The translations under genes and the position numbers were made by a program. Of a stretch of DNA of 61,231 nt, positions 1 to 61,231 are shown in pieces. Position 1 is the first letter of the stretch. The number at the start of each line of letters is the position of its first letter. Source of the DNA: Flavobacteriales bacterium (GTDB lineage Bacteria > Bacteroidota > Bacteroidia > Flavobacteriales_C > GCA-002722245); assembly GCA_947444925.1 (NCBI GenBank), contig CANFBW010000014.1, forward strand, positions 1 to 61,231, in the 5' to 3' direction. The notes beneath the pieces are model-generated. The model made no database searches and had not been told where the DNA came from. It saw only the letters and a program-made list of their open reading frames with translations.

Positions 1-1694
1 AATTGCTCATTCCAGGTGTGTGTGCCATCGGTAATTTGCACTGAAAAAGAAACCAATTCATTGTACACCATGTTATTGTCAACAGTTATACTGAAAGGTG
101 CAACTGACGACTTCTTTTCTAAAGTAGCCATCGCACCGTATGATGCCGTTGCCACGCCAATATTGATATAGGGATTGGTCGTCGAAATCGTCGCTGTAAC
201 AGCAGCACTTGGCGACAATGCATTCAGCATGTCCACCCAAAGATCAATCGATTGTCCAGCAGAAATAGCCCCATAAGTGGCACGTACCGCATAAGGTTGC
301 ACATATGGAAAGCCACTTTCCGTTAAAGCGCGGTAAACGTTTAATCTGCCAGTTCCCAATTTCCCAACATATGGCGCATTGAAAGCAATGCCGTTTATGT
401 TGTCGGTGGTTGCTTTCAAAAGTGCAACAACCTGATCCGCAGTATACGCTGGAAATTCAGAAAGCACCAATGCTGCCGCTGCAGCTATTTGAGGAGAAGC
501 AAAAGAGGTACCGCCGCCAATATTGATAAACTGATCTGTACCATAGGCAGTAACAATGGCTTTAGCAGGAGCACTCAAATCGACAGAACCATTGTAATTA
601 GATCCATTCGAACTATTAAACAGCCATTTCTGATCGTTTTGGTCGGTTCCCCCGACACTTACCACGTTGTCGTAAGAAGCAGGGTAAAATAAATTTTGAT
701 TGTTGCTATTTCCTGCGGCTGCTACCCAAATACAACCCTTACTGTGCACGTAGTTCACAATTTCTTGACAGTATTGAGAATAACCTCCATCTGTTCCCCA
801 AGAGGTATTGATAATTTTACAGCCATGAGCAACGGCGTACAAAACACCATCGTAGGCATTCACCAAGTAGCCACCAGCGTTTGCAATTTTCACCGGTAAA
901 ACCTTAATATTGAAACCAACACCTGCCCCACCTTTGCCATTGTCGGGAGTAGCAGCTGCACAACCCGTAACCCAAGTGCCATGCTGATTACCTACTTTCG
1001 GTGCTGGATTATTGTCATTTTCTCCCAAGTCCCAACCTGAAAAATTATCGATATATCCATCGCCATCATTGTCAACTCCATCAATTGGATCATTGTAATT
1101 GTGCTTGATGTTGTTTGCCAAATCAGGGTGCAAAATATCTACGCCCGTATCTACAATGCCAATAACGACATTGGTATCTCCTTTAGTGATGTCCCATGCG
1201 CCATAAGCATTAATATTTGTCAAATAATACTGATTGACTGCCACTGGATCATTAGGGGTATAGAGCAATTTAGGAATATATAAGGGCTCTGCATATTGCA
1301 CAATATTGCTAGAATAAAGTTGATTGACAACTTGTTCCAACGTGAAATTGTCTAAGTACGTTATTTCAAAAATGAGCGAAAGAGGATTAATAGTGGCTGA
1401 TTGACTGCCCATGCCGTGGGCCCCGTCGTCGTCATCAGCATGTTTTCTTTTGATTTTTCCATTGATCGCAATGAGCAAGGCCTGAATGTCGGAATGATTG
1501 ATATTACCGCCGATGATGAAATCAATGTAGTCGGCCTTAATTTTAAAAACCACCGTTTTTGATACAACGTCGCTGTCGCCCATACTTGCGGGCATTTTAA
1601 AATAGCCTGTCCGTCCTTTCAACCCCGGTATTTGTGCCGACGAAGGAAATACAAACAATCCAATAAAGATCGCGATTAGTAAACTTCTACTCAT
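1..1694 (-). CDS. Secreted S8 (subtilisin-family) serine protease, 3' end beyond window
   Basis: Translating the minus strand from the ATG at 1694 gives an uninterrupted frame of about 564 residues to the window edge, so the C terminus is missing. A signal peptide (about residues 1-20) is followed by an inhibitor-like prodomain and a peptidase domain with the full triad: Asp181 in GIVDTGVD, His237 in QHGTWVTG and Ser396 in GGGTSFASP, with oxyanion Asn328 in AAAGNSN. An Asp/Asn-rich stretch (DNDGDGYIDN, about 207-216) looks like a calcium-binding insert. It lies 67 bp downstream of a closely similar protease on the same strand, so the pair is a tandem duplication. By analogy with that neighbour it probably ends in a T9SS sorting domain, which cannot be seen here. 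Substrate unknown. Confidence 0.9.
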   Translation of the reverse strand, partial: MSRSLLIAIFIGLFVFPSSAQIPGLKGRTGYFKMPASMGDSDVVSKTVVFKIKADYIDFIIGGNINHSDIQALLIAINGKIKRKHADDDDGAHGMGSQSATINPLSLIFEITYLDNFTLEQVVNQLYSSNIVQYAEPLYIPKLLYTPNDPVAVNQYYLTNINAYGAWDITKGDTNVVIGIVDTGVDILHPDLANNIKHNYNDPIDGVDNDGDGYIDNFSGWDLGENDNNPAPKVGNQHGTWVTGCAAATPDNGKGGAGVGFNIKVLPVKIANAGGYLVNAYDGVLYAVAHGCKIINTSWGTDGGYSQYCQEIVNYVHSKGCIWVAAAGNSNNQNLFYPASYDNVVSVGGTDQNDQKWLFNSSNGSNYNGSVDLSAPAKAIVTAYGTDQFINIGGGTSFASPQIAAAAALVLSEFPAYTADQVVALLKATTDNINGIAFNAPYVGKLGTGRLNVYRALTESGFPYVQPYAVRATYGAISAGQSIDLWVDMLNALSPSAAVTATISTTNPYINIGVATASYGAMATLEKKSSVAPFSITVDNNMVYNELVSFSVQITDGTHTWNEQ

Positions 1695-1761
1695 ATCACA
1701 CACATTAACATACGGTATTCTACGTAGTAATTTACAGAAGGTTTGAAAAACTTTACAAACC

Positions 1762-4700
1762 CTATCTGCTCACACTAAGTTTCATGTCGCGATAAACACC
1801 ATCACTGCTCACTCTCAAAAGATAAACACCTGATTCAAGACCGCTAACATCTAGCCTTGCCGCAACGCCTCCACTATAAGAAGGCAGTCCGGCCTGACTC
1901 AATATTTTTCTTCCCGCGATATCAAATAAGGTGAAAACAGCATTTCCATTGAAGTCAGCCTTGATTTGAACCATCACTTCTGTTCCTGAAGGATTGGGGT
2001 ACAATGAAAACTCTGATACATTCAAAACATCAATCCCGGTTGGATCTTTAACCACAACACTCAAACTATCTGTACACCCATATGCGTCAGTAACCAATAT
2101 CGAATAAGAACCTTTACACAACGTATTTGCTTGGTAAGTTGTTTGGTGATTGCCATCGTTCCACAAATAAGAAAAAGGCTTTTTACCGCCCAGTGCAAGT
2201 ACTGAAGCCGTTCCGTTGCAAGAACCACTTGCTGCATTGGTATCAATTAGTGACAGCGCCAATAATGAATCGGCTTCCGCAATTGTTACGGAAAATTGCG
2301 CACTGTTGTTCACTGCATCTTTAACAGTGCAGACATACGTTCCAGAACACAAAGCACTGGCTGTAGCCGTGGTTTGCGAGCCATCGTCATCCCATGAATA
2401 TGTAAAAGGAGGAACTCCAAAAATAGGCGCTAAAGCAGCTTGTCCGTTGCACTGTCCTTTGCACTTCACTGCTGTAGGTGATTTTGTAGCGGTGATACTT
2501 CTAATCGAAGTGTAAATAGAATCGGCCACCTTGCCTTTGTCAATTAAGTCCTGCAAACTATCGCCTACAATCAAAGCAAATGCGATCACCACAGAATCTC
2601 CGTTCGCAAGATTAAATGGCCCTTGCCCCAACAAGTCGGCAATATCACTAACACCCGCCAAAACCCTAGAATTCCCATTGGTCAATGCCGTTTTCATTTC
2701 AGCATCAGAAAATCCATCCCAAGCATTTATACTTCCAAACTGACCATTGCCATCAAATGCATAATGACTTATTTTATTTTTGTTAGTGAGTGCTTTGGTG
2801 CCTGCAAAGGTGCTTGTTGTGTTGTATTCATAACCATAAGCTATTTTACTTGCGGTGTCGTACAAAACCACATCCGTTGCAGCATTCAACAAATCCCAAT
2901 CCACGTATAAACCAGCATACACGTTGCTCATTGCAATTCCACTTACATTTTTCAACTTGTATTCTTGAATGATAAAATCCTTCAACCCTGTGTCGTTCCA
3001 ACCTAAGGTTTTGTGCTGCACTTCAATACCAAGTTTATTGGAACCAGCAGCGTTGTCGTTGACCAAGCCATTGATGTCTTTGTCTGACTCTAAACCAGGT
3101 TTCAAAACCGACATAGTACCTATTGGCGTAAACTCACCATCACTTGAATAAGAGACATATGAGGAAGTATTTGACACCATGAAGCCCATTTCGTAAATAT
3201 AGGAATCGCCACCCTTGTATGTCAAGCCCGATCCATTCGTCTTGTTTGCCGCCATGTAACCTAACTTAGCAGTACTACCCAGCGACAACACCAAGTTGTT
3301 CACATCCATGTTTACGTAATCAGGATTCAATAAAATTTTAAATGCCTGTTTCTCCACAAATGATCCATCCGTAAACGTCATCACTACTATAATTTCAGTG
3401 TTGCTTGGAACAGCAGCTTCCACCTTCATAGTGAAAGGACTTGCTGAAAAACCAGCTGATCCTGCACTGGCCAGCGCTCCGATATTAAAAGTGCCATTCA
3501 GCACAGTCACATATGGTGAAGAACAAGTGACCGTAGCAACCGCAGCACTGCTCGCCACCAAATAATTAGTAACAGCCCCTTTAACTCTGATGGTGTCGCC
3601 AGTCACAAAAATATTGTCGGCATTGTCCGTAAACGAAAGGTTACTTGCAATAAAACCAGGCACATTATTAATAGTTAAAGCCCTCAAAACATTGAGGCGA
3701 CCAGAACCCAATTTACCCACGTAAGTATTGTTGAAAGCAATAGTATCAATAGCATCAGTAGTGTTTTTTAATAACTCTCCAATTTTCAAAGCTGAATATT
3801 CAGGATGAATAGCCTTCAATAATGCACCTGCTGCAGCAACCATAGGCGCTCCAAAAGAAGTGCCACCGCCTATCTTCACAAAACCATTGTTGTTTTGACA
3901 GCCATAAATGGCCATACTTGGCGCCAGCAAATCAATAAATTCATTGTAATTACTGCCATTGCTGCCACTAAATATCCATTTGTGATCCAAGGTATCAGAC
4001 CCCCCAACACTCAGCACATAATCGAATGAAGCAGGATAAAATATACCGGCATCATTGCTGTTTCCAGCTGCCGCAACAACTAAGGCATCTTTATTAATGG
4101 TAGCATAGTTGATCACTTCCTGACCGTATTGCGACCATGAATTTGGCGTTCCCCACGATACATTAATAATGTCACAACCATGATCGGCAGCATACTTGAT
4201 GCCTTGGTAACCAAAAGAAATACTTCCCGTTGCATCAGCAGCCTTAACTACTAAAATTTTTGTTTTATACCCCACCCCAGCACCTTGAATGCCATTGTTT
4301 ACAATTTCTGCCACTGAACTGCTCGACCAAGTACCATGCTGCGGGGTTACACCACCAACTTCATGTGAAGGATTGTTGTCATTTCCTGCCAAATCCCAAC
4401 CCATAAAATTATCAATATAGCCATCGTTGTCATTGTCAGCACCATCAATTGGATCATTGTAATTGTATTTGATATTTGCAGCAAGATCACCATGTGTCAA
4501 TTCAATTCCAGTATCTACCATACCCACCACAATATTGGTATCTCCTTGCGTGATGTCCCAAGCTTGATAAGCTTTTATTTTAGCCAAATGCCATTGACTG
4601 GCAACACTCGGATCATTAGGAACACCTAGCGTTTCAAAAATATAACTTGGCTCAGCGTATTCAAAAATACCCATTGCCAATAAAGAGGAAATTACCTTTC

Positions 4701-5001
4701 CAACTGGCAGTGACTCATTGTAATGCAACTCGTAAACGAGCGACAAGTCCACAAAAGGAATGCCTTTGCGAGAGTAGGCCTTGCCCATTTCCTCTTCTTC
4801 GGGATGCATTTTAGCCAAAGACTGCGCCTTAATACCATCTAACAATTGCGACATACCAGGGTATTCAATCGCCTTTGGTGAACAAAATGAGCGAAACGCG
4901 CTCTTAACCTTCACAATCACAGTGCGTTCTTTATACTTCGCTTCCTGTGCAAACAGGCTAACAGCGCAAAACATCAAAACAATGGGCAATAGTCTTTTCA
5001 T
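1762..5001 (-). CDS. Secreted S8 serine protease with SprB-type repeats and T9SS sorting domain
   Basis: A 1079-residue exported protease. The order is: signal peptide (1-18), prodomain, S8 domain with Asp163 (MVDTGIE), His222 (QHGTW), Asn313 and Ser382 (GGGTSFGAP), then a beta-rich region. Two SprB-like repeats follow (about 860-1000), each with a Cys near its start and a P-F-x-Y-x-W-(D/N)-D-G core. The last ~80 residues are a type A T9SS sorting domain (LYPNPSG, ending in ...GVYRDMKLSVSR). It should therefore cross the outer membrane by type IX secretion and be anchored or released. The segment after His222 is Ser-rich (SSSSV) where relatives have a VAGxxAA-like helix, a small departure at the active site. 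It is a paralogue of the protease beginning at 1694. The physiological substrate cannot be told from sequence. Confidence 0.93.
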   Translation of the reverse strand: MKRLLPIVLMFCAVSLFAQEAKYKERTVIVKVKSAFRSFCSPKAIEYPGMSQLLDGIKAQSLAKMHPEEEEMGKAYSRKGIPFVDLSLVYELHYNESLPVGKVISSLLAMGIFEYAEPSYIFETLGVPNDPSVASQWHLAKIKAYQAWDITQGDTNIVVGMVDTGIELTHGDLAANIKYNYNDPIDGADNDNDGYIDNFMGWDLAGNDNNPSHEVGGVTPQHGTWSSSSVAEIVNNGIQGAGVGYKTKILVVKAADATGSISFGYQGIKYAADHGCDIINVSWGTPNSWSQYGQEVINYATINKDALVVAAAGNSNDAGIFYPASFDYVLSVGGSDTLDHKWIFSGSNGSNYNEFIDLLAPSMAIYGCQNNNGFVKIGGGTSFGAPMVAAAGALLKAIHPEYSALKIGELLKNTTDAIDTIAFNNTYVGKLGSGRLNVLRALTINNVPGFIASNLSFTDNADNIFVTGDTIRVKGAVTNYLVASSAAVATVTCSSPYVTVLNGTFNIGALASAGSAGFSASPFTMKVEAAVPSNTEIIVVMTFTDGSFVEKQAFKILLNPDYVNMDVNNLVLSLGSTAKLGYMAANKTNGSGLTYKGGDSYIYEMGFMVSNTSSYVSYSSDGEFTPIGTMSVLKPGLESDKDINGLVNDNAAGSNKLGIEVQHKTLGWNDTGLKDFIIQEYKLKNVSGIAMSNVYAGLYVDWDLLNAATDVVLYDTASKIAYGYEYNTTSTFAGTKALTNKNKISHYAFDGNGQFGSINAWDGFSDAEMKTALTNGNSRVLAGVSDIADLLGQGPFNLANGDSVVIAFALIVGDSLQDLIDKGKVADSIYTSIRSITATKSPTAVKCKGQCNGQAALAPIFGVPPFTYSWDDDGSQTTATASALCSGTYVCTVKDAVNNSAQFSVTIAEADSLLALSLIDTNAASGSCNGTASVLALGGKKPFSYLWNDGNHQTTYQANTLCKGSYSILVTDAYGCTDSLSVVVKDPTGIDVLNVSEFSLYPNPSGTEVMVQIKADFNGNAVFTLFDIAGRKILSQAGLPSYSGGVAARLDVSGLESGVYLLRVSSDGVYRDMKLSVSR

Positions 5002-5057
5002 AAATACAATTTGTCTTACTAGAGGGTCAATACGGAAATCTCAAAAAGAGGTTACTT

Positions 5058-5507
5058 CTACTTTTCCAGAGCAGGAAAATCCTTAAGAAAAGAAAAAGAT
5101 TTTTCTTCGTGGTTGATTCGGCTATAAAAATGTTCCATACCATTGGTAACAATAAGGTAGGGAACCTGAAACACCATATTGTAACGTGCCGCTTGATCAA
5201 AAGTACCTTGCGCAATTTTTACTGTGGCTGCTTTGCACTCAACAATAGCAAAGGGCTTACCAGCAGAATTGTACACCAAAACATCAATGCGCTTTTTCTG
5301 CCCGTTCAACAACAGATCCTTTTCAAGCACCATGCGTGAATATGGAATATTGTGAGCCTCGTTCATAAAACGGATAAAATTTTGCCGTACCCATTCTTCT
5401 GGTGTCAACAAAATATTTTTTTTTCGAATAACATCGAAAACATACAACTTTCCATCAGCGGATCGTTCTATCTTAAATTGATATTCGGGAAGACTTAACC
5501 TTATCAC
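5058..5507 (-). CDS. Orphan HsdR-N-terminal-like PD-(D/E)xK domain protein
   Basis: About 149 residues resembling the single-domain 'type I restriction enzyme R protein N-terminal' family that is common in Bacteroidota. The early LTPEEWVRQNF segment is typical of the family. The nuclease-like core appears as IDVLVYNSAGKPFAIVECKA, giving Asp, then Glu-x-Lys on the next strand. No hsdM, hsdS or helicase part is nearby, so it is not a working restriction system and its role is unknown. The start is uncertain: the open frame runs back across the neighbouring gene, but homologues begin just before LPEYxF, which points to the GTG at 5507. That leaves about 40 bp to the divergently transcribed AMP nucleosidase gene. 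Confidence 0.75.
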   Translation of the reverse strand: MIRLSLPEYQFKIERSADGKLYVFDVIRKKNILLTPEEWVRQNFIRFMNEAHNIPYSRMVLEKDLLLNGQKKRIDVLVYNSAGKPFAIVECKAATVKIAQGTFDQAARYNMVFQVPYLIVTNGMEHFYSRINHEEKSFSFLKDFPALEK

Positions 5508-5547
5508 AAACTTTACGTATTGGTTGATAAAAATACAACAGAACTGT

Positions 5548-6318
5548 ATGGATACAAAAAAAGATATTGTAGAAAACTGGTTGCCGAGATACACAGGAAC
5601 ACCTTTAGAAGAATTCGGCAAACACATATTGCTCACAAATTTTAGCGGATATCTCAAAGGTTTTGCGCAATTAACTGGCTGTGAAATCAAAGGCAGCGAC
5701 AAGGCAATGCCCACCGCAACCCACGACGGCATCACAATGATTAACTTCGGCATAGGTAGCGCCAATGCGGCATTGATCATGGACTTGCTGTCGGCCATTA
5801 AACCACAAGCATGTTTGTTTTTAGGAAAATGTGGTGGTCTCAAAAAGAAAAATAACCTAGGCGACTTCATACTTCCCATCGCTGCAATCAGAGGAGAGGG
5901 AACATCAGACGACTATATCGCCAAAGAAGTACCTGCCCTTCCTGCTTTCAGTTTGCAACGCGCTGTATCTTCTGTCATTCGGTCAGCCGGACGAGACTAT
6001 TGGACTGGCACCGTATACACCACCAACAGAAGGGTATGGGAACACGATGAAGTGTTCAAAGAAAAACTGCGCATGATGCGTTGCATGGCCATCGACATGG
6101 AAACAGCAACTTTATTCACTGTTGGTTTTGCAAATAAAATCCCTTGCGGCGCCCTATTGCTAGTATCCGATCAACCCATGATTTCAACAGGAATTAAAAC
6201 TGCAAAAAGCGATCAAAAGGTAACCGACAATTTTGTGGAAGACCACATTAAAATAGGCATTGACGCAGTTAAAGAAATCATGAATTACGGGTTAAGCGTG
6301 AAACACTTGCGCTTTTAA
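5548..6318 (+). CDS. amn: AMP nucleosidase (short Bacteroidota type)
   Basis: A 256-residue nucleoside phosphorylase-fold enzyme expected to hydrolyse AMP to adenine and ribose 5-phosphate, in purine salvage or adenylate-pool control. Family marks include a Gly-rich phosphate/ribose loop (FLGKCGGL, about residues 90-97), a GEGTSDDY segment, and MAIDMETATLF, whose Glu contacts the ribose hydroxyls in this superfamily. LVSDQPM follows with the base-site Asp. It is much shorter than proteobacterial Amn because it lacks the N-terminal regulatory domain. The frame is open upstream from a TTG, but the ATG at 5548 (MDTKKDIVENW) fits homologues better. Divergent from the PD-(D/E)xK gene with a gap of about 40 bp. 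Confidence 0.88.
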   Translation: MDTKKDIVENWLPRYTGTPLEEFGKHILLTNFSGYLKGFAQLTGCEIKGSDKAMPTATHDGITMINFGIGSANAALIMDLLSAIKPQACLFLGKCGGLKKKNNLGDFILPIAAIRGEGTSDDYIAKEVPALPAFSLQRAVSSVIRSAGRDYWTGTVYTTNRRVWEHDEVFKEKLRMMRCMAIDMETATLFTVGFANKIPCGALLLVSDQPMISTGIKTAKSDQKVTDNFVEDHIKIGIDAVKEIMNYGLSVKHLRF

Positions 6319-6647
6319 ACCGTGATTATTTCTTTTCATCTTCTCTACAAGTACTTTCTGCTAACGCATCGACTGCGGCCGCTTGTCATACAAATGACGA
6401 CGCAGGCTCACAGTTAATGTGCTGACAAGTCAGCGTAAACTTCGCCCAACAATTTACAATTGCTCAAAATAATTTGAATGATGCACCAACCTCATTCAAG
6501 AGCAGAATCCACAAAAAACAACTTCAAAAAATTCATTACACCCTAATTTAAAAAAGAGAATTCGCTACACAATAAACATTTTTCTGGCGTCGATTTACAA
6601 AGAAATTCAAATAATATATTTTACAATTCAAAAAAATAAAGTTTACT
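6319..6647. other. Intergenic region with a small palindrome, no gene
   Basis: No plausible coding frame. A perfect palindrome GCTGACAAGTCAGC lies at 6421-6434, and a weaker hairpin (GTCAT-ACAA-ATGAC) lies near 6385-6398. These could end the AMP nucleosidase transcript, but there is no T-run. The last 100 bases are very A/T-rich and probably hold the promoter of the MerR-type regulator. Confidence 0.5.
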
Positions 6648-6680
6648 TTGTTTAATGAACAACCAAGAATAATTAAACAA
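6648..6680. promoter_or_regulatory. Putative autoregulatory operator of the MerR/CarH-like gene
   Basis: Inverted repeat TTGTTTAAT (6648-6656) and ATTAAACAA (6672-6680), perfect over 9 bp with a 15-base spacer, ending 2 bases before the regulator's ATG. The same repeat, one base different per arm, overlaps the crtI promoter (7677-7708). Sharing between regulator and target suggests that the regulator binds both and represses its own gene. The repeat is seen directly; the binding role is inferred. Confidence 0.6.
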
Positions 6681-6682
6681 CA

Positions 6683-7561
6683 ATGAGTGAAGCAAACTAC
6701 ACCATCAGCGATCTGGAAACTTTGAGCGGAATCAAAGCACACACCATTCGAATATGGGAAAAAAGATACCACATCATCAGTCCCTCGCGCAGCAACACCA
6801 ACATTAGATTCTACTCTAATGATGATTTAAAACTCTTGCTAAACATAAGTTTTTTAAACAAAAACGACTTTAAAATTTCAAAAATAGCGGAAATGAATCC
6901 ACAAGAGATTTCCGAAAAAGTCAGCTCTATAAATATCGTGAAATCGAGTAGCGACGACTATATTGACAACCTCATCGTTTCAATGATTGATTTGAACGAA
7001 GCATATTTTGAGAAAATATTTTCATCGGCACTCTTTCGAATTGGGTTTGAAAAAGCCATCACTGAAGTTATTTTTCCCTTTCTTCAGCGCATCGGATTAA
7101 TGTGGCAAACTGGCTCAATAAATCCAGCCCAAGAGCATTTTACCAGCAATCTGATTCGGCAAAAACTAATCGTCGCTATTGACAGTTTGCCTAAAACATA
7201 TGATGAAAAAGCGCCCAAAGCAATACTTTTTTTGCCCGAAAAAGAATTGCACGAAAACAGTTTGCTCTTGTACAACTACATATTAAAATCAAAAGGATAT
7301 CAAACCTTTTATTTTGGCCAAACCGTTCCCACTTCCGATTTGAAACGCATTTTAAAAATCACGGCAGCCAAAACCATCATTTGCGTTATTACCAGCGAAC
7401 TCAAAGAAAAAGATTTCGCTACGCTCATGGGGGAACTGCAGCAACTTTCGAAAAACAGAAAAATATTACTATCGGGTAGAATGCTTGTCGAAAACCCTCA
7501 AAAATTACCAAAACACATCCACCTTTTCAAAAATGAAACAGAGCTAAAACAACTGATATAA
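6683..7561 (+). CDS. CarH/LitR-like MerR regulator with B12-binding domain
   Basis: 292 residues: an N-terminal MerR winged helix (about 5-72, with TIRIWEKRYHI and the wing FYSNDDLKLLL), a helical B12-capping domain (about 90-165) and a Rossmann-type B12-binding domain (about 178-290). The capping domain has the W-x9-EH signature of light-sensing CarH proteins (Trp141, Glu151, His152). His190 in LPEKELHEN stands where the lower cobalt ligand sits; the upstream Asp of the classical DxHxxG is replaced, as I recall for Bacteroidota members. In CarH, adenosylcobalamin holds a DNA-binding tetramer together in the dark and light breaks it. Its position just upstream of the carotenoid operon and the shared inverted repeats make it the likely repressor of crtI onward. 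Confidence 0.87.
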   Translation: MSEANYTISDLETLSGIKAHTIRIWEKRYHIISPSRSNTNIRFYSNDDLKLLLNISFLNKNDFKISKIAEMNPQEISEKVSSINIVKSSSDDYIDNLIVSMIDLNEAYFEKIFSSALFRIGFEKAITEVIFPFLQRIGLMWQTGSINPAQEHFTSNLIRQKLIVAIDSLPKTYDEKAPKAILFLPEKELHENSLLLYNYILKSKGYQTFYFGQTVPTSDLKRILKITAAKTIICVITSELKEKDFATLMGELQQLSKNRKILLSGRMLVENPQKLPKHIHLFKNETELKQLI

Positions 7562-7648
7562 CTCAGATTGTCAGCTCTCACAACATTTTCAACTACAAAC
7601 AATTCAGTTGAAAGTCAATTGTCATGCCTATACTTTTCTATAAATTAC

Positions 7649-7679
7649 TTTTGCAACAAAGAATTTTAAGTTAATTTTG
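7649..7679 (+). promoter_or_regulatory. Putative crtI promoter (Bacteroidota -33/-7)
   Basis: TTTTG at 7649-7653, an 18-base spacer and TAATTTTG at 7672-7679 fit the Bacteroidota consensus TTTG...TAnnTTTG. Transcription would start near 7686, about 50 bases before the crtI start codon. The -7 box shares its last three bases with the left arm of the inverted repeat at 7677-7708. Confidence 0.6.
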
Positions 7680-7708
7680 TTTAACATTCTTGCTTTTTTG
7701 TTAAACAA
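7677..7708. promoter_or_regulatory. Putative operator of the carotenoid operon
   Basis: Perfect inverted repeat TTGTTTAAC (7677-7685) and GTTAAACAA (7700-7708) with a 14-base spacer, starting inside the -7 box and covering the predicted transcription start. This is a classical repressor position. It matches the repeat before the CarH-like gene, and the left flanks also agree (AAGTTWAYTTTGTTTAAY at 6639-6656 and 7668-7685). Confidence 0.65.
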
Positions 7709-7737
7709 TAAATATATTTGAAAACAGATAAAACAAA

Positions 7738-9258
7738 GTGGAAAAAGAAACCAGCAATAAAAAAGCAATAGTAATAGGATCCGGTTTTTCGGGACTTTCT
7801 GCTGCATGCCATCTAGCAAAGCAAGGATTTCAAGTGTGTGTCATTGAAAAAAATGAACAAGCCGGAGGTAGAGCTCGTCTTTTTGAAAAGCAAGGTTACC
7901 GCTTTGACATGGGACCTAGTTGGTACTGGATGCCCGATGTTTTTGATAAATTCTTTCAAAACTTCAACAAAAGCACTAGCGACTACTACGACCTTTTGCG
8001 CCTTGACCCATCTTACCAAGTCATCTTTGGAAAGGACGATGCCATTCAGCTATCGGCAAAATTGGAAGAACTAAAACAGCAATTTGAAAAAATAGAAGTA
8101 GGTAGCTCTAAGCAGTTGGATAAGTTTTTAAAAGACGCTGCCTACAAATACCAAGTAGGCATGAATGATTTGATCTACACCTCAGGAAGTTCTATAAGCC
8201 AATACATGAACAGCAAGGTATTAAAAGGTTTGTTCAAAACAGATCTACTTACACCTTTCTCTACCTTCGCGCGCAAATATTTTAGCAATCCTAAACTATT
8301 GCAAATCATTGAATTTCCTGTATTGTTTTTGGGTGCAGCTCCAAAAGACATACCAGCGCTTTACAGCCTTATGAATTATGCCGATATGCAATTGGGCACT
8401 TGGTATCCAATGGGCGGAATGCACAAAATCGTAGAAGCAATGCAATCGCTTGCCATTGAACTTGGCGTGCAGTTTCAATTCAACTGTCCCGTTGAAAAAA
8501 TACTCACGTTAAAAAGCGGAATGGCTTACGCCGTGCAAACAAAAGACAAAACTTATGTTGCCGATTACATTGTAGCTTCTGCCGACTACGAGCACGTTGA
8601 ACAAAACTTACTGGATGAAAAACTCAGAAAGTATTCAAACAAATATTGGAACAGCAGAAAGCTAGCTCCTTCCTGCTTGATCTACTACATAGGCGTGAAG
8701 AAAAAAATAAAAAAACTACAACACCACAATCTCTTTTTTGACGCCAACATGCAGCAGCACGCTGATGAAATATACGATCATCCAAACTGGCCTACGCAGC
8801 CCTTGTTTTACGTTTCATGCCCTTCAAAAACCGACAAAAACGTTGCTCCTGAAAACTGCGAAAACTTATTTTTATTGATTCCTGTGGCTACCGGACTGGT
8901 TGACGACGAAGCGATCAAAGAAAAATACTTTCAGCAAATCATGCAGCGTCTAGAAGAACATTGCGGAGAAGCAATTTCACCATTTATTGAGTACAAAAGA
9001 AGTTACGCACAATCCAACTTCATTGCAGATTACAATGCTTTTAAAGGAAATGCATACGGCCTTGCAAACACCTTGCAACAAACTGCTTTTTTAAAACCGT
9101 CTATTAAAAGCAAAAAAATAAAAAACCTTTTTTACACCGGACAACTTACAGTGCCCGGCCCTGGTGTTCCTCCGGCCATTATTTCAGGAGAAATTGTTGC
9201 CAATGAAATTGCGAAAATCGAAAAAATTAAAGCAAAAAACTATGAAAGAGCTATTTGA
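7738..9258 (+). CDS. crtI: Phytoene desaturase (lycopene-forming)
   Basis: 506 residues, a FAD-dependent CrtI-type desaturase expected to convert phytoene to lycopene in the membrane. The N-terminal dinucleotide-binding motif reads VIGSGFSGLSAACHL, followed by IEKNEQAGGRA (about 12-46), and FDMGPSWYWMPD is typical of the family. The C-terminal FAD signature is YTGQLTVPGPGVPPAIISGE. The start is a GTG at 7738; no ATG lies close enough to keep the nucleotide-binding strand. First gene of the carotenoid operon; its last 17 bases overlap crtB. Probably repressed by the upstream B12-binding regulator. Confidence 0.95.
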   Translation: MEKETSNKKAIVIGSGFSGLSAACHLAKQGFQVCVIEKNEQAGGRARLFEKQGYRFDMGPSWYWMPDVFDKFFQNFNKSTSDYYDLLRLDPSYQVIFGKDDAIQLSAKLEELKQQFEKIEVGSSKQLDKFLKDAAYKYQVGMNDLIYTSGSSISQYMNSKVLKGLFKTDLLTPFSTFARKYFSNPKLLQIIEFPVLFLGAAPKDIPALYSLMNYADMQLGTWYPMGGMHKIVEAMQSLAIELGVQFQFNCPVEKILTLKSGMAYAVQTKDKTYVADYIVASADYEHVEQNLLDEKLRKYSNKYWNSRKLAPSCLIYYIGVKKKIKKLQHHNLFFDANMQQHADEIYDHPNWPTQPLFYVSCPSKTDKNVAPENCENLFLLIPVATGLVDDEAIKEKYFQQIMQRLEEHCGEAISPFIEYKRSYAQSNFIADYNAFKGNAYGLANTLQQTAFLKPSIKSKKIKNLFYTGQLTVPGPGVPPAIISGEIVANEIAKIEKIKAKNYERAI

Positions 9259-10078
9259 CAAGGTATCACATCAAAGCAGCAAGATGGTTACCCAAACGTA
9301 CAGCACCAGTTTTTCTTTAGGCATCTACTGTTTAGACAAAAAATTTCATCAACCGATCTATGGAATCTATGGATTTGTGCGTTTAGCCGACGAAATTGTT
9401 GACAGCTTTCAAGGCTATCCAAAGGCAGAGTTACTGCAGGATTTTAAAAAACAAACTTATGCTGCCATAGAACAAGGCATTAGTTTAAATCCCATACTAA
9501 ATAGCTTTCAAAAAGTAGTGAACAACTGCCACATCGATCACGAATTGATTGAAACTTTTTTACAGAGCATGGAAGCTGATTTACTGCAAACAAGTCATAA
9601 CAGTGAATCTATAAAAAACTATATTCTCGGATCAGCTGAAGTGGTTGGACTTATGTGCCTGAGGGTATTCACTGAAGGCAATAGCGAAAAATATTTAGAA
9701 TTAAAGGATGCTGCAATGCGCTTGGGCGCGGCTTTTCAAAAAATAAACTTCCTCCGTGACCTTCAAGCCGATTACAAAGATTTAGGCAGAAGTTATTTTC
9801 CCGGCATCAATCCGGCAAAATTCACCCGCGAAGACAAAGAGCGTATTGAAATCGAAATTGAAGAAGATTTCGACGAAGCATTGAAAGGAATTAAAAAATT
9901 ACCAAAAGGATCAGTGTTCGGCGTATATACAGCATATGTATACTACAGAGCATTGTTCAGCAAAATACGCGCGCTCCCTTCTGAGCAAATTTTAAGCGAA
10001 CGCATTCGCATTCCTAATAATTTAAAAATTAGACTGCTGCTTAGATCTTATGTGAAATTCAGAATGAACGTATTATGA
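9242..10078 (+). CDS. crtB: Phytoene synthase
   Basis: 278 residues from the ATG at 9242; an earlier in-frame ATG lies inside crtI and adds residues foreign to the family. It should condense two GGPP molecules to phytoene through presqualene diphosphate. Both Mg-diphosphate motifs are visible: RLADEIVD (Asp50-x3-Asp54) and LRDLQADYKDLGRSYFP (Asp173-x3-Asp177). The gene overlaps crtI and, by ATGA, the next gene, consistent with translational coupling. No GGPP synthase (crtE) is present in the window, so the precursor must be made elsewhere. Confidence 0.95.
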   Translation: MKELFDKVSHQSSKMVTQTYSTSFSLGIYCLDKKFHQPIYGIYGFVRLADEIVDSFQGYPKAELLQDFKKQTYAAIEQGISLNPILNSFQKVVNNCHIDHELIETFLQSMEADLLQTSHNSESIKNYILGSAEVVGLMCLRVFTEGNSEKYLELKDAAMRLGAAFQKINFLRDLQADYKDLGRSYFPGINPAKFTREDKERIEIEIEEDFDEALKGIKKLPKGSVFGVYTAYVYYRALFSKIRALPSEQILSERIRIPNNLKIRLLLRSYVKFRMNVL

Positions 10079-10584
10079 TTAAATACATAAGCACATATGT
10101 ACTTTTAATATTCTGCACAAATGCTTTGGCCGTTAATTATGTAGAATTGCGAACACTTCTTGTTGCAGCAGCTACTGATGAAGCGACGGCAAACTTATTG
10201 TTGCAAAAAACAACCCAAACCACGCAGCAAAACGCCATCGTCCTGGGCTATCATGCCGCCGTCACCATGACTATGGCCAAACATTGTTATTTACCCACCT
10301 CCAAACTATCGTATTTCAAAAAAGGAAAAGTCATGCTTGAAGCAGCCATACGCAAGTCACCTTCTAGTGCTGAACTAAAATTCATCCGACTAGCTATTCA
10401 ATGCAACATTCCTTCTATGCTAGGATATGCACAAAACATTTCCGCTGATAAAAATGAACTAATTCAGTATTTAAAATCAAACACAGCCAGCGCTGATACT
10501 GATCTTAAAACGCGCGTTAAAAAACTCTTGCTGACTTGCAACAAATGCACGGCTATCGAAATTAAATCCATTCAAAACCTATGA
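10075..10584 (+). CDS. Small exported hypothetical protein in the carotenoid operon
   Basis: 169 residues with a signal peptide (about 1-19, ending ...NALA) and an all-helical body (AAATDEATANLLLQKT, then KLSYFKKGKVMLEAAIRKSP, a TPR-like rhythm). A CNKC pair lies near the C terminus. It starts within the crtB stop (ATGA) and its stop overlaps the idi start, so it is fully embedded in the operon. I do not recognise a characterised family. The operon position suggests an envelope role tied to carotenoid deposition, but nothing in the sequence shows this. Confidence 0.8.
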   Translation: MIKYISTYVLLIFCTNALAVNYVELRTLLVAAATDEATANLLLQKTTQTTQQNAIVLGYHAAVTMTMAKHCYLPTSKLSYFKKGKVMLEAAIRKSPSSAELKFIRLAIQCNIPSMLGYAQNISADKNELIQYLKSNTASADTDLKTRVKKLLLTCNKCTAIEIKSIQNL

Positions 10585-11129
10585 GTTCTGCACTTGACCA
10601 CGTTATTCTGGTAGATGAAAACGACCGCTACCTAGGCACCATGGAAAAAATGGAAGCCCACAAAAAAGGGGTATTGCACCGCGCTTTTTCAGTTTTTATT
10701 TTCAACGATAAAAACGAATTGATTTTGCAAAAAAGAGCCGAACACAAATACCACTCGGGAGGATTGTGGACCAACACCTGCTGCAGTCATCCTCGCTTTG
10801 GAGAAAGTGTACTAAACGCAGCACACCGAAGACTGCAAGAAGAAATGGGCTTTGATTGTACTCTCGAAAAAACTTTTGATTTCGTTTACAAAACCGATTT
10901 CCACAATGGCTTGAGCGAATATGAATTTGACCACGTTTTAATTGGTTATTACAACGGCGAAATAAATTTAAATCCCCAAGAAGCCTGCGAATGGAAAGCA
11001 GTGAATATGGATGATTTAAACGAACACATTAAAGTGTGCGAAGAAAGCTTTACCTTTTGGTTTAAAGAAGCTTTTCCAAAAGTATACCAACATCTTAAAT
11101 TTGCTGCACACAATCGCTTATCGGCCTAA
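10581..11129 (+). CDS. idi: Type I isopentenyl-diphosphate delta-isomerase
   Basis: 182 residues, Nudix fold. It interconverts IPP and DMAPP and so feeds GGPP supply for the pigment pathway. Active-site Cys68 lies in TNTCCSHP (the Cys aligned with that of E. coli CxHP), and the catalytic Glu lies in SEYEFDHVL (about 112-120). The Nudix-like helix RRLQEEMGF is present. Length is normal for the family. It overlaps the preceding hypothetical gene by four bases and is followed after one base by crtZ. Confidence 0.95.
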   Translation: MSSALDHVILVDENDRYLGTMEKMEAHKKGVLHRAFSVFIFNDKNELILQKRAEHKYHSGGLWTNTCCSHPRFGESVLNAAHRRLQEEMGFDCTLEKTFDFVYKTDFHNGLSEYEFDHVLIGYYNGEINLNPQEACEWKAVNMDDLNEHIKVCEESFTFWFKEAFPKVYQHLKFAAHNRLSA

Positions 11130-11130
11130 C

Positions 11131-11586
11131 ATGAAAATACTTACACTTATACTCACCTTCATCAGCATGGAAGCCATAGCGTGGCTCACACATCGCTTTG
11201 TGATGCACGGATTTCTATGGTCTCTGCACAAAGACCACCACCAAGTGCAGCCTGGTATTTTTGAAAAAAACGACTTCTTTTTCATCATTTTTGCACTGCC
11301 TGGTTTTTTACTCACGCTTTATGGAAGCCTGCATCATTTCTCGCTTCCCTTCTACATCGGATTAGGCATTACCATATATGGATTCGCCTATTTCTTAGTA
11401 CACGATGTATTCATTCACCAACGACTTTCCATCTTCAAAAAGAGCAACAATATTTATTTGCGGGCCATTCGCAAAGCGCATAAAATGCACCACAAACACT
11501 TGTACAAAGAAGAAGGTGAATGCTTCGGAATGCTACTCGTTCCCATCAAATATTTCATTCAGGAAATCAAAAAAAGCAAAGTTTGA
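11131..11586 (+). CDS. crtZ: Beta-carotene hydroxylase
   Basis: 151 residues from the ATG one base after the idi stop. A membrane di-iron hydroxylase of the CrtZ/fatty-acid-hydroxylase family, expected to hydroxylate both rings of beta-carotene to zeaxanthin. All His clusters are present: HRFVMHG, HKDHH, HDVFIHQR and HKMHHKH. About four membrane segments lie between them. The stop codon shares its last base with the next start (TGATG), so translation is probably coupled to the cyclase. Confidence 0.94.
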   Translation: MKILTLILTFISMEAIAWLTHRFVMHGFLWSLHKDHHQVQPGIFEKNDFFFIIFALPGFLLTLYGSLHHFSLPFYIGLGITIYGFAYFLVHDVFIHQRLSIFKKSNNIYLRAIRKAHKMHHKHLYKEEGECFGMLLVPIKYFIQEIKKSKV

Positions 11587-12305
11587 TGTTTCCTGCGCAT
11601 TGGACATACATGGCTGTAAACATTGGGGTTTTCACTATTCCCTTTCTTTTTAGTTTTCATCCTAAACTAAAATTTATTCAAAGCTACAAAGCATTTTTAC
11701 CTGCTGTAGTAATAACAGGCATCCTTTTCATTATTTGGGACATCGTGTTCACACAACTGCAAGTATGGAGCTTCAATCCACACTATTTACTGGGTATTTA
11801 CATTTTTAATTTACCATTGGAGGAATGCCTCTTTTTCTTCTGCATACCATACGCCTGCATGTTTACACATTTTTGTTTGCACAAAATAAATTGGAACTTC
11901 CCATCAAAAGCAGCACAAATAATACGCACAATCATGGCTTGCGCACTACTGCTGATTGGTGTTTTTAGTGTCGAGAAATACTACACCTCTATCACCTTCA
12001 TCACTTGCTCCGCGTTTCTATTTGCCTATCCTTTGTTTGATAAAAACGAAAAATCATTCAGCAAATTTCTTGTGAGTTATGCCGTACTATTGCTGCCTTT
12101 TGCCATTTCGAACGGAATATTAACAGGAAGCGGATTGAATGACGCGGTGGTAAAATACAACGCTGCCCACATTCTAAATGTGCGCATTGGCACCATTCCT
12201 ATTGAAGATTTTATTTACGGCCTCCTACTGATACTCACCAATATTTTAGTTTACAACAAATGCATTGCCCTACAGGGTAAAACATCACACAAAGCTGTGC
12301 TGTAA
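11586..12305 (+). CDS. crtYcd: Lycopene cyclase, fused CrtYc-CrtYd type
   Basis: 239 residues, about seven membrane segments, with two homologous halves each holding the cyclase signature: FNLPLEECLFF (about 77-87) and GTIPIEDFIYG (about 205-215). This is the heterodimeric-type (CrtYc/CrtYd, CarR-like) cyclase as one chain, the form common in Bacteroidota, and unrelated to the FAD-dependent CrtY. It should close both ends of lycopene to beta-carotene, so the operon as a whole predicts zeaxanthin. The start overlaps the crtZ stop by one base. This is the last recognisable pigment gene; the next gene begins 57 bp downstream. Confidence 0.92.
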   Translation: MFPAHWTYMAVNIGVFTIPFLFSFHPKLKFIQSYKAFLPAVVITGILFIIWDIVFTQLQVWSFNPHYLLGIYIFNLPLEECLFFFCIPYACMFTHFCLHKINWNFPSKAAQIIRTIMACALLLIGVFSVEKYYTSITFITCSAFLFAYPLFDKNEKSFSKFLVSYAVLLLPFAISNGILTGSGLNDAVVKYNAAHILNVRIGTIPIEDFIYGLLLILTNILVYNKCIALQGKTSHKAVL

Positions 12306-12362
12306 ATCGTTGCTACGTGTTCAGGCTTCACAGATCTTTGAAGCACCCGCAACACTTGTTGA

Positions 12363-13160
12363 ATGAAAATTTTTTATGCCATCGCGCTTTTTTTTTGGCG
12401 CACAGCGTTGTGCTTTGGACAGAATGCAATTGCAATTTCGCATTCTCCCGCAAGCTGCAGCTATAGCATGAACACCAACGACATTTGGAGTTCCACCTGC
12501 AATCCGGCGGGACTTTCAGAAATCAAAAAAACAGCTATAGGCTTCTATTGTCAAAATCATTTTTTACTAAACGATTTGGCTACACAGTATTTCATTATTG
12601 CTTTTCCTATCAGCAAAAATATTAGTAGCGGCGTTTCTCTTTTTCACCAAGGAAACACTTTTTTTTCAAGCAATCATTTGAGCTTCGCCGCAGCAATGAA
12701 ACTCAGCGACAGATTGCAAATGGGCGCACAATTATTTTTTCAATACTATGTCCAATCAGAACTCAATGCTCTGTATAGCATGTACCCTGAAATGGGCGCA
12801 ACTTATAAGATCAATTCAAAAATAAATGCTTCAGCAAGTCTGCGAAATTTCAGCGCCAACTTCATCAGAAATACAAAAACACAGGAAGTCCAAGTGCTGC
12901 GAATCGGTGTGAGCTACATATTGGATGAAAAAGTGAAAATACATGCGCAAGTTTATTTTGAAAATAATAACTATCCGGTTGCAGCGCTTTCAATTGACTA
13001 CAAAGTAAATGAAAAAATAATGCTGTATTTTCAAAGTTCGAGCAGCAATCAACCCTTTGCCATTGGATTGGGTTGCCTGCTAAAATCGATCAACATCAAA
13101 ATCGCATTCACTTACAATGCACTATTGGGCGCATCACCAAGCAGTTCCTTCACTTTATGA
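12363..13160 (+). CDS. Outer-membrane beta-barrel protein, PorV/FadL-like
   Basis: 265 residues with a signal peptide (cleavage after about LCFGQ) and a run of alternating amphipathic strands ending in Phe-Thr-Leu, as expected of an outer-membrane barrel. The N-terminal STCNPAGLSEI resembles the NPAGL segment of PorV/FadL-type proteins. The stop overlaps the ATG of the following gene, so the two are co-translated. Function unknown. It may belong to the carotenoid transcript or start its own; the 57-bp gap has a weak hairpin (CTTCA...TGAAG, about 12330-12347). Confidence 0.75.
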   Translation: MKIFYAIALFFWRTALCFGQNAIAISHSPASCSYSMNTNDIWSSTCNPAGLSEIKKTAIGFYCQNHFLLNDLATQYFIIAFPISKNISSGVSLFHQGNTFFSSNHLSFAAAMKLSDRLQMGAQLFFQYYVQSELNALYSMYPEMGATYKINSKINASASLRNFSANFIRNTKTQEVQVLRIGVSYILDEKVKIHAQVYFENNNYPVAALSIDYKVNEKIMLYFQSSSSNQPFAIGLGCLLKSINIKIAFTYNALLGASPSSSFTL

Positions 13161-15061
13161 AAAAATATTTATTTCTTATTTTTTCCATTACCACACATCT
13201 ACTAAACGCCCAAGAAGCCATACAACTCAGCCTCGACTATCTACTCACTGGAAAACAAGAGGAGCTAATCGCAACCGAAGTGATTGCCGAACAATTGCGC
13301 TTGCTTTTACACCAACCTATTGACATCAATACCTCAGATATTGAAACGTTTTTGAAACTTCCTTTATTAAATGCCGACCAAGCCCAAAAAATTGTCTCCT
13401 ACCGTACACAAAATGGCATATATTACGATCTGTATGAATTGAAACATTTGCAGTTCAGCGCTGAATTAATAAAGGTCTTGTCCTTCTACTTAAAAATAAA
13501 TGCACAAGCGCCTTCTACCTCTGATGTTTTTGTGTTGCTGCGTTACCAAACTATTTTAGAAAAACAAAAAGGATATGCCGACAGCAGCGACTATCTTGGC
13601 ACCGCAGACAAAGTGTATACCCGCTTTCGGCTGAGCGACGAAAAAATAAATGTAGGATTTACTGCAGAAAAAGATCCCGCCGAACCCTTTCTCAATAATT
13701 ACGAACCTCAAGGATTTGATTTCTACAGCGCATTTGCCCAATTCAAAAGCAAACAAATGCAATTGATCATCGGTGATTTCACTGTCAATACCGGACAAGG
13801 ATTGACCTTCAGCAATGGCTACCGAAACAGCTTTACCTCATCGCCTTTGTATGCCAATCTTTTTCAAAATCAAATTCGCCCCTATACAGCAAGCGACGAA
13901 AATTCATTTTTTCGTGGCTTGTGTTACCACAAAAAAATTGACAACTGGGTACTACAACCTTTTGTATCCTATAAGAAAATTGACGCCACCATCAGCAATG
14001 GAAACATCAGTACCTTGCTTACTTCGGGTTTACACAGAACAACAAGCGAATTAATCAAAAAAGACAATGCCACAGAATTTTCAACTGGCTGCTCTGTTCT
14101 TTATGCGAGACCCATTGGATCTGTTGCTTTCAATACATTGGCGTATACCTACAATCTGCCGTATCTTCCCGATAGCAACTACTACAATGCAAATTTTTCG
14201 CAGCGCGATTGGCAATTCATCAACAGTATCGATTATACTTTCGACTATAAAAACGTCAACTTTTTTGGAGAGTTTGCAACAAGTGCCGCGCTGAAATTCG
14301 CTACAATTCACGGTGTGGTTTTAACTTTCAATGAGCAGTTATCGGCTTCTGTTCGTTTGCGTTACTACGATCCCTTTTTCGTAAATCCATATGCTGCAAG
14401 TTATGCGCAAAGTGCTGGTATTAAAAACGAAAGTGGCTGCGACATCAATCTACTGTACAATCTTACCTCCAACCAACAAATCACTTTAACATACGACAAC
14501 TACATACACCCTTGGCTGCGCTACGGCATCAAGCAACCCACACGTGGTGACGAATTGTCGATATTGTTTCAATCTACCGTAAATGATCAACTCAATTTTT
14601 ATTTGCGTTTCCAAAACAAAAACAATGACACACAAACACAAATGCTGCGCGCACACTTGAACTGGAATATTTCGCTGCTTTCTACTTTTAGTGCGCGCTG
14701 CGAACTACATTTTGCGAACAATAAATATTCGTGGTTGAGCTATTTCAATATTGCACACAAACCCATCAACTGGCCAATTCACATTTATTTTAGATACTGC
14801 ATCTTCAATGTGAACGACTATGATTCACGCATTTACACTTACGAAAACGACCTTTTGTATTCTGCATCACTGCCGTTTTTTGATGGCGGCGGAAACCGCG
14901 CTTACACCATGGTTTCTTGGCGTATCAATCGAAACTTAAGTTTTAATTTGCGACTTTCTATTTCAGCCTACGACAATAAAAATTCGTTGGGCAGCGACAA
15001 AGACGTCATCGCCGGCAACCGCAAAAGCGAATTCAAATTGCAATTACTCTGGAAAAAATAA
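13157..15061 (+). CDS. Helix-hairpin-helix (ComEA-like) domain plus outer-membrane barrel
   Basis: 634 residues from the ATG at 13157, which precedes a clear signal peptide (ending LLNAQ). Residues about 50-115 carry paired helix-hairpin-helix motifs (DINTSDIETFLKLPLLNADQ, then GIYYDLYELKHL) like ComEA. The remaining ~500 residues are strand-rich with many Tyr/Asn and look like a large outer-membrane barrel (for example FSNGYRNSF, YTYNLPYLPD). The HHH-barrel fusion is widespread in Bacteroidota without known function; in ComEA the HHH binds DNA. It overlaps the preceding barrel gene by four bases, so they are likely partners. Its stop lies 8 bp before a 209-bp repeat element. Confidence 0.82.
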   Translation: MKKYLFLIFSITTHLLNAQEAIQLSLDYLLTGKQEELIATEVIAEQLRLLLHQPIDINTSDIETFLKLPLLNADQAQKIVSYRTQNGIYYDLYELKHLQFSAELIKVLSFYLKINAQAPSTSDVFVLLRYQTILEKQKGYADSSDYLGTADKVYTRFRLSDEKINVGFTAEKDPAEPFLNNYEPQGFDFYSAFAQFKSKQMQLIIGDFTVNTGQGLTFSNGYRNSFTSSPLYANLFQNQIRPYTASDENSFFRGLCYHKKIDNWVLQPFVSYKKIDATISNGNISTLLTSGLHRTTSELIKKDNATEFSTGCSVLYARPIGSVAFNTLAYTYNLPYLPDSNYYNANFSQRDWQFINSIDYTFDYKNVNFFGEFATSAALKFATIHGVVLTFNEQLSASVRLRYYDPFFVNPYAASYAQSAGIKNESGCDINLLYNLTSNQQITLTYDNYIHPWLRYGIKQPTRGDELSILFQSTVNDQLNFYLRFQNKNNDTQTQMLRAHLNWNISLLSTFSARCELHFANNKYSWLSYFNIAHKPINWPIHIYFRYCIFNVNDYDSRIYTYENDLLYSASLPFFDGGGNRAYTMVSWRINRNLSFNLRLSISAYDNKNSLGSDKDVIAGNRKSEFKLQLLWKK

Positions 15062-15069
15062 TTTATAAT

Positions 15070-15278
15070 GATTATCCGAAGTTATACCAGTCCTATGACA
15101 GAAGTGGCAATAGATCCTTCGGAGTACCTCAGGAAGACAATCATTGGCGAAAAACCCATGTGGGAAATTGTTCGCATTTGTCCTCCTGAGATTTGAGATT
15201 AAGAGGGGAAACAAAGTTTTGGTCTTTGAAGGATCTATCGCCCTATACATGAATTTACTGGTGCAATTCCGGATAATC
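15070..15278. repeat. Nested inverted-repeat element, copy 1 (209 bp)
   Basis: Three nested inverted repeats: outer arms 15070-15091 and 15257-15278 (18 of 22 paired, core GATTATCCG); middle arms TAGATCCTTC (15111-15120) and GAAGGATCTA (15228-15237), perfect; inner arms CTCAGGAAGAC (15128-15138) and GTCCTCCTGAG (15180-15190), enclosing a 41-base centre. It fills the gap between two convergent genes, 8 bp from one stop and 10 bp from the other. A second copy of identical length lies at 40559-40767 with layers inverted; a decayed one lies near 17005-17140. No ORF of its own is convincing. Confidence 0.85.
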
Positions 15279-15288
15279 TTTGTATTTA

Positions 15289-16821
15289 TCAGTACACCAC
15301 AAAGCGACCCGCCTTGTCATCCAATTGATACAAATAAATACCGGCGGGGAGATCTGTTTTATTGAGCTGAAGTGCTTTATCTACAACAACAAAACTGCAC
15401 CCAACTTGAGCGCCAGCAATATCAAAAACTTGCACCTTCGCGCCTGCACTATTGTGAAACAATATTCGATCAGCAAAATCTTCAACTTGAATGGCGCGCA
15501 ACTCCGATACGCCAAAAGATTTATTCAACAAGTCCTTCCACTCCATATAATTGCAATTGATGTTAGCGCCATCGTATGCCAAACGCACAATATGATTGCC
15601 TGCAGCCAACTCAAAACTTTTAGAAGTCAAAGTTTGCCAAGTTTGCCAGCCACCAGTATTCGCAACGTCTATAGCGCCAGTCACATTGACGTTATCAACC
15701 TCCACATGCATAGATGAACCAGTACCTCCTGAAGCCACACGCACAGCCACGGTAAAAGTACTGGCCGTCGCCACATTTACAGAATATTCCTGCCACTCCG
15801 TAGCTTCTGAGTAACCAACATCGTAACCACCACCTGCATCCAAACAATTCTCAATATCCACGCCATCGGCACGATACTGTCCGCCTAAATTGGTTTCGTT
15901 AATATCATAATAAACTCCTCTGCAATTGTTATCGTAATTTTCAGCTTCAATTTTTCCAGGCAAAGGATATGTAGAGCCGTTGTATGCCGTTTGCGTGTGT
16001 CCCGACAAGTTCAAATCATATACACGTACGTAATCTATTTCAAATGTAGGCTTTGTGAGCTGCACGTTAGCAGTAGAAGGGTTACCGGTAAACCAACCAC
16101 CCACCGCTAAATTCAGGATGACATGAAAATCAGTCGTCCATGGCCACACCGCACTGTTCGACGCAGGCGTCAATGAATTTGGATTTTTAGTTTCCGTTTT
16201 AAAAAGCGTATTGTCGATATACCATTTGATATCGTTGGCCGTCCACTCCACTGCATAGACATGAAAATCCAAGTCTAAACCAGAGGAGAAAGTGTAAGCA
16301 TTTCCATCGTTTAAATTATTGGGATAAGATTGTCCGTAATGTAATGCGCCCGTCGTAATGTTGGTTTGATCACCGCGGTATTCCATAATATCAATTTCAC
16401 CAGTGGTTGGCCATGAGTTGGTGTTGGGCAGCATCCAAAATGCTGGCCACAAACCCCTTCCTTTTGGCAAACGCATCCGCGCTTCAAAACGGCCATATGT
16501 ATGGCTGAAATGATTTTTGGTTATAACCTTACCTGAGGAAAACGACGACGATGAAATACTTTCTTTGATTACTTTCAACACCAAAACACCGTTGGATATA
16601 TAAACATTGTTGGCGCTGTTGGTATAATATTCTTGCTCGCTGTTTCCCCATCCGCACAAGCTCGGACAGCCATTTCCTGTTTGGTAAGACCATTTATTCG
16701 CATCGAGCGACGAACCATCAAATTCATCCGACCACAGCAAAGCACCGTTGCACACTTGCGCCTGCGAAGCTTGAGCGACAAAAAGGGAGGCAATAAAAAA
16801 AAACATTGGCAAGCTTTTCAT
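15289..16821 (-). CDS. Secreted GH16 endo-beta-1,3-glucanase with CBM6-like and T9SS domains
   Basis: 510 residues from the ATG at 16821; longer upstream frames lack the signal peptide. The signal peptide ends ...QASQAQ. The GH16 catalytic domain spans about 25-275 with the active site GEIDIMEYRGD (Glu142 nucleophile, Asp144, Glu147 acid/base), the EIDxME form of laminarinases. Residues about 290-435 form a CBM6-like module (KIEAENYD, then DAGGGYDVGY, WQEYSVNV). The C terminus (LPAGIYLYQLDDKAGRFVVY) is a short T9SS-type sorting domain. It likely acts on laminarin or similar glucans outside the cell, with the GH81 enzyme at 25941. The stop lies 10 bp from repeat copy 1. Confidence 0.92.
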   Translation of the reverse strand: MKSLPMFFFIASLFVAQASQAQVCNGALLWSDEFDGSSLDANKWSYQTGNGCPSLCGWGNSEQEYYTNSANNVYISNGVLVLKVIKESISSSSFSSGKVITKNHFSHTYGRFEARMRLPKGRGLWPAFWMLPNTNSWPTTGEIDIMEYRGDQTNITTGALHYGQSYPNNLNDGNAYTFSSGLDLDFHVYAVEWTANDIKWYIDNTLFKTETKNPNSLTPASNSAVWPWTTDFHVILNLAVGGWFTGNPSTANVQLTKPTFEIDYVRVYDLNLSGHTQTAYNGSTYPLPGKIEAENYDNNCRGVYYDINETNLGGQYRADGVDIENCLDAGGGYDVGYSEATEWQEYSVNVATASTFTVAVRVASGGTGSSMHVEVDNVNVTGAIDVANTGGWQTWQTLTSKSFELAAGNHIVRLAYDGANINCNYMEWKDLLNKSFGVSELRAIQVEDFADRILFHNSAGAKVQVFDIAGAQVGCSFVVVDKALQLNKTDLPAGIYLYQLDDKAGRFVVY

Positions 16822-17004
16822 AAAGAGTTGTTTTGGGTAAATGACTCTGTTGTATGTCGTCGCCGTCAATATACTGCCTTCCAAAAAGAAAGCACAAATT
16901 GTTTTACGACTGAGAAAGCAGTTGCATCCTGAAAAATTAAATCGCCCCCACTTTGCTAAATATAAGTGTAAATCGCTAATAACAAAAAAAAAGATGACCG
17001 GCAT

Positions 17005-17140
17005 TTTACCCAAAGTGCCAAAAGGTCCTGAGTAGCGGTTCGGAACAACAATCATTCTCAAAAAACATTTGATGGGTATTGCTGACAGCTATCCTCCTGA
17101 CACATTCCGAGAGATCTATCTCCCTATATCTAATGGCACA
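17005..17140. repeat. Degenerate third copy of the nested inverted-repeat element
   Basis: The stretch ACAATCATTCTCAAAAAACA (17048-17067), then TCCTCCTGACACATTCCGAG about 30 bases later, lines up with the centre and right-hand stem of copy 2 read in reverse, with many substitutions. GGTCCTGAG just before may be remains of the left stem. Outer arms are not clear, so the ends are approximate. It lies in the 600-bp gap between the GH16 start and the tRNA genes; the rest of that gap is A/T-rich with no supported gene. Confidence 0.5.
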
Positions 17141-17364
17141 GACGCCATCTCGCGACATTATCAAAACAAATCCTTCCACCGACCGAGCAAACAAATTCAA
17201 CAGAAATACATCTTCTTCTAAAAACGATAAAAACAAGGGATCAAAAAAAAGCAAACAACTACATATCAATAGATTAAAAACAAAAAACAAAAACAACACA
17301 ACCCTCTAAACGAGTAAAACAAAGCCTGTCTTAGCCACAAAGAATTGAAAAAGTAAAATAACTA

Positions 17365-17395
17365 TTTGCAAATTAAGTGAGATCCATTATATTTG
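17365..17395 (+). promoter_or_regulatory. Promoter of the tRNA genes
   Basis: TTTG at 17365-17368, exactly 19 bases, then TATATTTG at 17388-17395: a textbook Bacteroidota -33/-7 pair. Predicted start near 17402, about 25 bases before tRNA-Gly. Confidence 0.75.
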
Positions 17396-17426
17396 CACCT
17401 CTCTTAGGAGAAAGTTCTTTAAATAT

Positions 17427-17502
<76 letters not shown>

Positions 17503-17534
17503 TTAAAAAAACCCTGTTCGCAGGGTTTTTTTGA
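17503..17534 (+). terminator. Rho-independent terminator after tRNA-Gly
   Basis: ACCCTG-TTCG-CAGGGT stem with a stable UUCG tetraloop, followed by a T-run (about 17526-17532). It separates tRNA-Gly from tRNA-Leu. Confidence 0.85.
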
Positions 17535-17586
17535 TTAACAGTAGTTCAATTGCCGTTTATAGCGACAATACTGAACTTCTTTGTTT

Positions 17587-17669
17587 GCCTTGGTGGTGGA
17601 ATGGTAGACACGCAGGACTTAAAATCCTGTAGTAGCAATACTGTGCGGGTTCAAGTCCCGCCCGAGGTA
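17587..17669 (+). tRNA. tRNA-Leu (UAA)
   Basis: Class II tRNA of 83 bases: acceptor GCCTTGG with CCGAGGT (two G-U pairs), anticodon stem CAGGA/TCCTG around CTTAAAA (anticodon TAA), a long variable arm (TAGTAGCAATACTG) and T-arm GCGGG-TTCAAGT-CCCGC. Discriminator A at 17669; CCA is not encoded, unlike the neighbouring tRNA-Gly. Confidence 0.96.
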
Positions 17670-17676
17670 CAAATGA

Positions 17677-17711
17677 AATCCCGTTGACATAATGTTGACG
17701 GGGTTTTTTTG
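17677..17711 (+). terminator. Rho-independent terminator after tRNA-Leu
   Basis: CCCGTTGAC and GTTGACGGG form a 9-bp stem (two G-U pairs) around ATAAT, followed by GTTTTTTTG. Confidence 0.8.
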
Positions 17712-17865
17712 TTTAGAGGTGCTCCTAATTGATATATTTTAATATGCAATAATTGTCCGTACTCCCAATAGCAGCTGCTGCCTTTCGTGTGCTGCGACAG
17801 CGAAAAAAAAACATTTCCCTAAATAGCAGCCGCTCTATTGATTGTCTTTTCTTCGAGAAAATTAT

Positions 17866-19023
17866 CTATTTTCCTTTATAAGCGTTCATAGTGACCGCTT
17901 TAGTTATGACGTGGTTTCCGAATCGCTTTTTCATTTTGTCGATGGCTTGATACAGGTTGATTTGTTCTTCGGTATCTTCAAACAAATCAATTTGTGGGTG
18001 TCCATGAATTAAGCCGCTAAAACGCACTCCAACCAAACGAATCAAAACTCTTCTCTGGTACAAAGCATCAAACAAGCTCAGTATTGTGTTGATTAAAACG
18101 TCATCATTGGCCGAGAAAGAAATTTTTTTTTGTTTGGTTTCTGTATTGAAATCGGAGTAGCGAATTTTTACTGAAACTACGGAAGTGAGTTGCGCTGATT
18201 TTCTCAAGTCAAAAGCCAATTCCTCCACCATTTTGGTGAGCAATGCTTTTAACTCGGGAATGGAAGTGGTGTCTTTTTCAAAGGTTCGTTCTGTTGAAAT
18301 TGATTTTCTTTCGCAGTAGGGAAGCACCGGATTGTTGTCTATTCCGTTTGCTTTTTTCCAGATGGAATTTCCGTTCTCACCAAACAATCTGTACAAAGAT
18401 TCCTGAGGCGCCTCGGCTAAATGCTGAATCACTCTAAAACCTATTTTTGATAATTCGCGGTAAGTTTCATCGCCTATCATCGGCATTTTTTTGATGCTTA
18501 GGGGGTTCAAAAAACCTTGTACCATGGGCGCTTGAATTTCTATTTTTCCCAACGGTTTTCCTTCGCTTGTAGCAATTTTTGAAACCGTTTTATTGACCGA
18601 CAAGCCAAAGCTCAAAGGCAATCCGGTTTCTTTTATGATTTTTTCAACCAGTTCATTCGTCCATTTATAGCAACCAAAAAATTTATCTAAGCCACTCACA
18701 TCTATGTAAAATTCATCAATGCTTGCCTTTTCCATCACTGGTGCGTTCTCGGAAATGATTTGTGTTACCTCAGCCGATTTATTGGCGTACCACTCCATGT
18801 CTCCGCGAATTACTTTTGCTTGTGGACAAAGGCGCAACGCATAACGCATCGGCATTGCTGAGCGCACACCAAAATGCCTTGCTTCATAGGAGCATGACGC
18901 CACAACTCCTCGGTCAGAAGATCCGCCAATAATTAAAGGAATATTATTCAAGCGAGAGTCCCGGAGCCTCTCGCAGGAGACAAAGAAAGAATCTAAGTCG
19001 GTATGTACAATTGTTCTTTCCAT
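17866..19023 (-). CDS. dinB: Y-family DNA polymerase (Pol IV/DinB type)
   Basis: 385 residues. Catalytic acidic residues lie in HTDLDSFFVSCE (Asp9) and SIDEFYIDVS (Asp103, Glu104), and the fingers motif in SCSYEARHFGVRSAMPM. A thumb with HhH (about 165-235) and a little-finger domain (about 245-350) follow. It should insert bases opposite damaged template at low fidelity. It begins 2 bp after the stop of the dnaE2-like gene, so the two form one operon. This resembles the dnaE2-imuB/dinB mutagenesis cassettes, but with a catalytically intact polymerase instead of ImuB and no imuA. No beta-clamp motif was identified with certainty at the C terminus. Confidence 0.93.
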   Translation of the reverse strand: MERTIVHTDLDSFFVSCERLRDSRLNNIPLIIGGSSDRGVVASCSYEARHFGVRSAMPMRYALRLCPQAKVIRGDMEWYANKSAEVTQIISENAPVMEKASIDEFYIDVSGLDKFFGCYKWTNELVEKIIKETGLPLSFGLSVNKTVSKIATSEGKPLGKIEIQAPMVQGFLNPLSIKKMPMIGDETYRELSKIGFRVIQHLAEAPQESLYRLFGENGNSIWKKANGIDNNPVLPYCERKSISTERTFEKDTTSIPELKALLTKMVEELAFDLRKSAQLTSVVSVKIRYSDFNTETKQKKISFSANDDVLINTILSLFDALYQRRVLIRLVGVRFSGLIHGHPQIDLFEDTEEQINLYQAIDKMKKRFGNHVITKAVTMNAYKGK

Positions 19024-19025
19024 CG

Positions 19026-22000
19026 CTAAGCACGTCCGTACAATTGATTTACTTCTTGTTTTGATGGATAGGGCTCTCGAGTACTATGGGTTCCCGACAG
19101 CTCGTGCGATTTTTTAAAATTGGTTTTTTGCGCCGCGTCGGCATAACGCGGATCTGTTTTCATGGGAAGTTTTTTCATCTCCGTTATTTCTATGGTCGGA
19201 AAATGAAAGTCGACTACTATTTTTCCGTACAGCGCATAGCAGCCGCCTCCTAAAAACGGAAATTTTTTCAATACATCAGGAAAGTGTGAAGTGTCGAAAT
19301 AATCACCCCTGCCATCAATCCAAGTTCCAAAATTCATGTGTCCGCGAGACGTAGGAACATCTTTTATTGAAATCAGCATGCCCACAATTAAAACCTGTTT
19401 TCCGTGCAACGCTGAAAGCTGATGAACAGAAACACTATTGCCAATTTCAACCTCTAATAAATCAAAGGTGCTAAGACTTATTGGGAACCCGAGCACATCA
19501 ATTTCGTCATAGGCATCCTCTAATACCGATCGAATTATTTGCGGAAGTTTGAACTCCTTTGCGGGAGCATAAAACAAGGCAGGTTCTTTTTTAGGCGGAG
19601 CCGTTCCCAACAGCGTGCGAGCTTCAACAATTTGTTCGGCCTTTGTTTTGTTTGTGAAGCGAAAAGCGCCGACATAAATCAGTTGTTTCAATTGCTCATA
19701 GGCAATTCCAGTCCTTGCAATGAAATTTTCTATTGACGTGTATTGTCCATTCTTCTCTCTCTCCGATGCAATTAACTCTTTGAAATAATCTTCGAGTCGT
19801 TCAATATGAACGAAGCCTAAATATATTTCATCGCCGTAAATAGTGGTGAGGGCTTCGCTTTTATTTACGCAAGGAAGCAGTACTTTTCCTCCGCTCATTT
19901 TTGCTTCATGTATATACACCTCGGTGCGGTAGAAGCCTCCAAAATTATTGATTACGCCAACAATAAACTCCAGCGGATAGTAAGTTTTAAGAAATAAACT
20001 TTGATAGCTTTCAACGGAATAGCTTGCTGAATGCGCCTTACAGAAAGAATAGCCGGCAAAGCTCTCCATTTGTCGGTAAACCTCAACGGCTAGTTCATCC
20101 GCGTAGCCCAGCTTTTTGCAATTTTCGAAGTAGTGCCGTTTCACATTTTCAAACTCTGCCTTTGATCGGGTTTTTCCACTCATTGCTCTGCGCAGTATGT
20201 CGGCGTCACCTAAATCCAATCCGGCAAAATAGTGCGCTATTTTTATTACGTCTTCCTGATACACCATTACCCCATAAGTTTCACCCAGATATTTCTCAAA
20301 CAAGGGGTGCAGGTATTGAAAAGATCCGGAATGATTGTGACGCAAAATATACTCTCGCATCATTCCCGATTTTGCCACGCCGGGCCTGATCACTGACGAG
20401 GCGGCGACAAGCGTTTTGTAATTGTCGCATTTAAGTCGGCGAAGCAAACCGCGCATTGCCGGACTTTCAATGTAAAAGCACCCAATGGTTTTACCGCTCG
20501 CAAGTTTGTTGTTTATTTCAGGATCGTCTTTAAATTTTTGAACCTGATGAATGTTCACTTTTTCCTTTCGGTTTTTCTCAATCAGTTGCAAAGTAGAATT
20601 GATGCTGCTGAGGCCTCGCTGAGAAAGTATGTCTAATTTATCTAAACCGATGTCTTCACAAATATACATGTCAATTTGAGCGGTGGGATAACCCTTAGGA
20701 GGCAGCATAACGGCGGTATACTGGCAAATGGGTTCTTCAGTAATAAGAATTCCGCACGAGTGCATGCTGCGCAAATTTGGTCTTCCTTCTAAGGCGTCGC
20801 TGTAAGCATGAATTTTATTTACAAATTCGTCACGTTGGTGCGAAGTTCTTGAACTACGCGTGAGTGCGTCAATCTCTTCTTTCGGCAAACCAAAAACTTT
20901 GCCCAACTCACGTATGGGAGAACGGTTGCGAAAAGTGCTTACGGTACCAACAAAAGCGGTGTGTTTGGCGCCAAAGCGTTTAAAGATATAATCTAGTATG
21001 TCGTTGCGCACATTGTGAGACCAGTCAATATCAAAATCAGGAGGACTTGTTCTGTGCGGATTCAAGAAACGTTCAAAGTATAAATCCAACTGAATTGGAT
21101 CAACATCGGTAATACCTAAACAATAAGCCACTATGCTGTTTGCCCCGGAACCTCTACCTACATGATAAAATCCGCGACTCACACTGTATTGAATAATGTC
21201 CCAGGTGATGAGAAAATAAGCAGAGAACCCCAGATTGTCAATCACCTCTAATTCCTTGGCAACTCTACTGCGTGCTTCCTCATTTTTATTTCCATACCGT
21301 TGCTCCATGCCCTCCTTCGCCAAACGGGCCAATAGCTGTTTGTCGCTGTAGCGGTCTTCTGTGTAATGTTTTTTATTCTTTGGTGTTTTGAAATCGTAAT
21401 TGAAGGAACATCTGTCCAGTAGTTTGATGGTGTTCTCTGCTATAACAGGATAACTTTCGTATTTCTTCAGCAGCTTGTCAAGTGGCGGCATATGGTGTGT
21501 CATTTGACAATGCTGATTGCTTTGCAGTTTATCAATCACGATGTTGTGCGCCATAGCACGCAAAGCAAGGTGTAAATTAAAATCAAAGCGAGTGGCTATG
21601 GTTACCGGATGAAGCACCACACATTTGCTGATAATTTTCTGATACTGCTTTCCGGCCAATTTATAAACCTCATCGGTGCCGACTCCCACAAACTCGTATT
21701 CTTTCAATTTAGCAGGGAAGCGCTGGGTAGGATAAATCACAAACACATGATTGAAATCCGGCGCCCGCTCGGGCAATGCAGTTTTGTTGAGCTGAGCATT
21801 AGAAAGAAACTCATTCAGTTCTCGGAATCCTACAAGATTCTTTGCTATACCGATATAGAGCAAGTCATCGCCATTTCTAAACTCAATTCCTACAATTGGT
21901 TTTATGCCAACTTTCCTAGCGGTGACAACAAAGTCGTAAACACCAGTCATCGTATTGATGTCGGTTAATGCCATGCACTCCATTCCATTTTTTTTGCCCT

Positions 22001-22070
22001 GGAGCACTAAATCTTCAAGAGACAAAGTCCCGTACCTTAAAGAATGGTATGAATGGCAATTGACAAGCAT
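19026..22070 (-). CDS. dnaE2: Error-prone DNA polymerase III alpha subunit (DnaE2 type)
   Basis: 1014 residues from the ATG at 22070 (MLVNCHSYHSLRYGTLS); the longer frame adds ten residues not expected in the family. The order is: N-terminal PHP domain (about 1-200, NCHSYHS and LTDINT), palm with catalytic aspartates in PDFDIDW (Asp347, Asp349), fingers with GRGSGANSIVAYCLGI (about 305-320), a tandem HhH region, and a C-terminal OB fold (VLIVGMLISIKDVPTSRGHM). At about 1010 residues it is shorter than replicative DnaE and lacks its C-terminal tail, typical of translesion DnaE2. It is followed 2 bp later by dinB. Both polymerases are probably induced together by DNA damage. Confidence 0.92.
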   Translation of the reverse strand: MLVNCHSYHSLRYGTLSLEDLVLQGKKNGMECMALTDINTMTGVYDFVVTARKVGIKPIVGIEFRNGDDLLYIGIAKNLVGFRELNEFLSNAQLNKTALPERAPDFNHVFVIYPTQRFPAKLKEYEFVGVGTDEVYKLAGKQYQKIISKCVVLHPVTIATRFDFNLHLALRAMAHNIVIDKLQSNQHCQMTHHMPPLDKLLKKYESYPVIAENTIKLLDRCSFNYDFKTPKNKKHYTEDRYSDKQLLARLAKEGMEQRYGNKNEEARSRVAKELEVIDNLGFSAYFLITWDIIQYSVSRGFYHVGRGSGANSIVAYCLGITDVDPIQLDLYFERFLNPHRTSPPDFDIDWSHNVRNDILDYIFKRFGAKHTAFVGTVSTFRNRSPIRELGKVFGLPKEEIDALTRSSRTSHQRDEFVNKIHAYSDALEGRPNLRSMHSCGILITEEPICQYTAVMLPPKGYPTAQIDMYICEDIGLDKLDILSQRGLSSINSTLQLIEKNRKEKVNIHQVQKFKDDPEINNKLASGKTIGCFYIESPAMRGLLRRLKCDNYKTLVAASSVIRPGVAKSGMMREYILRHNHSGSFQYLHPLFEKYLGETYGVMVYQEDVIKIAHYFAGLDLGDADILRRAMSGKTRSKAEFENVKRHYFENCKKLGYADELAVEVYRQMESFAGYSFCKAHSASYSVESYQSLFLKTYYPLEFIVGVINNFGGFYRTEVYIHEAKMSGGKVLLPCVNKSEALTTIYGDEIYLGFVHIERLEDYFKELIASEREKNGQYTSIENFIARTGIAYEQLKQLIYVGAFRFTNKTKAEQIVEARTLLGTAPPKKEPALFYAPAKEFKLPQIIRSVLEDAYDEIDVLGFPISLSTFDLLEVEIGNSVSVHQLSALHGKQVLIVGMLISIKDVPTSRGHMNFGTWIDGRGDYFDTSHFPDVLKKFPFLGGGCYALYGKIVVDFHFPTIEITEMKKLPMKTDPRYADAAQKTNFKKSHELSGTHSTREPYPSKQEVNQLYGRA

Positions 22071-22546
22071 TTTATGTATAAACGACAAGTAAATAATCAA
22101 ATTATTGATTGTAATTTAATCATTTTAATTTCAAAAATGCAAACACCATCGCTTAGTATGTTGAAAATGAGGTGGAAATAATTTTATATTTCGATATGGC
22201 AGAGGAAAAATAAAACAGCTTTCAGACTTAACACCCCACTTACATTCGCTTAAATCTCTTATCACACGATCGTTCATCAAACAATTGTTTTTGCAACAAT
22301 TGTGATCTATTTAGCTACGCTCACTTTTTCAACATTGACCATCATACAAACATTTTTTACAGCTGCCAATAGATAAGTCCAACGCCCACGAATATGAATA
22401 TCCGATCTATTTTTTTCATTTTCATTGCACAATAACTTCTTTTTCAATTAAGCATATCCTGTTTCAAATCACTGTTAAAATTGAGTTTTGTCATCAGATT
22501 GCATCTGCATTTTCATTGATCTTTGAAGAAAATTCAAAAATCGCTT
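22071..22546. other. Divergent intergenic region of dnaE2 and a secreted protein
   Basis: 476 bases without a supported gene. On the dnaE2 side, TGATT (22106-22110) and AATCA (22118-22122) form an inverted repeat with a 7-base spacer close to a possible minus-strand -7 box (TAATTTG, ending about 22098). This could be a damage-response operator, but it is short and A/T-rich. The rest is low-complexity A/T sequence. Confidence 0.4.
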
Positions 22547-23098
22547 ATGAAAATTATATTATTACTATTGATTAGCAGCACCATTTGGGCTCAAAATGAA
22601 AAAAGTGGTGTTTACCTCACTTTTTCCGATTACAACAACAATGCTTTAGCTTTTGAGAACAATTGCGCAACAGATAAAAACGCAATCAAACTCAATGAAC
22701 TTTTCAATGAGCCGTCTATTACTATTGCACAAGGAAACAAAAAAATAAAACTCAGAAAAGACAGCATTTACGGAGTTAGTCTATGCAATCAGCCGCTTAC
22801 CCGCTTTCAAGACGGAGAACATTTTCACTTGGCTGAAAAAGGATTGATTTGGATATTTTACAAGGAAGTGGCTGTGCCAGAAGGTAAATTATCAAGAATG
22901 GACAGGCACTACTATTTTAGTGCAACAGGCGATGGAAAACTACTTGCCCTTAATGCCGACAATTTAAAATTCACTTTCCCAAGCAATCACAAATTGCACG
23001 ATATGCTTGATCTATATTCTCAAAATAGTCTTGTGCAATACGATACCTTTCACAAGATGTACCGAGCAAACCACTTCTTGCAAGAAAGCTTAAAATAA
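22547..23098 (+). CDS. Exported hypothetical protein
   Basis: 183 residues from the ATG at 22547 (MKIILLLLIS...); the frame is open further up to a TTG, which is less likely. A signal peptide ends near TIWAQ. The mature part is about 160 residues of mixed strands (GVYLTFSDYNNNALAFENNC, IYGVSLCNQPLTRFQDG, GLIWIFYKEVAV). I do not recognise a characterised family; short secreted proteins of this kind with the GVYLTFxDY opening occur in Bacteroidota. It stands alone and ends in a strong terminator. Confidence 0.8.
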   Translation: MKIILLLLISSTIWAQNEKSGVYLTFSDYNNNALAFENNCATDKNAIKLNELFNEPSITIAQGNKKIKLRKDSIYGVSLCNQPLTRFQDGEHFHLAEKGLIWIFYKEVAVPEGKLSRMDRHYYFSATGDGKLLALNADNLKFTFPSNHKLHDMLDLYSQNSLVQYDTFHKMYRANHFLQESLK

Positions 23099-23114
23099 AC
23101 AAACACGTACAAAC

Positions 23115-23146
23115 AAAAAAATGCCCCAAAAGGGCATTTTTTTTTC
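23115..23146 (+). terminator. Bidirectional rho-independent terminator
   Basis: AAAAATGCCC and GGGCATTTTT flank the loop CAAAA, with A-run before and T-run after. It serves the exported protein (+) and the convergent yceI-like gene (-). Confidence 0.85.
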
Positions 23147-23162
23147 AATCAAAACCAATGAA

Positions 23163-23783
23163 TTATTTTTTTGCAACAAGTTTAAAAGAAATAACGATAT
23201 CGTTTGACAACACCATGTCTTTCATATAATGTACCCAAGCTACGTCGTAATTCTGTCTGTTAAAAACCAATTTCCCTGAAATAGAAGCAACGCCATCTAT
23301 CACTTCAGAAGACTCAATTTGAATGGTTTCATCATTCGTTTTGCCACGCACAGTCAATTTTCCTTTTACCGTATTACCCTCTACACTAGCAATCACAAAA
23401 GTTGCAGTAGGAAAAGAATCCGTGTTGAAGAAATCCTTTGTCGTTAAATGTTTTTGCAAATCGGTAATGCGGTGACCATCTTCATCTTTAAAAGATGCGC
23501 TGTCAGTAGGAGCAATAGTTGTCATATCTACAACAAACTCACCACCAACCAATGCGCTGTCGTTAAATGTCAATGTGCCACTTTTCAAAGTTACAAATCC
23601 TTCGTGGCCATAAACACCAGCCACTTCGCCTTTCCAACTTACTGTAGAACCAGCTGCATCTGCCATGTAAGCGCCAGCTACGTTGCCCACCACCGTTGTT
23701 TCCACAGCTTCTTTTGCTGCATCACCACAAGCTGAAAATGCAATTGCAGCAGCCGCCAATGTTGAAAATAATTTTGTTTTCAT
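23163..23783 (-). CDS. YceI-family lipoprotein
   Basis: 206 residues from the ATG at 23783 (MKTKLFSTLAAAAI). The lipobox FSAC-G gives a lipidated Cys at about residue 19. The YceI lipocalin-like barrel follows: STVSWKGEV near its start, GVYGHEGFVTLKSG, DGHRITDLQKHLTTKDFFNTDSFP (the conserved LxSxdFFdvexyP element) and KLVFNRQNYDVAW. The family binds isoprenoid-like or fatty ligands in the periplasm; the real ligand is unknown here. A link to polyisoprenoids of the carotenoid pathway would be speculation, as the genes are 11 kb apart. Confidence 0.9.
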   Translation of the reverse strand: MKTKLFSTLAAAAIAFSACGDAAKEAVETTVVGNVAGAYMADAAGSTVSWKGEVAGVYGHEGFVTLKSGTLTFNDSALVGGEFVVDMTTIAPTDSASFKDEDGHRITDLQKHLTTKDFFNTDSFPTATFVIASVEGNTVKGKLTVRGKTNDETIQIESSEVIDGVASISGKLVFNRQNYDVAWVHYMKDMVLSNDIVISFKLVAKK

Positions 23784-23962
23784 TTTTTTTAGATTTTTAC
23801 TGTCCATATTCTATTTATTCAAGACAAAGATAACATTAATTGTACATACAACTAATGTTTAAAGAAATTATTTCTTCTGCATCTACTTCTCAAAAAAAAA
23901 CCAATGATAGTTCACCAAAAAAATGCCCGAGACACATGCAAAAGAAAACATAAACAGCTCTT

Positions 23963-25294
23963 CTACTTCGATTTTGCCTTGCGCTTGTTCGCCTCTTTTA
24001 CTTTATGCTTAAAAGCCTCGCTACGACGATAAGAACCGCCCAAGTTAACTTTCTTATTCTTTTCGCTTTTTTCGTGAAAACCTTCGGTTGGCTTCACGTG
24101 CGTTGTTTTTCGATTGCGTTTCATCACCACCTTCTCTTCTTCTTCAGGTGTTGATTTAAAATTAATTTCTACTTCCTCTGGAAATTCCAACTGTGGTATT
24201 TCATATTTCATCAATGCTTCGATCGCCACTTTGTATTCGTTTTCCTTCTCTGTAAAAAACAAAATTGATTGTCCGCTTTGCTCGGCACGCCCTGTACGTC
24301 CGATACGATGAATGTAATTTTCAGGAAAGTCGGGGGTATCAAAACTTACAACATGTGATAGTTTCTCTAAGTCAACACCGCGAGCAATTAAGTCAGTCGC
24401 AATCAAAATACGGATATTTCCGGCATCAAATTTCCTGATAATTTCCAATCGGTACGCTTGCTCTTTGTTGGCATGAATAACACCTACACCAGGCATCAAC
24501 TCAGTGAAAATATCAAAAAGTCGGGTAGCCATTTTTTTGCTCGATACAAAAACCAACACCTTGCTGAACTCTTTTCTATTCGAGAGTAAATGCTCCAGCA
24601 AGTTTATTTTGGTATAAAAATTCTTAACGGGATAGCAGCTTTGCTCAATTTTTTTTACTGGTTCTCCACTCGCAGAAATGGCAATTCTTACTGGACTAGT
24701 AAAGTAGGAATCAATCAACTTACTGACCTCATCGGTCATCGTCGCTGAAAACAAAATATTTTGTCGGCGCTCCGGCAGAAGGTCAAAAATGTTTGTCAAC
24801 TGCACTCTAAATCCAGCATCCAACAATACATCTACTTCATCAACCACCAACTTTGTAATTGTTTTAAACTTAACAGTTCTACTCATCGCCAAGTCAAACA
24901 AACGTCCAGGCGTACCCACCAATATGTCTACACCTGGCAATAATTCCTTCGTTTGTGTATTGATATTCGTGCCTCCGTAAACGCCCACCACACGCAAGTT
25001 TTTACACCCCGCAATAGCACGAATATTTTCTACTACTTGCACCACCAATTCACGCGTGGGCACTAGCACCAAAACACGTGGGCTCACCTGCTCCGAAAAC
25101 TTCAAGTCTTGCACTATAGGCAGGGCATAAGCTAAGGTTTTACCAGTTCCGGTTTGCGCGATACCGACCATATCCTTACCCGACAGTATCACTGGAAAGG
25201 CCTGTGTTTGTACTGGTGTTGGTGTTGTAAAACCTAATTCATCAAGCGCTCGCTTCAGCTGTTTTGATAAATTGAATTGCTCAAAAGTGTTCAT
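23963..25294 (-). CDS. DEAD-box ATP-dependent RNA helicase
   Basis: 443 residues from MNTFEQFNL at 25294; an alternative ATG lies nine bases upstream, and the longer open frame runs through a terminator hairpin and is not real. All core motifs are visible: Q motif (GFTTPTPVQTQAF), I (AQTGTGKT), Ia (PTRELVVQ), II (here VDEVD in place of DEAD), III (SAT), IV-VI (HRIGRTGRAEQSG). The C terminus is Lys/Arg-rich (KHKVKEANKRKAKSK), as in RhlE-like RNA-binding tails. The DEVD form of motif II is a departure from DEAD but keeps the Mg-binding Asp-Glu. Likely acts in ribosome assembly or RNA turnover. Confidence 0.92.
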   Translation of the reverse strand: MNTFEQFNLSKQLKRALDELGFTTPTPVQTQAFPVILSGKDMVGIAQTGTGKTLAYALPIVQDLKFSEQVSPRVLVLVPTRELVVQVVENIRAIAGCKNLRVVGVYGGTNINTQTKELLPGVDILVGTPGRLFDLAMSRTVKFKTITKLVVDEVDVLLDAGFRVQLTNIFDLLPERRQNILFSATMTDEVSKLIDSYFTSPVRIAISASGEPVKKIEQSCYPVKNFYTKINLLEHLLSNRKEFSKVLVFVSSKKMATRLFDIFTELMPGVGVIHANKEQAYRLEIIRKFDAGNIRILIATDLIARGVDLEKLSHVVSFDTPDFPENYIHRIGRTGRAEQSGQSILFFTEKENEYKVAIEALMKYEIPQLEFPEEVEINFKSTPEEEEKVVMKRNRKTTHVKPTEGFHEKSEKNKKVNLGGSYRRSEAFKHKVKEANKRKAKSK

Positions 25295-25391
25295 GGCGGA
25301 CATATATTTCAAGTACAAAAATAGTCTTTTACAATTTAGCGTGCACCATTTTTGGCATACACGTCTTAGCGAATGGGACTTTGCTGCATAC

Positions 25392-25435
25392 TTAAAACAC
25401 AGAAGCCCCGTTCGATGGGGGCTTCTGTGTTTTAA
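25392..25435. terminator. Perfect 18-bp inverted repeat, bidirectional terminator
   Basis: Arms 25392-25409 and 25418-25435 pair perfectly over 18 bp (core ACACAGAAGCCCC) around an 8-base loop, with A/T ends on both sides. It lies between the end of the small Lys-rich gene (25492) and the helicase start (25294), both on the minus strand, so it mainly ends the small gene's transcript. Confidence 0.8.
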
Positions 25436-25491
25436 ACAAAACGATTGCACCAATGCTTCCCTTATGCAGAAGCGTTAGTGTTCGGTTAGTG

Positions 25492-25596
25492 CTAACCTTT
25501 CTTCGCTTTCTTTTCTCTCTTTTCTAATTTCTTTTCTTTTGCTGTTTTCAACGGTTCCTTTTTTGCCGTTTTTTTAGCGTCTTGCGATTTTGCCAT
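25492..25596 (-). CDS. 34-residue Lys-rich small protein
   Basis: Frame MAKSQDAKKTAKKEPLKTAK... ending EKKAKKG, then TAG; 34 residues, about half Lys/Arg, no hydrophobic core. The ATG at 25596 is preceded by A/G-rich sequence on its strand (CTCTAAAAAAATCAACC) and the gene is followed by a strong hairpin terminator, which argues for real expression. Very short basic proteins of this composition are common in Bacteroidota and probably bind nucleic acid or ribosomes. It is not the ribosomal protein Thx, whose RGKI...F core is missing. Too short for most gene finders. Confidence 0.6.
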   Translation of the reverse strand: MAKSQDAKKTAKKEPLKTAKEKKLEKREKKAKKG

Positions 25597-25940
25597 GGTT
25601 GATTTTTTTAGAGTTAATTTTCTTTTTACGAAGACAAAGTCTCCATTTAAATTCTAAAATAATAAATTTTCGCAAAGAATAACAGCTGTAACAAAATAAG
25701 CTTTGCAAACACAGTTTAATTTTGACCATACAACATCAAAACCCTCGAAAACACAGCTTCATTAAAGTAGCACGTCCATTTTAAACAAGCACTAAATGAA
25801 CGAATGAATACCCATTCACGAACTATTTAATGCCCATTACGAACAATTCTGCCCCACGTTTTTCACGAGCAAAGTTAACTTTAACGTGAGGGCACCCCAG
25901 CCCAAAAACAACGAGATTAAAACCAAAACTAAATTGCTGT
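25597..25940. other. Upstream region of the GH81 gene with a direct repeat
   Basis: 344 bases, no gene. CCCATTCACGAAC (25811-25823) and CCCATTACGAAC (25833-25844) are near-identical direct repeats whose starts are 22 bases apart, two helical turns. A related sequence in the opposite sense (CATTCGTTCATT on the minus strand) lies just upstream (about 25794-25806). They sit about 100 bases before the GH81 start and could be sites for an activator responding to glucan. Confidence 0.4.
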
Positions 25941-28508
25941 ATGAAAAAAAAATTACTCTTATTCTCTCTTTCAATTTCTTCGGTGCTATTCGCGCAAACA
26001 GTTGTATCTGTTGGCTCAGGAAGCTATGCGTCCTTTCCGCCAGCCAGTGAAGGAAATGCCGTAACCACGTTCACCAACCTTAGCTTGAACGTCCCGGCGG
26101 GCAACACAAAACCAATACCAACCAACGACTGGTGGACGCAGGTATTGACCACCCCCATTGCCGGAAACCTATGGGCTTATCCTATCGTTCTGAAACCACA
26201 AAACTATGGCGCTCAGCTATTTTTTCCGACCGCTTGGGCAGCGAACGACATGGTAAAAGATTATCCTTTGGCAATGAAAGGCGCTGCATTCAACCCTGCA
26301 AAAAACATTGCCAAAACTTGGCACGACTGGGGACTCACTATAAACATGCAAGATGGCGCAAAAGCAATGGACATTACCATTGGCAACGGATTTCCTATGG
26401 CTTGGTTTGAAATCAGTGGTTTCGACCCTTTTATTGAATTTGGCGCTGGTGTCACCTTCTTTAAATTAGACGGCAGTGCCGTCTCCTTTCCATACACCGC
26501 CAATTGCATTGGTGCGCTTTACCGTGGCAAATACTATGGAATCTATGCTCCAAACAACACACTATTCACCTTGAGCGGAAGCACTGTTACGATGAAAAAC
26601 CAAACTGTCGCAACATATTTTACAGTGGCGACCTTGACCGCGAAAACAGACCTCACATATTTCAATACCTACGCCTATTCTATTCCTCGTGACACTAAAG
26701 TATCGTGGGACTACCAACCGGCAAATGCCAAAATTGACATTACTTGGACCATCACTGCCGACAACCTCCAAGGTGGACCAGAAAAAAGAGTAGTACAAGG
26801 TTTTTTACCACATCAATACAAAGACTGCACAACAGCTATCGCCTACAACGGCAAAGAATATGCTACACCTCGTGGACTCTTAAAATGCGCAGCTGGCAAT
26901 GCCTTCACATTCAGCTATCAATTCAATGGCGTGCTCGCGCATAGCCCTTTACCTACAGTGCAAGCGGAGGCCAACTACTATGACCCAGCAAAAATGAAAA
27001 CGATGACCGATAATTTTTCAAGCACCGTTGGATATGGTAACGATTCCTACTGGGGTGGTAAAGACCTATTGAATTATGCCAAATACGCATTAATGGCCAA
27101 AGAAACAGGCAACAGCAACTACGCAGCAATCAAACAAAAAAGTTTAAACTCCCTCAGCGATTGGCTTACCTATACACCAGGTGAAACGGAACACTACTTT
27201 GCCCGCTACGACAAATGGAAAGCTTTAATCGGCTTTAACTCAAGCTTCGGCAGCGAGCAATTTACCGACAATCATTTTCACTACGGCTACCTTACCTATT
27301 CGTCAGCCCTACTGGGAATGATAGACAAAACATTTTTGACGCAATACGGACCGATGATAAAACAAGTCGCAAAACAATATGCGAACTGGGACCGAAACGA
27401 CCTCAACTACCCCTTCCTGCGCACCATGAGTCCTTGGCGCGGGCACTCCATGGCTGGAGGCACAAGTTCAGGAGATGGCAACAATCAAGAATCTACTTCA
27501 GAAGCCATGCAGGCTTGGGCTGGGTTGCTCTTACTCGGCGATCTCATGGGCGATAACACCATGCGTGATGCTGGTGCTTTTGGCTACCTCACTGAGTCGC
27601 GCGCAACAAAAGAATATTGGTTTGATGTAGACAATCAAAATTTACCCAGCACCTATCCACACAGCATGGTAGGAATTGTGTTTGATGGCGGACTATCTTA
27701 TGGCACTTGGTTCAGCGGTGATCCTCTGCACATTCACGCCATTCAATGGCTTCCATGGGCGCCCATCATGAATTACATGGCGCAATACCCAACTTATCTT
27801 AAAAACGATTACACTTTGATGAAGGCAGAACAGCAAACAAAATTCGGGAAATCAGACGAATCTGACTTTGGGAGCGACTGGGCAAATGTTGCTTTGTGCT
27901 ATGAACAAATGTACGACCCTGCCTATGCCTCACAACGATTCGATGAATATTGGGCCGCAGCCAGCGGAAGTAATTACAACAAAGTAGCCACTTACATCAC
28001 CGCAGGACAAAGCTACTACTACATGCACTCACACAGAAGCATGGGCGACATCCAGTGGAACTGCCATACCACGGCGCCAAACAGTCAAGTGTATTACAAT
28101 AGTATCACAAAAAAATACAGCTATGTAGGCTTTAATTCATCATCAAACCCAGCAACTGTTAATATATACAAAGATGGTGTGGCCCAAGGCAGCATTAATG
28201 TGGCAGCCTACTCATTTTTCAACCGACAAGACCTTGACGTCATCAACAATGTCAACATTATAGAGAGCGAAAAAATAGCCCTCTATCCAAATCCTTTCAA
28301 CGACGTTGCCTACATTCAAACCATTAACGACAACGATCAAATTGAGTCAATAGAAGTTTACAACAGTATAGGCGCAATGGTTGAAAAACGCAGCATTTTA
28401 CCCACAGAAAAATCAATTCAAATGGGTCAAAAATATGCCAGCGGAACCTACCTTATCCACGTTAAAGGAAACTTTGGAAACCGAACGTATCGATTAATAA
28501 AAATGTAA
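25941..28508 (+). CDS. Secreted GH81 endo-beta-1,3-glucanase with T9SS sorting domain
   Basis: 855 residues: signal peptide (ending VLFAQ), an N-terminal beta-sandwich (about 25-340) beginning with the family's PIPTNDWW, an (alpha/alpha)6 catalytic domain (about 350-745), and a type A T9SS domain (IALYPNPFNDVAYIQT to the end). The GH81 signatures are clear: FTDNHFHYGY (Asp443, His445) and SPWRGHSMAGG followed by GNNQESTSEAMQAW (Glu517, Glu521). Family members cleave internal beta-1,3 bonds of laminarin, curdlan or fungal wall glucan by inversion. With the GH16 enzyme it suggests extracellular degradation of algal or fungal beta-1,3-glucan. No SusC/SusD pair is in the window. Confidence 0.95.
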   Translation: MKKKLLLFSLSISSVLFAQTVVSVGSGSYASFPPASEGNAVTTFTNLSLNVPAGNTKPIPTNDWWTQVLTTPIAGNLWAYPIVLKPQNYGAQLFFPTAWAANDMVKDYPLAMKGAAFNPAKNIAKTWHDWGLTINMQDGAKAMDITIGNGFPMAWFEISGFDPFIEFGAGVTFFKLDGSAVSFPYTANCIGALYRGKYYGIYAPNNTLFTLSGSTVTMKNQTVATYFTVATLTAKTDLTYFNTYAYSIPRDTKVSWDYQPANAKIDITWTITADNLQGGPEKRVVQGFLPHQYKDCTTAIAYNGKEYATPRGLLKCAAGNAFTFSYQFNGVLAHSPLPTVQAEANYYDPAKMKTMTDNFSSTVGYGNDSYWGGKDLLNYAKYALMAKETGNSNYAAIKQKSLNSLSDWLTYTPGETEHYFARYDKWKALIGFNSSFGSEQFTDNHFHYGYLTYSSALLGMIDKTFLTQYGPMIKQVAKQYANWDRNDLNYPFLRTMSPWRGHSMAGGTSSGDGNNQESTSEAMQAWAGLLLLGDLMGDNTMRDAGAFGYLTESRATKEYWFDVDNQNLPSTYPHSMVGIVFDGGLSYGTWFSGDPLHIHAIQWLPWAPIMNYMAQYPTYLKNDYTLMKAEQQTKFGKSDESDFGSDWANVALCYEQMYDPAYASQRFDEYWAAASGSNYNKVATYITAGQSYYYMHSHRSMGDIQWNCHTTAPNSQVYYNSITKKYSYVGFNSSSNPATVNIYKDGVAQGSINVAAYSFFNRQDLDVINNVNIIESEKIALYPNPFNDVAYIQTINDNDQIESIEVYNSIGAMVEKRSILPTEKSIQMGQKYASGTYLIHVKGNFGNRTYRLIKM

Positions 28509-28610
28509 AAAAATCGTGATTCCCAGAAATCACAGCAGTAAATTAATTTTGACAGCTGTAGATCATTTGTGGGTACAATTTCAGACTAACATAAAAGTCT
28601 GTGATTTCAT

Positions 28611-28644
28611 AAAAAAAGCAGCGCTTACCGCGCTGCTTTTTTTA
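28611..28644. terminator. Bidirectional terminator between GH81 and SprT-like genes
   Basis: GCAGCGC-TTACC-GCGCTGC, preceded by AAAAAAA and followed by TTTTTTT, so it works on both strands of this convergent pair. Its right end touches the stop codon of the minus-strand gene. Confidence 0.88.
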
Positions 28645-29217
28645 TTGCGAAATATGCGCATCTACTAAGCCTTGCCCGTAAAATATTTTACGTGAAAATT
28701 CCTTTTCCCATTTTATCGCTTTAGGATAAGAAGGTGTTGCCGCTTCAGCGCTTCTAAACCTTTCGTGGTGAATAATCCACTTGCGTCCACTTCCCAATAT
28801 CGGCGGCAGCACTTCATGCAACATCTCATGATGGATAACATGTTCAACAAAATATTCAGGCACTCGATCTGAATCCATCGCAGGATGAATTCGAATAAGC
28901 AATTCAAAACTCGAATAGGTACCAAATAAAATACTTCTCTTGCGCGGCACGTTTTTGCATCCGTGACGCCCCCATGTAATTTGGGCCTTTATTCTTCCAC
29001 CAAAATGTTCGTTGTTTAAGCGATTAAAAATCGCTTGTATGTCGTGCACTTCAAATTCAGTTTTGACAATTGTGCGTCTTCCTAATTCAGGTTTATCTTT
29101 GATATAATCCTTACCCGACCAATCTTCACTCGATAAAGTTCGCTTCGCTGGTGCCACAGCAGCGCGTGCCTCCTGCGGAAAAAAAATAGTAAACAAAAAG
29201 CGCAAAAATTCCCTCAT
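28642..29217 (-). CDS. SprT-like zinc metallopeptidase-domain protein
   Basis: 191 residues from the ATG at 29217 (MREFLRFLFT). A zincin motif HHEMLHE supplies His130, Glu131 and His134, with a later HHERF (about 148-152) as the third ligand region, the layout of SprT/Spartan-like domains. IFNRLNNEHFGG at about 63-74 is the typical helix before the core. The N terminus has a short hydrophobic stretch (about 4-13), so it may be membrane-attached rather than cytoplasmic. No zinc-ribbon follows. Spartan relatives clear DNA-protein crosslinks; for the bacterial short form the job is unproven. Confidence 0.85.
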   Translation of the reverse strand: MREFLRFLFTIFFPQEARAAVAPAKRTLSSEDWSGKDYIKDKPELGRRTIVKTEFEVHDIQAIFNRLNNEHFGGRIKAQITWGRHGCKNVPRKRSILFGTYSSFELLIRIHPAMDSDRVPEYFVEHVIHHEMLHEVLPPILGSGRKWIIHHERFRSAEAATPSYPKAIKWEKEFSRKIFYGQGLVDAHISQ

Positions 29218-29526
29218 TACAAAAACACTTTTGCTTTTAAAGTGCAGAGCAAAGGTAAACAGAACTTTCAAAAATCAAGAGACAATGGCCAAACGCCATT
29301 TCCTACAGCACCCTCCTACCGAAAAAACAAGTACTGTCGCACACAAGAATTAAAAAAGAAAAGGGTGATTTTGATCTGCTCCGCTATAATACAAGCCGCA
29401 ACAAAAAAATCTTAGCGCTCCCTGCGGGTGCACTAAGATATATTGTTCAATCTATTCAAGTTCATGAACCACCTTAAAGACCAATGCTGCAAATCGCCCA
29501 TCATTTTCTAGACTAAAAGCAAAGGG
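29218..29526. other. Intergenic region with one hairpin, no gene
   Basis: About 310 bases. One imperfect hairpin, ATCTTAG with CTAAGAT enclosing CTCCC-TGC-GGGTG (about 29410-29440), without a clear T-run. Nothing coding is supported. Confidence 0.45.
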
Positions 29527-30486
29527 CTACCAATACATGAGTTGTGGCAATCGGCGCAAAAAATCTGTATTTTCTTGCATGGTACAAATAAGCCTATTGG
29601 CACCAAGCACAGTGCCACCTCTATTTTCAAAATGCTGTTTCACCACCACTGATTGATACAGTGCAAACACGGATCCTGGTGATAAAGAAAGCGTTCCCAA
29701 AATATTGAATATGCCGTCACTTGCGGGTACAGAGCGCAAAGCATTGTTCATCAAAACCACGTTTCCAAAAGTAATACCACATCCTACTTTAATCGTATTT
29801 TCCGCACCACTAAAATATGCGGTAGAACCTTTACTCCAACTGCTCGCGACAACACTATTTACTACATAGGCATCAGCAAAATACACTGCACCACCAGATG
29901 CAACACTAATGCCATTGTGCTGGTCGAAAACAGCAGCATTAAATCTAATGACACCGCCTGCTGATGTCACTTTTATTTTTTGAGATACCTGATTGATAAA
30001 TACACAGGGGTCAACAATGACTGTGCCTCCACCAGTTGTTTCAATGATATTTTGTCCTGCACTGCTAGCCCACGTCAAAGCACCATTGATGTGCACAATT
30101 CCCGCGCCCGCATCCAAGGTATAGCTGCCATATTCATTTTCAGCATTCATTGTTAACAATCCAGTGCTGGTCAAAACACCATTTGCAGAAACAATCTTCA
30201 ATGCAGGAGACAAAGAGGTATTGCCAATTGTCAAATCAACGCAAGATACTTTTCCATCTATGAGCACCACATTATCATTGGCAATCAAAACATTGTCGGT
30301 CGATAAGGGCACACAAGCGCCGATCCATGTACTGGCATCATTCCAATTGCCGGATCCCGCAGATATAATAGTAGCACCGTAAAAAGGAAAAAAAACAAGC
30401 GTAAACAACAGTAACAAAATATTTTTTTTGATGTTATAGTGAAGCACAGTATTCCTCTTTCCGAAGTAAACAGCTATTTTTTTCAT
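29527..30486 (-). CDS. Secreted beta-helix/G8-like cell-surface protein
   Basis: 319 residues from the ATG at 30486. The N-terminal hydrophobic segment (ILLLLFTLVFFPFYG, about 22-36) is followed by GSGNWNDASTWIGACVP, the opening seen in many Bacteroidota surface proteins that continue into a G8-like or right-handed beta-helix. The body is regular short strands rich in Gly, Ser, Val and Asn (GTVIVDPCVFI, GVIRFNAAVFD, GAVYFADAYVV). No catalytic motif and no clear T9SS domain: the C terminus (LRRLPQLMYW) is atypical, so the gene may be truncated at its 3' end. Function unknown. Confidence 0.75.
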   Translation of the reverse strand: MKKIAVYFGKRNTVLHYNIKKNILLLLFTLVFFPFYGATIISAGSGNWNDASTWIGACVPLSTDNVLIANDNVVLIDGKVSCVDLTIGNTSLSPALKIVSANGVLTSTGLLTMNAENEYGSYTLDAGAGIVHINGALTWASSAGQNIIETTGGGTVIVDPCVFINQVSQKIKVTSAGGVIRFNAAVFDQHNGISVASGGAVYFADAYVVNSVVASSWSKGSTAYFSGAENTIKVGCGITFGNVVLMNNALRSVPASDGIFNILGTLSLSPGSVFALYQSVVVKQHFENRGGTVLGANRLICTMQENTDFLRRLPQLMYW

Positions 30487-30550
30487 AACAAAAGTTTTAG
30501 TGTGGGGTTTCACTTCTCTTACACTGCATTTAAGTTAAGTAGTTTTTATA

Positions 30551-30703
30551 GTGCGGAGAGGCGCTCTTCGACGAGTGGTCATTATTCCTTGGGGAGCGGT
30601 AAATAAAAAAGGATTTAGTGCTCTAGCACAAGCTCTTGAGCACATTGCAAATGTATTGAGGGGTGAAGACAATAATGTCAATTTGTTCGTCGTTTCAAAG
30701 TAG
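30551..30703 (+). CDS. Possible 50-residue small protein or conserved RNA
   Basis: From GTG at 30551 to TAG at 30701, 50 residues with a sensible strand-helix-strand pattern (RRVVIIPWGAVN, SALAQALEHIANVLRG, NNVNLFVV). The opposite strand is also open for about 200 bases, and local base composition is richer in G+C than its flanks, both often seen at structured RNAs. There is an internal hairpin GTGCTC...GAGCAC (about 30621-30646). I see no good ribosome-binding site. It could be a short gene, a gene remnant or an RNA; I do not recognise it. Confidence 0.3.
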   Translation: MRRGALRRVVIIPWGAVNKKGFSALAQALEHIANVLRGEDNNVNLFVVSK

Positions 30704-30885
30704 CCCCAAAAACTTTGAACCATGAAAAAAGTAAGCAAAATCATGAGCGAATTTCTGTTTCAACACTTTTCATTTCTTCTTTTATTCCCAAACAATGAAG
30801 GCCAAAACAGAAAAACGGCCCACAATAAAAAGTTTTTGCTGAACGACATTAACAATGGTTTTGAATAAGACCCTATCAGCGCAGG

Positions 30886-30935
30886 TTTTAATTGCAAAAG
30901 GGTCTTGAAATTTCAAGACCCTTTTGCAATTAAAA
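30886..30935. terminator. Perfect 50-bp palindrome, probable tolC terminator
   Basis: Arms 30886-30910 and 30911-30935 are exact reverse complements over 25 bp with no spacer (core AAAAGGGTCTTG, ends TTTTAA/TTAAAA). As RNA it folds into a very long stem. It lies 86 bp beyond the tolC stop (minus strand), and nothing certain lies upstream on the plus strand. The remaining gap (30704-31020) has only a weak 48-residue frame at 30722-30868. Confidence 0.75.
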
Positions 30936-31020
30936 AATTCCGAATTAATCCGCCTCAGCCATAATCGCTTCAATGTCGTAGGCCTGCTAACACACCAAAA
31001 ATGTAATTCCGATTTTTGAT

Positions 31021-32340
31021 TTATTTAGCGATTGACAATATATTTCCGTTGTTGTTTAACAATTCCAATTCGGCTTGTTTTACCTTAACCAAAGCTTGTA
31101 AATATTTGGTTTGTGATTCTTTCATACTATACTCTACTGCGAGTAAATCTGAAATCGTGCTGATACCCTCTTTGTACTGCACTTCAGCCGCAGCATAGAT
31201 CTCTTTAGCTAATTTTCTGTTTTGATCTTGCGCCTGTAAATCCATTTGACTTAGTTTCAATTTATTGTTCGCATTGGCAATGTTGAGTTTTAAATTTTCA
31301 GACAAGTACTTTTTGTCAATGTCCAACTGCGTTTGCTGAATTTTGATCTGATCCACTCTAAATTTTTTAGTCAAACCATCAAAAATTGGCCAACTCACAG
31401 TACCACCAACAACCGAGTTTCCATACCAGTTTTTAAAAGCAATGTTGTCGTTTTGAAAAGCCTGAGTCATATAACTGGCACTTGCTGTGATTTTTGGATA
31501 GTATCCTGCCCAAGTTTGTTTAATGTTTAAATCATTTAATATTTTTTGTTGATCAATGATTTTCAAATCTATGTTAGTAGCAAAACCACTATTGCTCTCG
31601 TTAACAGATATGCCTTCCATATTCATTACAATTGCAAAGACTGAATCTAAAGGTACACCCATTTGAAATTTCAGTGACAACACATTATAGTCGTAAGCAT
31701 TTAAATTATTTTGCAACTCTGTAGCAAGATTGGTTTGATTGACCAACAATCTTTGGTAATCCATCTTCTTAATAATTCCATTTTCATACTGTACTTTACT
31801 CGCAGCAACGAGTTCGTTGGTTTTTTTGAGATTTGCCTCCGTCATCTTTCTCTGCTCATTCGCCAGTTGAATACTGTAGTAAGCGCTCGCAATATTAAAA
31901 GCTACATTTTGCTCCACCTTTTCCTTATTCATCTCAGCCATTTCTCTAGTTGCTAAAGAGGCTTTGTGCGCCAAAAACAAAGTGCTATAATCTAACGTAA
32001 CACTCGTATTCACTCCTGCTGACGTATTGTACTGCGTCCCCATGCGAACAGGAATATAACCTGTCTTTCCAAAGATTTCTCCTGGAAGCAATGACGTACC
32101 TAAAATCAAGTTGTCGTTCAAGGTGTAAACTGGTGTGATCTGCGGAAAAGCGGCGGAAATCACCTCCCATTCTTTCTGTCGGCTCTTGTCGATTTCAAGT
32201 CCCGACTTCTTCACCTGCAAATTGTTGTTGAGTCCTAACTCAACACATTGCTTTAATGTCAGATCCTGTTGTGAAAAGCCATCTTGCACCCAAAAAATCA
32301 CCAAGGCTGATACGGCGATTACCTTTAATTGTTGTATCAT
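31021..32340 (-). CDS. TolC-family outer-membrane efflux protein
   Basis: 439 residues with a signal peptide (ending VQDGFSQ) and two OEP repeats made of long heptad helices (for example LQVKKSGLEIDKSRQKEWEV, about 40-60; and NIANANNKLKLSQMDLQAQD, about 350-370), with barrel strands between (ITPVYTLNDNLILG; ITASASYMTQAF). It should form a trimeric outer-membrane channel for tripartite export. It lies 24 bp after the TetR-type gene on the same strand, so both share a transcript. The membrane-fusion protein and RND or ABC pump that normally accompany such a pair are absent: the next region downstream holds only the 50-bp palindrome. Confidence 0.92.
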   Translation of the reverse strand: MIQQLKVIAVSALVIFWVQDGFSQQDLTLKQCVELGLNNNLQVKKSGLEIDKSRQKEWEVISAAFPQITPVYTLNDNLILGTSLLPGEIFGKTGYIPVRMGTQYNTSAGVNTSVTLDYSTLFLAHKASLATREMAEMNKEKVEQNVAFNIASAYYSIQLANEQRKMTEANLKKTNELVAASKVQYENGIIKKMDYQRLLVNQTNLATELQNNLNAYDYNVLSLKFQMGVPLDSVFAIVMNMEGISVNESNSGFATNIDLKIIDQQKILNDLNIKQTWAGYYPKITASASYMTQAFQNDNIAFKNWYGNSVVGGTVSWPIFDGLTKKFRVDQIKIQQTQLDIDKKYLSENLKLNIANANNKLKLSQMDLQAQDQNRKLAKEIYAAAEVQYKEGISTISDLLAVEYSMKESQTKYLQALVKVKQAELELLNNNGNILSIAK

Positions 32341-32364
32341 AAAAACACTATTAATAACAGTTCA

Positions 32365-32991
32365 CTATTTTATTATAAAATCGCTCGCGTTTTTTTTTTC
32401 AAAATCAGCAATAAGTGCAAGACCCTTAGGTGTTGAGATGCCGCGTGCAAATGAAAACATCATGGTTTTAAAAATTTCAGCAAAAGAATATTTAGAATGC
32501 GCTGACAACTCCTGGATCACAAACTGCATTTGCCCCATGAGTAAAGCACTAACAATATCAACATTGAGTTCCGTACGAAAAAGACCTTGCTTAATGCCCT
32601 TGGCCAACAAATCCTTTACTTCCTTTGACACAAACTCTTTAAAATGGCGCTGTTTAATCGCGTGCACAGAAGGGTAGTATTTAGCAATTTCTCTGTAAAA
32701 TGCAGGAACGCAATCCGCTCCTTCTTTGAGCACCAACTTTATTTTACCCATCATCACTTCAATCACATGTTCACTCGCCTTAATAATGGCGGCATGGTCC
32801 TGATTTTTTTTACTTTGAATACTTTTTATACAGCAGGTCAACAAAGCTTCTTTATCAGAAAAATGTTCGTACAAAGTGCGCTTTGATATGCCACATTGTG
32901 CAGCAATATCGTCCATAGTAACAGAACGAATTCCGTTTTCCATAAACAGCTTTAAAGATTCTCCTACTATGCGCTCTTCGTGTTTGCTCAT
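32365..32991 (-). CDS. TetR-family transcriptional repressor
   Basis: 208 residues from MSKHEERIVGESL at 32991; the longer frame adds 21 residues without family support. The N-terminal helix-turn-helix is typical (GIRSVTMDDIAAQCGISKRTLYEHFSDKEALL, about 18-50). The C-terminal ligand/dimer domain is poorly conserved, as usual. It is first in a two-gene unit with tolC, the frequent arrangement for self-regulated efflux genes, and is therefore the likely regulator of tolC. The inducer is unknown. Confidence 0.9.
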   Translation of the reverse strand: MSKHEERIVGESLKLFMENGIRSVTMDDIAAQCGISKRTLYEHFSDKEALLTCCIKSIQSKKNQDHAAIIKASEHVIEVMMGKIKLVLKEGADCVPAFYREIAKYYPSVHAIKQRHFKEFVSKEVKDLLAKGIKQGLFRTELNVDIVSALLMGQMQFVIQELSAHSKYSFAEIFKTMMFSFARGISTPKGLALIADFEKKNASDFIIK

Positions 32992-33210
32992 AAGACAAAA
33001 GAATAGAAAACTTTTGAAACCAAAAAAGTTTTTATGGTTTATTTTGGGCAACATGACGAAGATCTTAAAAGCTACAACAATCTATATTTTTCCCAGAGCA
33101 CGCTTGGAAAAATCATTAGCAATTAACGACAACGTCAAATCATATGCAGCCACACTCCTGCAAAGAATAGCAGTGCTTTACTATATTTGGCAAAAAATAA
33201 AATAACATCA

Positions 33211-33426
33211 ATGACGCAATCTGGAATTTACCGCCACTACAAAAACAAGCTATATAAAGTAATAGGATGCGCTACACATTCTGAAACAATGGAGCAATTC
33301 GTTGTATACCAGCCCTTGTATGGTGAGCAAAAATTGTGGATACGGCCCGAAAAAATGTTTCACGAACAAATATCAGTCGACGGGTTAATGGTGCAGCGAT
33401 TTCAACTCACCGAAGATCTAGATTAA
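33211..33426 (+). CDS. DUF1653-family small protein
   Basis: 71 residues from the ATG at 33211. GIYRHYKNKLYKVIGCATHSET, then FVVYQPLYGEQKLWIRPEKMF, is the whole DUF1653 domain, a small beta-barrel-like fold of unknown role found alone or fused to other enzymes. Single gene, with no operon partner. Confidence 0.88.
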   Translation: MTQSGIYRHYKNKLYKVIGCATHSETMEQFVVYQPLYGEQKLWIRPEKMFHEQISVDGLMVQRFQLTEDLD

Positions 33427-33464
33427 AAACAAACAATGCCTGCTCACTTCGAAAACAGGCATTG
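33425..33464 (-). terminator. Terminator of the ribose-salvage operon
   Basis: CAATGCCTG (33434-33442) pairs with CAGGCATTG (33456-33464). Read on the minus strand, the stem is followed by TTTGTTTTT, so it ends the transcript coming from the ADP-ribosylglycohydrolase gene. It also lies just after the DUF1653 stop. Confidence 0.65.
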
Positions 33465-33540
33465 CTGCACTAACCAAACACTAACCTTCATAAAACTTTA
33501 ACTTGGCACGCTTCGAGCTCTAACTTTTAGAGGCTTGAAA

Positions 33541-34917
33541 TTAGCGGCCTACCGGGCAATTCAGTGTTGCAGGAATATACCACACATCATTTTTCAAGTC
33601 GATACCACCTCCCATTTCTTCCTGCACCACTCTATCTACTATGTACACGCCTTTTTTTGCCATGCTCAAAAAATCATCAATTCCGTCGTTTGAAAATCCA
33701 ATGCGCGTTCTATGTATATTGAATTTATCAGCAAACTTTCTAGCAAAAGCCCTTTCCACACCTTCCTTCCCTATCATAAAACCAAGCATACCACCCCACG
33801 TCGCAGTAGGATTGTCAGAATCCCAACCGGCCAATGCGCCAATTTTTATAGTTGCCACAAGATCTCCTTCGCCATACAACAAACTCACGATGCTCGATGC
33901 AAAGTTGATGCCCCCAGCAAAACACCCATTACAATATTTGTTTTGAGCAGTCATGTTGTACCCGTCCAACTGCTCCACTTGATAGCGTTGGTAAACGTCA
34001 TCGCGCGTTTGTTCCCAAGGAATGTTGGCGTCGTATCTGCTTTTCACAAAATCATACATTTTCGCGGAATAGGAATCGTTAGGCAAATGCTTTCGTGCTT
34101 CATTGGCCATCCAATGCACTTTGTCTTTCATAGATTTCTTTTCATCAACATACGAGGCCAACGAATACATTAGTACATAGTACTCAGAAATCCATTCGGC
34201 ATTGTTTCGCGCTGTAGTTTGAATCGGCAAATGTGCCATCTTTAGCGCAATATCGGGGCGCGCAGGTGAATACAAACCAAAAATTTCAGTGGTCAATTGT
34301 GCATCTATCATTTCGTACTCAGGATTGTTTTTAGGATCACTGGTTTCGGGGGGAAGCATTCCACTGCGCATCAAATCAAATGCTTTTTGATTGGACACCC
34401 ACAAAAAATTTTCTTCTTCCACCTTAATGTGTTTTAACCATCCCTCTTTTATTTGCTGTGGACTTAGCATTGACGTTTTATTACGCAACAGCAACTCTTG
34501 ATAAATGTATTCAATATCGGTATCGTCATCTGCACCCCAAACATCTCCTTGATTTTTGAAAACAAAATCAATGGTGGGCGACAAATTACTTGGCACTCCT
34601 TGTCCCCAAATACTTGGCTGATCAACCTTTCCCCAATCTTCCCTGGTGTAAAATGCACCGGTTTTCAATTCACCAATATTGCCAATCTTGTCCATTTCGG
34701 TGACTAAGCCCGTCCAATTGGCAATGCACTGTCCCAACCAAAATCCTTGCATTTTTTCTAAATATTTTGTTCGAGATATTTTTATATCTGTTGATTTAGG
34801 ACTGTACTTCTTATACACCAAATCACTGTTCACAAAATCTTTGTCTCCGGTAAATTTGCACGACAAAACAATGCCTACAAACAAAATAGAGAAGAGTATA
34901 CTAAAAAATATTTTCAT
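33541..34917 (-). CDS. ADP-ribosylglycohydrolase-family lipoprotein
   Basis: 458 residues. The lipobox IVLSC puts a lipidated Cys at residue 20, so the enzyme acts in the periplasm or at the surface, unlike the cytoplasmic members. The two metal-binding motifs are GADDDTDIEY (Asp130-132, Asp134) and, near the C terminus, AGWDSDNPTAT, which correspond to the DDD and DxDT clusters of the ARH/DraG fold. It ends an operon with a sugar permease and a ribokinase (gaps of 2 and 10 bp). The simplest reading is that it releases ribose from ADP-ribose-like or nucleoside-like substrates outside the cytoplasm; the substrate is not shown by sequence. Confidence 0.87.
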   Translation of the reverse strand: MKIFFSILFSILFVGIVLSCKFTGDKDFVNSDLVYKKYSPKSTDIKISRTKYLEKMQGFWLGQCIANWTGLVTEMDKIGNIGELKTGAFYTREDWGKVDQPSIWGQGVPSNLSPTIDFVFKNQGDVWGADDDTDIEYIYQELLLRNKTSMLSPQQIKEGWLKHIKVEEENFLWVSNQKAFDLMRSGMLPPETSDPKNNPEYEMIDAQLTTEIFGLYSPARPDIALKMAHLPIQTTARNNAEWISEYYVLMYSLASYVDEKKSMKDKVHWMANEARKHLPNDSYSAKMYDFVKSRYDANIPWEQTRDDVYQRYQVEQLDGYNMTAQNKYCNGCFAGGINFASSIVSLLYGEGDLVATIKIGALAGWDSDNPTATWGGMLGFMIGKEGVERAFARKFADKFNIHRTRIGFSNDGIDDFLSMAKKGVYIVDRVVQEEMGGGIDLKNDVWYIPATLNCPVGR

Positions 34918-34919
34918 GT

Positions 34920-35912
34920 TTATTTAGATAAAATAATTACAACCAAACCCAACACATAAAACAAAAACATAAAAGCGATCAATAGGTTCGTTAAGCGGGG
35001 AGCTCCCTTAAATTCTTTCCAAATCAAAACACCCCATATGGCAGCAATCAAAGTAGCGCCTTGTCCCAATCCGTAAGAAATAGCAAAGCCCGCTTTACCC
35101 GATGCGATGATGTTGAAAGATGTTCCAAGTGCCCAAATCACACCGCCCAACATGCCAGCCAAATGGCTTTTTAGACTGCCCTTAAAATAATCACTGTACG
35201 ACACTGCGTTTCCTGAAAATGGTTTTTTCATCAACAAAGTATTGAATAAAAAATTACTTATTAATGCACCTACAACCATGACCACAAAAGCCGAATAAGG
35301 CGTTAACATTCCTGCTTCAGGCATAGAAAAATTTGGGGAAATTCCGTTTGCAACAAAAGGATAAAATGACCCCATTAACAAACCACTAACAATTGAAAGC
35401 GCGATTCCTTTGTTTGAAACCTTTGCGCCTACTGTAGCTTTGCGATAGGCGGCGGCGGTAAACAATATAGCCACCATTACTAAAACCACACCTAAAATTA
35501 AAAGTGACAAATCACCAACTGGAGACAGCATGTAATTCAACAAAACGCCCAAAATCAAAGCTATTCCAATTCCGATTGGAAAGGCCACCGCCATTCCTGC
35601 CAAATTCAAAGCCGCCACCAATAATATATTCGCAAGATTGAATATCACACCTCCAACAAAAGCAGACAATAAATTTGAATTATCAGCCTGGTTGATGTCA
35701 TCCGAAAAAGACCTTCCAACATCTCCATTGCTGCCCAGCGTAAAGGCGAGCAACAATGAAAAAACAAACATTCCAATGATGTAGTCCCAATAAAACAATT
35801 CGAATCGGCAAGTTTTATCGGCAAGTTTTTGGGTATTCGCCCATGAACCCCAGCAAAGCATTGTCACTACACAAAACAACACTGCACTTCCGTAATTTTC
35901 AACTATAAACAT
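34920..35912 (-). CDS. GRP-family sugar permease (ribose type)
   Basis: 330 residues with about ten membrane segments. VTMLCWGSWANTQKL near the N terminus is the signature of the glucose/ribose porter (GRP, RbsU/RhaT-like) family, and AGMLGGVIWALGTSFNIIASGKAG, about 240-263, matches its second half. It lies between ribokinase and the ADP-ribosylglycohydrolase, which makes ribose the likely cargo, driven by proton symport. Length is normal for the family. Confidence 0.88.
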   Translation of the reverse strand: MFIVENYGSAVLFCVVTMLCWGSWANTQKLADKTCRFELFYWDYIIGMFVFSLLLAFTLGSNGDVGRSFSDDINQADNSNLLSAFVGGVIFNLANILLVAALNLAGMAVAFPIGIGIALILGVLLNYMLSPVGDLSLLILGVVLVMVAILFTAAAYRKATVGAKVSNKGIALSIVSGLLMGSFYPFVANGISPNFSMPEAGMLTPYSAFVVMVVGALISNFLFNTLLMKKPFSGNAVSYSDYFKGSLKSHLAGMLGGVIWALGTSFNIIASGKAGFAISYGLGQGATLIAAIWGVLIWKEFKGAPRLTNLLIAFMFLFYVLGLVVIILSK

Positions 35913-35922
35913 AAGTCTTGTT

Positions 35923-36846
35923 TTACGCGTTTACTGGCATTGCACCAATTTCATTTCTAAATGGAATCGACGACTGAGCGCCCATGCGGGTGACAGAAAG
36001 CGAAGCAGAACGAATAGCAAAATCAACAGCATCGCGAATGCTCAATTGCTCCGACAAAGCCACCGCTAACGCACCATTAAAAACATCACCGGCAGCAGTG
36101 GTATCAATAGCCTTTACTTCGGGCGCTGAAACCACACCCGTGAACTTGTCTGACAAAACATAAGCGCCGTGACCTCCCATGGTAATAATCACGTTTTGCA
36201 CACCGCGCAACTTTATGATTGCGGCAGCTTTGGCAGCTGTTTCGGCATCAACAATGGTGATTCCCGACAAAATTCCGGCCTCCGTTTCATTCGGTGTGAT
36301 AATGTAAATATTCGACAGCAGTGCATCAGACAAATTCGATGCAGGTGCAGGATTCAATATCAATTTCTTTCTAGAAGAAGCAATAAAGGCAGCAATAAAT
36401 TCAACAGTTGAAAGAGGTATTTCCAACTGAGTGAGCACAATGTCTGCGCCATTGATCAAGGCCTCTGCCCTTTGAATATCTTCAACGCATAAAGCGCTGT
36501 TTGCACCAGGAGCAACAACAATGCTGTTTTCGCCATGATCGTCTACCGATATCAATGCAACTCCTGATGGATTTTGAGTATCGGCGACAACAAAAGCAGT
36601 GTCGATACCTTCCTTTATAAAGGTGTGTACGGCTTGCTTGCCAAACAAATCATTTCCAACTCTTGCTATAAATGCCACCGATCCTCCTAAGCGCGACGCC
36701 GCAACAGCCTGATTAGCGCCCTTACCACCAGGATTCATAAAAAACTTTTTACCCATTACGGTCTCACCGGGGGAAGGCAGTTTTGACGACTGTATTACCA
36801 TGTCTGAATTACTACTCCCAATCACCACTATTTTTGCTGCAGCCAT
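35923..36846 (-). CDS. rbsK: Ribokinase
   Basis: 307 residues, PfkB fold. The N-terminal substrate region GGKGANQAVAASRLGG (about 37-52) is typical for ribokinase, and the C-terminal DTTAAGDVFNGAL holds the catalytic Asp and anion hole. NPAP and ITPNETEAG, about 190-215, are also as expected. It phosphorylates ribose to ribose 5-phosphate. It is first in the operon (transport and glycohydrolase genes follow), so sugar freed outside is imported and trapped here. Starts with ATG at 36846. Confidence 0.94.
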   Translation of the reverse strand: MAAAKIVVIGSSNSDMVIQSSKLPSPGETVMGKKFFMNPGGKGANQAVAASRLGGSVAFIARVGNDLFGKQAVHTFIKEGIDTAFVVADTQNPSGVALISVDDHGENSIVVAPGANSALCVEDIQRAEALINGADIVLTQLEIPLSTVEFIAAFIASSRKKLILNPAPASNLSDALLSNIYIITPNETEAGILSGITIVDAETAAKAAAIIKLRGVQNVIITMGGHGAYVLSDKFTGVVSAPEVKAIDTTAAGDVFNGALAVALSEQLSIRDAVDFAIRSASLSVTRMGAQSSIPFRNEIGAMPVNA

Positions 36847-36997
36847 AATTTCACTTTTAAGATTCGCTTTACACCAAAGATATCTTCAACAACATAAGAG
36901 AACAAGTCCACTTTTAGCAATTTTAAGACAATCTAAAATCCCCAGAATAAACACAAACAACTTATTTTCAGTTATTTAAAAAAACAACAAGCACTAA

Positions 36998-38524
36998 TCA
37001 ATTCTTTGACGCACTGAATTTATTACGAGTGTATAGTGCAAAAGGTTGGCGCTTGATTTTGGCATCAAACCAAGCCGCAATGTCAAACCAAACCGACAGT
37101 CGATTATCTTGCTGCTTCACCAGCAGACGCAAAATATCTTTATTTCCGTTGATCAAACATTTTTGAGCCGAAGCTGCATCATTGGCTTTAATTGCATTCC
37201 TGAAAAATTTAAAAAGAATTTTCTCTAAATCGTAAAGCGCTCCATTCTTTTTTAAATTGCGCTCGAAACCTCGGATTTCGTAATTGATATAATCAAAATT
37301 CTCCATTTCATAATGCACTAAAAGCGCCAAAACCCTAGTAACGGTAAGTATTTCGTAGGACACAAAAGAGTGATCGTTGTTCCATATTTGATTCAAACTA
37401 TGTAGCGCATTTTTCCACTCCTTTAAACCAAAATAAAGTAGCGCATTGTAGTAAAACACTTTAGCATTTGTTGCAGACAGCAATTCCTTCGCGCTTCTGT
37501 TCACTTGATCTTTATTTTGCAGAAGCACCTCTTTCGCTGCATCAAATTCACCTCTCCCGGTGTGGAAAATAATTTCAAAAGGATAGATAACTTCCCAAAG
37601 TTTTTCTTGTTCGCGCGATTTCAATTTTACCGCCTTTAATTTTTCAATAAAAAAAGGAAGGGCATCGTAATTTCCAATGGAATGCAAATTATTGAGGATC
37701 CCTTCCAAAACATTAACGTAATACATGGGATTTTCTGTCCACAAAAAATCATATTTTTCAAACAGTACATCGAGTTCATGATACAAATCCAAACTCAATT
37801 CAGGACTACCTATCAGGCGAAAATACACCGATTGAAAAAGCATGTGCAGCTGCTGAGAATGAAACGAATGATAATGAGGATTGGCAATCAAATGAGATTC
37901 TGACAAGACTAAATCGTCAAATTTTTGTTTTTCATTCTCGTTACGCAACACCCCTTTGCTTGCAAAACGATGCAAGAGCAATTGATACAGATCCGAATGA
38001 TGACTAATTTTCATTTCGTGCTCAAGAACACCGTTGATAGCTGTTTGCTTTTCAATCAATGATTCCTCGCTAACATTTTGAAAATTCGTGCGGGTGTAAT
38101 ATTCCAGCTCTAGTTGGGCCGCCTCCAAAAAATAATAGTTTTTCTCGTACTTCAGCGCAGTACTTTTAAGTTTTTCAACTTGCGCCATAAACTCATGGTC
38201 AATTCCTTTGCTATATAAAAAACGCAAATCTTGCATCATTCGTAGCAGCAACGAATCAATGTTTTGCTCAGCATCAAATGCGCGCATACTTTTCATCAAC
38301 ACTTTAAATAAATATTTCAAAGTTACTTCAAAAGAGGCCTTCTTTGCGGCAGCTTCAAACTGCTCCTTCAAATCCTTACGCCCAGCACTTCCCTTGTCAA
38401 TCAAATCAAAAAGCACCAAATAAAATTTCTCACCTTCTTGCACAGAAGAAAAAATTTTAAAATAACGCTTCTCCGATTTCGAGAGCGAACTAATCAATAA
38501 AACAACATCATTAACCCTCGCCAT
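36998..38524 (-). CDS. Large helical hypothetical protein (TPR-like)
   Basis: 508 residues, almost all helix, no signal peptide or membrane segment, so cytoplasmic. The N terminus (VVLLISSLSKSEKRYFKIF) recurs in a family of long helical Bacteroidota proteins of unknown function. Later parts (AKVFYYNALLYFGLKEWKNALHSLNQIW, about 385-412) look like TPR repeats, so it may be a scaffold. It is followed by no gene on its strand for 150 bp and is divergent from the aldolase. No function can be assigned. Confidence 0.82.
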   Translation of the reverse strand: MARVNDVVLLISSLSKSEKRYFKIFSSVQEGEKFYLVLFDLIDKGSAGRKDLKEQFEAAAKKASFEVTLKYLFKVLMKSMRAFDAEQNIDSLLLRMMQDLRFLYSKGIDHEFMAQVEKLKSTALKYEKNYYFLEAAQLELEYYTRTNFQNVSEESLIEKQTAINGVLEHEMKISHHSDLYQLLLHRFASKGVLRNENEKQKFDDLVLSESHLIANPHYHSFHSQQLHMLFQSVYFRLIGSPELSLDLYHELDVLFEKYDFLWTENPMYYVNVLEGILNNLHSIGNYDALPFFIEKLKAVKLKSREQEKLWEVIYPFEIIFHTGRGEFDAAKEVLLQNKDQVNRSAKELLSATNAKVFYYNALLYFGLKEWKNALHSLNQIWNNDHSFVSYEILTVTRVLALLVHYEMENFDYINYEIRGFERNLKKNGALYDLEKILFKFFRNAIKANDAASAQKCLINGNKDILRLLVKQQDNRLSVWFDIAAWFDAKIKRQPFALYTRNKFSASKN

Positions 38525-38639
38525 AAACTTTGCAAATTGAGTGAGCGCAAAAGTTAAGAATTAAAATGCTCAGAACGCGAATTAGACGATAAAAAGTCAG
38601 TAGGCATATATATTTAATTTATAATAAAACACTTGTACC

Positions 38640-39572
38640 ATGCCAGCTCCCAAAGAAATCATTATTCCTGCAGATGTTCCAAAAGCATCTCAAGACTTGT
38701 TCTTAAAAAATTACAATGCCGCAACAGCCAATACTGGCCGACTAATGCTTTTTGCAGGAGACCAAAAAGTGGAACACCTCAACGACGACTATTTTGGGCA
38801 AGGCATTCCGACTGATGCAGCACATCCTCATCACCTTTTTCAAATTGCCTCGCAAGCTAAAATTGGGGTATTTGCCACTCAATTTGGTTTAATGTGTAGA
38901 TATGCTTCCTCATTTTCAAACATTCCCTTCCTGATTAAAATCAATGGCAAAAGCAATCTTCTGCCTCAACACATGGATGATCCATGCAGCACGGCGTGGT
39001 ATACCGTTGACCAAATATCTCGATACAGCAACAACAATCCACTCAACATCCTCGGCTTCGGCTACACCGTCTACCTCGGTAGCAGGTACGAACGAAAAAT
39101 GTTGCAAGAAGCAGCGAAAATGGTTCACGATGCGCATGCAATAGGTCGTATTGCTGTATTGTGGATGTATCCAAAAGGACAAGCAATCAGTGACGAGCAC
39201 AATGCACATACTATCGCAGGAGCAGCCGGAATCGCAAATTGTTTGGGTGCCGATTTTGTGAAAATAAAATTGCCACTCATCAACGGTAATTACCAAGAGG
39301 AATTGTTGCATGAAATTGTTTCGGCAGCAGGAAATACTGGAGTACTTTGCGAGGGCGGACCAAAAGCTGATGCCACAATTTTCTTGGGCACTATCTATCG
39401 CCAAATCCACAATTTTGGAATTAGAGGAAGTGCAACAGGTAGAAATATATATCAAAATAATTTAGCACAATCCATAGCCATGGCCAATGCCATTTACGGC
39501 ATCACAATTGAACAAAAAGGACTTGCACAGATCTTTCAGGAATTCAAAAATAAATCGAGAGAAAACAGTTGA
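38640..39572 (+). CDS. Class I (DhnA/FbaB-like) aldolase
   Basis: 310 residues, TIM-barrel. LMLFAGDQKVEHLN, about 35-48, and FVKIKLP, about 200-206 (Schiff-base Lys expected in this strand) fit the archaeal-type class I fructose-bisphosphate aldolase/DeoC-LacD superfamily, as does VLCEGGPKAD with the phosphate-binding GxxRGSATGRNIYQ near the end. It should split or join a sugar phosphate with dihydroxyacetone phosphate. The exact substrate (fructose 1,6-bisphosphate or another) is uncertain. Starts at the ATG at 38640, divergent from the helical protein. Confidence 0.82.
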   Translation: MPAPKEIIIPADVPKASQDLFLKNYNAATANTGRLMLFAGDQKVEHLNDDYFGQGIPTDAAHPHHLFQIASQAKIGVFATQFGLMCRYASSFSNIPFLIKINGKSNLLPQHMDDPCSTAWYTVDQISRYSNNNPLNILGFGYTVYLGSRYERKMLQEAAKMVHDAHAIGRIAVLWMYPKGQAISDEHNAHTIAGAAGIANCLGADFVKIKLPLINGNYQEELLHEIVSAAGNTGVLCEGGPKADATIFLGTIYRQIHNFGIRGSATGRNIYQNNLAQSIAMANAIYGITIEQKGLAQIFQEFKNKSRENS

Positions 39573-39720
39573 AACTGACCTCATGTTCTCGTGACAACAA
39601 CCTGAATCAGCTGGCATGGTTTTATAACCTTTACAACGACGTCTTAGGAGATCTGCTTTTTTTATGCGGATGAGAAAAGTTGAAATCATTTGAAATTGCT
39701 TAGCAATGACAAAAAGCGTT

Positions 39721-39750
39721 AAAGGTTCCCTTGATTGGGAACCTTTTTTT
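39721..39750 (+). terminator. Rho-independent terminator
   Basis: AAAGGTTCCC-TTGATT-GGGAACCTTT followed by TTTT. It lies 148 bp after the aldolase stop and ends that transcript before the pirin gene. Confidence 0.88.
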
Positions 39751-39802
39751 GCTCCAAAGTCAAGTAATATTGAGTATTTTTCATTTTTCTAAATAAGCAT
39801 TG

Positions 39803-40519
39803 ATGTCAAATTCATTTGTTATACGAGCCGAAACCCGAGGGCATGCCGACCATGGCTGGCTTAAAAGCCACCACTCCTTTAGTTTCGCCAATTACTATCA
39901 TCCCGACAGAATGCATTTTGGAGCCTTACGTGTGTTAAATGACGATTTTGTAATCGGAAGCGAAGGCTTTGGAGAGCACCCACACAGCAATATGGAAATC
40001 ATTAGCATTCCGCTGGAAGGAGATTTGCAACACCATGACAGCATGGGAAATGGCACTGTAATCAAAAAAGGAGATGTTCAAATAATAAGCGCAGGCATAG
40101 GAATTCAACACAGCGAATTCAATGCAAACGCAAATAAAGCAGTGAAATTTCTACAGATTTGGATTATACCTAAACTACAAAATATTGCACCGCGCTATCA
40201 ACAAATCAGTCTAAATGCTAGCGAACGAAAAAACAAAGCACAAATCATTGCTGCTCCAACTCCCAATGCAAATAGTGTTTGGATTAACCAAGATGCTTGG
40301 CTCTCTTTGCTAGATCTTGACTCAAGCAAGGACATCCACTACGACTTAAAGGCCGAAGGCAGTGGCGTATACATTTTCGTTCTAAAAGGAGGTATTTCTA
40401 TTGCACAGCAATTATTAAACGACCGAGATGCAATGGGAATTTGGAACACAAAAAAAATTCATCTCACCGCACACAGCGATTCTGAAATACTGATCATAGA
40501 AGTACCCATGCATTTCTAG
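39803..40519 (+). CDS. Pirin-family protein
   Basis: 238 residues from the ATG at 39803 (a TTG one codon earlier is less likely). Two cupin halves; the N-terminal half carries the metal-binding set HPHSNMEIISI and IQHSEFNAN, with the usual RGHADHGWLKSHHSFSF opening (about 10-26). Bacterial pirins of this length are quercetin dioxygenase-like or redox-sensing proteins; the substrate is unknown. Stands alone. Repeat copy 2 begins 40 bp after its stop. Confidence 0.92.
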   Translation: MSNSFVIRAETRGHADHGWLKSHHSFSFANYYHPDRMHFGALRVLNDDFVIGSEGFGEHPHSNMEIISIPLEGDLQHHDSMGNGTVIKKGDVQIISAGIGIQHSEFNANANKAVKFLQIWIIPKLQNIAPRYQQISLNASERKNKAQIIAAPTPNANSVWINQDAWLSLLDLDSSKDIHYDLKAEGSGVYIFVLKGGISIAQQLLNDRDAMGIWNTKKIHLTAHSDSEILIIEVPMHF

Positions 40520-40558
40520 CTATGGGACGAATCCTCAGGTACTAAAAAATTATTTAAT

Positions 40559-40767
40559 GATTATCCGGAATTGTACCAGTTGAATTATGTTTAGGGCCAT
40601 TGGTCCTTCGGAGTACCTCAGGAGGACAAATGCGAACGATTTTCCACATAGGTTTTTCGAGAATGATTGTCTTCGTGAGATTTGAGATTACGAGGAGAAA
40701 CAAAGTTTCGGTCTTTGAAGGACCTATCGCCACTTCTGTCAGAGGACTCGTACAATTTCGGACAATC
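40559..40767. repeat. Nested inverted-repeat element, copy 2 (209 bp)
   Basis: Same length as copy 1 and the same setting between two convergent genes, ending 4 bp from a stop codon. Outer arms are 40559-40580 and 40746-40767; a middle stem starts at GGTCCTTC (40602-40609); inner arms are CTCAGGAGGAC (40617-40627) and GTCTTCGTGAG (40669-40679). The 41-base centre (40628-40668) matches the copy 1 centre only when reverse-complemented (36 of 41). The segments between outer and middle stems are exchanged end for end, while the regions CTTCGGAGTACCTCAGGA and TGAGATTTGAGATTA stay in the copy 1 orientation. Confidence 0.85.
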
Positions 40768-40771
40768 ATAA

Positions 40772-41482
40772 TTATTTTTTTATGAATGATTCTTCCAAAT
40801 ACTTGGGCGAAGGATAATAGATAAAAAAACAAGTTCCACCTTCCATTATACTCACTATGTTTGCACACAAATCGGGAGACACGGCTGGGCAACCCAAACT
40901 TCTTCCAAGGCGACCATTATTTTTAATAAATGTTTCTGAAACATAATTGGCGCCATGAATAACGATCGCGCGTTGCTCCGCGGAACCATTGAAATTATTC
41001 TCAATACCACACAAGCGCAACGACAAGCCATGTCTACCCTGGTAACGATCTCCTGTAATATAAAAACCCAAACTCGATTGATTCGATTCCGCCACATTAG
41101 AAAAAGAGGTGGCAAATTCTTGCCCAGAATTTCTCCCGTGAGCAACGTAGCTTTGGAGAATCAAACTGTCTTTGTCAAAATCAATCAGATACAATCGTTT
41201 TGCATTGGAAGACTGTGTCATATCCGCAATGGCCAATACAGATTTTTGGGACAAGACTTTGCCATTCTTTAACTTCAAAAAACCTTTATAGGCGTGTTCA
41301 AATGCTGCGAAACTCAAACCAGCACTATCCAAACGAAGAGTTGTATACTTTTGCGCCACTGGATCACTAAATCCTTCTTCCGAAGCCACAGCAGAGGAAT
41401 TACCCAACACGTGCAAATGCGTTGGAATAAATAAGCAAAAAAATAAAAACAAATTGAATAAGAAACTTCTATTGTTAGTCAT
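40772..41482 (-). CDS. Exported L,D-transpeptidase, YkuD_2 (murein catalytic domain) type
   Basis: 236 residues from MTNNRSFLFN at 41482; the longer frame would put 11 hydrophobic residues before a second signal. The signal peptide ends near residue 28. The catalytic domain has IVIHGANY (His176) and GRSLGCPAVSP (nucleophile Cys198), the HG...SxGCP pattern of the YkuD_2 family common in Bacteroidota. It is likely to act on peptidoglycan stem peptides in the periplasm (cross-linking or protein attachment). A YcbB-type transpeptidase precedes it 58 bp upstream on the same strand. Confidence 0.88.
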   Translation of the reverse strand: MTNNRSFLFNLFLFFCLFIPTHLHVLGNSSAVASEEGFSDPVAQKYTTLRLDSAGLSFAAFEHAYKGFLKLKNGKVLSQKSVLAIADMTQSSNAKRLYLIDFDKDSLILQSYVAHGRNSGQEFATSFSNVAESNQSSLGFYITGDRYQGRHGLSLRLCGIENNFNGSAEQRAIVIHGANYVSETFIKNNGRLGRSLGCPAVSPDLCANIVSIMEGGTCFFIYYPSPKYLEESFIKK

Positions 41483-41540
41483 GGAGTCAAGATAAACTAC
41501 AAATGAAAAAATCAATATTCTTTAATTTTATTTAACATCA

Positions 41541-43202
41541 TTACAACAAAAGCAAGCCCTTCATCTTCGCATCGTGTCCATATACATCCTCTCTAAAATG
41601 CAATCTCCCATCTTTCGTCACCCATGCTGTAAAATAAACAATGAATATTGGCACTTTTGTTTTCAATCTCACATATTTTTCAACTCCACCATTCATCAGT
41701 TCAGTTATCCGATTTGGGGTCCAGGTACTGTCACCAAAAAGCAGGTGCTGAGCCAATTTAAAGGGCTCTTGCACCCTTATGCAACCATGACTAAAAGCGC
41801 GTGTGCTTTTATCAAACAATGACTTAGCTGGGGTATCGTGCAAATAAATATTATGTGTATTGGGAAATAAAAACTTTACCAAACCCAATGAATTCTCTAT
41901 CCCTGGTCGTTCTCTAATTTCATAGGGGACATTCCCCCTCGTATATTTAGTCCACTTAATACCTCCTGGATCAAGCACTTCCCCCTTCGAAAGAACTTCC
42001 ATGTTGTGCTCAAATAAGTAATTCTTGTTCTGTACAATTGATGGAATCAACTCTTTTCGAATGATGCTTTGCGGCACATTCCAATAAGGACTAAAAACAA
42101 TATATTCTACAGTATCATTGAAGATCACGGTTTCCGTGCTTTGTTTGCCCAGAACCACCCTGCAAGACCAAGCTAAACTATCCTGGTGAAAAACAGAGAA
42201 TTTATAATCTGGAATATTCACCATCAAATAATCACCTTTGAATTCATACGGCAGCCACCTACAGCGTTCCATATTAATTAACAATTGCTCAATTCTCTCA
42301 CGCAAAGGAATACGCAAGGCTTTTAATGTACTTTTATCAAGTAGAGAGTCACCCCTTAATCCATGTCGGATTTGAAACGAACAAATGGCAGCACCCAATC
42401 TTTCATCAAAAATAAGCGTACTGTCCTCCCCCAATAAATCACCCATAAGATACAGTTCACGCTTCAATGCACGCAAGAAAAATGAACTATCTCCTTTAGA
42501 CAAATTTGACAACTTCACATTGAGCTTTGGCAACCCACCACTTTTTTCAAGAGCAACATATTTCAATAATTTCTTTTTCAATCGAACGTATTGCCTAAAA
42601 ACTGGCTCATCGTTGGTGCTTTCTTGTGAATGACGCCTAGTCATACTCTCCAATAAAGCTACGTAATTCAATTTCTTACGTTCAATAAACCACCCTATTT
42701 CCATTGACTTGTATTCGGAAACGCCTTTCCAATTGTGTTCAGCATAATCAAAAAAACTAATCGTCAATAAAACATCCAATGCTAATTTCAATTGCTGACA
42801 ATTATTCAATTTGCAATGCTCATCAGTCACTTGATGGAACAAGTGCTTTAATGCCAAATCAGGATGAGCTGTTTTTAAATTGGAAAGCGCTTCGTCTTCT
42901 TCATAAAGCAGTATGAATTTTTTCGCAGCACTGTCAATACCTTCAGCGGTATACCAGGCGGGAACAAAATTCCTGTTGCGGTAAAAAATTAAGACACGTG
43001 TCTTCCATTCACTGTTTTCGATATGCTGCTTAAAAAAGTTCTCGATAAAAAGGGAATCAAATAGAACACGATTTGAGATTTCTTTATCAGACAAGGCCAC
43101 AACAGTTGTCTCCGAAACATTACTCCCCACCTCATTTTTTTGCAAATCACAACTTTGCATGAACAATCCCATTGCAAAAAAAAGAACCACAATCATCTTC
43201 AT
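41541..43202 (-). CDS. YcbB-type L,D-transpeptidase, lipoprotein
   Basis: 553 residues from the ATG at 43202 (MKMIVVLFFAM; ATG at 43196 also possible). The lipobox MQSC gives a lipidated Cys near residue 18. A helical scaffold domain (about 50-260) and a peptidoglycan-binding-like segment (CSFQIRHGLRGDSLLDKSTLKAL) are followed by the YkuD catalytic domain with IYLHDTP and AFSHGCIRV (His472, Cys474). This is the LdtD/YcbB architecture, which makes 3-3 cross-links. Probably co-transcribed with the smaller L,D-transpeptidase downstream. Confidence 0.92.
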   Translation of the reverse strand: MKMIVVLFFAMGLFMQSCDLQKNEVGSNVSETTVVALSDKEISNRVLFDSLFIENFFKQHIENSEWKTRVLIFYRNRNFVPAWYTAEGIDSAAKKFILLYEEDEALSNLKTAHPDLALKHLFHQVTDEHCKLNNCQQLKLALDVLLTISFFDYAEHNWKGVSEYKSMEIGWFIERKKLNYVALLESMTRRHSQESTNDEPVFRQYVRLKKKLLKYVALEKSGGLPKLNVKLSNLSKGDSSFFLRALKRELYLMGDLLGEDSTLIFDERLGAAICSFQIRHGLRGDSLLDKSTLKALRIPLRERIEQLLINMERCRWLPYEFKGDYLMVNIPDYKFSVFHQDSLAWSCRVVLGKQSTETVIFNDTVEYIVFSPYWNVPQSIIRKELIPSIVQNKNYLFEHNMEVLSKGEVLDPGGIKWTKYTRGNVPYEIRERPGIENSLGLVKFLFPNTHNIYLHDTPAKSLFDKSTRAFSHGCIRVQEPFKLAQHLLFGDSTWTPNRITELMNGGVEKYVRLKTKVPIFIVYFTAWVTKDGRLHFREDVYGHDAKMKGLLLL

Positions 43203-43458
43203 ATTTCTCTTCAAAAATTTCAATCAATTGTAACGAATGATTTCACTGCACACAACAACTATGACTAAGGTCACAAAAAGGACATTAAAAAAAGGATAGT
43301 GAGCACTACAATTGAAATGGGCAATAAATTACACACATCGAGCACATTAATGCGCAATTTCAAACGAAAAAACCGCCGGAAAGCCAGTAAATTCAATTGG
43401 TCCATAGTTTGCACAGACGGCATCAGAACCTTCAACCTACCAACACAAACTTCTTCAT

Positions 43459-44892
43459 ATGAGTTCTAATCATTCGCAATCACAAACGCAGTCAAATAAG
43501 CAGGGTTACTATTTGTCAACGCAACACATGCAATTCATGCAGCTTTTGCATTTGTCAGGACAAGCGCTAGACGAATATTTGCAAAATCAATTAGAAGAAA
43601 ATCCCCTGTTAGAAATTGCGGACAAAAATCCGGAAGACAACGAAAATACAGACAGTGAAATATTCGCAGAGGAATTTTATGATGAAGCGTACAAAGAAGA
43701 TTACAAATACGAAGAAAAGGCGTCCTTCAACTCAAAAACAGAAGATCAATACATTGCGCCTGCAATGCAGCTCGACACATTTTACGACAAATTAAAAACA
43801 CAAATTATTTGGATGCCAATTTCAGAGGAACTCAAAAAATTAGCTTACTACCTCGTTGATGCCTTGGATGAAGATGGCTTTTTAAAGAGAGACAACGACA
43901 GCATTTCATACGATTACAGTTTTAGCACAGGAGATTATGTTGACGCAACTGAAGTTGCAAAAGCCGTGAAAATACTGCAACAATGCGAGCCACCTGGAAT
44001 TGCGGCACGAGATCTTCGTGAATGTTTACTGCTGCAGTTGTCGGCAAAAAAAATGAAATCATCGGGACTACTGATTGCACAAAAAATACTCACCGATCAC
44101 TATACAAAACTATCCTCGCAAAACTTTCAAGCCATTCAAGAGAGTCTTGCTATAACAGGTGAACAACTAACTGAAGCATTACAAATACTGCAAACACTTA
44201 GTCCTAAGCCAAACGTTGAAAACGACAAATATGAAATATTTAGAAATCAAATTACTCCATCCATAGAAGTAGCATTTGATGGCCATGATTTCAGTGTTAA
44301 CATTGTCAATTCTAAGTTTGGAAATCTGGCAGTCAGTCAAACAATTGAAGAATTTACCAAAAGAGACTTTGCCAACTCGAAGATCGACAAATTAGAAAAA
44401 AAGTATTGGATCAAAATGGCCTCGGACGCGCAATGCTTAGTAGAAGCAATAAGGCAAAGAGAAAAAACAATGATGGCGGTAATAAGTGCGATATTAAAAC
44501 TTCAACTTGAATTCTTTAAATACGGAGACAAGCGATTTTTGCAACCAATGATATTAGACCAAGTGGCAAAACTTTCTTCCTGCGATATAAGCACTGTATC
44601 ACGAATCACCAGCAATAAATATGTTCAAACTGCCTTCGGTTGTTTTCTTCTAAAAGATCTTTTTTCAAGTTCATTGCATACCAGTGAGGGCCAAGTCAGC
44701 TCTCATAAGGTGAAAGAATTAATTGAAGAAATGATCAAGGGTGAAAACAAAAAAAAACCAATGACAGACAATCAAATTGTAAACGAATTAAAAATGTCCG
44801 GCATCAGCATTGCCAGGCGCACTATAGTGAAATACCGAGAACTACTTGGGATACCAAGCTATTCTTTGCGCATTCAAACAGTAAACATATAG
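43459..44892 (+). CDS. rpoN: RNA polymerase sigma-54 factor
   Basis: 477 residues. Region I is Gln/Leu-rich (QHMQFMQLLHLSGQALDEYLQNQLEENPLLE, split around 20-52), needed for activator response. A long acidic region II (about 53-110) follows, then the core-binding domain (ARDLRECLLLQL, LSPKPN) and the HTH (LSSCDISTVSRITSNKYVQT). The RpoN box near the end reads ARRTIVKYRELLGIPS. It heads a block with an NtrC-type activator and a kinase, which are probably its local partners. I found no convincing -24/-12 promoter (GG-N10-GC) in the window. Confidence 0.95.
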   Translation: MSSNHSQSQTQSNKQGYYLSTQHMQFMQLLHLSGQALDEYLQNQLEENPLLEIADKNPEDNENTDSEIFAEEFYDEAYKEDYKYEEKASFNSKTEDQYIAPAMQLDTFYDKLKTQIIWMPISEELKKLAYYLVDALDEDGFLKRDNDSISYDYSFSTGDYVDATEVAKAVKILQQCEPPGIAARDLRECLLLQLSAKKMKSSGLLIAQKILTDHYTKLSSQNFQAIQESLAITGEQLTEALQILQTLSPKPNVENDKYEIFRNQITPSIEVAFDGHDFSVNIVNSKFGNLAVSQTIEEFTKRDFANSKIDKLEKKYWIKMASDAQCLVEAIRQREKTMMAVISAILKLQLEFFKYGDKRFLQPMILDQVAKLSSCDISTVSRITSNKYVQTAFGCFLLKDLFSSSLHTSEGQVSSHKVKELIEEMIKGENKKKPMTDNQIVNELKMSGISIARRTIVKYRELLGIPSYSLRIQTVNI

Positions 44893-45049
44893 CATATTAT
44901 CGACAATACAAATCATCTATATTCACTGACGAATAAGGCAATTCATCAAACACAATGTAATAAAAGCAACACGATTTGTTCAAGATTTGTTACACACAAA
45001 AATTATCAGTAAATTTTACCCACCTAAGCACAAACACCTAACAATCTAG

Positions 45050-45064
45050 CACCGAATTTCGGTG
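45050..45064. promoter_or_regulatory. Palindrome before the NtrC-type gene
   Basis: CACCGAA-T-TTCGGTG, perfect 7-bp arms, ending 11 bases before the ATG at 45076. It could be an operator or an RNA hairpin that affects the ribosome-binding region. The 150 bases before it are A/T-rich without another feature. Confidence 0.45.
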
Positions 45065-45075
45065 GCATCCAGTTT

Positions 45076-46515
45076 ATGAAAGAAAAAATTCTGATTATTG
45101 AAGACGACCAAGCGTTAAGACAACTTCTTGAGCGTTTCTTGGCTTCAAATGGCTTCAATACGGAAGCCGCCGCCAGCGGAGCAGCAGGCATAGCTGCATT
45201 TCAAAAAGACCCGTCAAACATAGTAGTATGTGATTTCAAATTAGGCGACCTTGAAGCTACAGATGTGCTTCAAAAAATAAAGGAAATTGCACCACAAATT
45301 CCTTTTATCATTATCACAGGATATTCGGATATACGCAATGCAATCAACGTCATTAAACTAGGCGCTCTCGACTACCTCACAAAACCATTGATTCCCGAAG
45401 AACTGCTTCAAATCATCAAAAAGGCGCTACAGCACGAAATACATGAGGAGAGAGGCAATCAAGAAAAAACAAATAAAAAACAAAACAACAATATAAGCGC
45501 CTCCACTGGAAATAACATATTTAGCAATAGTAGTCAGTCTAAAGAGTTACTGCGACAAATTGAACTGGTGGCACCAACCAACTACAGCGTCATCATATAC
45601 GGAGAAAGCGGGGTTGGAAAAGAAGCCGTTGCACAAACCATTCACCGCAGAAGCAATAGGAGTAATGCACCCTTCGTCGCTTTAGATTGCGGAGCCATGT
45701 CAAAGGAGTTGGCCGGAAGCGAGTTGTTTGGCCATGAAAAAGGGGCCTTTACGGGTGCACTTGCAACAAAAATAGGCCAGTTTGAATTGGCTAATGGCGG
45801 CACCTTATTCTTAGATGAAATCGCCAATTTATCTTACGACATTCAGTCTTCACTACTTCGCGTTATACAAGAACGAAAAGCAAAAAGAATAGGTGGAACA
45901 AAAGAAATTCCCTTCGACGTTAGAATCATTGCAGCAAGCAATGAAAATCTAATAGAATGCTGTAAAAAAGGGAAATTCAGAGAAGACCTATTCCATCGAT
46001 TCAATGAATTTCAACTAACCATTGAACCTTTAAGAAAACGCAAAGAAGACATTCTTTTCTACGCCCAATATTTTTTAAAAAATGCAAACAAAGAACTCAA
46101 TAAGAGCATTGAGGGATTTGACGAAGATGTTGAAAATCTATTCGCAAATTATTCGTGGTACGGTAATTTACGAGAAATGAAAAACATCATCCGAAGGTCA
46201 GCATTACTAAGTGAAGGAAAAAATGTAAGTGCAAAAACATTGCCTAGTGACTTTTCAAATGAAGTAAAAACCAGCATGAAGCAAGACTTTGAAAATGCTT
46301 CTGAACTTTTAAACCAAATTCCCGCAGAAAAAAAGGAAAAAAAAACAAATTTAAAAGCGATTGCTCTTGAAGCCGAATACGCTATGATTATAGAGGTGCT
46401 AAAGCAGGTCAACTACAATAAAAGCAAAGCAGCCAAAATCCTGAATGTCAATCGAAAAACACTTTATAATAAAATGAGAAGCTACGATATCGAGGACAGG
46501 GAAATCAGTGAATGA
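45076..46515 (+). CDS. NtrC-family sigma-54-dependent response regulator
   Basis: 479 residues: receiver (about 1-120, phospho-acceptor Asp53 in VVCDFKLG, acidic pair Glu9-Asp11), sigma-54 AAA+ domain (about 145-380) with Walker A GESGVGKE (176-183), the sigma-54 contact loop GAFTGA (223-228) and Walker B GGTLFLDE (241-248), and a C-terminal Fis-type HTH (YNKSKAAKILNVNRKTLYNKM). It activates sigma-54 promoters when phosphorylated. The last bases overlap the kinase gene (ATGA), so kinase and activator are made together and form a two-component pair. Targets are unknown; the adjacent Cbp1-like lipoprotein gene is a candidate. Confidence 0.95.
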   Translation: MKEKILIIEDDQALRQLLERFLASNGFNTEAAASGAAGIAAFQKDPSNIVVCDFKLGDLEATDVLQKIKEIAPQIPFIIITGYSDIRNAINVIKLGALDYLTKPLIPEELLQIIKKALQHEIHEERGNQEKTNKKQNNNISASTGNNIFSNSSQSKELLRQIELVAPTNYSVIIYGESGVGKEAVAQTIHRRSNRSNAPFVALDCGAMSKELAGSELFGHEKGAFTGALATKIGQFELANGGTLFLDEIANLSYDIQSSLLRVIQERKAKRIGGTKEIPFDVRIIAASNENLIECCKKGKFREDLFHRFNEFQLTIEPLRKRKEDILFYAQYFLKNANKELNKSIEGFDEDVENLFANYSWYGNLREMKNIIRRSALLSEGKNVSAKTLPSDFSNEVKTSMKQDFENASELLNQIPAEKKEKKTNLKAIALEAEYAMIIEVLKQVNYNKSKAAKILNVNRKTLYNKMRSYDIEDREISE

Positions 46516-47948
46516 AAAAACAAAAAGCAATAAAAGTACTTTTGATTGAAGACGACGAAGATGACTACGTCCTCTTTAAAAAATTATTGGGGGATATAAA
46601 AAACATTCCCTACCAATTAACATGGGCATCAAACTATGAAAAAGGTTTGGCGCTTATCTCAGAAAAAGCCCATGATATCTATATTTTCGATTATCTGTTA
46701 GGACAAAACACGGCAATCGACTTGCTGATACACTGCAGAGCACTGGAAATCAAAGCGCCAATCATTTTGCTAACCGGCCTTTCAAATCAAGCAGCAGACA
46801 TAGCCGCAATGCAATTGGGCGCAGCGGATTTTTTAGAAAAAGGTGAAATAACCTCCATCACGTTAGAAAGAAGCATGCGTCATGCTGCTGCGCAAGGCGC
46901 CGTGTTGGAAGAACTGAAAGCGAGCGAAAAAAAATTTAGGGGAATTTTTGAACATTCATACGATGTGATCTATTTAGCCAAAGAAGATGGCACCATACTA
47001 GACATTAATCCCTCTGCGCAAAGGGTATTTGGTTACAGCAAAGTAGAACTACTAAAAATGAATGCCGCAAAGCTATACGACAATGAAGAAGATCGCATTA
47101 AACTTTTAAACGACGCACACAAAACTCAAATATCGTCAAACAACGAAATTGTATACCGAGACAAACAGGGCAATAAAAAACATTGCATAGTCAGTGCATC
47201 ATTCCAGGACACAGATGAATTCGGACAACCAACTTATGTCGCCGTAATTAGAGATATAACGCAGCGAAAAAAGATAGAAAAAGAACTGATCATCGCTGAA
47301 AAAAATGCAGTTATTGGCCGTGTTGTTCACACGCTCGCCCATGAAATAAGGAGTCCACTAGCCAGTATATATCTGGCGATAGAATTACTGCAAAAAGAAC
47401 TCAACCACGACCCAATGTACCTAGATATTGTTAAAAGAAGCTCCAGGCAAATCGACAGCATCATCAAAGAATTCCTGCAAAGCGCAACACATCCAGAGGT
47501 TAAAATGCAAAAGCATTCGATTGCAAAAATATTGACTGAAGCCTTAGCGCACGTTAGTGATAGAGCGGCACTTAACAACATCAGCATCGAGAATTCAATG
47601 AATGGAGACAATTGCAACATCATGGCAGATAAAGAAAATCTCAAAATCGCAATCGTTAATATTTTGGTTAATGCCATCGAGGCTGTGGAAAATAAATCAG
47701 GCCGGGTTAAAGTAAAGACAATTCAAACAGGAAAGATGGTCAATATTGAAATTGAAGACAATGGCACAGGAATTCCCGAGAGCAGCTTGAGCAATATCTT
47801 TGAACCCTACTACACCTCAAAAAACAATGGCATGGGACTAGGGCTGGCTGCTACGCACAACATCATTCATTCCCTTAATGGCACAATTGAGGTAGAATCA
47901 GAAGTTGGAAAAGGAACAAAATTCATCATTGGTCTCGAATGCATATAA
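46512..47948 (+). CDS. Cytoplasmic receiver-PAS histidine kinase
   Basis: 478 residues, no membrane segment. Receiver domain (about 6-125) with Asp60 in YIFDYLLG, PAS domain (about 137-255, FEHSYDVIYLAKEDGTILDINPS), HisKA with His277 in TLAHEIRSP, and HATPase with N box NILVNAIEAV, G1 IEDNGTGIP and G2 GMGLGLA. An N-terminal receiver means its activity is itself gated by another kinase; the PAS may bind a small ligand. The overlap with the NtrC-type gene by four bases identifies that protein as its likely output. Confidence 0.93.
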   Translation: MKKQKAIKVLLIEDDEDDYVLFKKLLGDIKNIPYQLTWASNYEKGLALISEKAHDIYIFDYLLGQNTAIDLLIHCRALEIKAPIILLTGLSNQAADIAAMQLGAADFLEKGEITSITLERSMRHAAAQGAVLEELKASEKKFRGIFEHSYDVIYLAKEDGTILDINPSAQRVFGYSKVELLKMNAAKLYDNEEDRIKLLNDAHKTQISSNNEIVYRDKQGNKKHCIVSASFQDTDEFGQPTYVAVIRDITQRKKIEKELIIAEKNAVIGRVVHTLAHEIRSPLASIYLAIELLQKELNHDPMYLDIVKRSSRQIDSIIKEFLQSATHPEVKMQKHSIAKILTEALAHVSDRAALNNISIENSMNGDNCNIMADKENLKIAIVNILVNAIEAVENKSGRVKVKTIQTGKMVNIEIEDNGTGIPESSLSNIFEPYYTSKNNGMGLGLAATHNIIHSLNGTIEVESEVGKGTKFIIGLECI

Positions 47949-48001
47949 GTGCATTTCGATTATCTATCCAAAAAAAAACGAACACACTTTGAGTGGCACT
48001 T

Positions 48002-48026
48002 TTATTTAACAGCGACAGTTAAATAA
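48002..48026. promoter_or_regulatory. Inverted repeat before the Cbp1-like gene
   Basis: TTATTTAAC (48002-48010) and GTTAAATAA (48018-48026), perfect over 9 bp with a 7-base spacer, ending 4 bases before the ATG at 48031. It could be an operator for a dimeric regulator or an attenuating RNA hairpin. The arms resemble the CarH-type sites (TTGTTTAAC) but the spacing differs. Confidence 0.45.
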
Positions 48027-48030
48027 TAAC

Positions 48031-48867
48031 ATGACGCCAACAAGGGCAATATTTTTTTGCACGCTATTGCTCATGAACAACAACTTTTGTTCATGCATGG
48101 AAAAAAGCATAGAAATCAAACAGATCGGTAGTTGTCGCACAACATCAAATGACAGTCAACCAAGGAACTGTGAAATCGATCAACTTTCTTTCGATCTTGA
48201 AGAAATACAAAATGATTTTGATTCAATAGCCAATGTACGCAACAATATTGAAAGTGCGCTAGAGAGCAGCAAAGTAATCAAATCAAACCGAAGAAAAAAC
48301 CAGCACAACATTGCACCAATCAACGATTTAACCGCATCAACGCTTAAAAAAATAAAACGTCTAAATCAAAAACTAAAACATATAGACCCACAACAATCAT
48401 TCATTCAAAAAAAAATTGACGAAATCAATAAACAACTATTGTACACAGGCAATCTAGTAGCGCTAAAAAACAAAGACAATATCTCAAAAACACACAGGAA
48501 AACTATGTACAAAGCTATAATTGAGGAAGAAAAAAAAACTTCACGTCGGAAAACAACACACAAATCCTACTATATTTTTGCAAGTAAAAAAGCTCTAAAC
48601 AGTAATAAATTAAGCAGTACTAAAAATACGATTTCACAACTTGGTCAAACTGAAAAAATGACTGCCACAATACACCATAAAGTTTTAACTGACATCGACT
48701 ACGTCCTAGGTACAAACATCTATTTCAGTTCTAAAAAACCAAAAATACTAAGCACGCACACCATATCCAGCTACAAACTTAAAAAAAGAGGAAACGCATG
48801 TGTTTTGAAAATTGAAAATCCAGATTTGTTTTGGAGCAAAAGCAAGCTACTTGTCATTGAAAAATAG
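48031..48867 (+). CDS. Cbp1-family (collagen-binding adhesin-like) protein
   Basis: 278 residues with a hydrophobic N terminus and a Cys-containing end of the signal (NNNFCSCME), so a lipoprotein is possible. A Ser/Asn-rich coiled-coil segment (about 50-155, including DLTASTLKKIKRLNQKLKHI) is followed by the conserved C-terminal domain: KSYYIFASKKALNSN, VLTDIDYVLGTNIYF, SSYKL and IENPDLFWSKSKLLVI. That tail is characteristic of the Bacteroidota Cbp1 family, named after a proposed collagen-binding glycoprotein; real binding is uncertain. The coiled coil is shorter than is usual for the family. Many Lys, Asn and Ser residues give it a composition unlike the flanking kinases. Confidence 0.75.
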   Translation: MTPTRAIFFCTLLLMNNNFCSCMEKSIEIKQIGSCRTTSNDSQPRNCEIDQLSFDLEEIQNDFDSIANVRNNIESALESSKVIKSNRRKNQHNIAPINDLTASTLKKIKRLNQKLKHIDPQQSFIQKKIDEINKQLLYTGNLVALKNKDNISKTHRKTMYKAIIEEEKKTSRRKTTHKSYYIFASKKALNSNKLSSTKNTISQLGQTEKMTATIHHKVLTDIDYVLGTNIYFSSKKPKILSTHTISSYKLKKRGNACVLKIENPDLFWSKSKLLVIEK

Positions 48868-49052
48868 GAAAATATTAAGGGTATTCAAAACACACTGTTT
48901 TCTAACAAATGAAAAAGAAAATTTCAATTGCTAAAAAAATACTCGCAATGTGAAATATCATATACAAAAAATGAAAAAACACACATCCTTTGTGCTTTTC
49001 AACCATGGCACATTTTTATCAAAGCAGTAGCATAACCTTTAAAAAAGAAAAC

Positions 49053-49172
49053 ATGAATGCGATGCAAAAAAAGAACTGCTTAATGTGCAGTAAAACAACA
49101 AAAAACAACAAACATTCAATTTTCAACCAAATCAATTCTTCTCAAAAAAGAAAAAAAAAGAAAAGAGAGTAG
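49053..49172 (+). CDS. Possible 39-residue Lys-rich small protein
   Basis: ATG at 49053 to TAG at 49172. An N-terminal CLMC pair is followed by a strongly basic tail (SSQKRKKKKRE). The upstream bases AAAAAAGAAAAC could serve as a weak A-rich ribosome-binding region, and a good terminator follows 45 bp later. In such A/T-rich sequence a short open frame is expected by chance, so the case is weak. The frame can be extended to an ATG at 48990. Confidence 0.3.
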   Translation: MNAMQKKNCLMCSKTTKNNKHSIFNQINSSQKRKKKKRE

Positions 49173-49217
49173 CCGTTCTTTGAAAGAACTTTCTAGTAAA
49201 GTCAACTACAAATTTCC

Positions 49218-49252
49218 AAAAAAAGGGGGCAACAATTGTTGCTCCCTTTTTC
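49218..49252. terminator. Strong terminator-like hairpin
   Basis: AAAAGGGGGCAACA pairs with TGTTGCTCCCTTTT around AATT, with A-run on the left and TTTTTCCTTTTT on the right. It ends plus-strand transcripts from the Cbp1-like region and could also work on the other strand. Confidence 0.75.
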
Positions 49253-49668
49253 CTTTTTAACAGGATACATTACAAATCACTTATGGGCGCATTGCGCGAT
49301 CACAACAATTAAATTAATCTTTTAACAAAAAGATTCGAAAAAGAAAGCACCATTTATCAAACTATTTCAACAAGCATTATTTTGATGGTATTTAAAATTT
49401 AGAGAAACAATCCATAATCAAGCTAGCAAAATTATCCTAACATCGATAGCACCTGTTCAGGTGCAATTCGCGAATATTACTTTGTTGAGTAACCATCCCC
49501 AATCGCACCAATTAATTTAAGTATATAACGATAGATCCTTCGTCAAATCACTATCATTGTTGCGGCCTATCAATACCTCAATTCAAAAAATAAAAAAAAC
49601 AAATCAAACGTAACTTCATTAAAACAAATTCAAATCAATTGTGGAATCACAAATTTGGATTTGCTAAA
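49253..49668. other. Gene-free A/T-rich stretch with one palindrome
   Basis: No supported coding frame. A perfect palindrome GCACCTG-TT-CAGGTGC lies at 49449-49464. The remainder is low-complexity A/T sequence. Confidence 0.4.
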
Positions 49669-49740
49669 TAGAAAAAAGCGGGTCCCCGCATTTAACCCGC
49701 TTTCTTCCCGCCCAGAAAGCAAAGCTTTTTGGGTTATTGG
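49669..49740 (-). ncRNA. Candidate small RNA: double hairpin with U-tail
   Basis: Read on the minus strand, a hairpin of 10-bp stem and 3-base loop (49711-49733, CCCAAAAAGC/GCTTTCTGGG) is followed by a second with a perfect 9-bp stem (49675-49703, AAAGCGGGT/ACCCGCTTT) that ends in a T-run, an ordinary intrinsic terminator. No gene lies upstream on this strand within 4.7 kb, so the terminator must belong to an unannotated transcript starting somewhere between 49740 and about 50050. The 5' end is not defined and no family is recognised. Confidence 0.35.
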
Positions 49741-50139
49741 ACTTTGTATATCCTTACGTTCTAAATCTCTTTAGACAAAAACGTTATTCGCTTTTGCATT
49801 CAATTTTAAAAAAACATACCAATACAAATCAATGGCTTTCCATAGGAAAATGACGCATTTGTTTCTCAACTTTTAATCAACTAATGACCAAATAATTACC
49901 ACATTAAACAAACAGAGACACACATTATTGCAGTTTCTGTCGCTATTCTGAAAAATACAACCATACAAGTACTAATGAATTTTTCACAATAGAAGGCACT
50001 ATAAACCCGCTCAACAAATTATTTTTCCCCTACGAATGTAATCAATAGAGGTTTAGTGATTGAGCCACCGCCACTCAGAAAAGTGTGTTGGCACAAAAAT
50101 ATAGCGCAAAGAGGAAAACACTCCAAAACACAACAACCA
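49741..50139. other. Gene-free A/T-rich stretch upstream of the membrane protein
   Basis: No convincing gene on either strand. It may contain promoters for the plus-strand signalling operon and for the candidate minus-strand RNA, but no box pair stands out. Confidence 0.35.
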
Positions 50140-50751
50140 ATGCGCCACAAAACCCATCAGTCGAAGCAAAATAAATCCATCAAATATCCAGCTTTTGAAA
50201 TGATATGGTTGCTAATTGCACTCGCATCACTATTGGTTCCCACTATACCTGTATCCGTCGTCATTGGAAGAAAACAGAAAATGCTAAACAACTCTACTAC
50301 AAATCACGGCTTACCTAAAACTGGAACGCATAATGAATTGCGACCAACCACAAAGCCGCTTGGAGAATATTCGTTCAATACAAAAAATATTGATGCAACA
50401 AATCATATAGCCACTGTATTTTCAAAACAGAAATCAAAATACAATGGGGAATTCACGAACCAACTGGGGACAAAAACGTCAAACTCAATGAATTTGGCAA
50501 GCACCCTCCCAAATAAAGACAACAACCTAGATGAAATTAAAATAAACCTAATTTATTTAGAATACCTCAAGGAGTCGTTAAGTCAGCATATTATCAATTA
50601 CAAATACTTAAGCCATCTAACAACAAGTACTCAACTCAAAAACTGGATAGAACAAAAAATAATCGAATATTCGCAGCAGCAAAAAGACATACAAAGTCTT
50701 CAAGAAAAACACAGCAAGTACAATGTATCAGACAATAGAAAAATAAATTAA
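50140..50751 (+). CDS. Single-pass membrane hypothetical protein
   Basis: 203 residues from the ATG at 50140 (a GTG at 50056 would add 28). A basic N terminus precedes one membrane segment (MIWLLIALASLLVPTIPVSVVIG, here split about 22-44), then a long Asn/Thr/Ser-rich linker (about 50-135) and a helical C-terminal part (LIYLEYLKESLSQHI; WIEQKIIEYSQQQKDIQSLQ). The positive-inside rule puts the C-terminal part outside the cytoplasm. No family recognised. It lies 55 bp before the ATPase-less kinase gene, so it may supply the sensor part that protein lacks; this is inference from position only. Confidence 0.55.
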   Translation: MRHKTHQSKQNKSIKYPAFEMIWLLIALASLLVPTIPVSVVIGRKQKMLNNSTTNHGLPKTGTHNELRPTTKPLGEYSFNTKNIDATNHIATVFSKQKSKYNGEFTNQLGTKTSNSMNLASTLPNKDNNLDEIKINLIYLEYLKESLSQHIINYKYLSHLTTSTQLKNWIEQKIIEYSQQQKDIQSLQEKHSKYNVSDNRKIN

Positions 50752-50806
50752 GTCGCAAGAAACAAAAGATATAAAAATGTATGCGCCCTGAAAAAAATGG
50801 AAGAAA

Positions 50807-52771
50807 ATGAAAAATAAAAAAACAAAACTGTGCGATGAGCTAGAAAGAATTTACTTACACTCATCTTTTAAAGAAAACCCAAAATTCATTACACTACCGA
50901 GATCCAAACATGAACAAGACATTTATTTACCGAGCGAATGGCGACTTAAAATCATATCTCCTATTTGCTCCAAAGCATATTTGTTCGAATATTTTGTGCG
51001 ACAAAATCAACCAACAATCAAAACACAAAAATGCGATGAAGCAAAAAAAATTCGTAATAAAATAATTCCTTACAAAATAATCTATCAAAACACATTGAAC
51101 ACAAAACCAATATTTAAAAAATCTCTATTAAGAGAAGAAAAAAAAAATTATTCATTCCATTCTGAAAAAGAAAATTCAGCTTCTTTATCACTGATCTCTC
51201 ACGAATTACGAACACCACTCAACAGTATTCTTGTACTAGCAGAACAATTTTGCAAAAACCCCGAAAACAACTTAAATGAGCAGCAATTAATCTATGCAAA
51301 AGCCATTAAAGATAGTGGACACGCATTGCTTAAAATTTTGAGTCATTACATCGAAATGAGTCGAATTGTTGGCAATTCAGATGTTGGCGGAAATTTTACC
51401 GAAAACATTGCCCAAACACTTTCGAAAAAAAATTTCTCAAATTTAATTTCCAGTGAATTTATTGACCCTACGAAAGAGAACTTACCCGCAACTATCGATC
51501 ACAAAAAAACCCAATTAACACATGAGAAAAACGATGAAAAAAGCGCGCAAAAAAAAGAAATTTTCGAACAGCATTCGCAGGTGAAAACGCAAAATAAAAT
51601 CGTTACAAAACATAAATTAGTAATTTTCGACATTGGCATCAATTCGGCCAAACAACTAAACACAATCGCAATAGAAAAAGGCTATGACACATTAATTATA
51701 ATGGAATTAGACTTGCTTTTTGAAGCCCTTTATCACTCAAATACGGCAGCAATATTCCTTGAAATAAATACTTTGGAATCCCTGGGATGGAAAGCATTAC
51801 AACACATTAAAAATAGTTTTCAGTTCAGGGGAATTCCTATCTATTTAAGCACCTCAAATCAGTTGCAGAAAATCTTGTTAAAAAAAGGGATCAATGCATT
51901 TATAAAAGATATAAACGACATGAAAGAATTGGAGCAACTTTTTCTTTCGATTTCAAAAAACGGCAATTCAACTAGCAAAAATATTTTGATTGTAGATGTG
52001 CGGAGAAACAAGCTTGAAAATTTCGATAAAAAATTCAGTATTGAAGGACTTAGTTTGCACATTGCCAAAAGCCTGTCTGAACTCCGTCAAAAACTCAAAG
52101 AACATCTCGATATAATTCTAATACTCGATCAAGAAGCACAAGACTGGGGGAAAGAAGTACCAAAACACATAAGAAGTATCGCACCCAATTGTATCATTTT
52201 ATTCCATTCAACAACTGAAACATTCCCGGAGCGAACAAAAAAAAATCCATATTTAAAAAGACAGACTGCAAGTGAGACGACACATTCCATTGATCAGCTT
52301 TTGGACGAAACGCTTCTCGCAGTAAATTTTAATCATAAACATTTAAGCAGCGAAAAAAAAAGAGTACTGGAGAACATCCGGATGAAAAATGACGTACTAA
52401 GTGGAAAAACAATACTCATTGTAGACGATGATGTGCGCAATGTTTTTGCCATCAACACTGTACTAGAAAGATTTAACATCAATGTAATTTCAGCAGATAG
52501 TGGTCAAGCAGCGCTAAAGCTGCTCAATGAAAATAAAAACATAGATATGTTGCTGATGGATATGCTAATGCCTGGAATGAGCGGTTATCAAACCATTAAA
52601 AAACTTCGCAGTCAAAACACGAAACCACACCTTCCTATTATCGCGCTTACCGCAATGACAATGCTCGGTGACAAAAAAAAATGTTTAGATGCAGGCGCTA
52701 ACGACTATATCAGCAAACCTATTAAAATGGATTTCCTCTTGTGGAAAATGAGAAATCACTTTTTGAAATGA
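50807..52771 (+). CDS. Hybrid-kinase relic: HisKA plus three receivers, no ATPase domain
   Basis: 654 residues. After ~120 Lys-rich residues comes a good phospho-acceptor helix, LISHELRTPLNSI (His132), and its partner helix (to about 188). The HATPase domain that should follow is absent: residues 190-268 are a low-complexity linker with no DxGxG or GxGLGL box. Then come receiver-like domain 1 (269-385, Glu319 where Asp is expected), receiver-like domain 2 (391-500, only one acidic residue in IVDVRR) and a canonical receiver 3 (534-654, Asp540/541, Asp585 in LLMDMLMPG, Lys637). The order HisKA-(HATPase)-REC-REC-REC is that of large hybrid kinases, so this looks like such a protein after loss of catalysis, yet the frame is intact. 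The next gene supplies a full kinase. Confidence 0.82.
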   Translation: MKNKKTKLCDELERIYLHSSFKENPKFITLPRSKHEQDIYLPSEWRLKIISPICSKAYLFEYFVRQNQPTIKTQKCDEAKKIRNKIIPYKIIYQNTLNTKPIFKKSLLREEKKNYSFHSEKENSASLSLISHELRTPLNSILVLAEQFCKNPENNLNEQQLIYAKAIKDSGHALLKILSHYIEMSRIVGNSDVGGNFTENIAQTLSKKNFSNLISSEFIDPTKENLPATIDHKKTQLTHEKNDEKSAQKKEIFEQHSQVKTQNKIVTKHKLVIFDIGINSAKQLNTIAIEKGYDTLIIMELDLLFEALYHSNTAAIFLEINTLESLGWKALQHIKNSFQFRGIPIYLSTSNQLQKILLKKGINAFIKDINDMKELEQLFLSISKNGNSTSKNILIVDVRRNKLENFDKKFSIEGLSLHIAKSLSELRQKLKEHLDIILILDQEAQDWGKEVPKHIRSIAPNCIILFHSTTETFPERTKKNPYLKRQTASETTHSIDQLLDETLLAVNFNHKHLSSEKKRVLENIRMKNDVLSGKTILIVDDDVRNVFAINTVLERFNINVISADSGQAALKLLNENKNIDMLLMDMLMPGMSGYQTIKKLRSQNTKPHLPIIALTAMTMLGDKKKCLDAGANDYISKPIKMDFLLWKMRNHFLK

Positions 52772-52791
52772 AATAGCACCAATCGCTTATT

Positions 52792-54066
52792 ATGGTAAAA
52801 ATTCTCTTAGTTGACGACAAAACAGAAAATCTTCTTTCACTAAAAAGTATTTTCTACAGTGAAAACTATCAAATTGTCACTGCAAATTCTGGCATGGCCG
52901 CCTTAAAAATACTGCTCACTGAATTAGATTTTGCGCTCATTCTAATGGATATAGAAATGCCTGAAATGAATGGATTTGAAACTGCTGCACTTATACACAG
53001 CCGAGACAAACTCGAACACATTCCCATTGTATTTATTACAGCACACAGTCATGCCGACACCCAAATTTACGAAGGTTACTTATGTGGTGCAGTGGACTAT
53101 ATCTACAAACCTATTCACCCGCAACTGCTTTTGGCCAAAACAAAAGTATTTGTAGAGTTGCACCAAAAAAACAGGCAATTGTACGAACAGGAACAAATAC
53201 TATTAGGTATTAACAAGCGCCTAGAACTAGCAAACTACAATATGTCGCGTTCTGAAAGTGAAGTAAAAGAACTGAATACCCAACTGCAAAAAAACATATC
53301 CGAACTGGAACTAAGTAACAAAGAACTTGATAGTTTCGCATACATGGTTGCCCATGACTTACAAGAGCCAATCAGAAAAATAAAAACATACAATGACCAT
53401 TTAAAAACAAAGTTAATCCAAGCTGATGAAGAAAGTTTGATGACCATTACTAAAACTCAAATTGCGTGCAAACGAATGCAACGATTAATCAATGAAATTT
53501 TTTCTTTCAGTAAAATCACAGCTTCAGCAGAACGCCAAACATGGAGCGATCTCAACGCACTCATGCATGAAGTGTTGTTGGACATGGATCTACTCATGCA
53601 GGAAAGCAATGCGATCGTAATTTTGAACCCACTTCCTTGCATGTTCGTTTATCCAAACCACATTAAATCACTCTTTTACAACCTCATAAGCAACAGTATT
53701 AAATACGCGAAAATAGGTTGTGCTCCAGAAATAAAAATTACATTCAGTCCAGTTACAACTGGTATGCAAAATGAAATAAATGAACCATATTGTACCATTC
53801 AATTCGAAGACAACGGAATTGGTTTCAATCAAAATTTAGCTGAAGAAATATTCTTGCTTTTCAATCGTTTGCAAACCGACAGGACAGGAAATGGCATTGG
53901 ACTTGCGATATGCAAAAAAATAGTTAGTCAACATCAAGGGAAAATTACTGCGACGAGCGAAATCAATAAAGGCAGCATTTTTAAAATCACATTTCCACGT
54001 GAATTAATTCGTGCCGAAAAAGACCTTCACCTATTACCGGTTAGCAAATACAGCACATCAAAATAA
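52792..54066 (+). CDS. Receiver-histidine kinase (REC-coiled coil-HisKA-HATPase)
   Basis: 424 residues, cytoplasmic. Receiver (about 1-120, phospho-acceptor Asp53 in LMDIEMPEMNG), a coiled coil (about 122-180), HisKA with His188 in MVAHDLQEPIRK, and HATPase with N box NLISNSIKYA, G1 EDNGIGF and G2 GNGIGLAICKKIV. Such receiver-kinases usually sit directly behind a large hybrid kinase and take signals from it; here the partner upstream (20-bp gap) has no ATPase domain, so phosphate flow may run the other way. Confidence 0.93.
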   Translation: MVKILLVDDKTENLLSLKSIFYSENYQIVTANSGMAALKILLTELDFALILMDIEMPEMNGFETAALIHSRDKLEHIPIVFITAHSHADTQIYEGYLCGAVDYIYKPIHPQLLLAKTKVFVELHQKNRQLYEQEQILLGINKRLELANYNMSRSESEVKELNTQLQKNISELELSNKELDSFAYMVAHDLQEPIRKIKTYNDHLKTKLIQADEESLMTITKTQIACKRMQRLINEIFSFSKITASAERQTWSDLNALMHEVLLDMDLLMQESNAIVILNPLPCMFVYPNHIKSLFYNLISNSIKYAKIGCAPEIKITFSPVTTGMQNEINEPYCTIQFEDNGIGFNQNLAEEIFLLFNRLQTDRTGNGIGLAICKKIVSQHQGKITATSEINKGSIFKITFPRELIRAEKDLHLLPVSKYSTSK

Positions 54067-54107
54067 AAATAAACAGCGTTCAAAAGCATAGAAAATATCA
54101 TTAAACG

Positions 54108-54527
54108 ATGAAGATACGCACTAGACCCATTGAAATTCTTTTGGTTGAAGACAACCTTGTCACACAAATGTTGGTAGCACACACCTTACAAAACTGGGAC
54201 GAAACGCTGCAAATCGATCTTGCTGAAAACGGTATTAAAGCAATTGAAAAAATGAAAATAAAAAATTACGACCTCATACTGATGGATCTTGAAATGCCTA
54301 TACTGAATGGCCATGCTGCCACAACCATCGTAAGAACGACATTTCCTGAACCACAAAAAAACACTCCTATTATTGCAATGACGGCAAATGCATCTCCTGA
54401 TGAATATGCGCGATGTTTCGACAATGGGATGAATGATTATCTTGCTAAGCCTTTTGAAGGACAATTACTTTTCGAGGCTATAACAAAAATAATTGCATCT
54501 CGAGACGAGACGCACGATCGCATATGA
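54108..54527 (+). CDS. Single-domain response regulator
   Basis: 139 residues, one CheY-like receiver: acidic pair in LLVEDN (Glu14, Asp15), phospho-acceptor Asp60 in ILMDLEMP, Thr in AMTANA and Lys in YLAKPF. No output domain, so it relays phosphate or binds a partner directly. It ends the three-gene phosphorelay unit (41 bp after the receiver-kinase). Its stop abuts the convergent waaA stop with no terminator between. Confidence 0.92.
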   Translation: MKIRTRPIEILLVEDNLVTQMLVAHTLQNWDETLQIDLAENGIKAIEKMKIKNYDLILMDLEMPILNGHAATTIVRTTFPEPQKNTPIIAMTANASPDEYARCFDNGMNDYLAKPFEGQLLFEAITKIIASRDETHDRI

Positions 54528-55751
54528 TTAAAAAATTTGTTCCCAAATTTTATCACTTGCCCCAGATTGGGCCTTCAAATAATTCAGTTGCTTAGCTTCA
54601 ATTTTCAACAAAAGTTCATCAGAAGACAATAGCATTTGTAATGCTTTTATAAAGTCGCTTTCGTTATAAATACAGTACCCAGTATTTAAATCGAGCATAG
54701 CTTGCGCCTCATGGAATTTATAGTGCTTTGGCCCAAAAACTACTGGCAATCCAAAACTCGCAGGTTCCAATATATTGTGAATTCCAGCCCCAAATCCACC
54801 ACCCACAATTGCAATATCAGCATATTGGTATAATGAAGACAATACTCCAATGCAATTAACAATAAGCACTCTTGGACAAGAAATACTTTGTTCAAGATCT
54901 GTCCACAAAACAGCATCTTTAAATTTCTTTTGCAAAGCGGAAATCGCAGCAGTTCCCACTTCATGAGGCGCAATAATCCATATCATTTCTGTAGAAAAAA
55001 CATCTTTCGCCTTCGCTAAAAAATCATGTTCCTTTTGCCAAGTACTTCCTGCGATGATCACTCTTTTACCTTTCAGCAAAACCTCTAAATAAGGAAAAGC
55101 CTTTGGCTGCTGAGCCAATGCAAGTACACGATCAATGCGCGTATCACCGGTAACCGTAACTTGCTCAATGCCAAAATCTTTCAGAATTTGCCTAGAAGCA
55201 ACATCTTGAACAAAAAAGTGAGTAAAACTTTGCCGCAAAATTGTCAAAAACCAAGTGCCGGAATTTTGAAAAAAAACATGCTCTTTTCTGAATTTTCCAG
55301 ATATTAAATATGTCGCAATTTTTTGCTCCGAAAGTACAGAAAGCATATTAAACCAAAACTCATATTTAATGATAAATACTCTTGTTGGCTGCACCTTGTC
55401 AATAAATGCCTTCATCTTAGATTTCTGATCCAAGGGAAGGTAGGTCACCCAATCCGCCAAAGCGTAATCTTTGCGCATCTCATAGCCAGATGGGGAATAA
55501 AAAGTTAGTAATATTTTTTCATTGGGTTTGCGCTGCCTTATCATCTCCATCAAAGGTCTCCCTTGCTCAAATTCACCTAATGAAGCACAATGAAACCAAT
55601 TGATAAATTCCAAGCGAGAACTATTATCAGGCAAACGCGCTATCAAATACTCTCGACCTCCAAGCCACAACCTAGCTTTAGCATTAAAAATAGACGCAAA
55701 TCGGATGAAGGCGCCGTATAAAAATATTGCTGCGTTATAAATAATTTGCAT
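54528..55751 (-). CDS. waaA: Kdo (3-deoxy-D-manno-octulosonate) transferase
   Basis: 407 residues from the ATG at 55751, which overlaps the stop of the preceding gene by one base; longer frames have no support. An N-terminal membrane anchor (MQIIYNAAIFLYGAFIR) is followed by a GT-B fold: WFHCASLGEFEQGRPL (about 50-65), the typical GE-G motif with catalytic Glu, and the C-terminal GGGFGAGIHNILEPASFGLPVVFGP (split about 315-340), the CMP-Kdo site. It adds Kdo to lipid A precursor at the inner membrane, so this cell makes LPS. Co-transcribed with an outer-membrane protein gene. Confidence 0.94.
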   Translation of the reverse strand: MQIIYNAAIFLYGAFIRFASIFNAKARLWLGGREYLIARLPDNSSRLEFINWFHCASLGEFEQGRPLMEMIRQRKPNEKILLTFYSPSGYEMRKDYALADWVTYLPLDQKSKMKAFIDKVQPTRVFIIKYEFWFNMLSVLSEQKIATYLISGKFRKEHVFFQNSGTWFLTILRQSFTHFFVQDVASRQILKDFGIEQVTVTGDTRIDRVLALAQQPKAFPYLEVLLKGKRVIIAGSTWQKEHDFLAKAKDVFSTEMIWIIAPHEVGTAAISALQKKFKDAVLWTDLEQSISCPRVLIVNCIGVLSSLYQYADIAIVGGGFGAGIHNILEPASFGLPVVFGPKHYKFHEAQAMLDLNTGYCIYNESDFIKALQMLLSSDELLLKIEAKQLNYLKAQSGASDKIWEQIF

Positions 55752-56482
55752 CAGTCCGTATAAAATTCTTCTTCCTTGGAAGTTACAAAGGCGGGAATAA
55801 TCCACGCCAATTGCAATCCAAAAATAAGATTAAAATGTTGGGCATCATCAGAGGTGTGATTAAAATAATTGTATTTTCTCAAATTACTTAGAAAAGCTTG
55901 TTGAACAAAAATATCGACAGAATAGTTAATGCGCTTTTGGGCACCTAAATGCCTCCAGCGCATAGCTTGCTGGAAAGCCGGTCCCATCGAAAACTGATCA
56001 TAGCCCTTGTCCATACCATTGACCAAAAAGGGCAAAGTTGCACCCAAAGAACGGAACGACAATACGTCTTGATATAAACCCATCCCGAACAGAAACTGTA
56101 AATCAGTAGATGCAGCTACAGACCAATTCTTGCCAACATTAAAATAAAAACTATTGCCTCTATAAAGAACCGAAACATCAGTCAATGAACCATCTATAGC
56201 AATCAATAAGCCTTGTGCTGTGCGTAACGCTGAAAATAAATCGGGACCTGAATAGTTGGCAAATAGGAAACGGTATTGAAGTTCAAAAACGATGTTTCTT
56301 TTGGTCTCATAAGTATAAGCCAAGCCCACAGCGCTAGCAAAGTCAGATTTATCGGTGAAGTTGGCATTGCCTGAAAAGCCACTGTACGAGAGGGCAAAAA
56401 AATGCCTATTCACTAGTGTTTGCGCCACAATAGAACCAAAAGAATTTACTAAAAACAAAAGGCTGAAAACAGAAATTTTCAT
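55751..56482 (-). CDS. Predicted outer-membrane barrel protein
   Basis: 243 residues, signal peptide ending SIVAQ, then alternating strands with aromatic girdle residues (FFALSYSGFSG, NIVFELQYRFLFANY, RINYSVDIFVQQAFL, NLIFGLQLAWIIP) as in an 8-10 strand barrel. No characterised family recognised. It shares its stop with the waaA start, so it is likely tied to LPS or outer-membrane biogenesis; that link rests on position. Confidence 0.75.
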   Translation of the reverse strand: MKISVFSLLFLVNSFGSIVAQTLVNRHFFALSYSGFSGNANFTDKSDFASAVGLAYTYETKRNIVFELQYRFLFANYSGPDLFSALRTAQGLLIAIDGSLTDVSVLYRGNSFYFNVGKNWSVAASTDLQFLFGMGLYQDVLSFRSLGATLPFLVNGMDKGYDQFSMGPAFQQAMRWRHLGAQKRINYSVDIFVQQAFLSNLRKYNYFNHTSDDAQHFNLIFGLQLAWIIPAFVTSKEEEFYTD

Positions 56483-56541
56483 GTCATAAAAAAGTAGGTA
56501 AAGTTAGGGGGAATTTATTATCTTCGCATCAAATATTTAAT

Positions 56542-57678
56542 ATGTCGGAAATTGCTGCAGAAACTATACGAATGGTCGATCTGGCAACTCAATACAAAAG
56601 GTTGCAATCCCCTATCGACAAAGCCATTCAAAAGGTCATTGATGAAACATCATTCATCAGCGGCCCTATCGTCAAAGAATTCTCCGCTCATCTTGCAGCA
56701 CACATTGACGCCAAAATGGTGATACCATGCGCAAATGGCACCGATGCGTTACAAATTGCATTGATGGCCTTGGATTTAAAGGCGGGAGATGAAATCATCA
56801 CCTCTGCTTTCACATTCATCGCGACAGCTGAAGTGATTGTTTTGCTTGGTTTAAAACCTATTTTTGTTGACGTGAATGCCGATGATTTCAACATCAACAT
56901 CGCTGCAATCGAAAAGGCCATTACGCCAAAAACAAAAGTGATTTTACCTGTTCACCTTTTTGGACAATGTTCAGATATGGAAGCCATTTTGGCCTTGGCC
57001 AAAAAACACAATCTTTACGTGATTGAAGACTGTGCGCAGGCTATCGGCGCTAATTTTACATTCAGCGATGGCAAATCTAAATCAGCTGGAACCATGGGAA
57101 ATATTGGCACGACAAGTTTTTTTCCATCAAAAAATTTAGGTTGTTTTGGCGACGGCGGCGCATTGATGACGAACGACGAAGCATTGGGTAAAAAAGCGGC
57201 ACAAATAGCCAACCACGGCTCAAAGGTACGCTACTACCACGACGTTGTAGGAATCAACTCGCGCCTTGATTCCATTCAGGCAGCAGTTTTGAATGAAAAA
57301 CTGAAGCACCTCAATGACTTTAGCACGCGACGCAATAAAGCTGCAGCGTACTACGACGAAGCACTAAAAAGCATTGCCGAGTTGAAAACGCCACAGCGAT
57401 TCAAAAAATCAACCCACGTATTCCACCAATACACTTTGCAAGTAAGCAATGGAAAAAGAGATGCATTAAAGAATTTTCTTGACAGCAAAGGCATCCCAGC
57501 TATGGTTTACTATCCACTCCCTTTGCACAAACAAGCAGTGTTTAGCGAAATGAAAGACATCAGCCTGCCCATTACTGAACAACTCGCTGAAGATGTGCTA
57601 TCGTTACCAATGCACACCGAGCTTTCAGAAAATCAATTGAGCTACATTTGCACCACGATAAAGGAATTTTTTAATTAA
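56542..57678 (+). CDS. DegT/DnrJ/EryC1-type sugar aminotransferase
   Basis: 378 residues, PLP-dependent. The internal-aldimine Lys197 lies in TSFFPSKNLGCFGDGGAL, IEDCAQAIGA (161-170) holds the PLP-contacting Asp, and the N-terminal MVDLATQYKRL and NGTDALQIAL match WbpE/WlbC relatives. It probably transfers an amino group to C3 of a 3-keto UDP-GlcNAc-uronic acid, made by the oxidoreductase at 60562. It opens an operon of five genes with gaps of 10 bp or less. A candidate -7 box, TATCTTCG, lies at 56519-56526. Confidence 0.92.
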   Translation: MSEIAAETIRMVDLATQYKRLQSPIDKAIQKVIDETSFISGPIVKEFSAHLAAHIDAKMVIPCANGTDALQIALMALDLKAGDEIITSAFTFIATAEVIVLLGLKPIFVDVNADDFNINIAAIEKAITPKTKVILPVHLFGQCSDMEAILALAKKHNLYVIEDCAQAIGANFTFSDGKSKSAGTMGNIGTTSFFPSKNLGCFGDGGALMTNDEALGKKAAQIANHGSKVRYYHDVVGINSRLDSIQAAVLNEKLKHLNDFSTRRNKAAAYYDEALKSIAELKTPQRFKKSTHVFHQYTLQVSNGKRDALKNFLDSKGIPAMVYYPLPLHKQAVFSEMKDISLPITEQLAEDVLSLPMHTELSENQLSYICTTIKEFFN

Positions 57679-57684
57679 TTCACT

Positions 57685-59016
57685 ATGAATATTGCAGTTA
57701 TAGGAACCGGTTATGTTGGACTCGTTACAGGCACTTGCTTTGCTGAAAGCGGAAACAACGTAATTTGTGTTGACAACAACGAAGAAAAGGTCGCCAAATT
57801 AAGACAGGGTATTATCCCTATATACGAGCCAGAGCTCGATTCATTGGTTGAAAGAAATAGCAAACAAAACCGTTTGACCTTTACGACAGATCTTGAGGAC
57901 GCAGTGCAAAAATCATCCATTATTTTGCTAGCGCTGCCAACTCCTCCAGGAGAAGATGGATCAGCTGATTTATCTTACATCGTTAATGTTGCCGAGCGCC
58001 TTGGAAAAATCATCACCGACTACAAAGTGATAGTCAACAAAAGCACTGTTCCTGTTGGCACAGCAGAGAAAGTAAAAGCGGTAATCACTCAAAATACTAC
58101 TGTGGATTTCGATGTTGTATCAAATCCCGAATTTTTGCGAGAAGGCTTTGCTGTCAATGACTTCATGAAACCAGATAGAGTGGTCATCGGTGTCGGCAGT
58201 GAACGCGCAAAAAAGGTGATGGAAGAATTATACAAGCCATTTGTGCGTCAAGGAAACCCAATTTATTTCATGGATGAGCGCTCTGCCGAACTCACTAAAT
58301 ACGCGGCAAATGCTTTTTTAGCGGTAAAAATCTCGTTCATGAATGAGATCTCCAACCTGTGTGAATTAATGGGTGCTGATGTGGATCAAATCAGAATTGG
58401 CATTGGGTCCGACAGCCGCATTGGCAAACGCTTTTTATTTCCAGGAATCGGCTATGGTGGAAGTTGTTTTCCAAAAGACGTGAAAGCTTTAATAAAATCG
58501 TCACACAACGTTGGCTACGATTTCAAAATACTCAATGCTGTTGAGGAGGTAAATACCATTCAAAAAACCATCATCGTTCCAAAAATAATACATTATTTCA
58601 ATGGCGACGTTGCAGGAAAAACTTTCGCGCTATGGGGCTTGGCTTTCAAACCCAATACCGACGATATCCGCGAAGCACCAGCGATGTACGTTATAGAGGA
58701 TTTGCTCAAACTAGGCGCAAAAGTAAAAGCGTTTGACCCAGAAGGAATGACCAATATGAAAGGAGTTTTTGGCGATCGCATCACATTTTGCGAGAACCAG
58801 TACGAGGCCATTGAAGGCGCCGACGCTTTAGTCATCGCTACAGAATGGTCGGTTTTTAGAGCCCCTGATTTCGACAAAATGAAAACAACATTGAAAAATC
58901 CAGTGATTTTTGATGGACGAAATTTATTTGATTTAGAAAGTATACAAGCCCGAGGTTTTGACTATATCAGCATCGGCAGAAAAGAAATGCTGCAACACAA
59001 TCTTATTTCAAAATAG
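57685..59016 (+). CDS. ugd: UDP-glucose/UDP-GlcNAc 6-dehydrogenase family
   Basis: 443 residues. Rossmann start [18 protein letters not shown] (6-23), the middle NPEFLREG and catalytic Cys261 in [10 protein letters not shown] are all intact. It oxidises C6 of a UDP-sugar twice to the uronic acid. The neighbouring UDP-xylose synthase-like gene needs UDP-glucuronate, so UDP-glucose is the more likely substrate; the other three genes need a UDP-GlcNAc-uronate, for which a WbpA-type enzyme would be required, either here or elsewhere. Confidence 0.93.
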
Positions 59017-59017
59017 G

Positions 59018-59992
59018 ATGAAAAAAAGGATATTGGTAACAGGCGGCGCAGGCTTTTTAGGATCTCACCTCTGTGAGCGCTTCCTGAAAGAAGGCTATCA
59101 TGTGATCGCTATGGACAACCTGATCACAGGCAATTTGCGCAATATTGAGGACTTCTTTCGCGATGCCAATTTCGAGTTTTACCACCATGACGTCAGCACT
59201 TTCGTTCATGTGCCGGGACAGCTCGACTATATTTTACACTTCGCTTCACCAGCAAGTCCAATAGACTATCTAAAAATTCCCATTCAAACTCTAAAAGTTG
59301 GTTCTTTGGGTACTCATAATTTATTGGGATTGGCCAAGGCAAAAAACGCTAGAATGCTTATCGCTTCAACCTCTGAGGTTTATGGAGACCCTACTGTTCA
59401 TCCACAAACTGAAGACTATTGGGGAAATGTAAATCCCATTGGTCCGCGCGGTGTTTACGATGAGGCCAAAAGATTTCAGGAAGCAATGACCATGGCTTAC
59501 CACAGTTACCACGGATTGCAAACAAGAATCGTAAGAATATTCAATACCTACGGACCTAAAATGCGTTTGAACGACGGTCGCGCATTGCCCGCTTTCGTTG
59601 GACAAGCTTTGCGCGGCGAAGACATCACCGTATTTGGCGACGGCTCACAAACCCGATCTTTCTGCTATGTCGACGACATGGTAGAAGGCATTTATCGTTT
59701 GTTACTCAGTAACTACCATTTACCGGTAAACATTGGCAATCCTGACGAAATATCCATTGCTGACTTCGCTGAAGAAATTGTAAAACTGACGGACACAAAA
59801 TCGAAAGTAATCTACACAGATCTGCCAGTTGACGACCCCAAAAAAAGACAACCCGACATTAGCAAGGCAAAGGAAATATTAGACTGGGAACCTAAAACGA
59901 AACGCGCTGAAGGTTTAAAAAAAACCTTAGCTTATTTTAAATCACTACCCACTGAAGAACTATTTAAAAAAGAATTGAGTTTTGGAAACTAA
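59018..59992 (+). CDS. uxs: UDP-glucuronate decarboxylase (UDP-xylose synthase) type SDR
   Basis: 324 residues from the ATG one base after the preceding stop. NAD site [11 protein letters not shown] (8-18), catalytic Tyr147 and Lys151 in GVYDEAKRF, and features of UXS ([52 protein letters not shown]). It should convert UDP-glucuronate from the upstream dehydrogenase to UDP-xylose for LPS or exopolysaccharide. It overlaps the next gene by 11 bases. Confidence 0.93.
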
Positions 59993-60569
59993 AGAATTTT
60001 ACGTGCACCCCTCCTCCTACATTGACGAAGGTTGCACCATAGGAAAAGGCACAAAAATATGGCATTTCAGCCACGTGATGCCCGACTCTACCATCGGAGA
60101 AAATTGCAATATTGGTCAAAATGTAATTGTTTCACCAGGTGTAAGTCTGGGTAACAATGTGAAAATACAAAGCAATGTTTCATTGTATACGGGCGTCGTT
60201 TGTGAAGACGATGTCTTTTTAGGTCCGTCAATGGTTTTTACCAATGTAATGAACCCGCGATCAGCTGTAAACAGGAAAAATGAATACCGCAAAACACTTG
60301 TCAAAAAAGGAGCAACAATAGGCGCCAACGCCACCATAGTGTGTGGCATTATGCTGGGTGAATATTGTTTTATCGGTGCTGGAACGGTAGTCATTCGTTC
60401 GGTAAAAGCCTATGCAATGATGGTTGGCAATCCGGCCAAACAAATTGGATGGATGAGTGAACAAGGAGAAAAATTAACTTTCAATGAACAACAAGAAGCC
60501 TTTTGCAAAGCAACGGGTGATAAATATTTGTTAGAAAACGGCAACGTAAAAAAAATTAGCAATGTCTGA
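59982..60569 (+). CDS. wbpD: Hexapeptide acetyltransferase, WbpD type
   Basis: 195 residues, left-handed beta-helix. [25 protein letters not shown] and the run of hexapeptide repeats ([20 protein letters not shown]) are those of UDP-2-acetamido-3-amino-glucuronate N-acetyltransferases (WbpD/WlbB). The conserved NPRSAVNRK loop and a C-terminal GNPAKQIGW are present. It acetylates the C3 amino group placed by the aminotransferase. The start is probably TTG at 59982 inside the uxs gene, since homologues begin a few residues before FYVHPSSY; a GTG at 60003 is the alternative. Confidence 0.9.
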
Positions 60570-61231
60570 AAAAGTAAAATTCGCAGTAGTGGGTTGCGGA
60601 CATATTGGAAAGCGCCACATGGAAATGATAGACAGGGATCCGGAAGCTGAGTTGATCGCTTACTGTGACATCCGCGAAAAATCTGAATTGGGCATCGACC
60701 CAAAATTCACACAGCCCTATTTCAATGACATCGATGAAATGTTGAACGCATTTCCCGAAATTAAAGTTGTGAACATCTGCTCTCCCAATGGATTGCATGC
60801 TAAGCAAAGTTTAAAAGCCCTTGCGCACAACAAACACATCGTTTGTGAAAAACCGATGGGATTGACCAAACGAGAGTGCGAAAAAGTTATTGAAAAAGCG
60901 CTTGACGTTTCTAAAAAAGTATTTTGCGTGATGCAAAACCGCTATTCACCTCCTTCTGTTTGGCTGAAAGAGGTAATGGACAAAAAACTACTGGGCGACG
61001 TTTTTATCGTGCAACTCAATTGCTACTGGAACAGAGACGATCGTTACTATAAAAAGAGTTCTTGGAAAGGCTCTAAAGACATGGACGGCGGCACTTTGTT
61101 TACTCAGTTTTCGCATTTCATTGACATCATGTACTGGCTCTTTGGCGACATCACCGACATCCGCGCTCGTTTTGAAGATTTCTGTCATCAAGAAAGCACA
61201 GATTTTGAAGACACAGGCATTGTTAACTTTC
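60562..61231 (+). CDS. Gfo/Idh/MocA oxidoreductase (WbpB-like), cut by window edge
   Basis: 223 residues visible, with no stop before the end of the window. NAD-binding VVGCGHIGKRHMEMI (9-23), the family CEKPMGLT (about 95-102) and the MDGGTLFTQFSHFIDIMYWLFG segment with the catalytic-region His are intact. In WbpB/WlbA this enzyme oxidises C3 of UDP-GlcNAc-uronate before amination. It overlaps the acetyltransferase gene by eight bases. With the aminotransferase and acetyltransferase it completes the three steps to a 2,3-diacetamido uronic acid sugar nucleotide. Confidence 0.92.
   Translation, partial: MSEKVKFAVVGCGHIGKRHMEMIDRDPEAELIAYCDIREKSELGIDPKFTQPYFNDIDEMLNAFPEIKVVNICSPNGLHAKQSLKALAHNKHIVCEKPMGLTKRECEKVIEKALDVSKKVFCVMQNRYSPPSVWLKEVMDKKLLGDVFIVQLNCYWNRDDRYYKKSSWKGSKDMDGGTLFTQFSHFIDIMYWLFGDITDIRARFEDFCHQESTDFEDTGIVNF

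Follow-up and report, generated by a model that had tools for sequence, protein, structure and literature searches.

A HATPase-less remnant of a poly-HAMP hybrid histidine kinase beside a conserved partner kinase in a Flavobacteriales genome

We analysed a window of 61,231 nucleotides from the genome of a Flavobacteriales bacterium. In two relatives of the same genus (G002 and G004), a pirin-like gene has waaA as its immediate neighbour; here about 14 kb of additional sequence (40520-54527, no strand assigned) lies between the two (39797-40519 and 54528-55805). No tRNA was found between positions 38000 and 57000. One end of the insertion holds two minus-strand frames (40772-43223) that resemble L,D-transpeptidases by eye. 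The plus-strand genes that follow encode a second, divergent RpoN (sigma-54; 43459-44892), an NtrC-type sigma-54 activator (45076-46515) and a REC-PAS-HisKA-HATPase kinase (46512-47948). The rpoN gene is 33% identical to the other copy in this genome (G000:C43:6515-7948), and relatives with an rpoN match carry one copy. A strong terminator-like hairpin (49220-49251) separates this gene string from the next, which comprises the frame under study (50807-52771, plus strand; hereafter P0001), an intact REC-HisKA-HATPase kinase identified by Pfam and alignment (52792-54066, plus strand; hereafter P0002) that begins 20 bases downstream, and a stand-alone receiver identified by Pfam (54108-54527, plus strand) that could be a further phosphoacceptor. 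Two AT-rich frames were noted upstream of P0001, neither matching a Pfam family above the cut-off: 48031-48867, which has flat codon-position G+C and whose product is 33% identical over 108 amino acids to that of L143:5355-5894, upstream of the giant kinase of G281 described below, and 50056-50751, an orphan frame just 5′ of P0001 that encodes a possible membrane helix.

P0001 is an open frame of 654 codons, with an uncertain start codon, whose product has the order HisKA, linker, two degenerate receivers and one canonical receiver; all of its features lie on the plus strand. Residues 1-110 (50807-51136) are AT-rich and have no alignable homology to the GAF and coil region of relatives. HisKA (residues 127-187, 51185-51367; Pfam E-value 4.9e-10) carries the H-box SHELRTPLNS, in which His132 (codon 51200-51202) is identified as the phospho-acceptor by the Pfam domain and by alignment. 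A linker of 81 residues (188-268, 51368-51610) occupies the position that HATPase holds in relatives. REC1 (51611-51961) and REC2 (51977-52321) fall below Pfam detection and align along their full length with the receivers of full-length relatives. The only Response_reg match in the protein is REC3 (52403-52768; residues 536-645, E-value 4.3e-32), which retains every catalytic residue in the alignment (D540, D541, D585, T615 and K637). A single-sequence AlphaFold model of P0001 had a mean pLDDT of 33. The initial annotation, made from the letters alone, had described an intact frame with His132, Glu319 in the first receiver and Asp585 in the last, and the ORF, Pfam and relatives' alignment bear this out.

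We searched 395 genomes of the class, and 87 from a single order, and found full-length relatives class-wide. They are 2,001-2,299 amino acids long, and the best matches between their three consecutive receivers and those of P0001 reach E-values of about 1e-71; HisKA is 42-46% identical across 78-84 amino acids in most comparisons. Pfam scans of two relatives gave 11-12 HAMP domains followed by GAF, HisKA, HATPase and three receivers, a general plan similar to that of fungal group III kinases, and the N, G1 and G2 boxes are kept in 16 of 16 full-length relatives. In 17 of the 18 loci that we fetched, the giant is immediately followed by an ortholog of P0002 (38-54% identity); in the remaining one (G373) the contig ends just beyond the giant. 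Because of the receiver homology together with the P0002 synteny, we identify P0001 as a shortened ortholog of the poly-HAMP/GAF/HisKA/HATPase/REC-REC-REC hybrid kinases. With those of G281, G354 and G302 it shares an orthologous HisKA, three receivers in the same order and the 3′ neighbour, but it differs from the 2,001-2,299-residue kinases in its length of 654 amino acids, in having no HAMP array, GAF or HATPase, and in the degeneration of two receivers. The initial annotation had read its layout as that of a giant hybrid kinase stripped of catalysis, a reading that orthology and synteny uphold; P0001 is neither a unique design nor a new domain assembly, and the kind of kinase from which it comes was already known.

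The HATPase-less form is known from this one genome only. Searches of 60, 395 and 87 genomes, with some but not all of the shorter and partial matches inspected individually, turned up no second copy of it, and a scan of genome contigs returned only distant receivers. A frame of 544 amino acids in G304 has G1 and G2 boxes; it lies where the fetched DNA ends and starts partway through the ATPase domain.

In G281 the conserved neighbourhood extends further, for the giant/P0002 pair is followed directly by an ortholog of the NtrC-type regulator (62% identical to the gene here) and then by one of the REC-PAS-HisKA-HATPase kinase (48% identical). The 14-kb block therefore has the appearance of a sigma-54 signalling module acquired by transfer, of which the giant would be the only member to have shrunk. 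Since the module is absent from nine other genomes of the order, we infer that it was transferred in and that the giant was then reduced.

Relative to its full-length relatives, P0001 has lost about 1,500 residues, and each missing part was searched for separately. Pfam reported no HATPase family in P0001 up to an E-value of 1. When the linker (residues 188-268) was compared with the HATPase region of relatives, the HMM score was 1.1 bits, which 875 of 2000 shuffled sequences equalled or exceeded, and in pairwise comparison 64 of 300 shuffles scored as well; these two tests give no support to a diverged HATPase in this segment, so the absence of an ATPase domain claimed in the initial annotation stands. 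Neither was a degenerate ATPase-like C-terminal domain of the Spo0B, ChpT or PhyT type found in P0001 by HMM and pairwise shuffles. A GAF remnant in residues 1-45, hinted at by the multiple alignment, was not significant on testing: when residues 1-110 were aligned pairwise to the GAF region of relatives, 244 of 300 shuffles scored as well. By tblastn, no remnant of the HAMP array was matched upstream of HisKA within 47.9-51.1 kb, and the HAMP-like matches in the genome itself are about 26-33% identical and located elsewhere. We also considered that the missing half might be encoded at another site in the genome; the search returned just 24-50% matches to other kinases and to HAMP/GAF proteins, among which, surveyed together rather than gene by gene, no partner half was identified. 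Because the ATPase domain is absent, P0001 should be unable to phosphorylate its own histidine with ATP.

The first two receivers are both degenerate, as the initial annotation had held, but REC1 is more damaged than was claimed there. Glu319 stands in its phospho-Asp column, where the Asp is invariant in 16 relatives; of its pair of pocket acids only one member is left (D275-I276), and an Asp occupies the column of the catalytic Lys, a Lys lying one residue before it. In REC2, Asp441 is retained, but the Lys and one member of the acidic pair (D397-V398) are gone. It had been proposed that Glu319 makes REC1 a permanently active acidic mimic that fixes the state of a signalling hub. Pseudo-receivers commonly have Glu at this position, and in some of them it can mimic phosphorylation (PMC12632262); REC1 likewise has Glu in place of the phospho-Asp. 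Unlike the pseudo-receivers of that study, however, it also lacks an acid and the positioned Lys, the presumed binding partners of the mimic, and it is poorly conserved, keeping just 7 of 22 invariant columns and ranking among the fastest-decaying parts of the protein. For the first of these reasons an always-on REC1 is weakly founded, and we regard it as hardly credible.

To describe how P0001 and P0002 have diverged, both were compared with 16 relatives as a mean tree distance ratio. For P0001 the ratio was 9.4x in HisKA, 5.7x in REC1, 3.9x in REC2, 2.8x in REC3 and 1.38x in the helix before REC3, and the family-invariant columns kept were 44%, 32%, 55%, 69% and 67%, respectively. P0002 has diverged mildly (1.33x) and keeps 95% of such columns, and 100% in its HATPase. 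P0001 is thus accelerated in every domain, and most of its gene has a low G+C content (31-34%), which is consistent with relaxed constraint; the codon-position signal is weak in residues 1-125 and in REC1. These features, along with the loss of about 1,500 residues already described, the unalignable N-terminus and linker, and the adjoining AT-rich stretch with orphan frames, would be expected of late-stage decay, in which the module was transferred in, the giant became dispensable after other kinases took over, and large deletions followed in a frame that is not yet broken.

The frame itself argues against this explanation. We drove the DNA of a relative through the excess divergence by neutral mutation only, and across four domains of P0001 the simulation gave on average 11.8-14.5 stop codons, with a minimum of 4 in 600 runs; none is observed. 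The frame of P0001 was therefore held open by selection during most of its divergence, its 654 codons being free of stops where neutral change predicts 12-15 in four domains alone, although decay may have set in recently. Retention was also selective: the H-box is kept at 10 of 10 positions, against 28 of 64 invariant columns kept in HisKA (hypergeometric probability 8.7e-5), the catalytic residues of REC3 are complete, and the helix before REC3 is hardly accelerated. Viewed as a conservation gradient, constraint remains on the HisKA hairpin with its H-box and on REC3 with the preceding helix. The initial annotation had named, as a pattern speaking against its reading, relatives that carry the ATPase domain while this copy alone is deleted and evolves neutrally; the relatives do carry the domain and P0001 alone is without it, yet its frame does not seem to be evolving neutrally. 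On balance we consider decay rather unlikely.

A narrower reading holds that REC3 is the sole functional part, a dimeric response regulator under P0002, and that the H-box survives only as a dimer former. REC3 is the only part of P0001 that Pfam still recognises as a receiver, and its canonical residues are intact; dimerisation, however, does not explain an H-box kept at every position though the flanking helix residues have changed, and we judge this reading quite improbable. The same H-box contains an intact HELRT, that is, the H-E-x-x-T motif used in receiver dephosphorylation, with the Glu beside the His kept, so that P0001 might instead act as a phosphatase or phosphate sink, draining phosphate from the targets of P0002 or from its own REC3. 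Some kinase-like phosphotransfer proteins of Clostridia are mainly phosphatases (PMC11210211). In P0001, though, the part that such an activity would often need is missing. HisKA-type phosphatases often require the ATPase domain or its lid to bind the receiver. This possibility seems improbable to us.

We favour a role for P0001 in phosphotransfer with its neighbour. The kinase core of the conserved partner P0002 is intact, which makes P0002 the natural source of phosphate, and we consider it about an even chance that P0001 is a lineage-specific, kinase-derived phosphoacceptor or phosphotransfer partner of P0002. The phosphotransfer hub supplied by the adjacent kinase, as the initial annotation proposed, would fit the conserved and intact P0002, the complete H-box and the intact REC3. 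The more specific proposal, that an ex-hybrid kinase is now a HisKA-receiver phosphorelay adaptor without any ATPase-like domain, kept by selection and fed by P0002, we hold only tentatively. In the phosphotransfer-partner reading that we favour, the ancestral giant came with its partner kinase in one signalling module, as orthology and synteny show, and in this lineage the ATPase domain was lost along with GAF and the HAMP array. Most likely, P0001 would dimerise via HisKA, and intact P0002 would phosphorylate either REC3 at Asp585 or, in trans, His132. His132 and Asp585 may then trade phosphate with each other or with the receiver of P0002, the stand-alone receiver at 54108-54527 or the NtrC-type regulator, an exchange that would make P0001 a relay or a sink, with REC1 and REC2 now chiefly spacers.

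Two classes of known proteins offer comparison. The kinase-derived phosphotransferases Spo0B, ChpT and PhyT (PMC5898713; PMC3433190) provide a precedent, and share with P0001 a HisKA-type hairpin with a phospho-His (predicted in P0001), the absence of a working kinase domain and an origin from histidine kinases. ChpT retains a degenerate ATPase-like domain (PMC3433190), as does PhyT, whereas P0001 has no such domain, and three receivers follow the hairpin instead. In the split kinases CheA3 and CheA4 of Rhodobacter (PMC3591291), the phospho-His and the ATPase lie on two proteins, as they would here if P0002 phosphorylates His132; there, however, the phospho-His domain is P1 and neither half works alone, whereas P0002 has its own HisKA and receiver. 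Lacking the degenerate ATPase-like domain, and with a complete kinase as its partner, P0001, as judged from its domains, fully meets neither definition.

Spo0B, ChpT and PhyT are thought to derive from kinases through decay of the ATPase domain. To our knowledge, it is rare to see intermediates whose full-length parent is known and whose partner is still linked. For P0001, other genomes define the parent well, the conserved partner kinase adjoins it, and the H-box and the last receiver are retained. If the adaptor reading is true, P0001 would be a natural intermediate between kinase and phosphotransferase; if it is merely decaying, it would provide a clean case of the stepwise loss of a giant sensor following module transfer.
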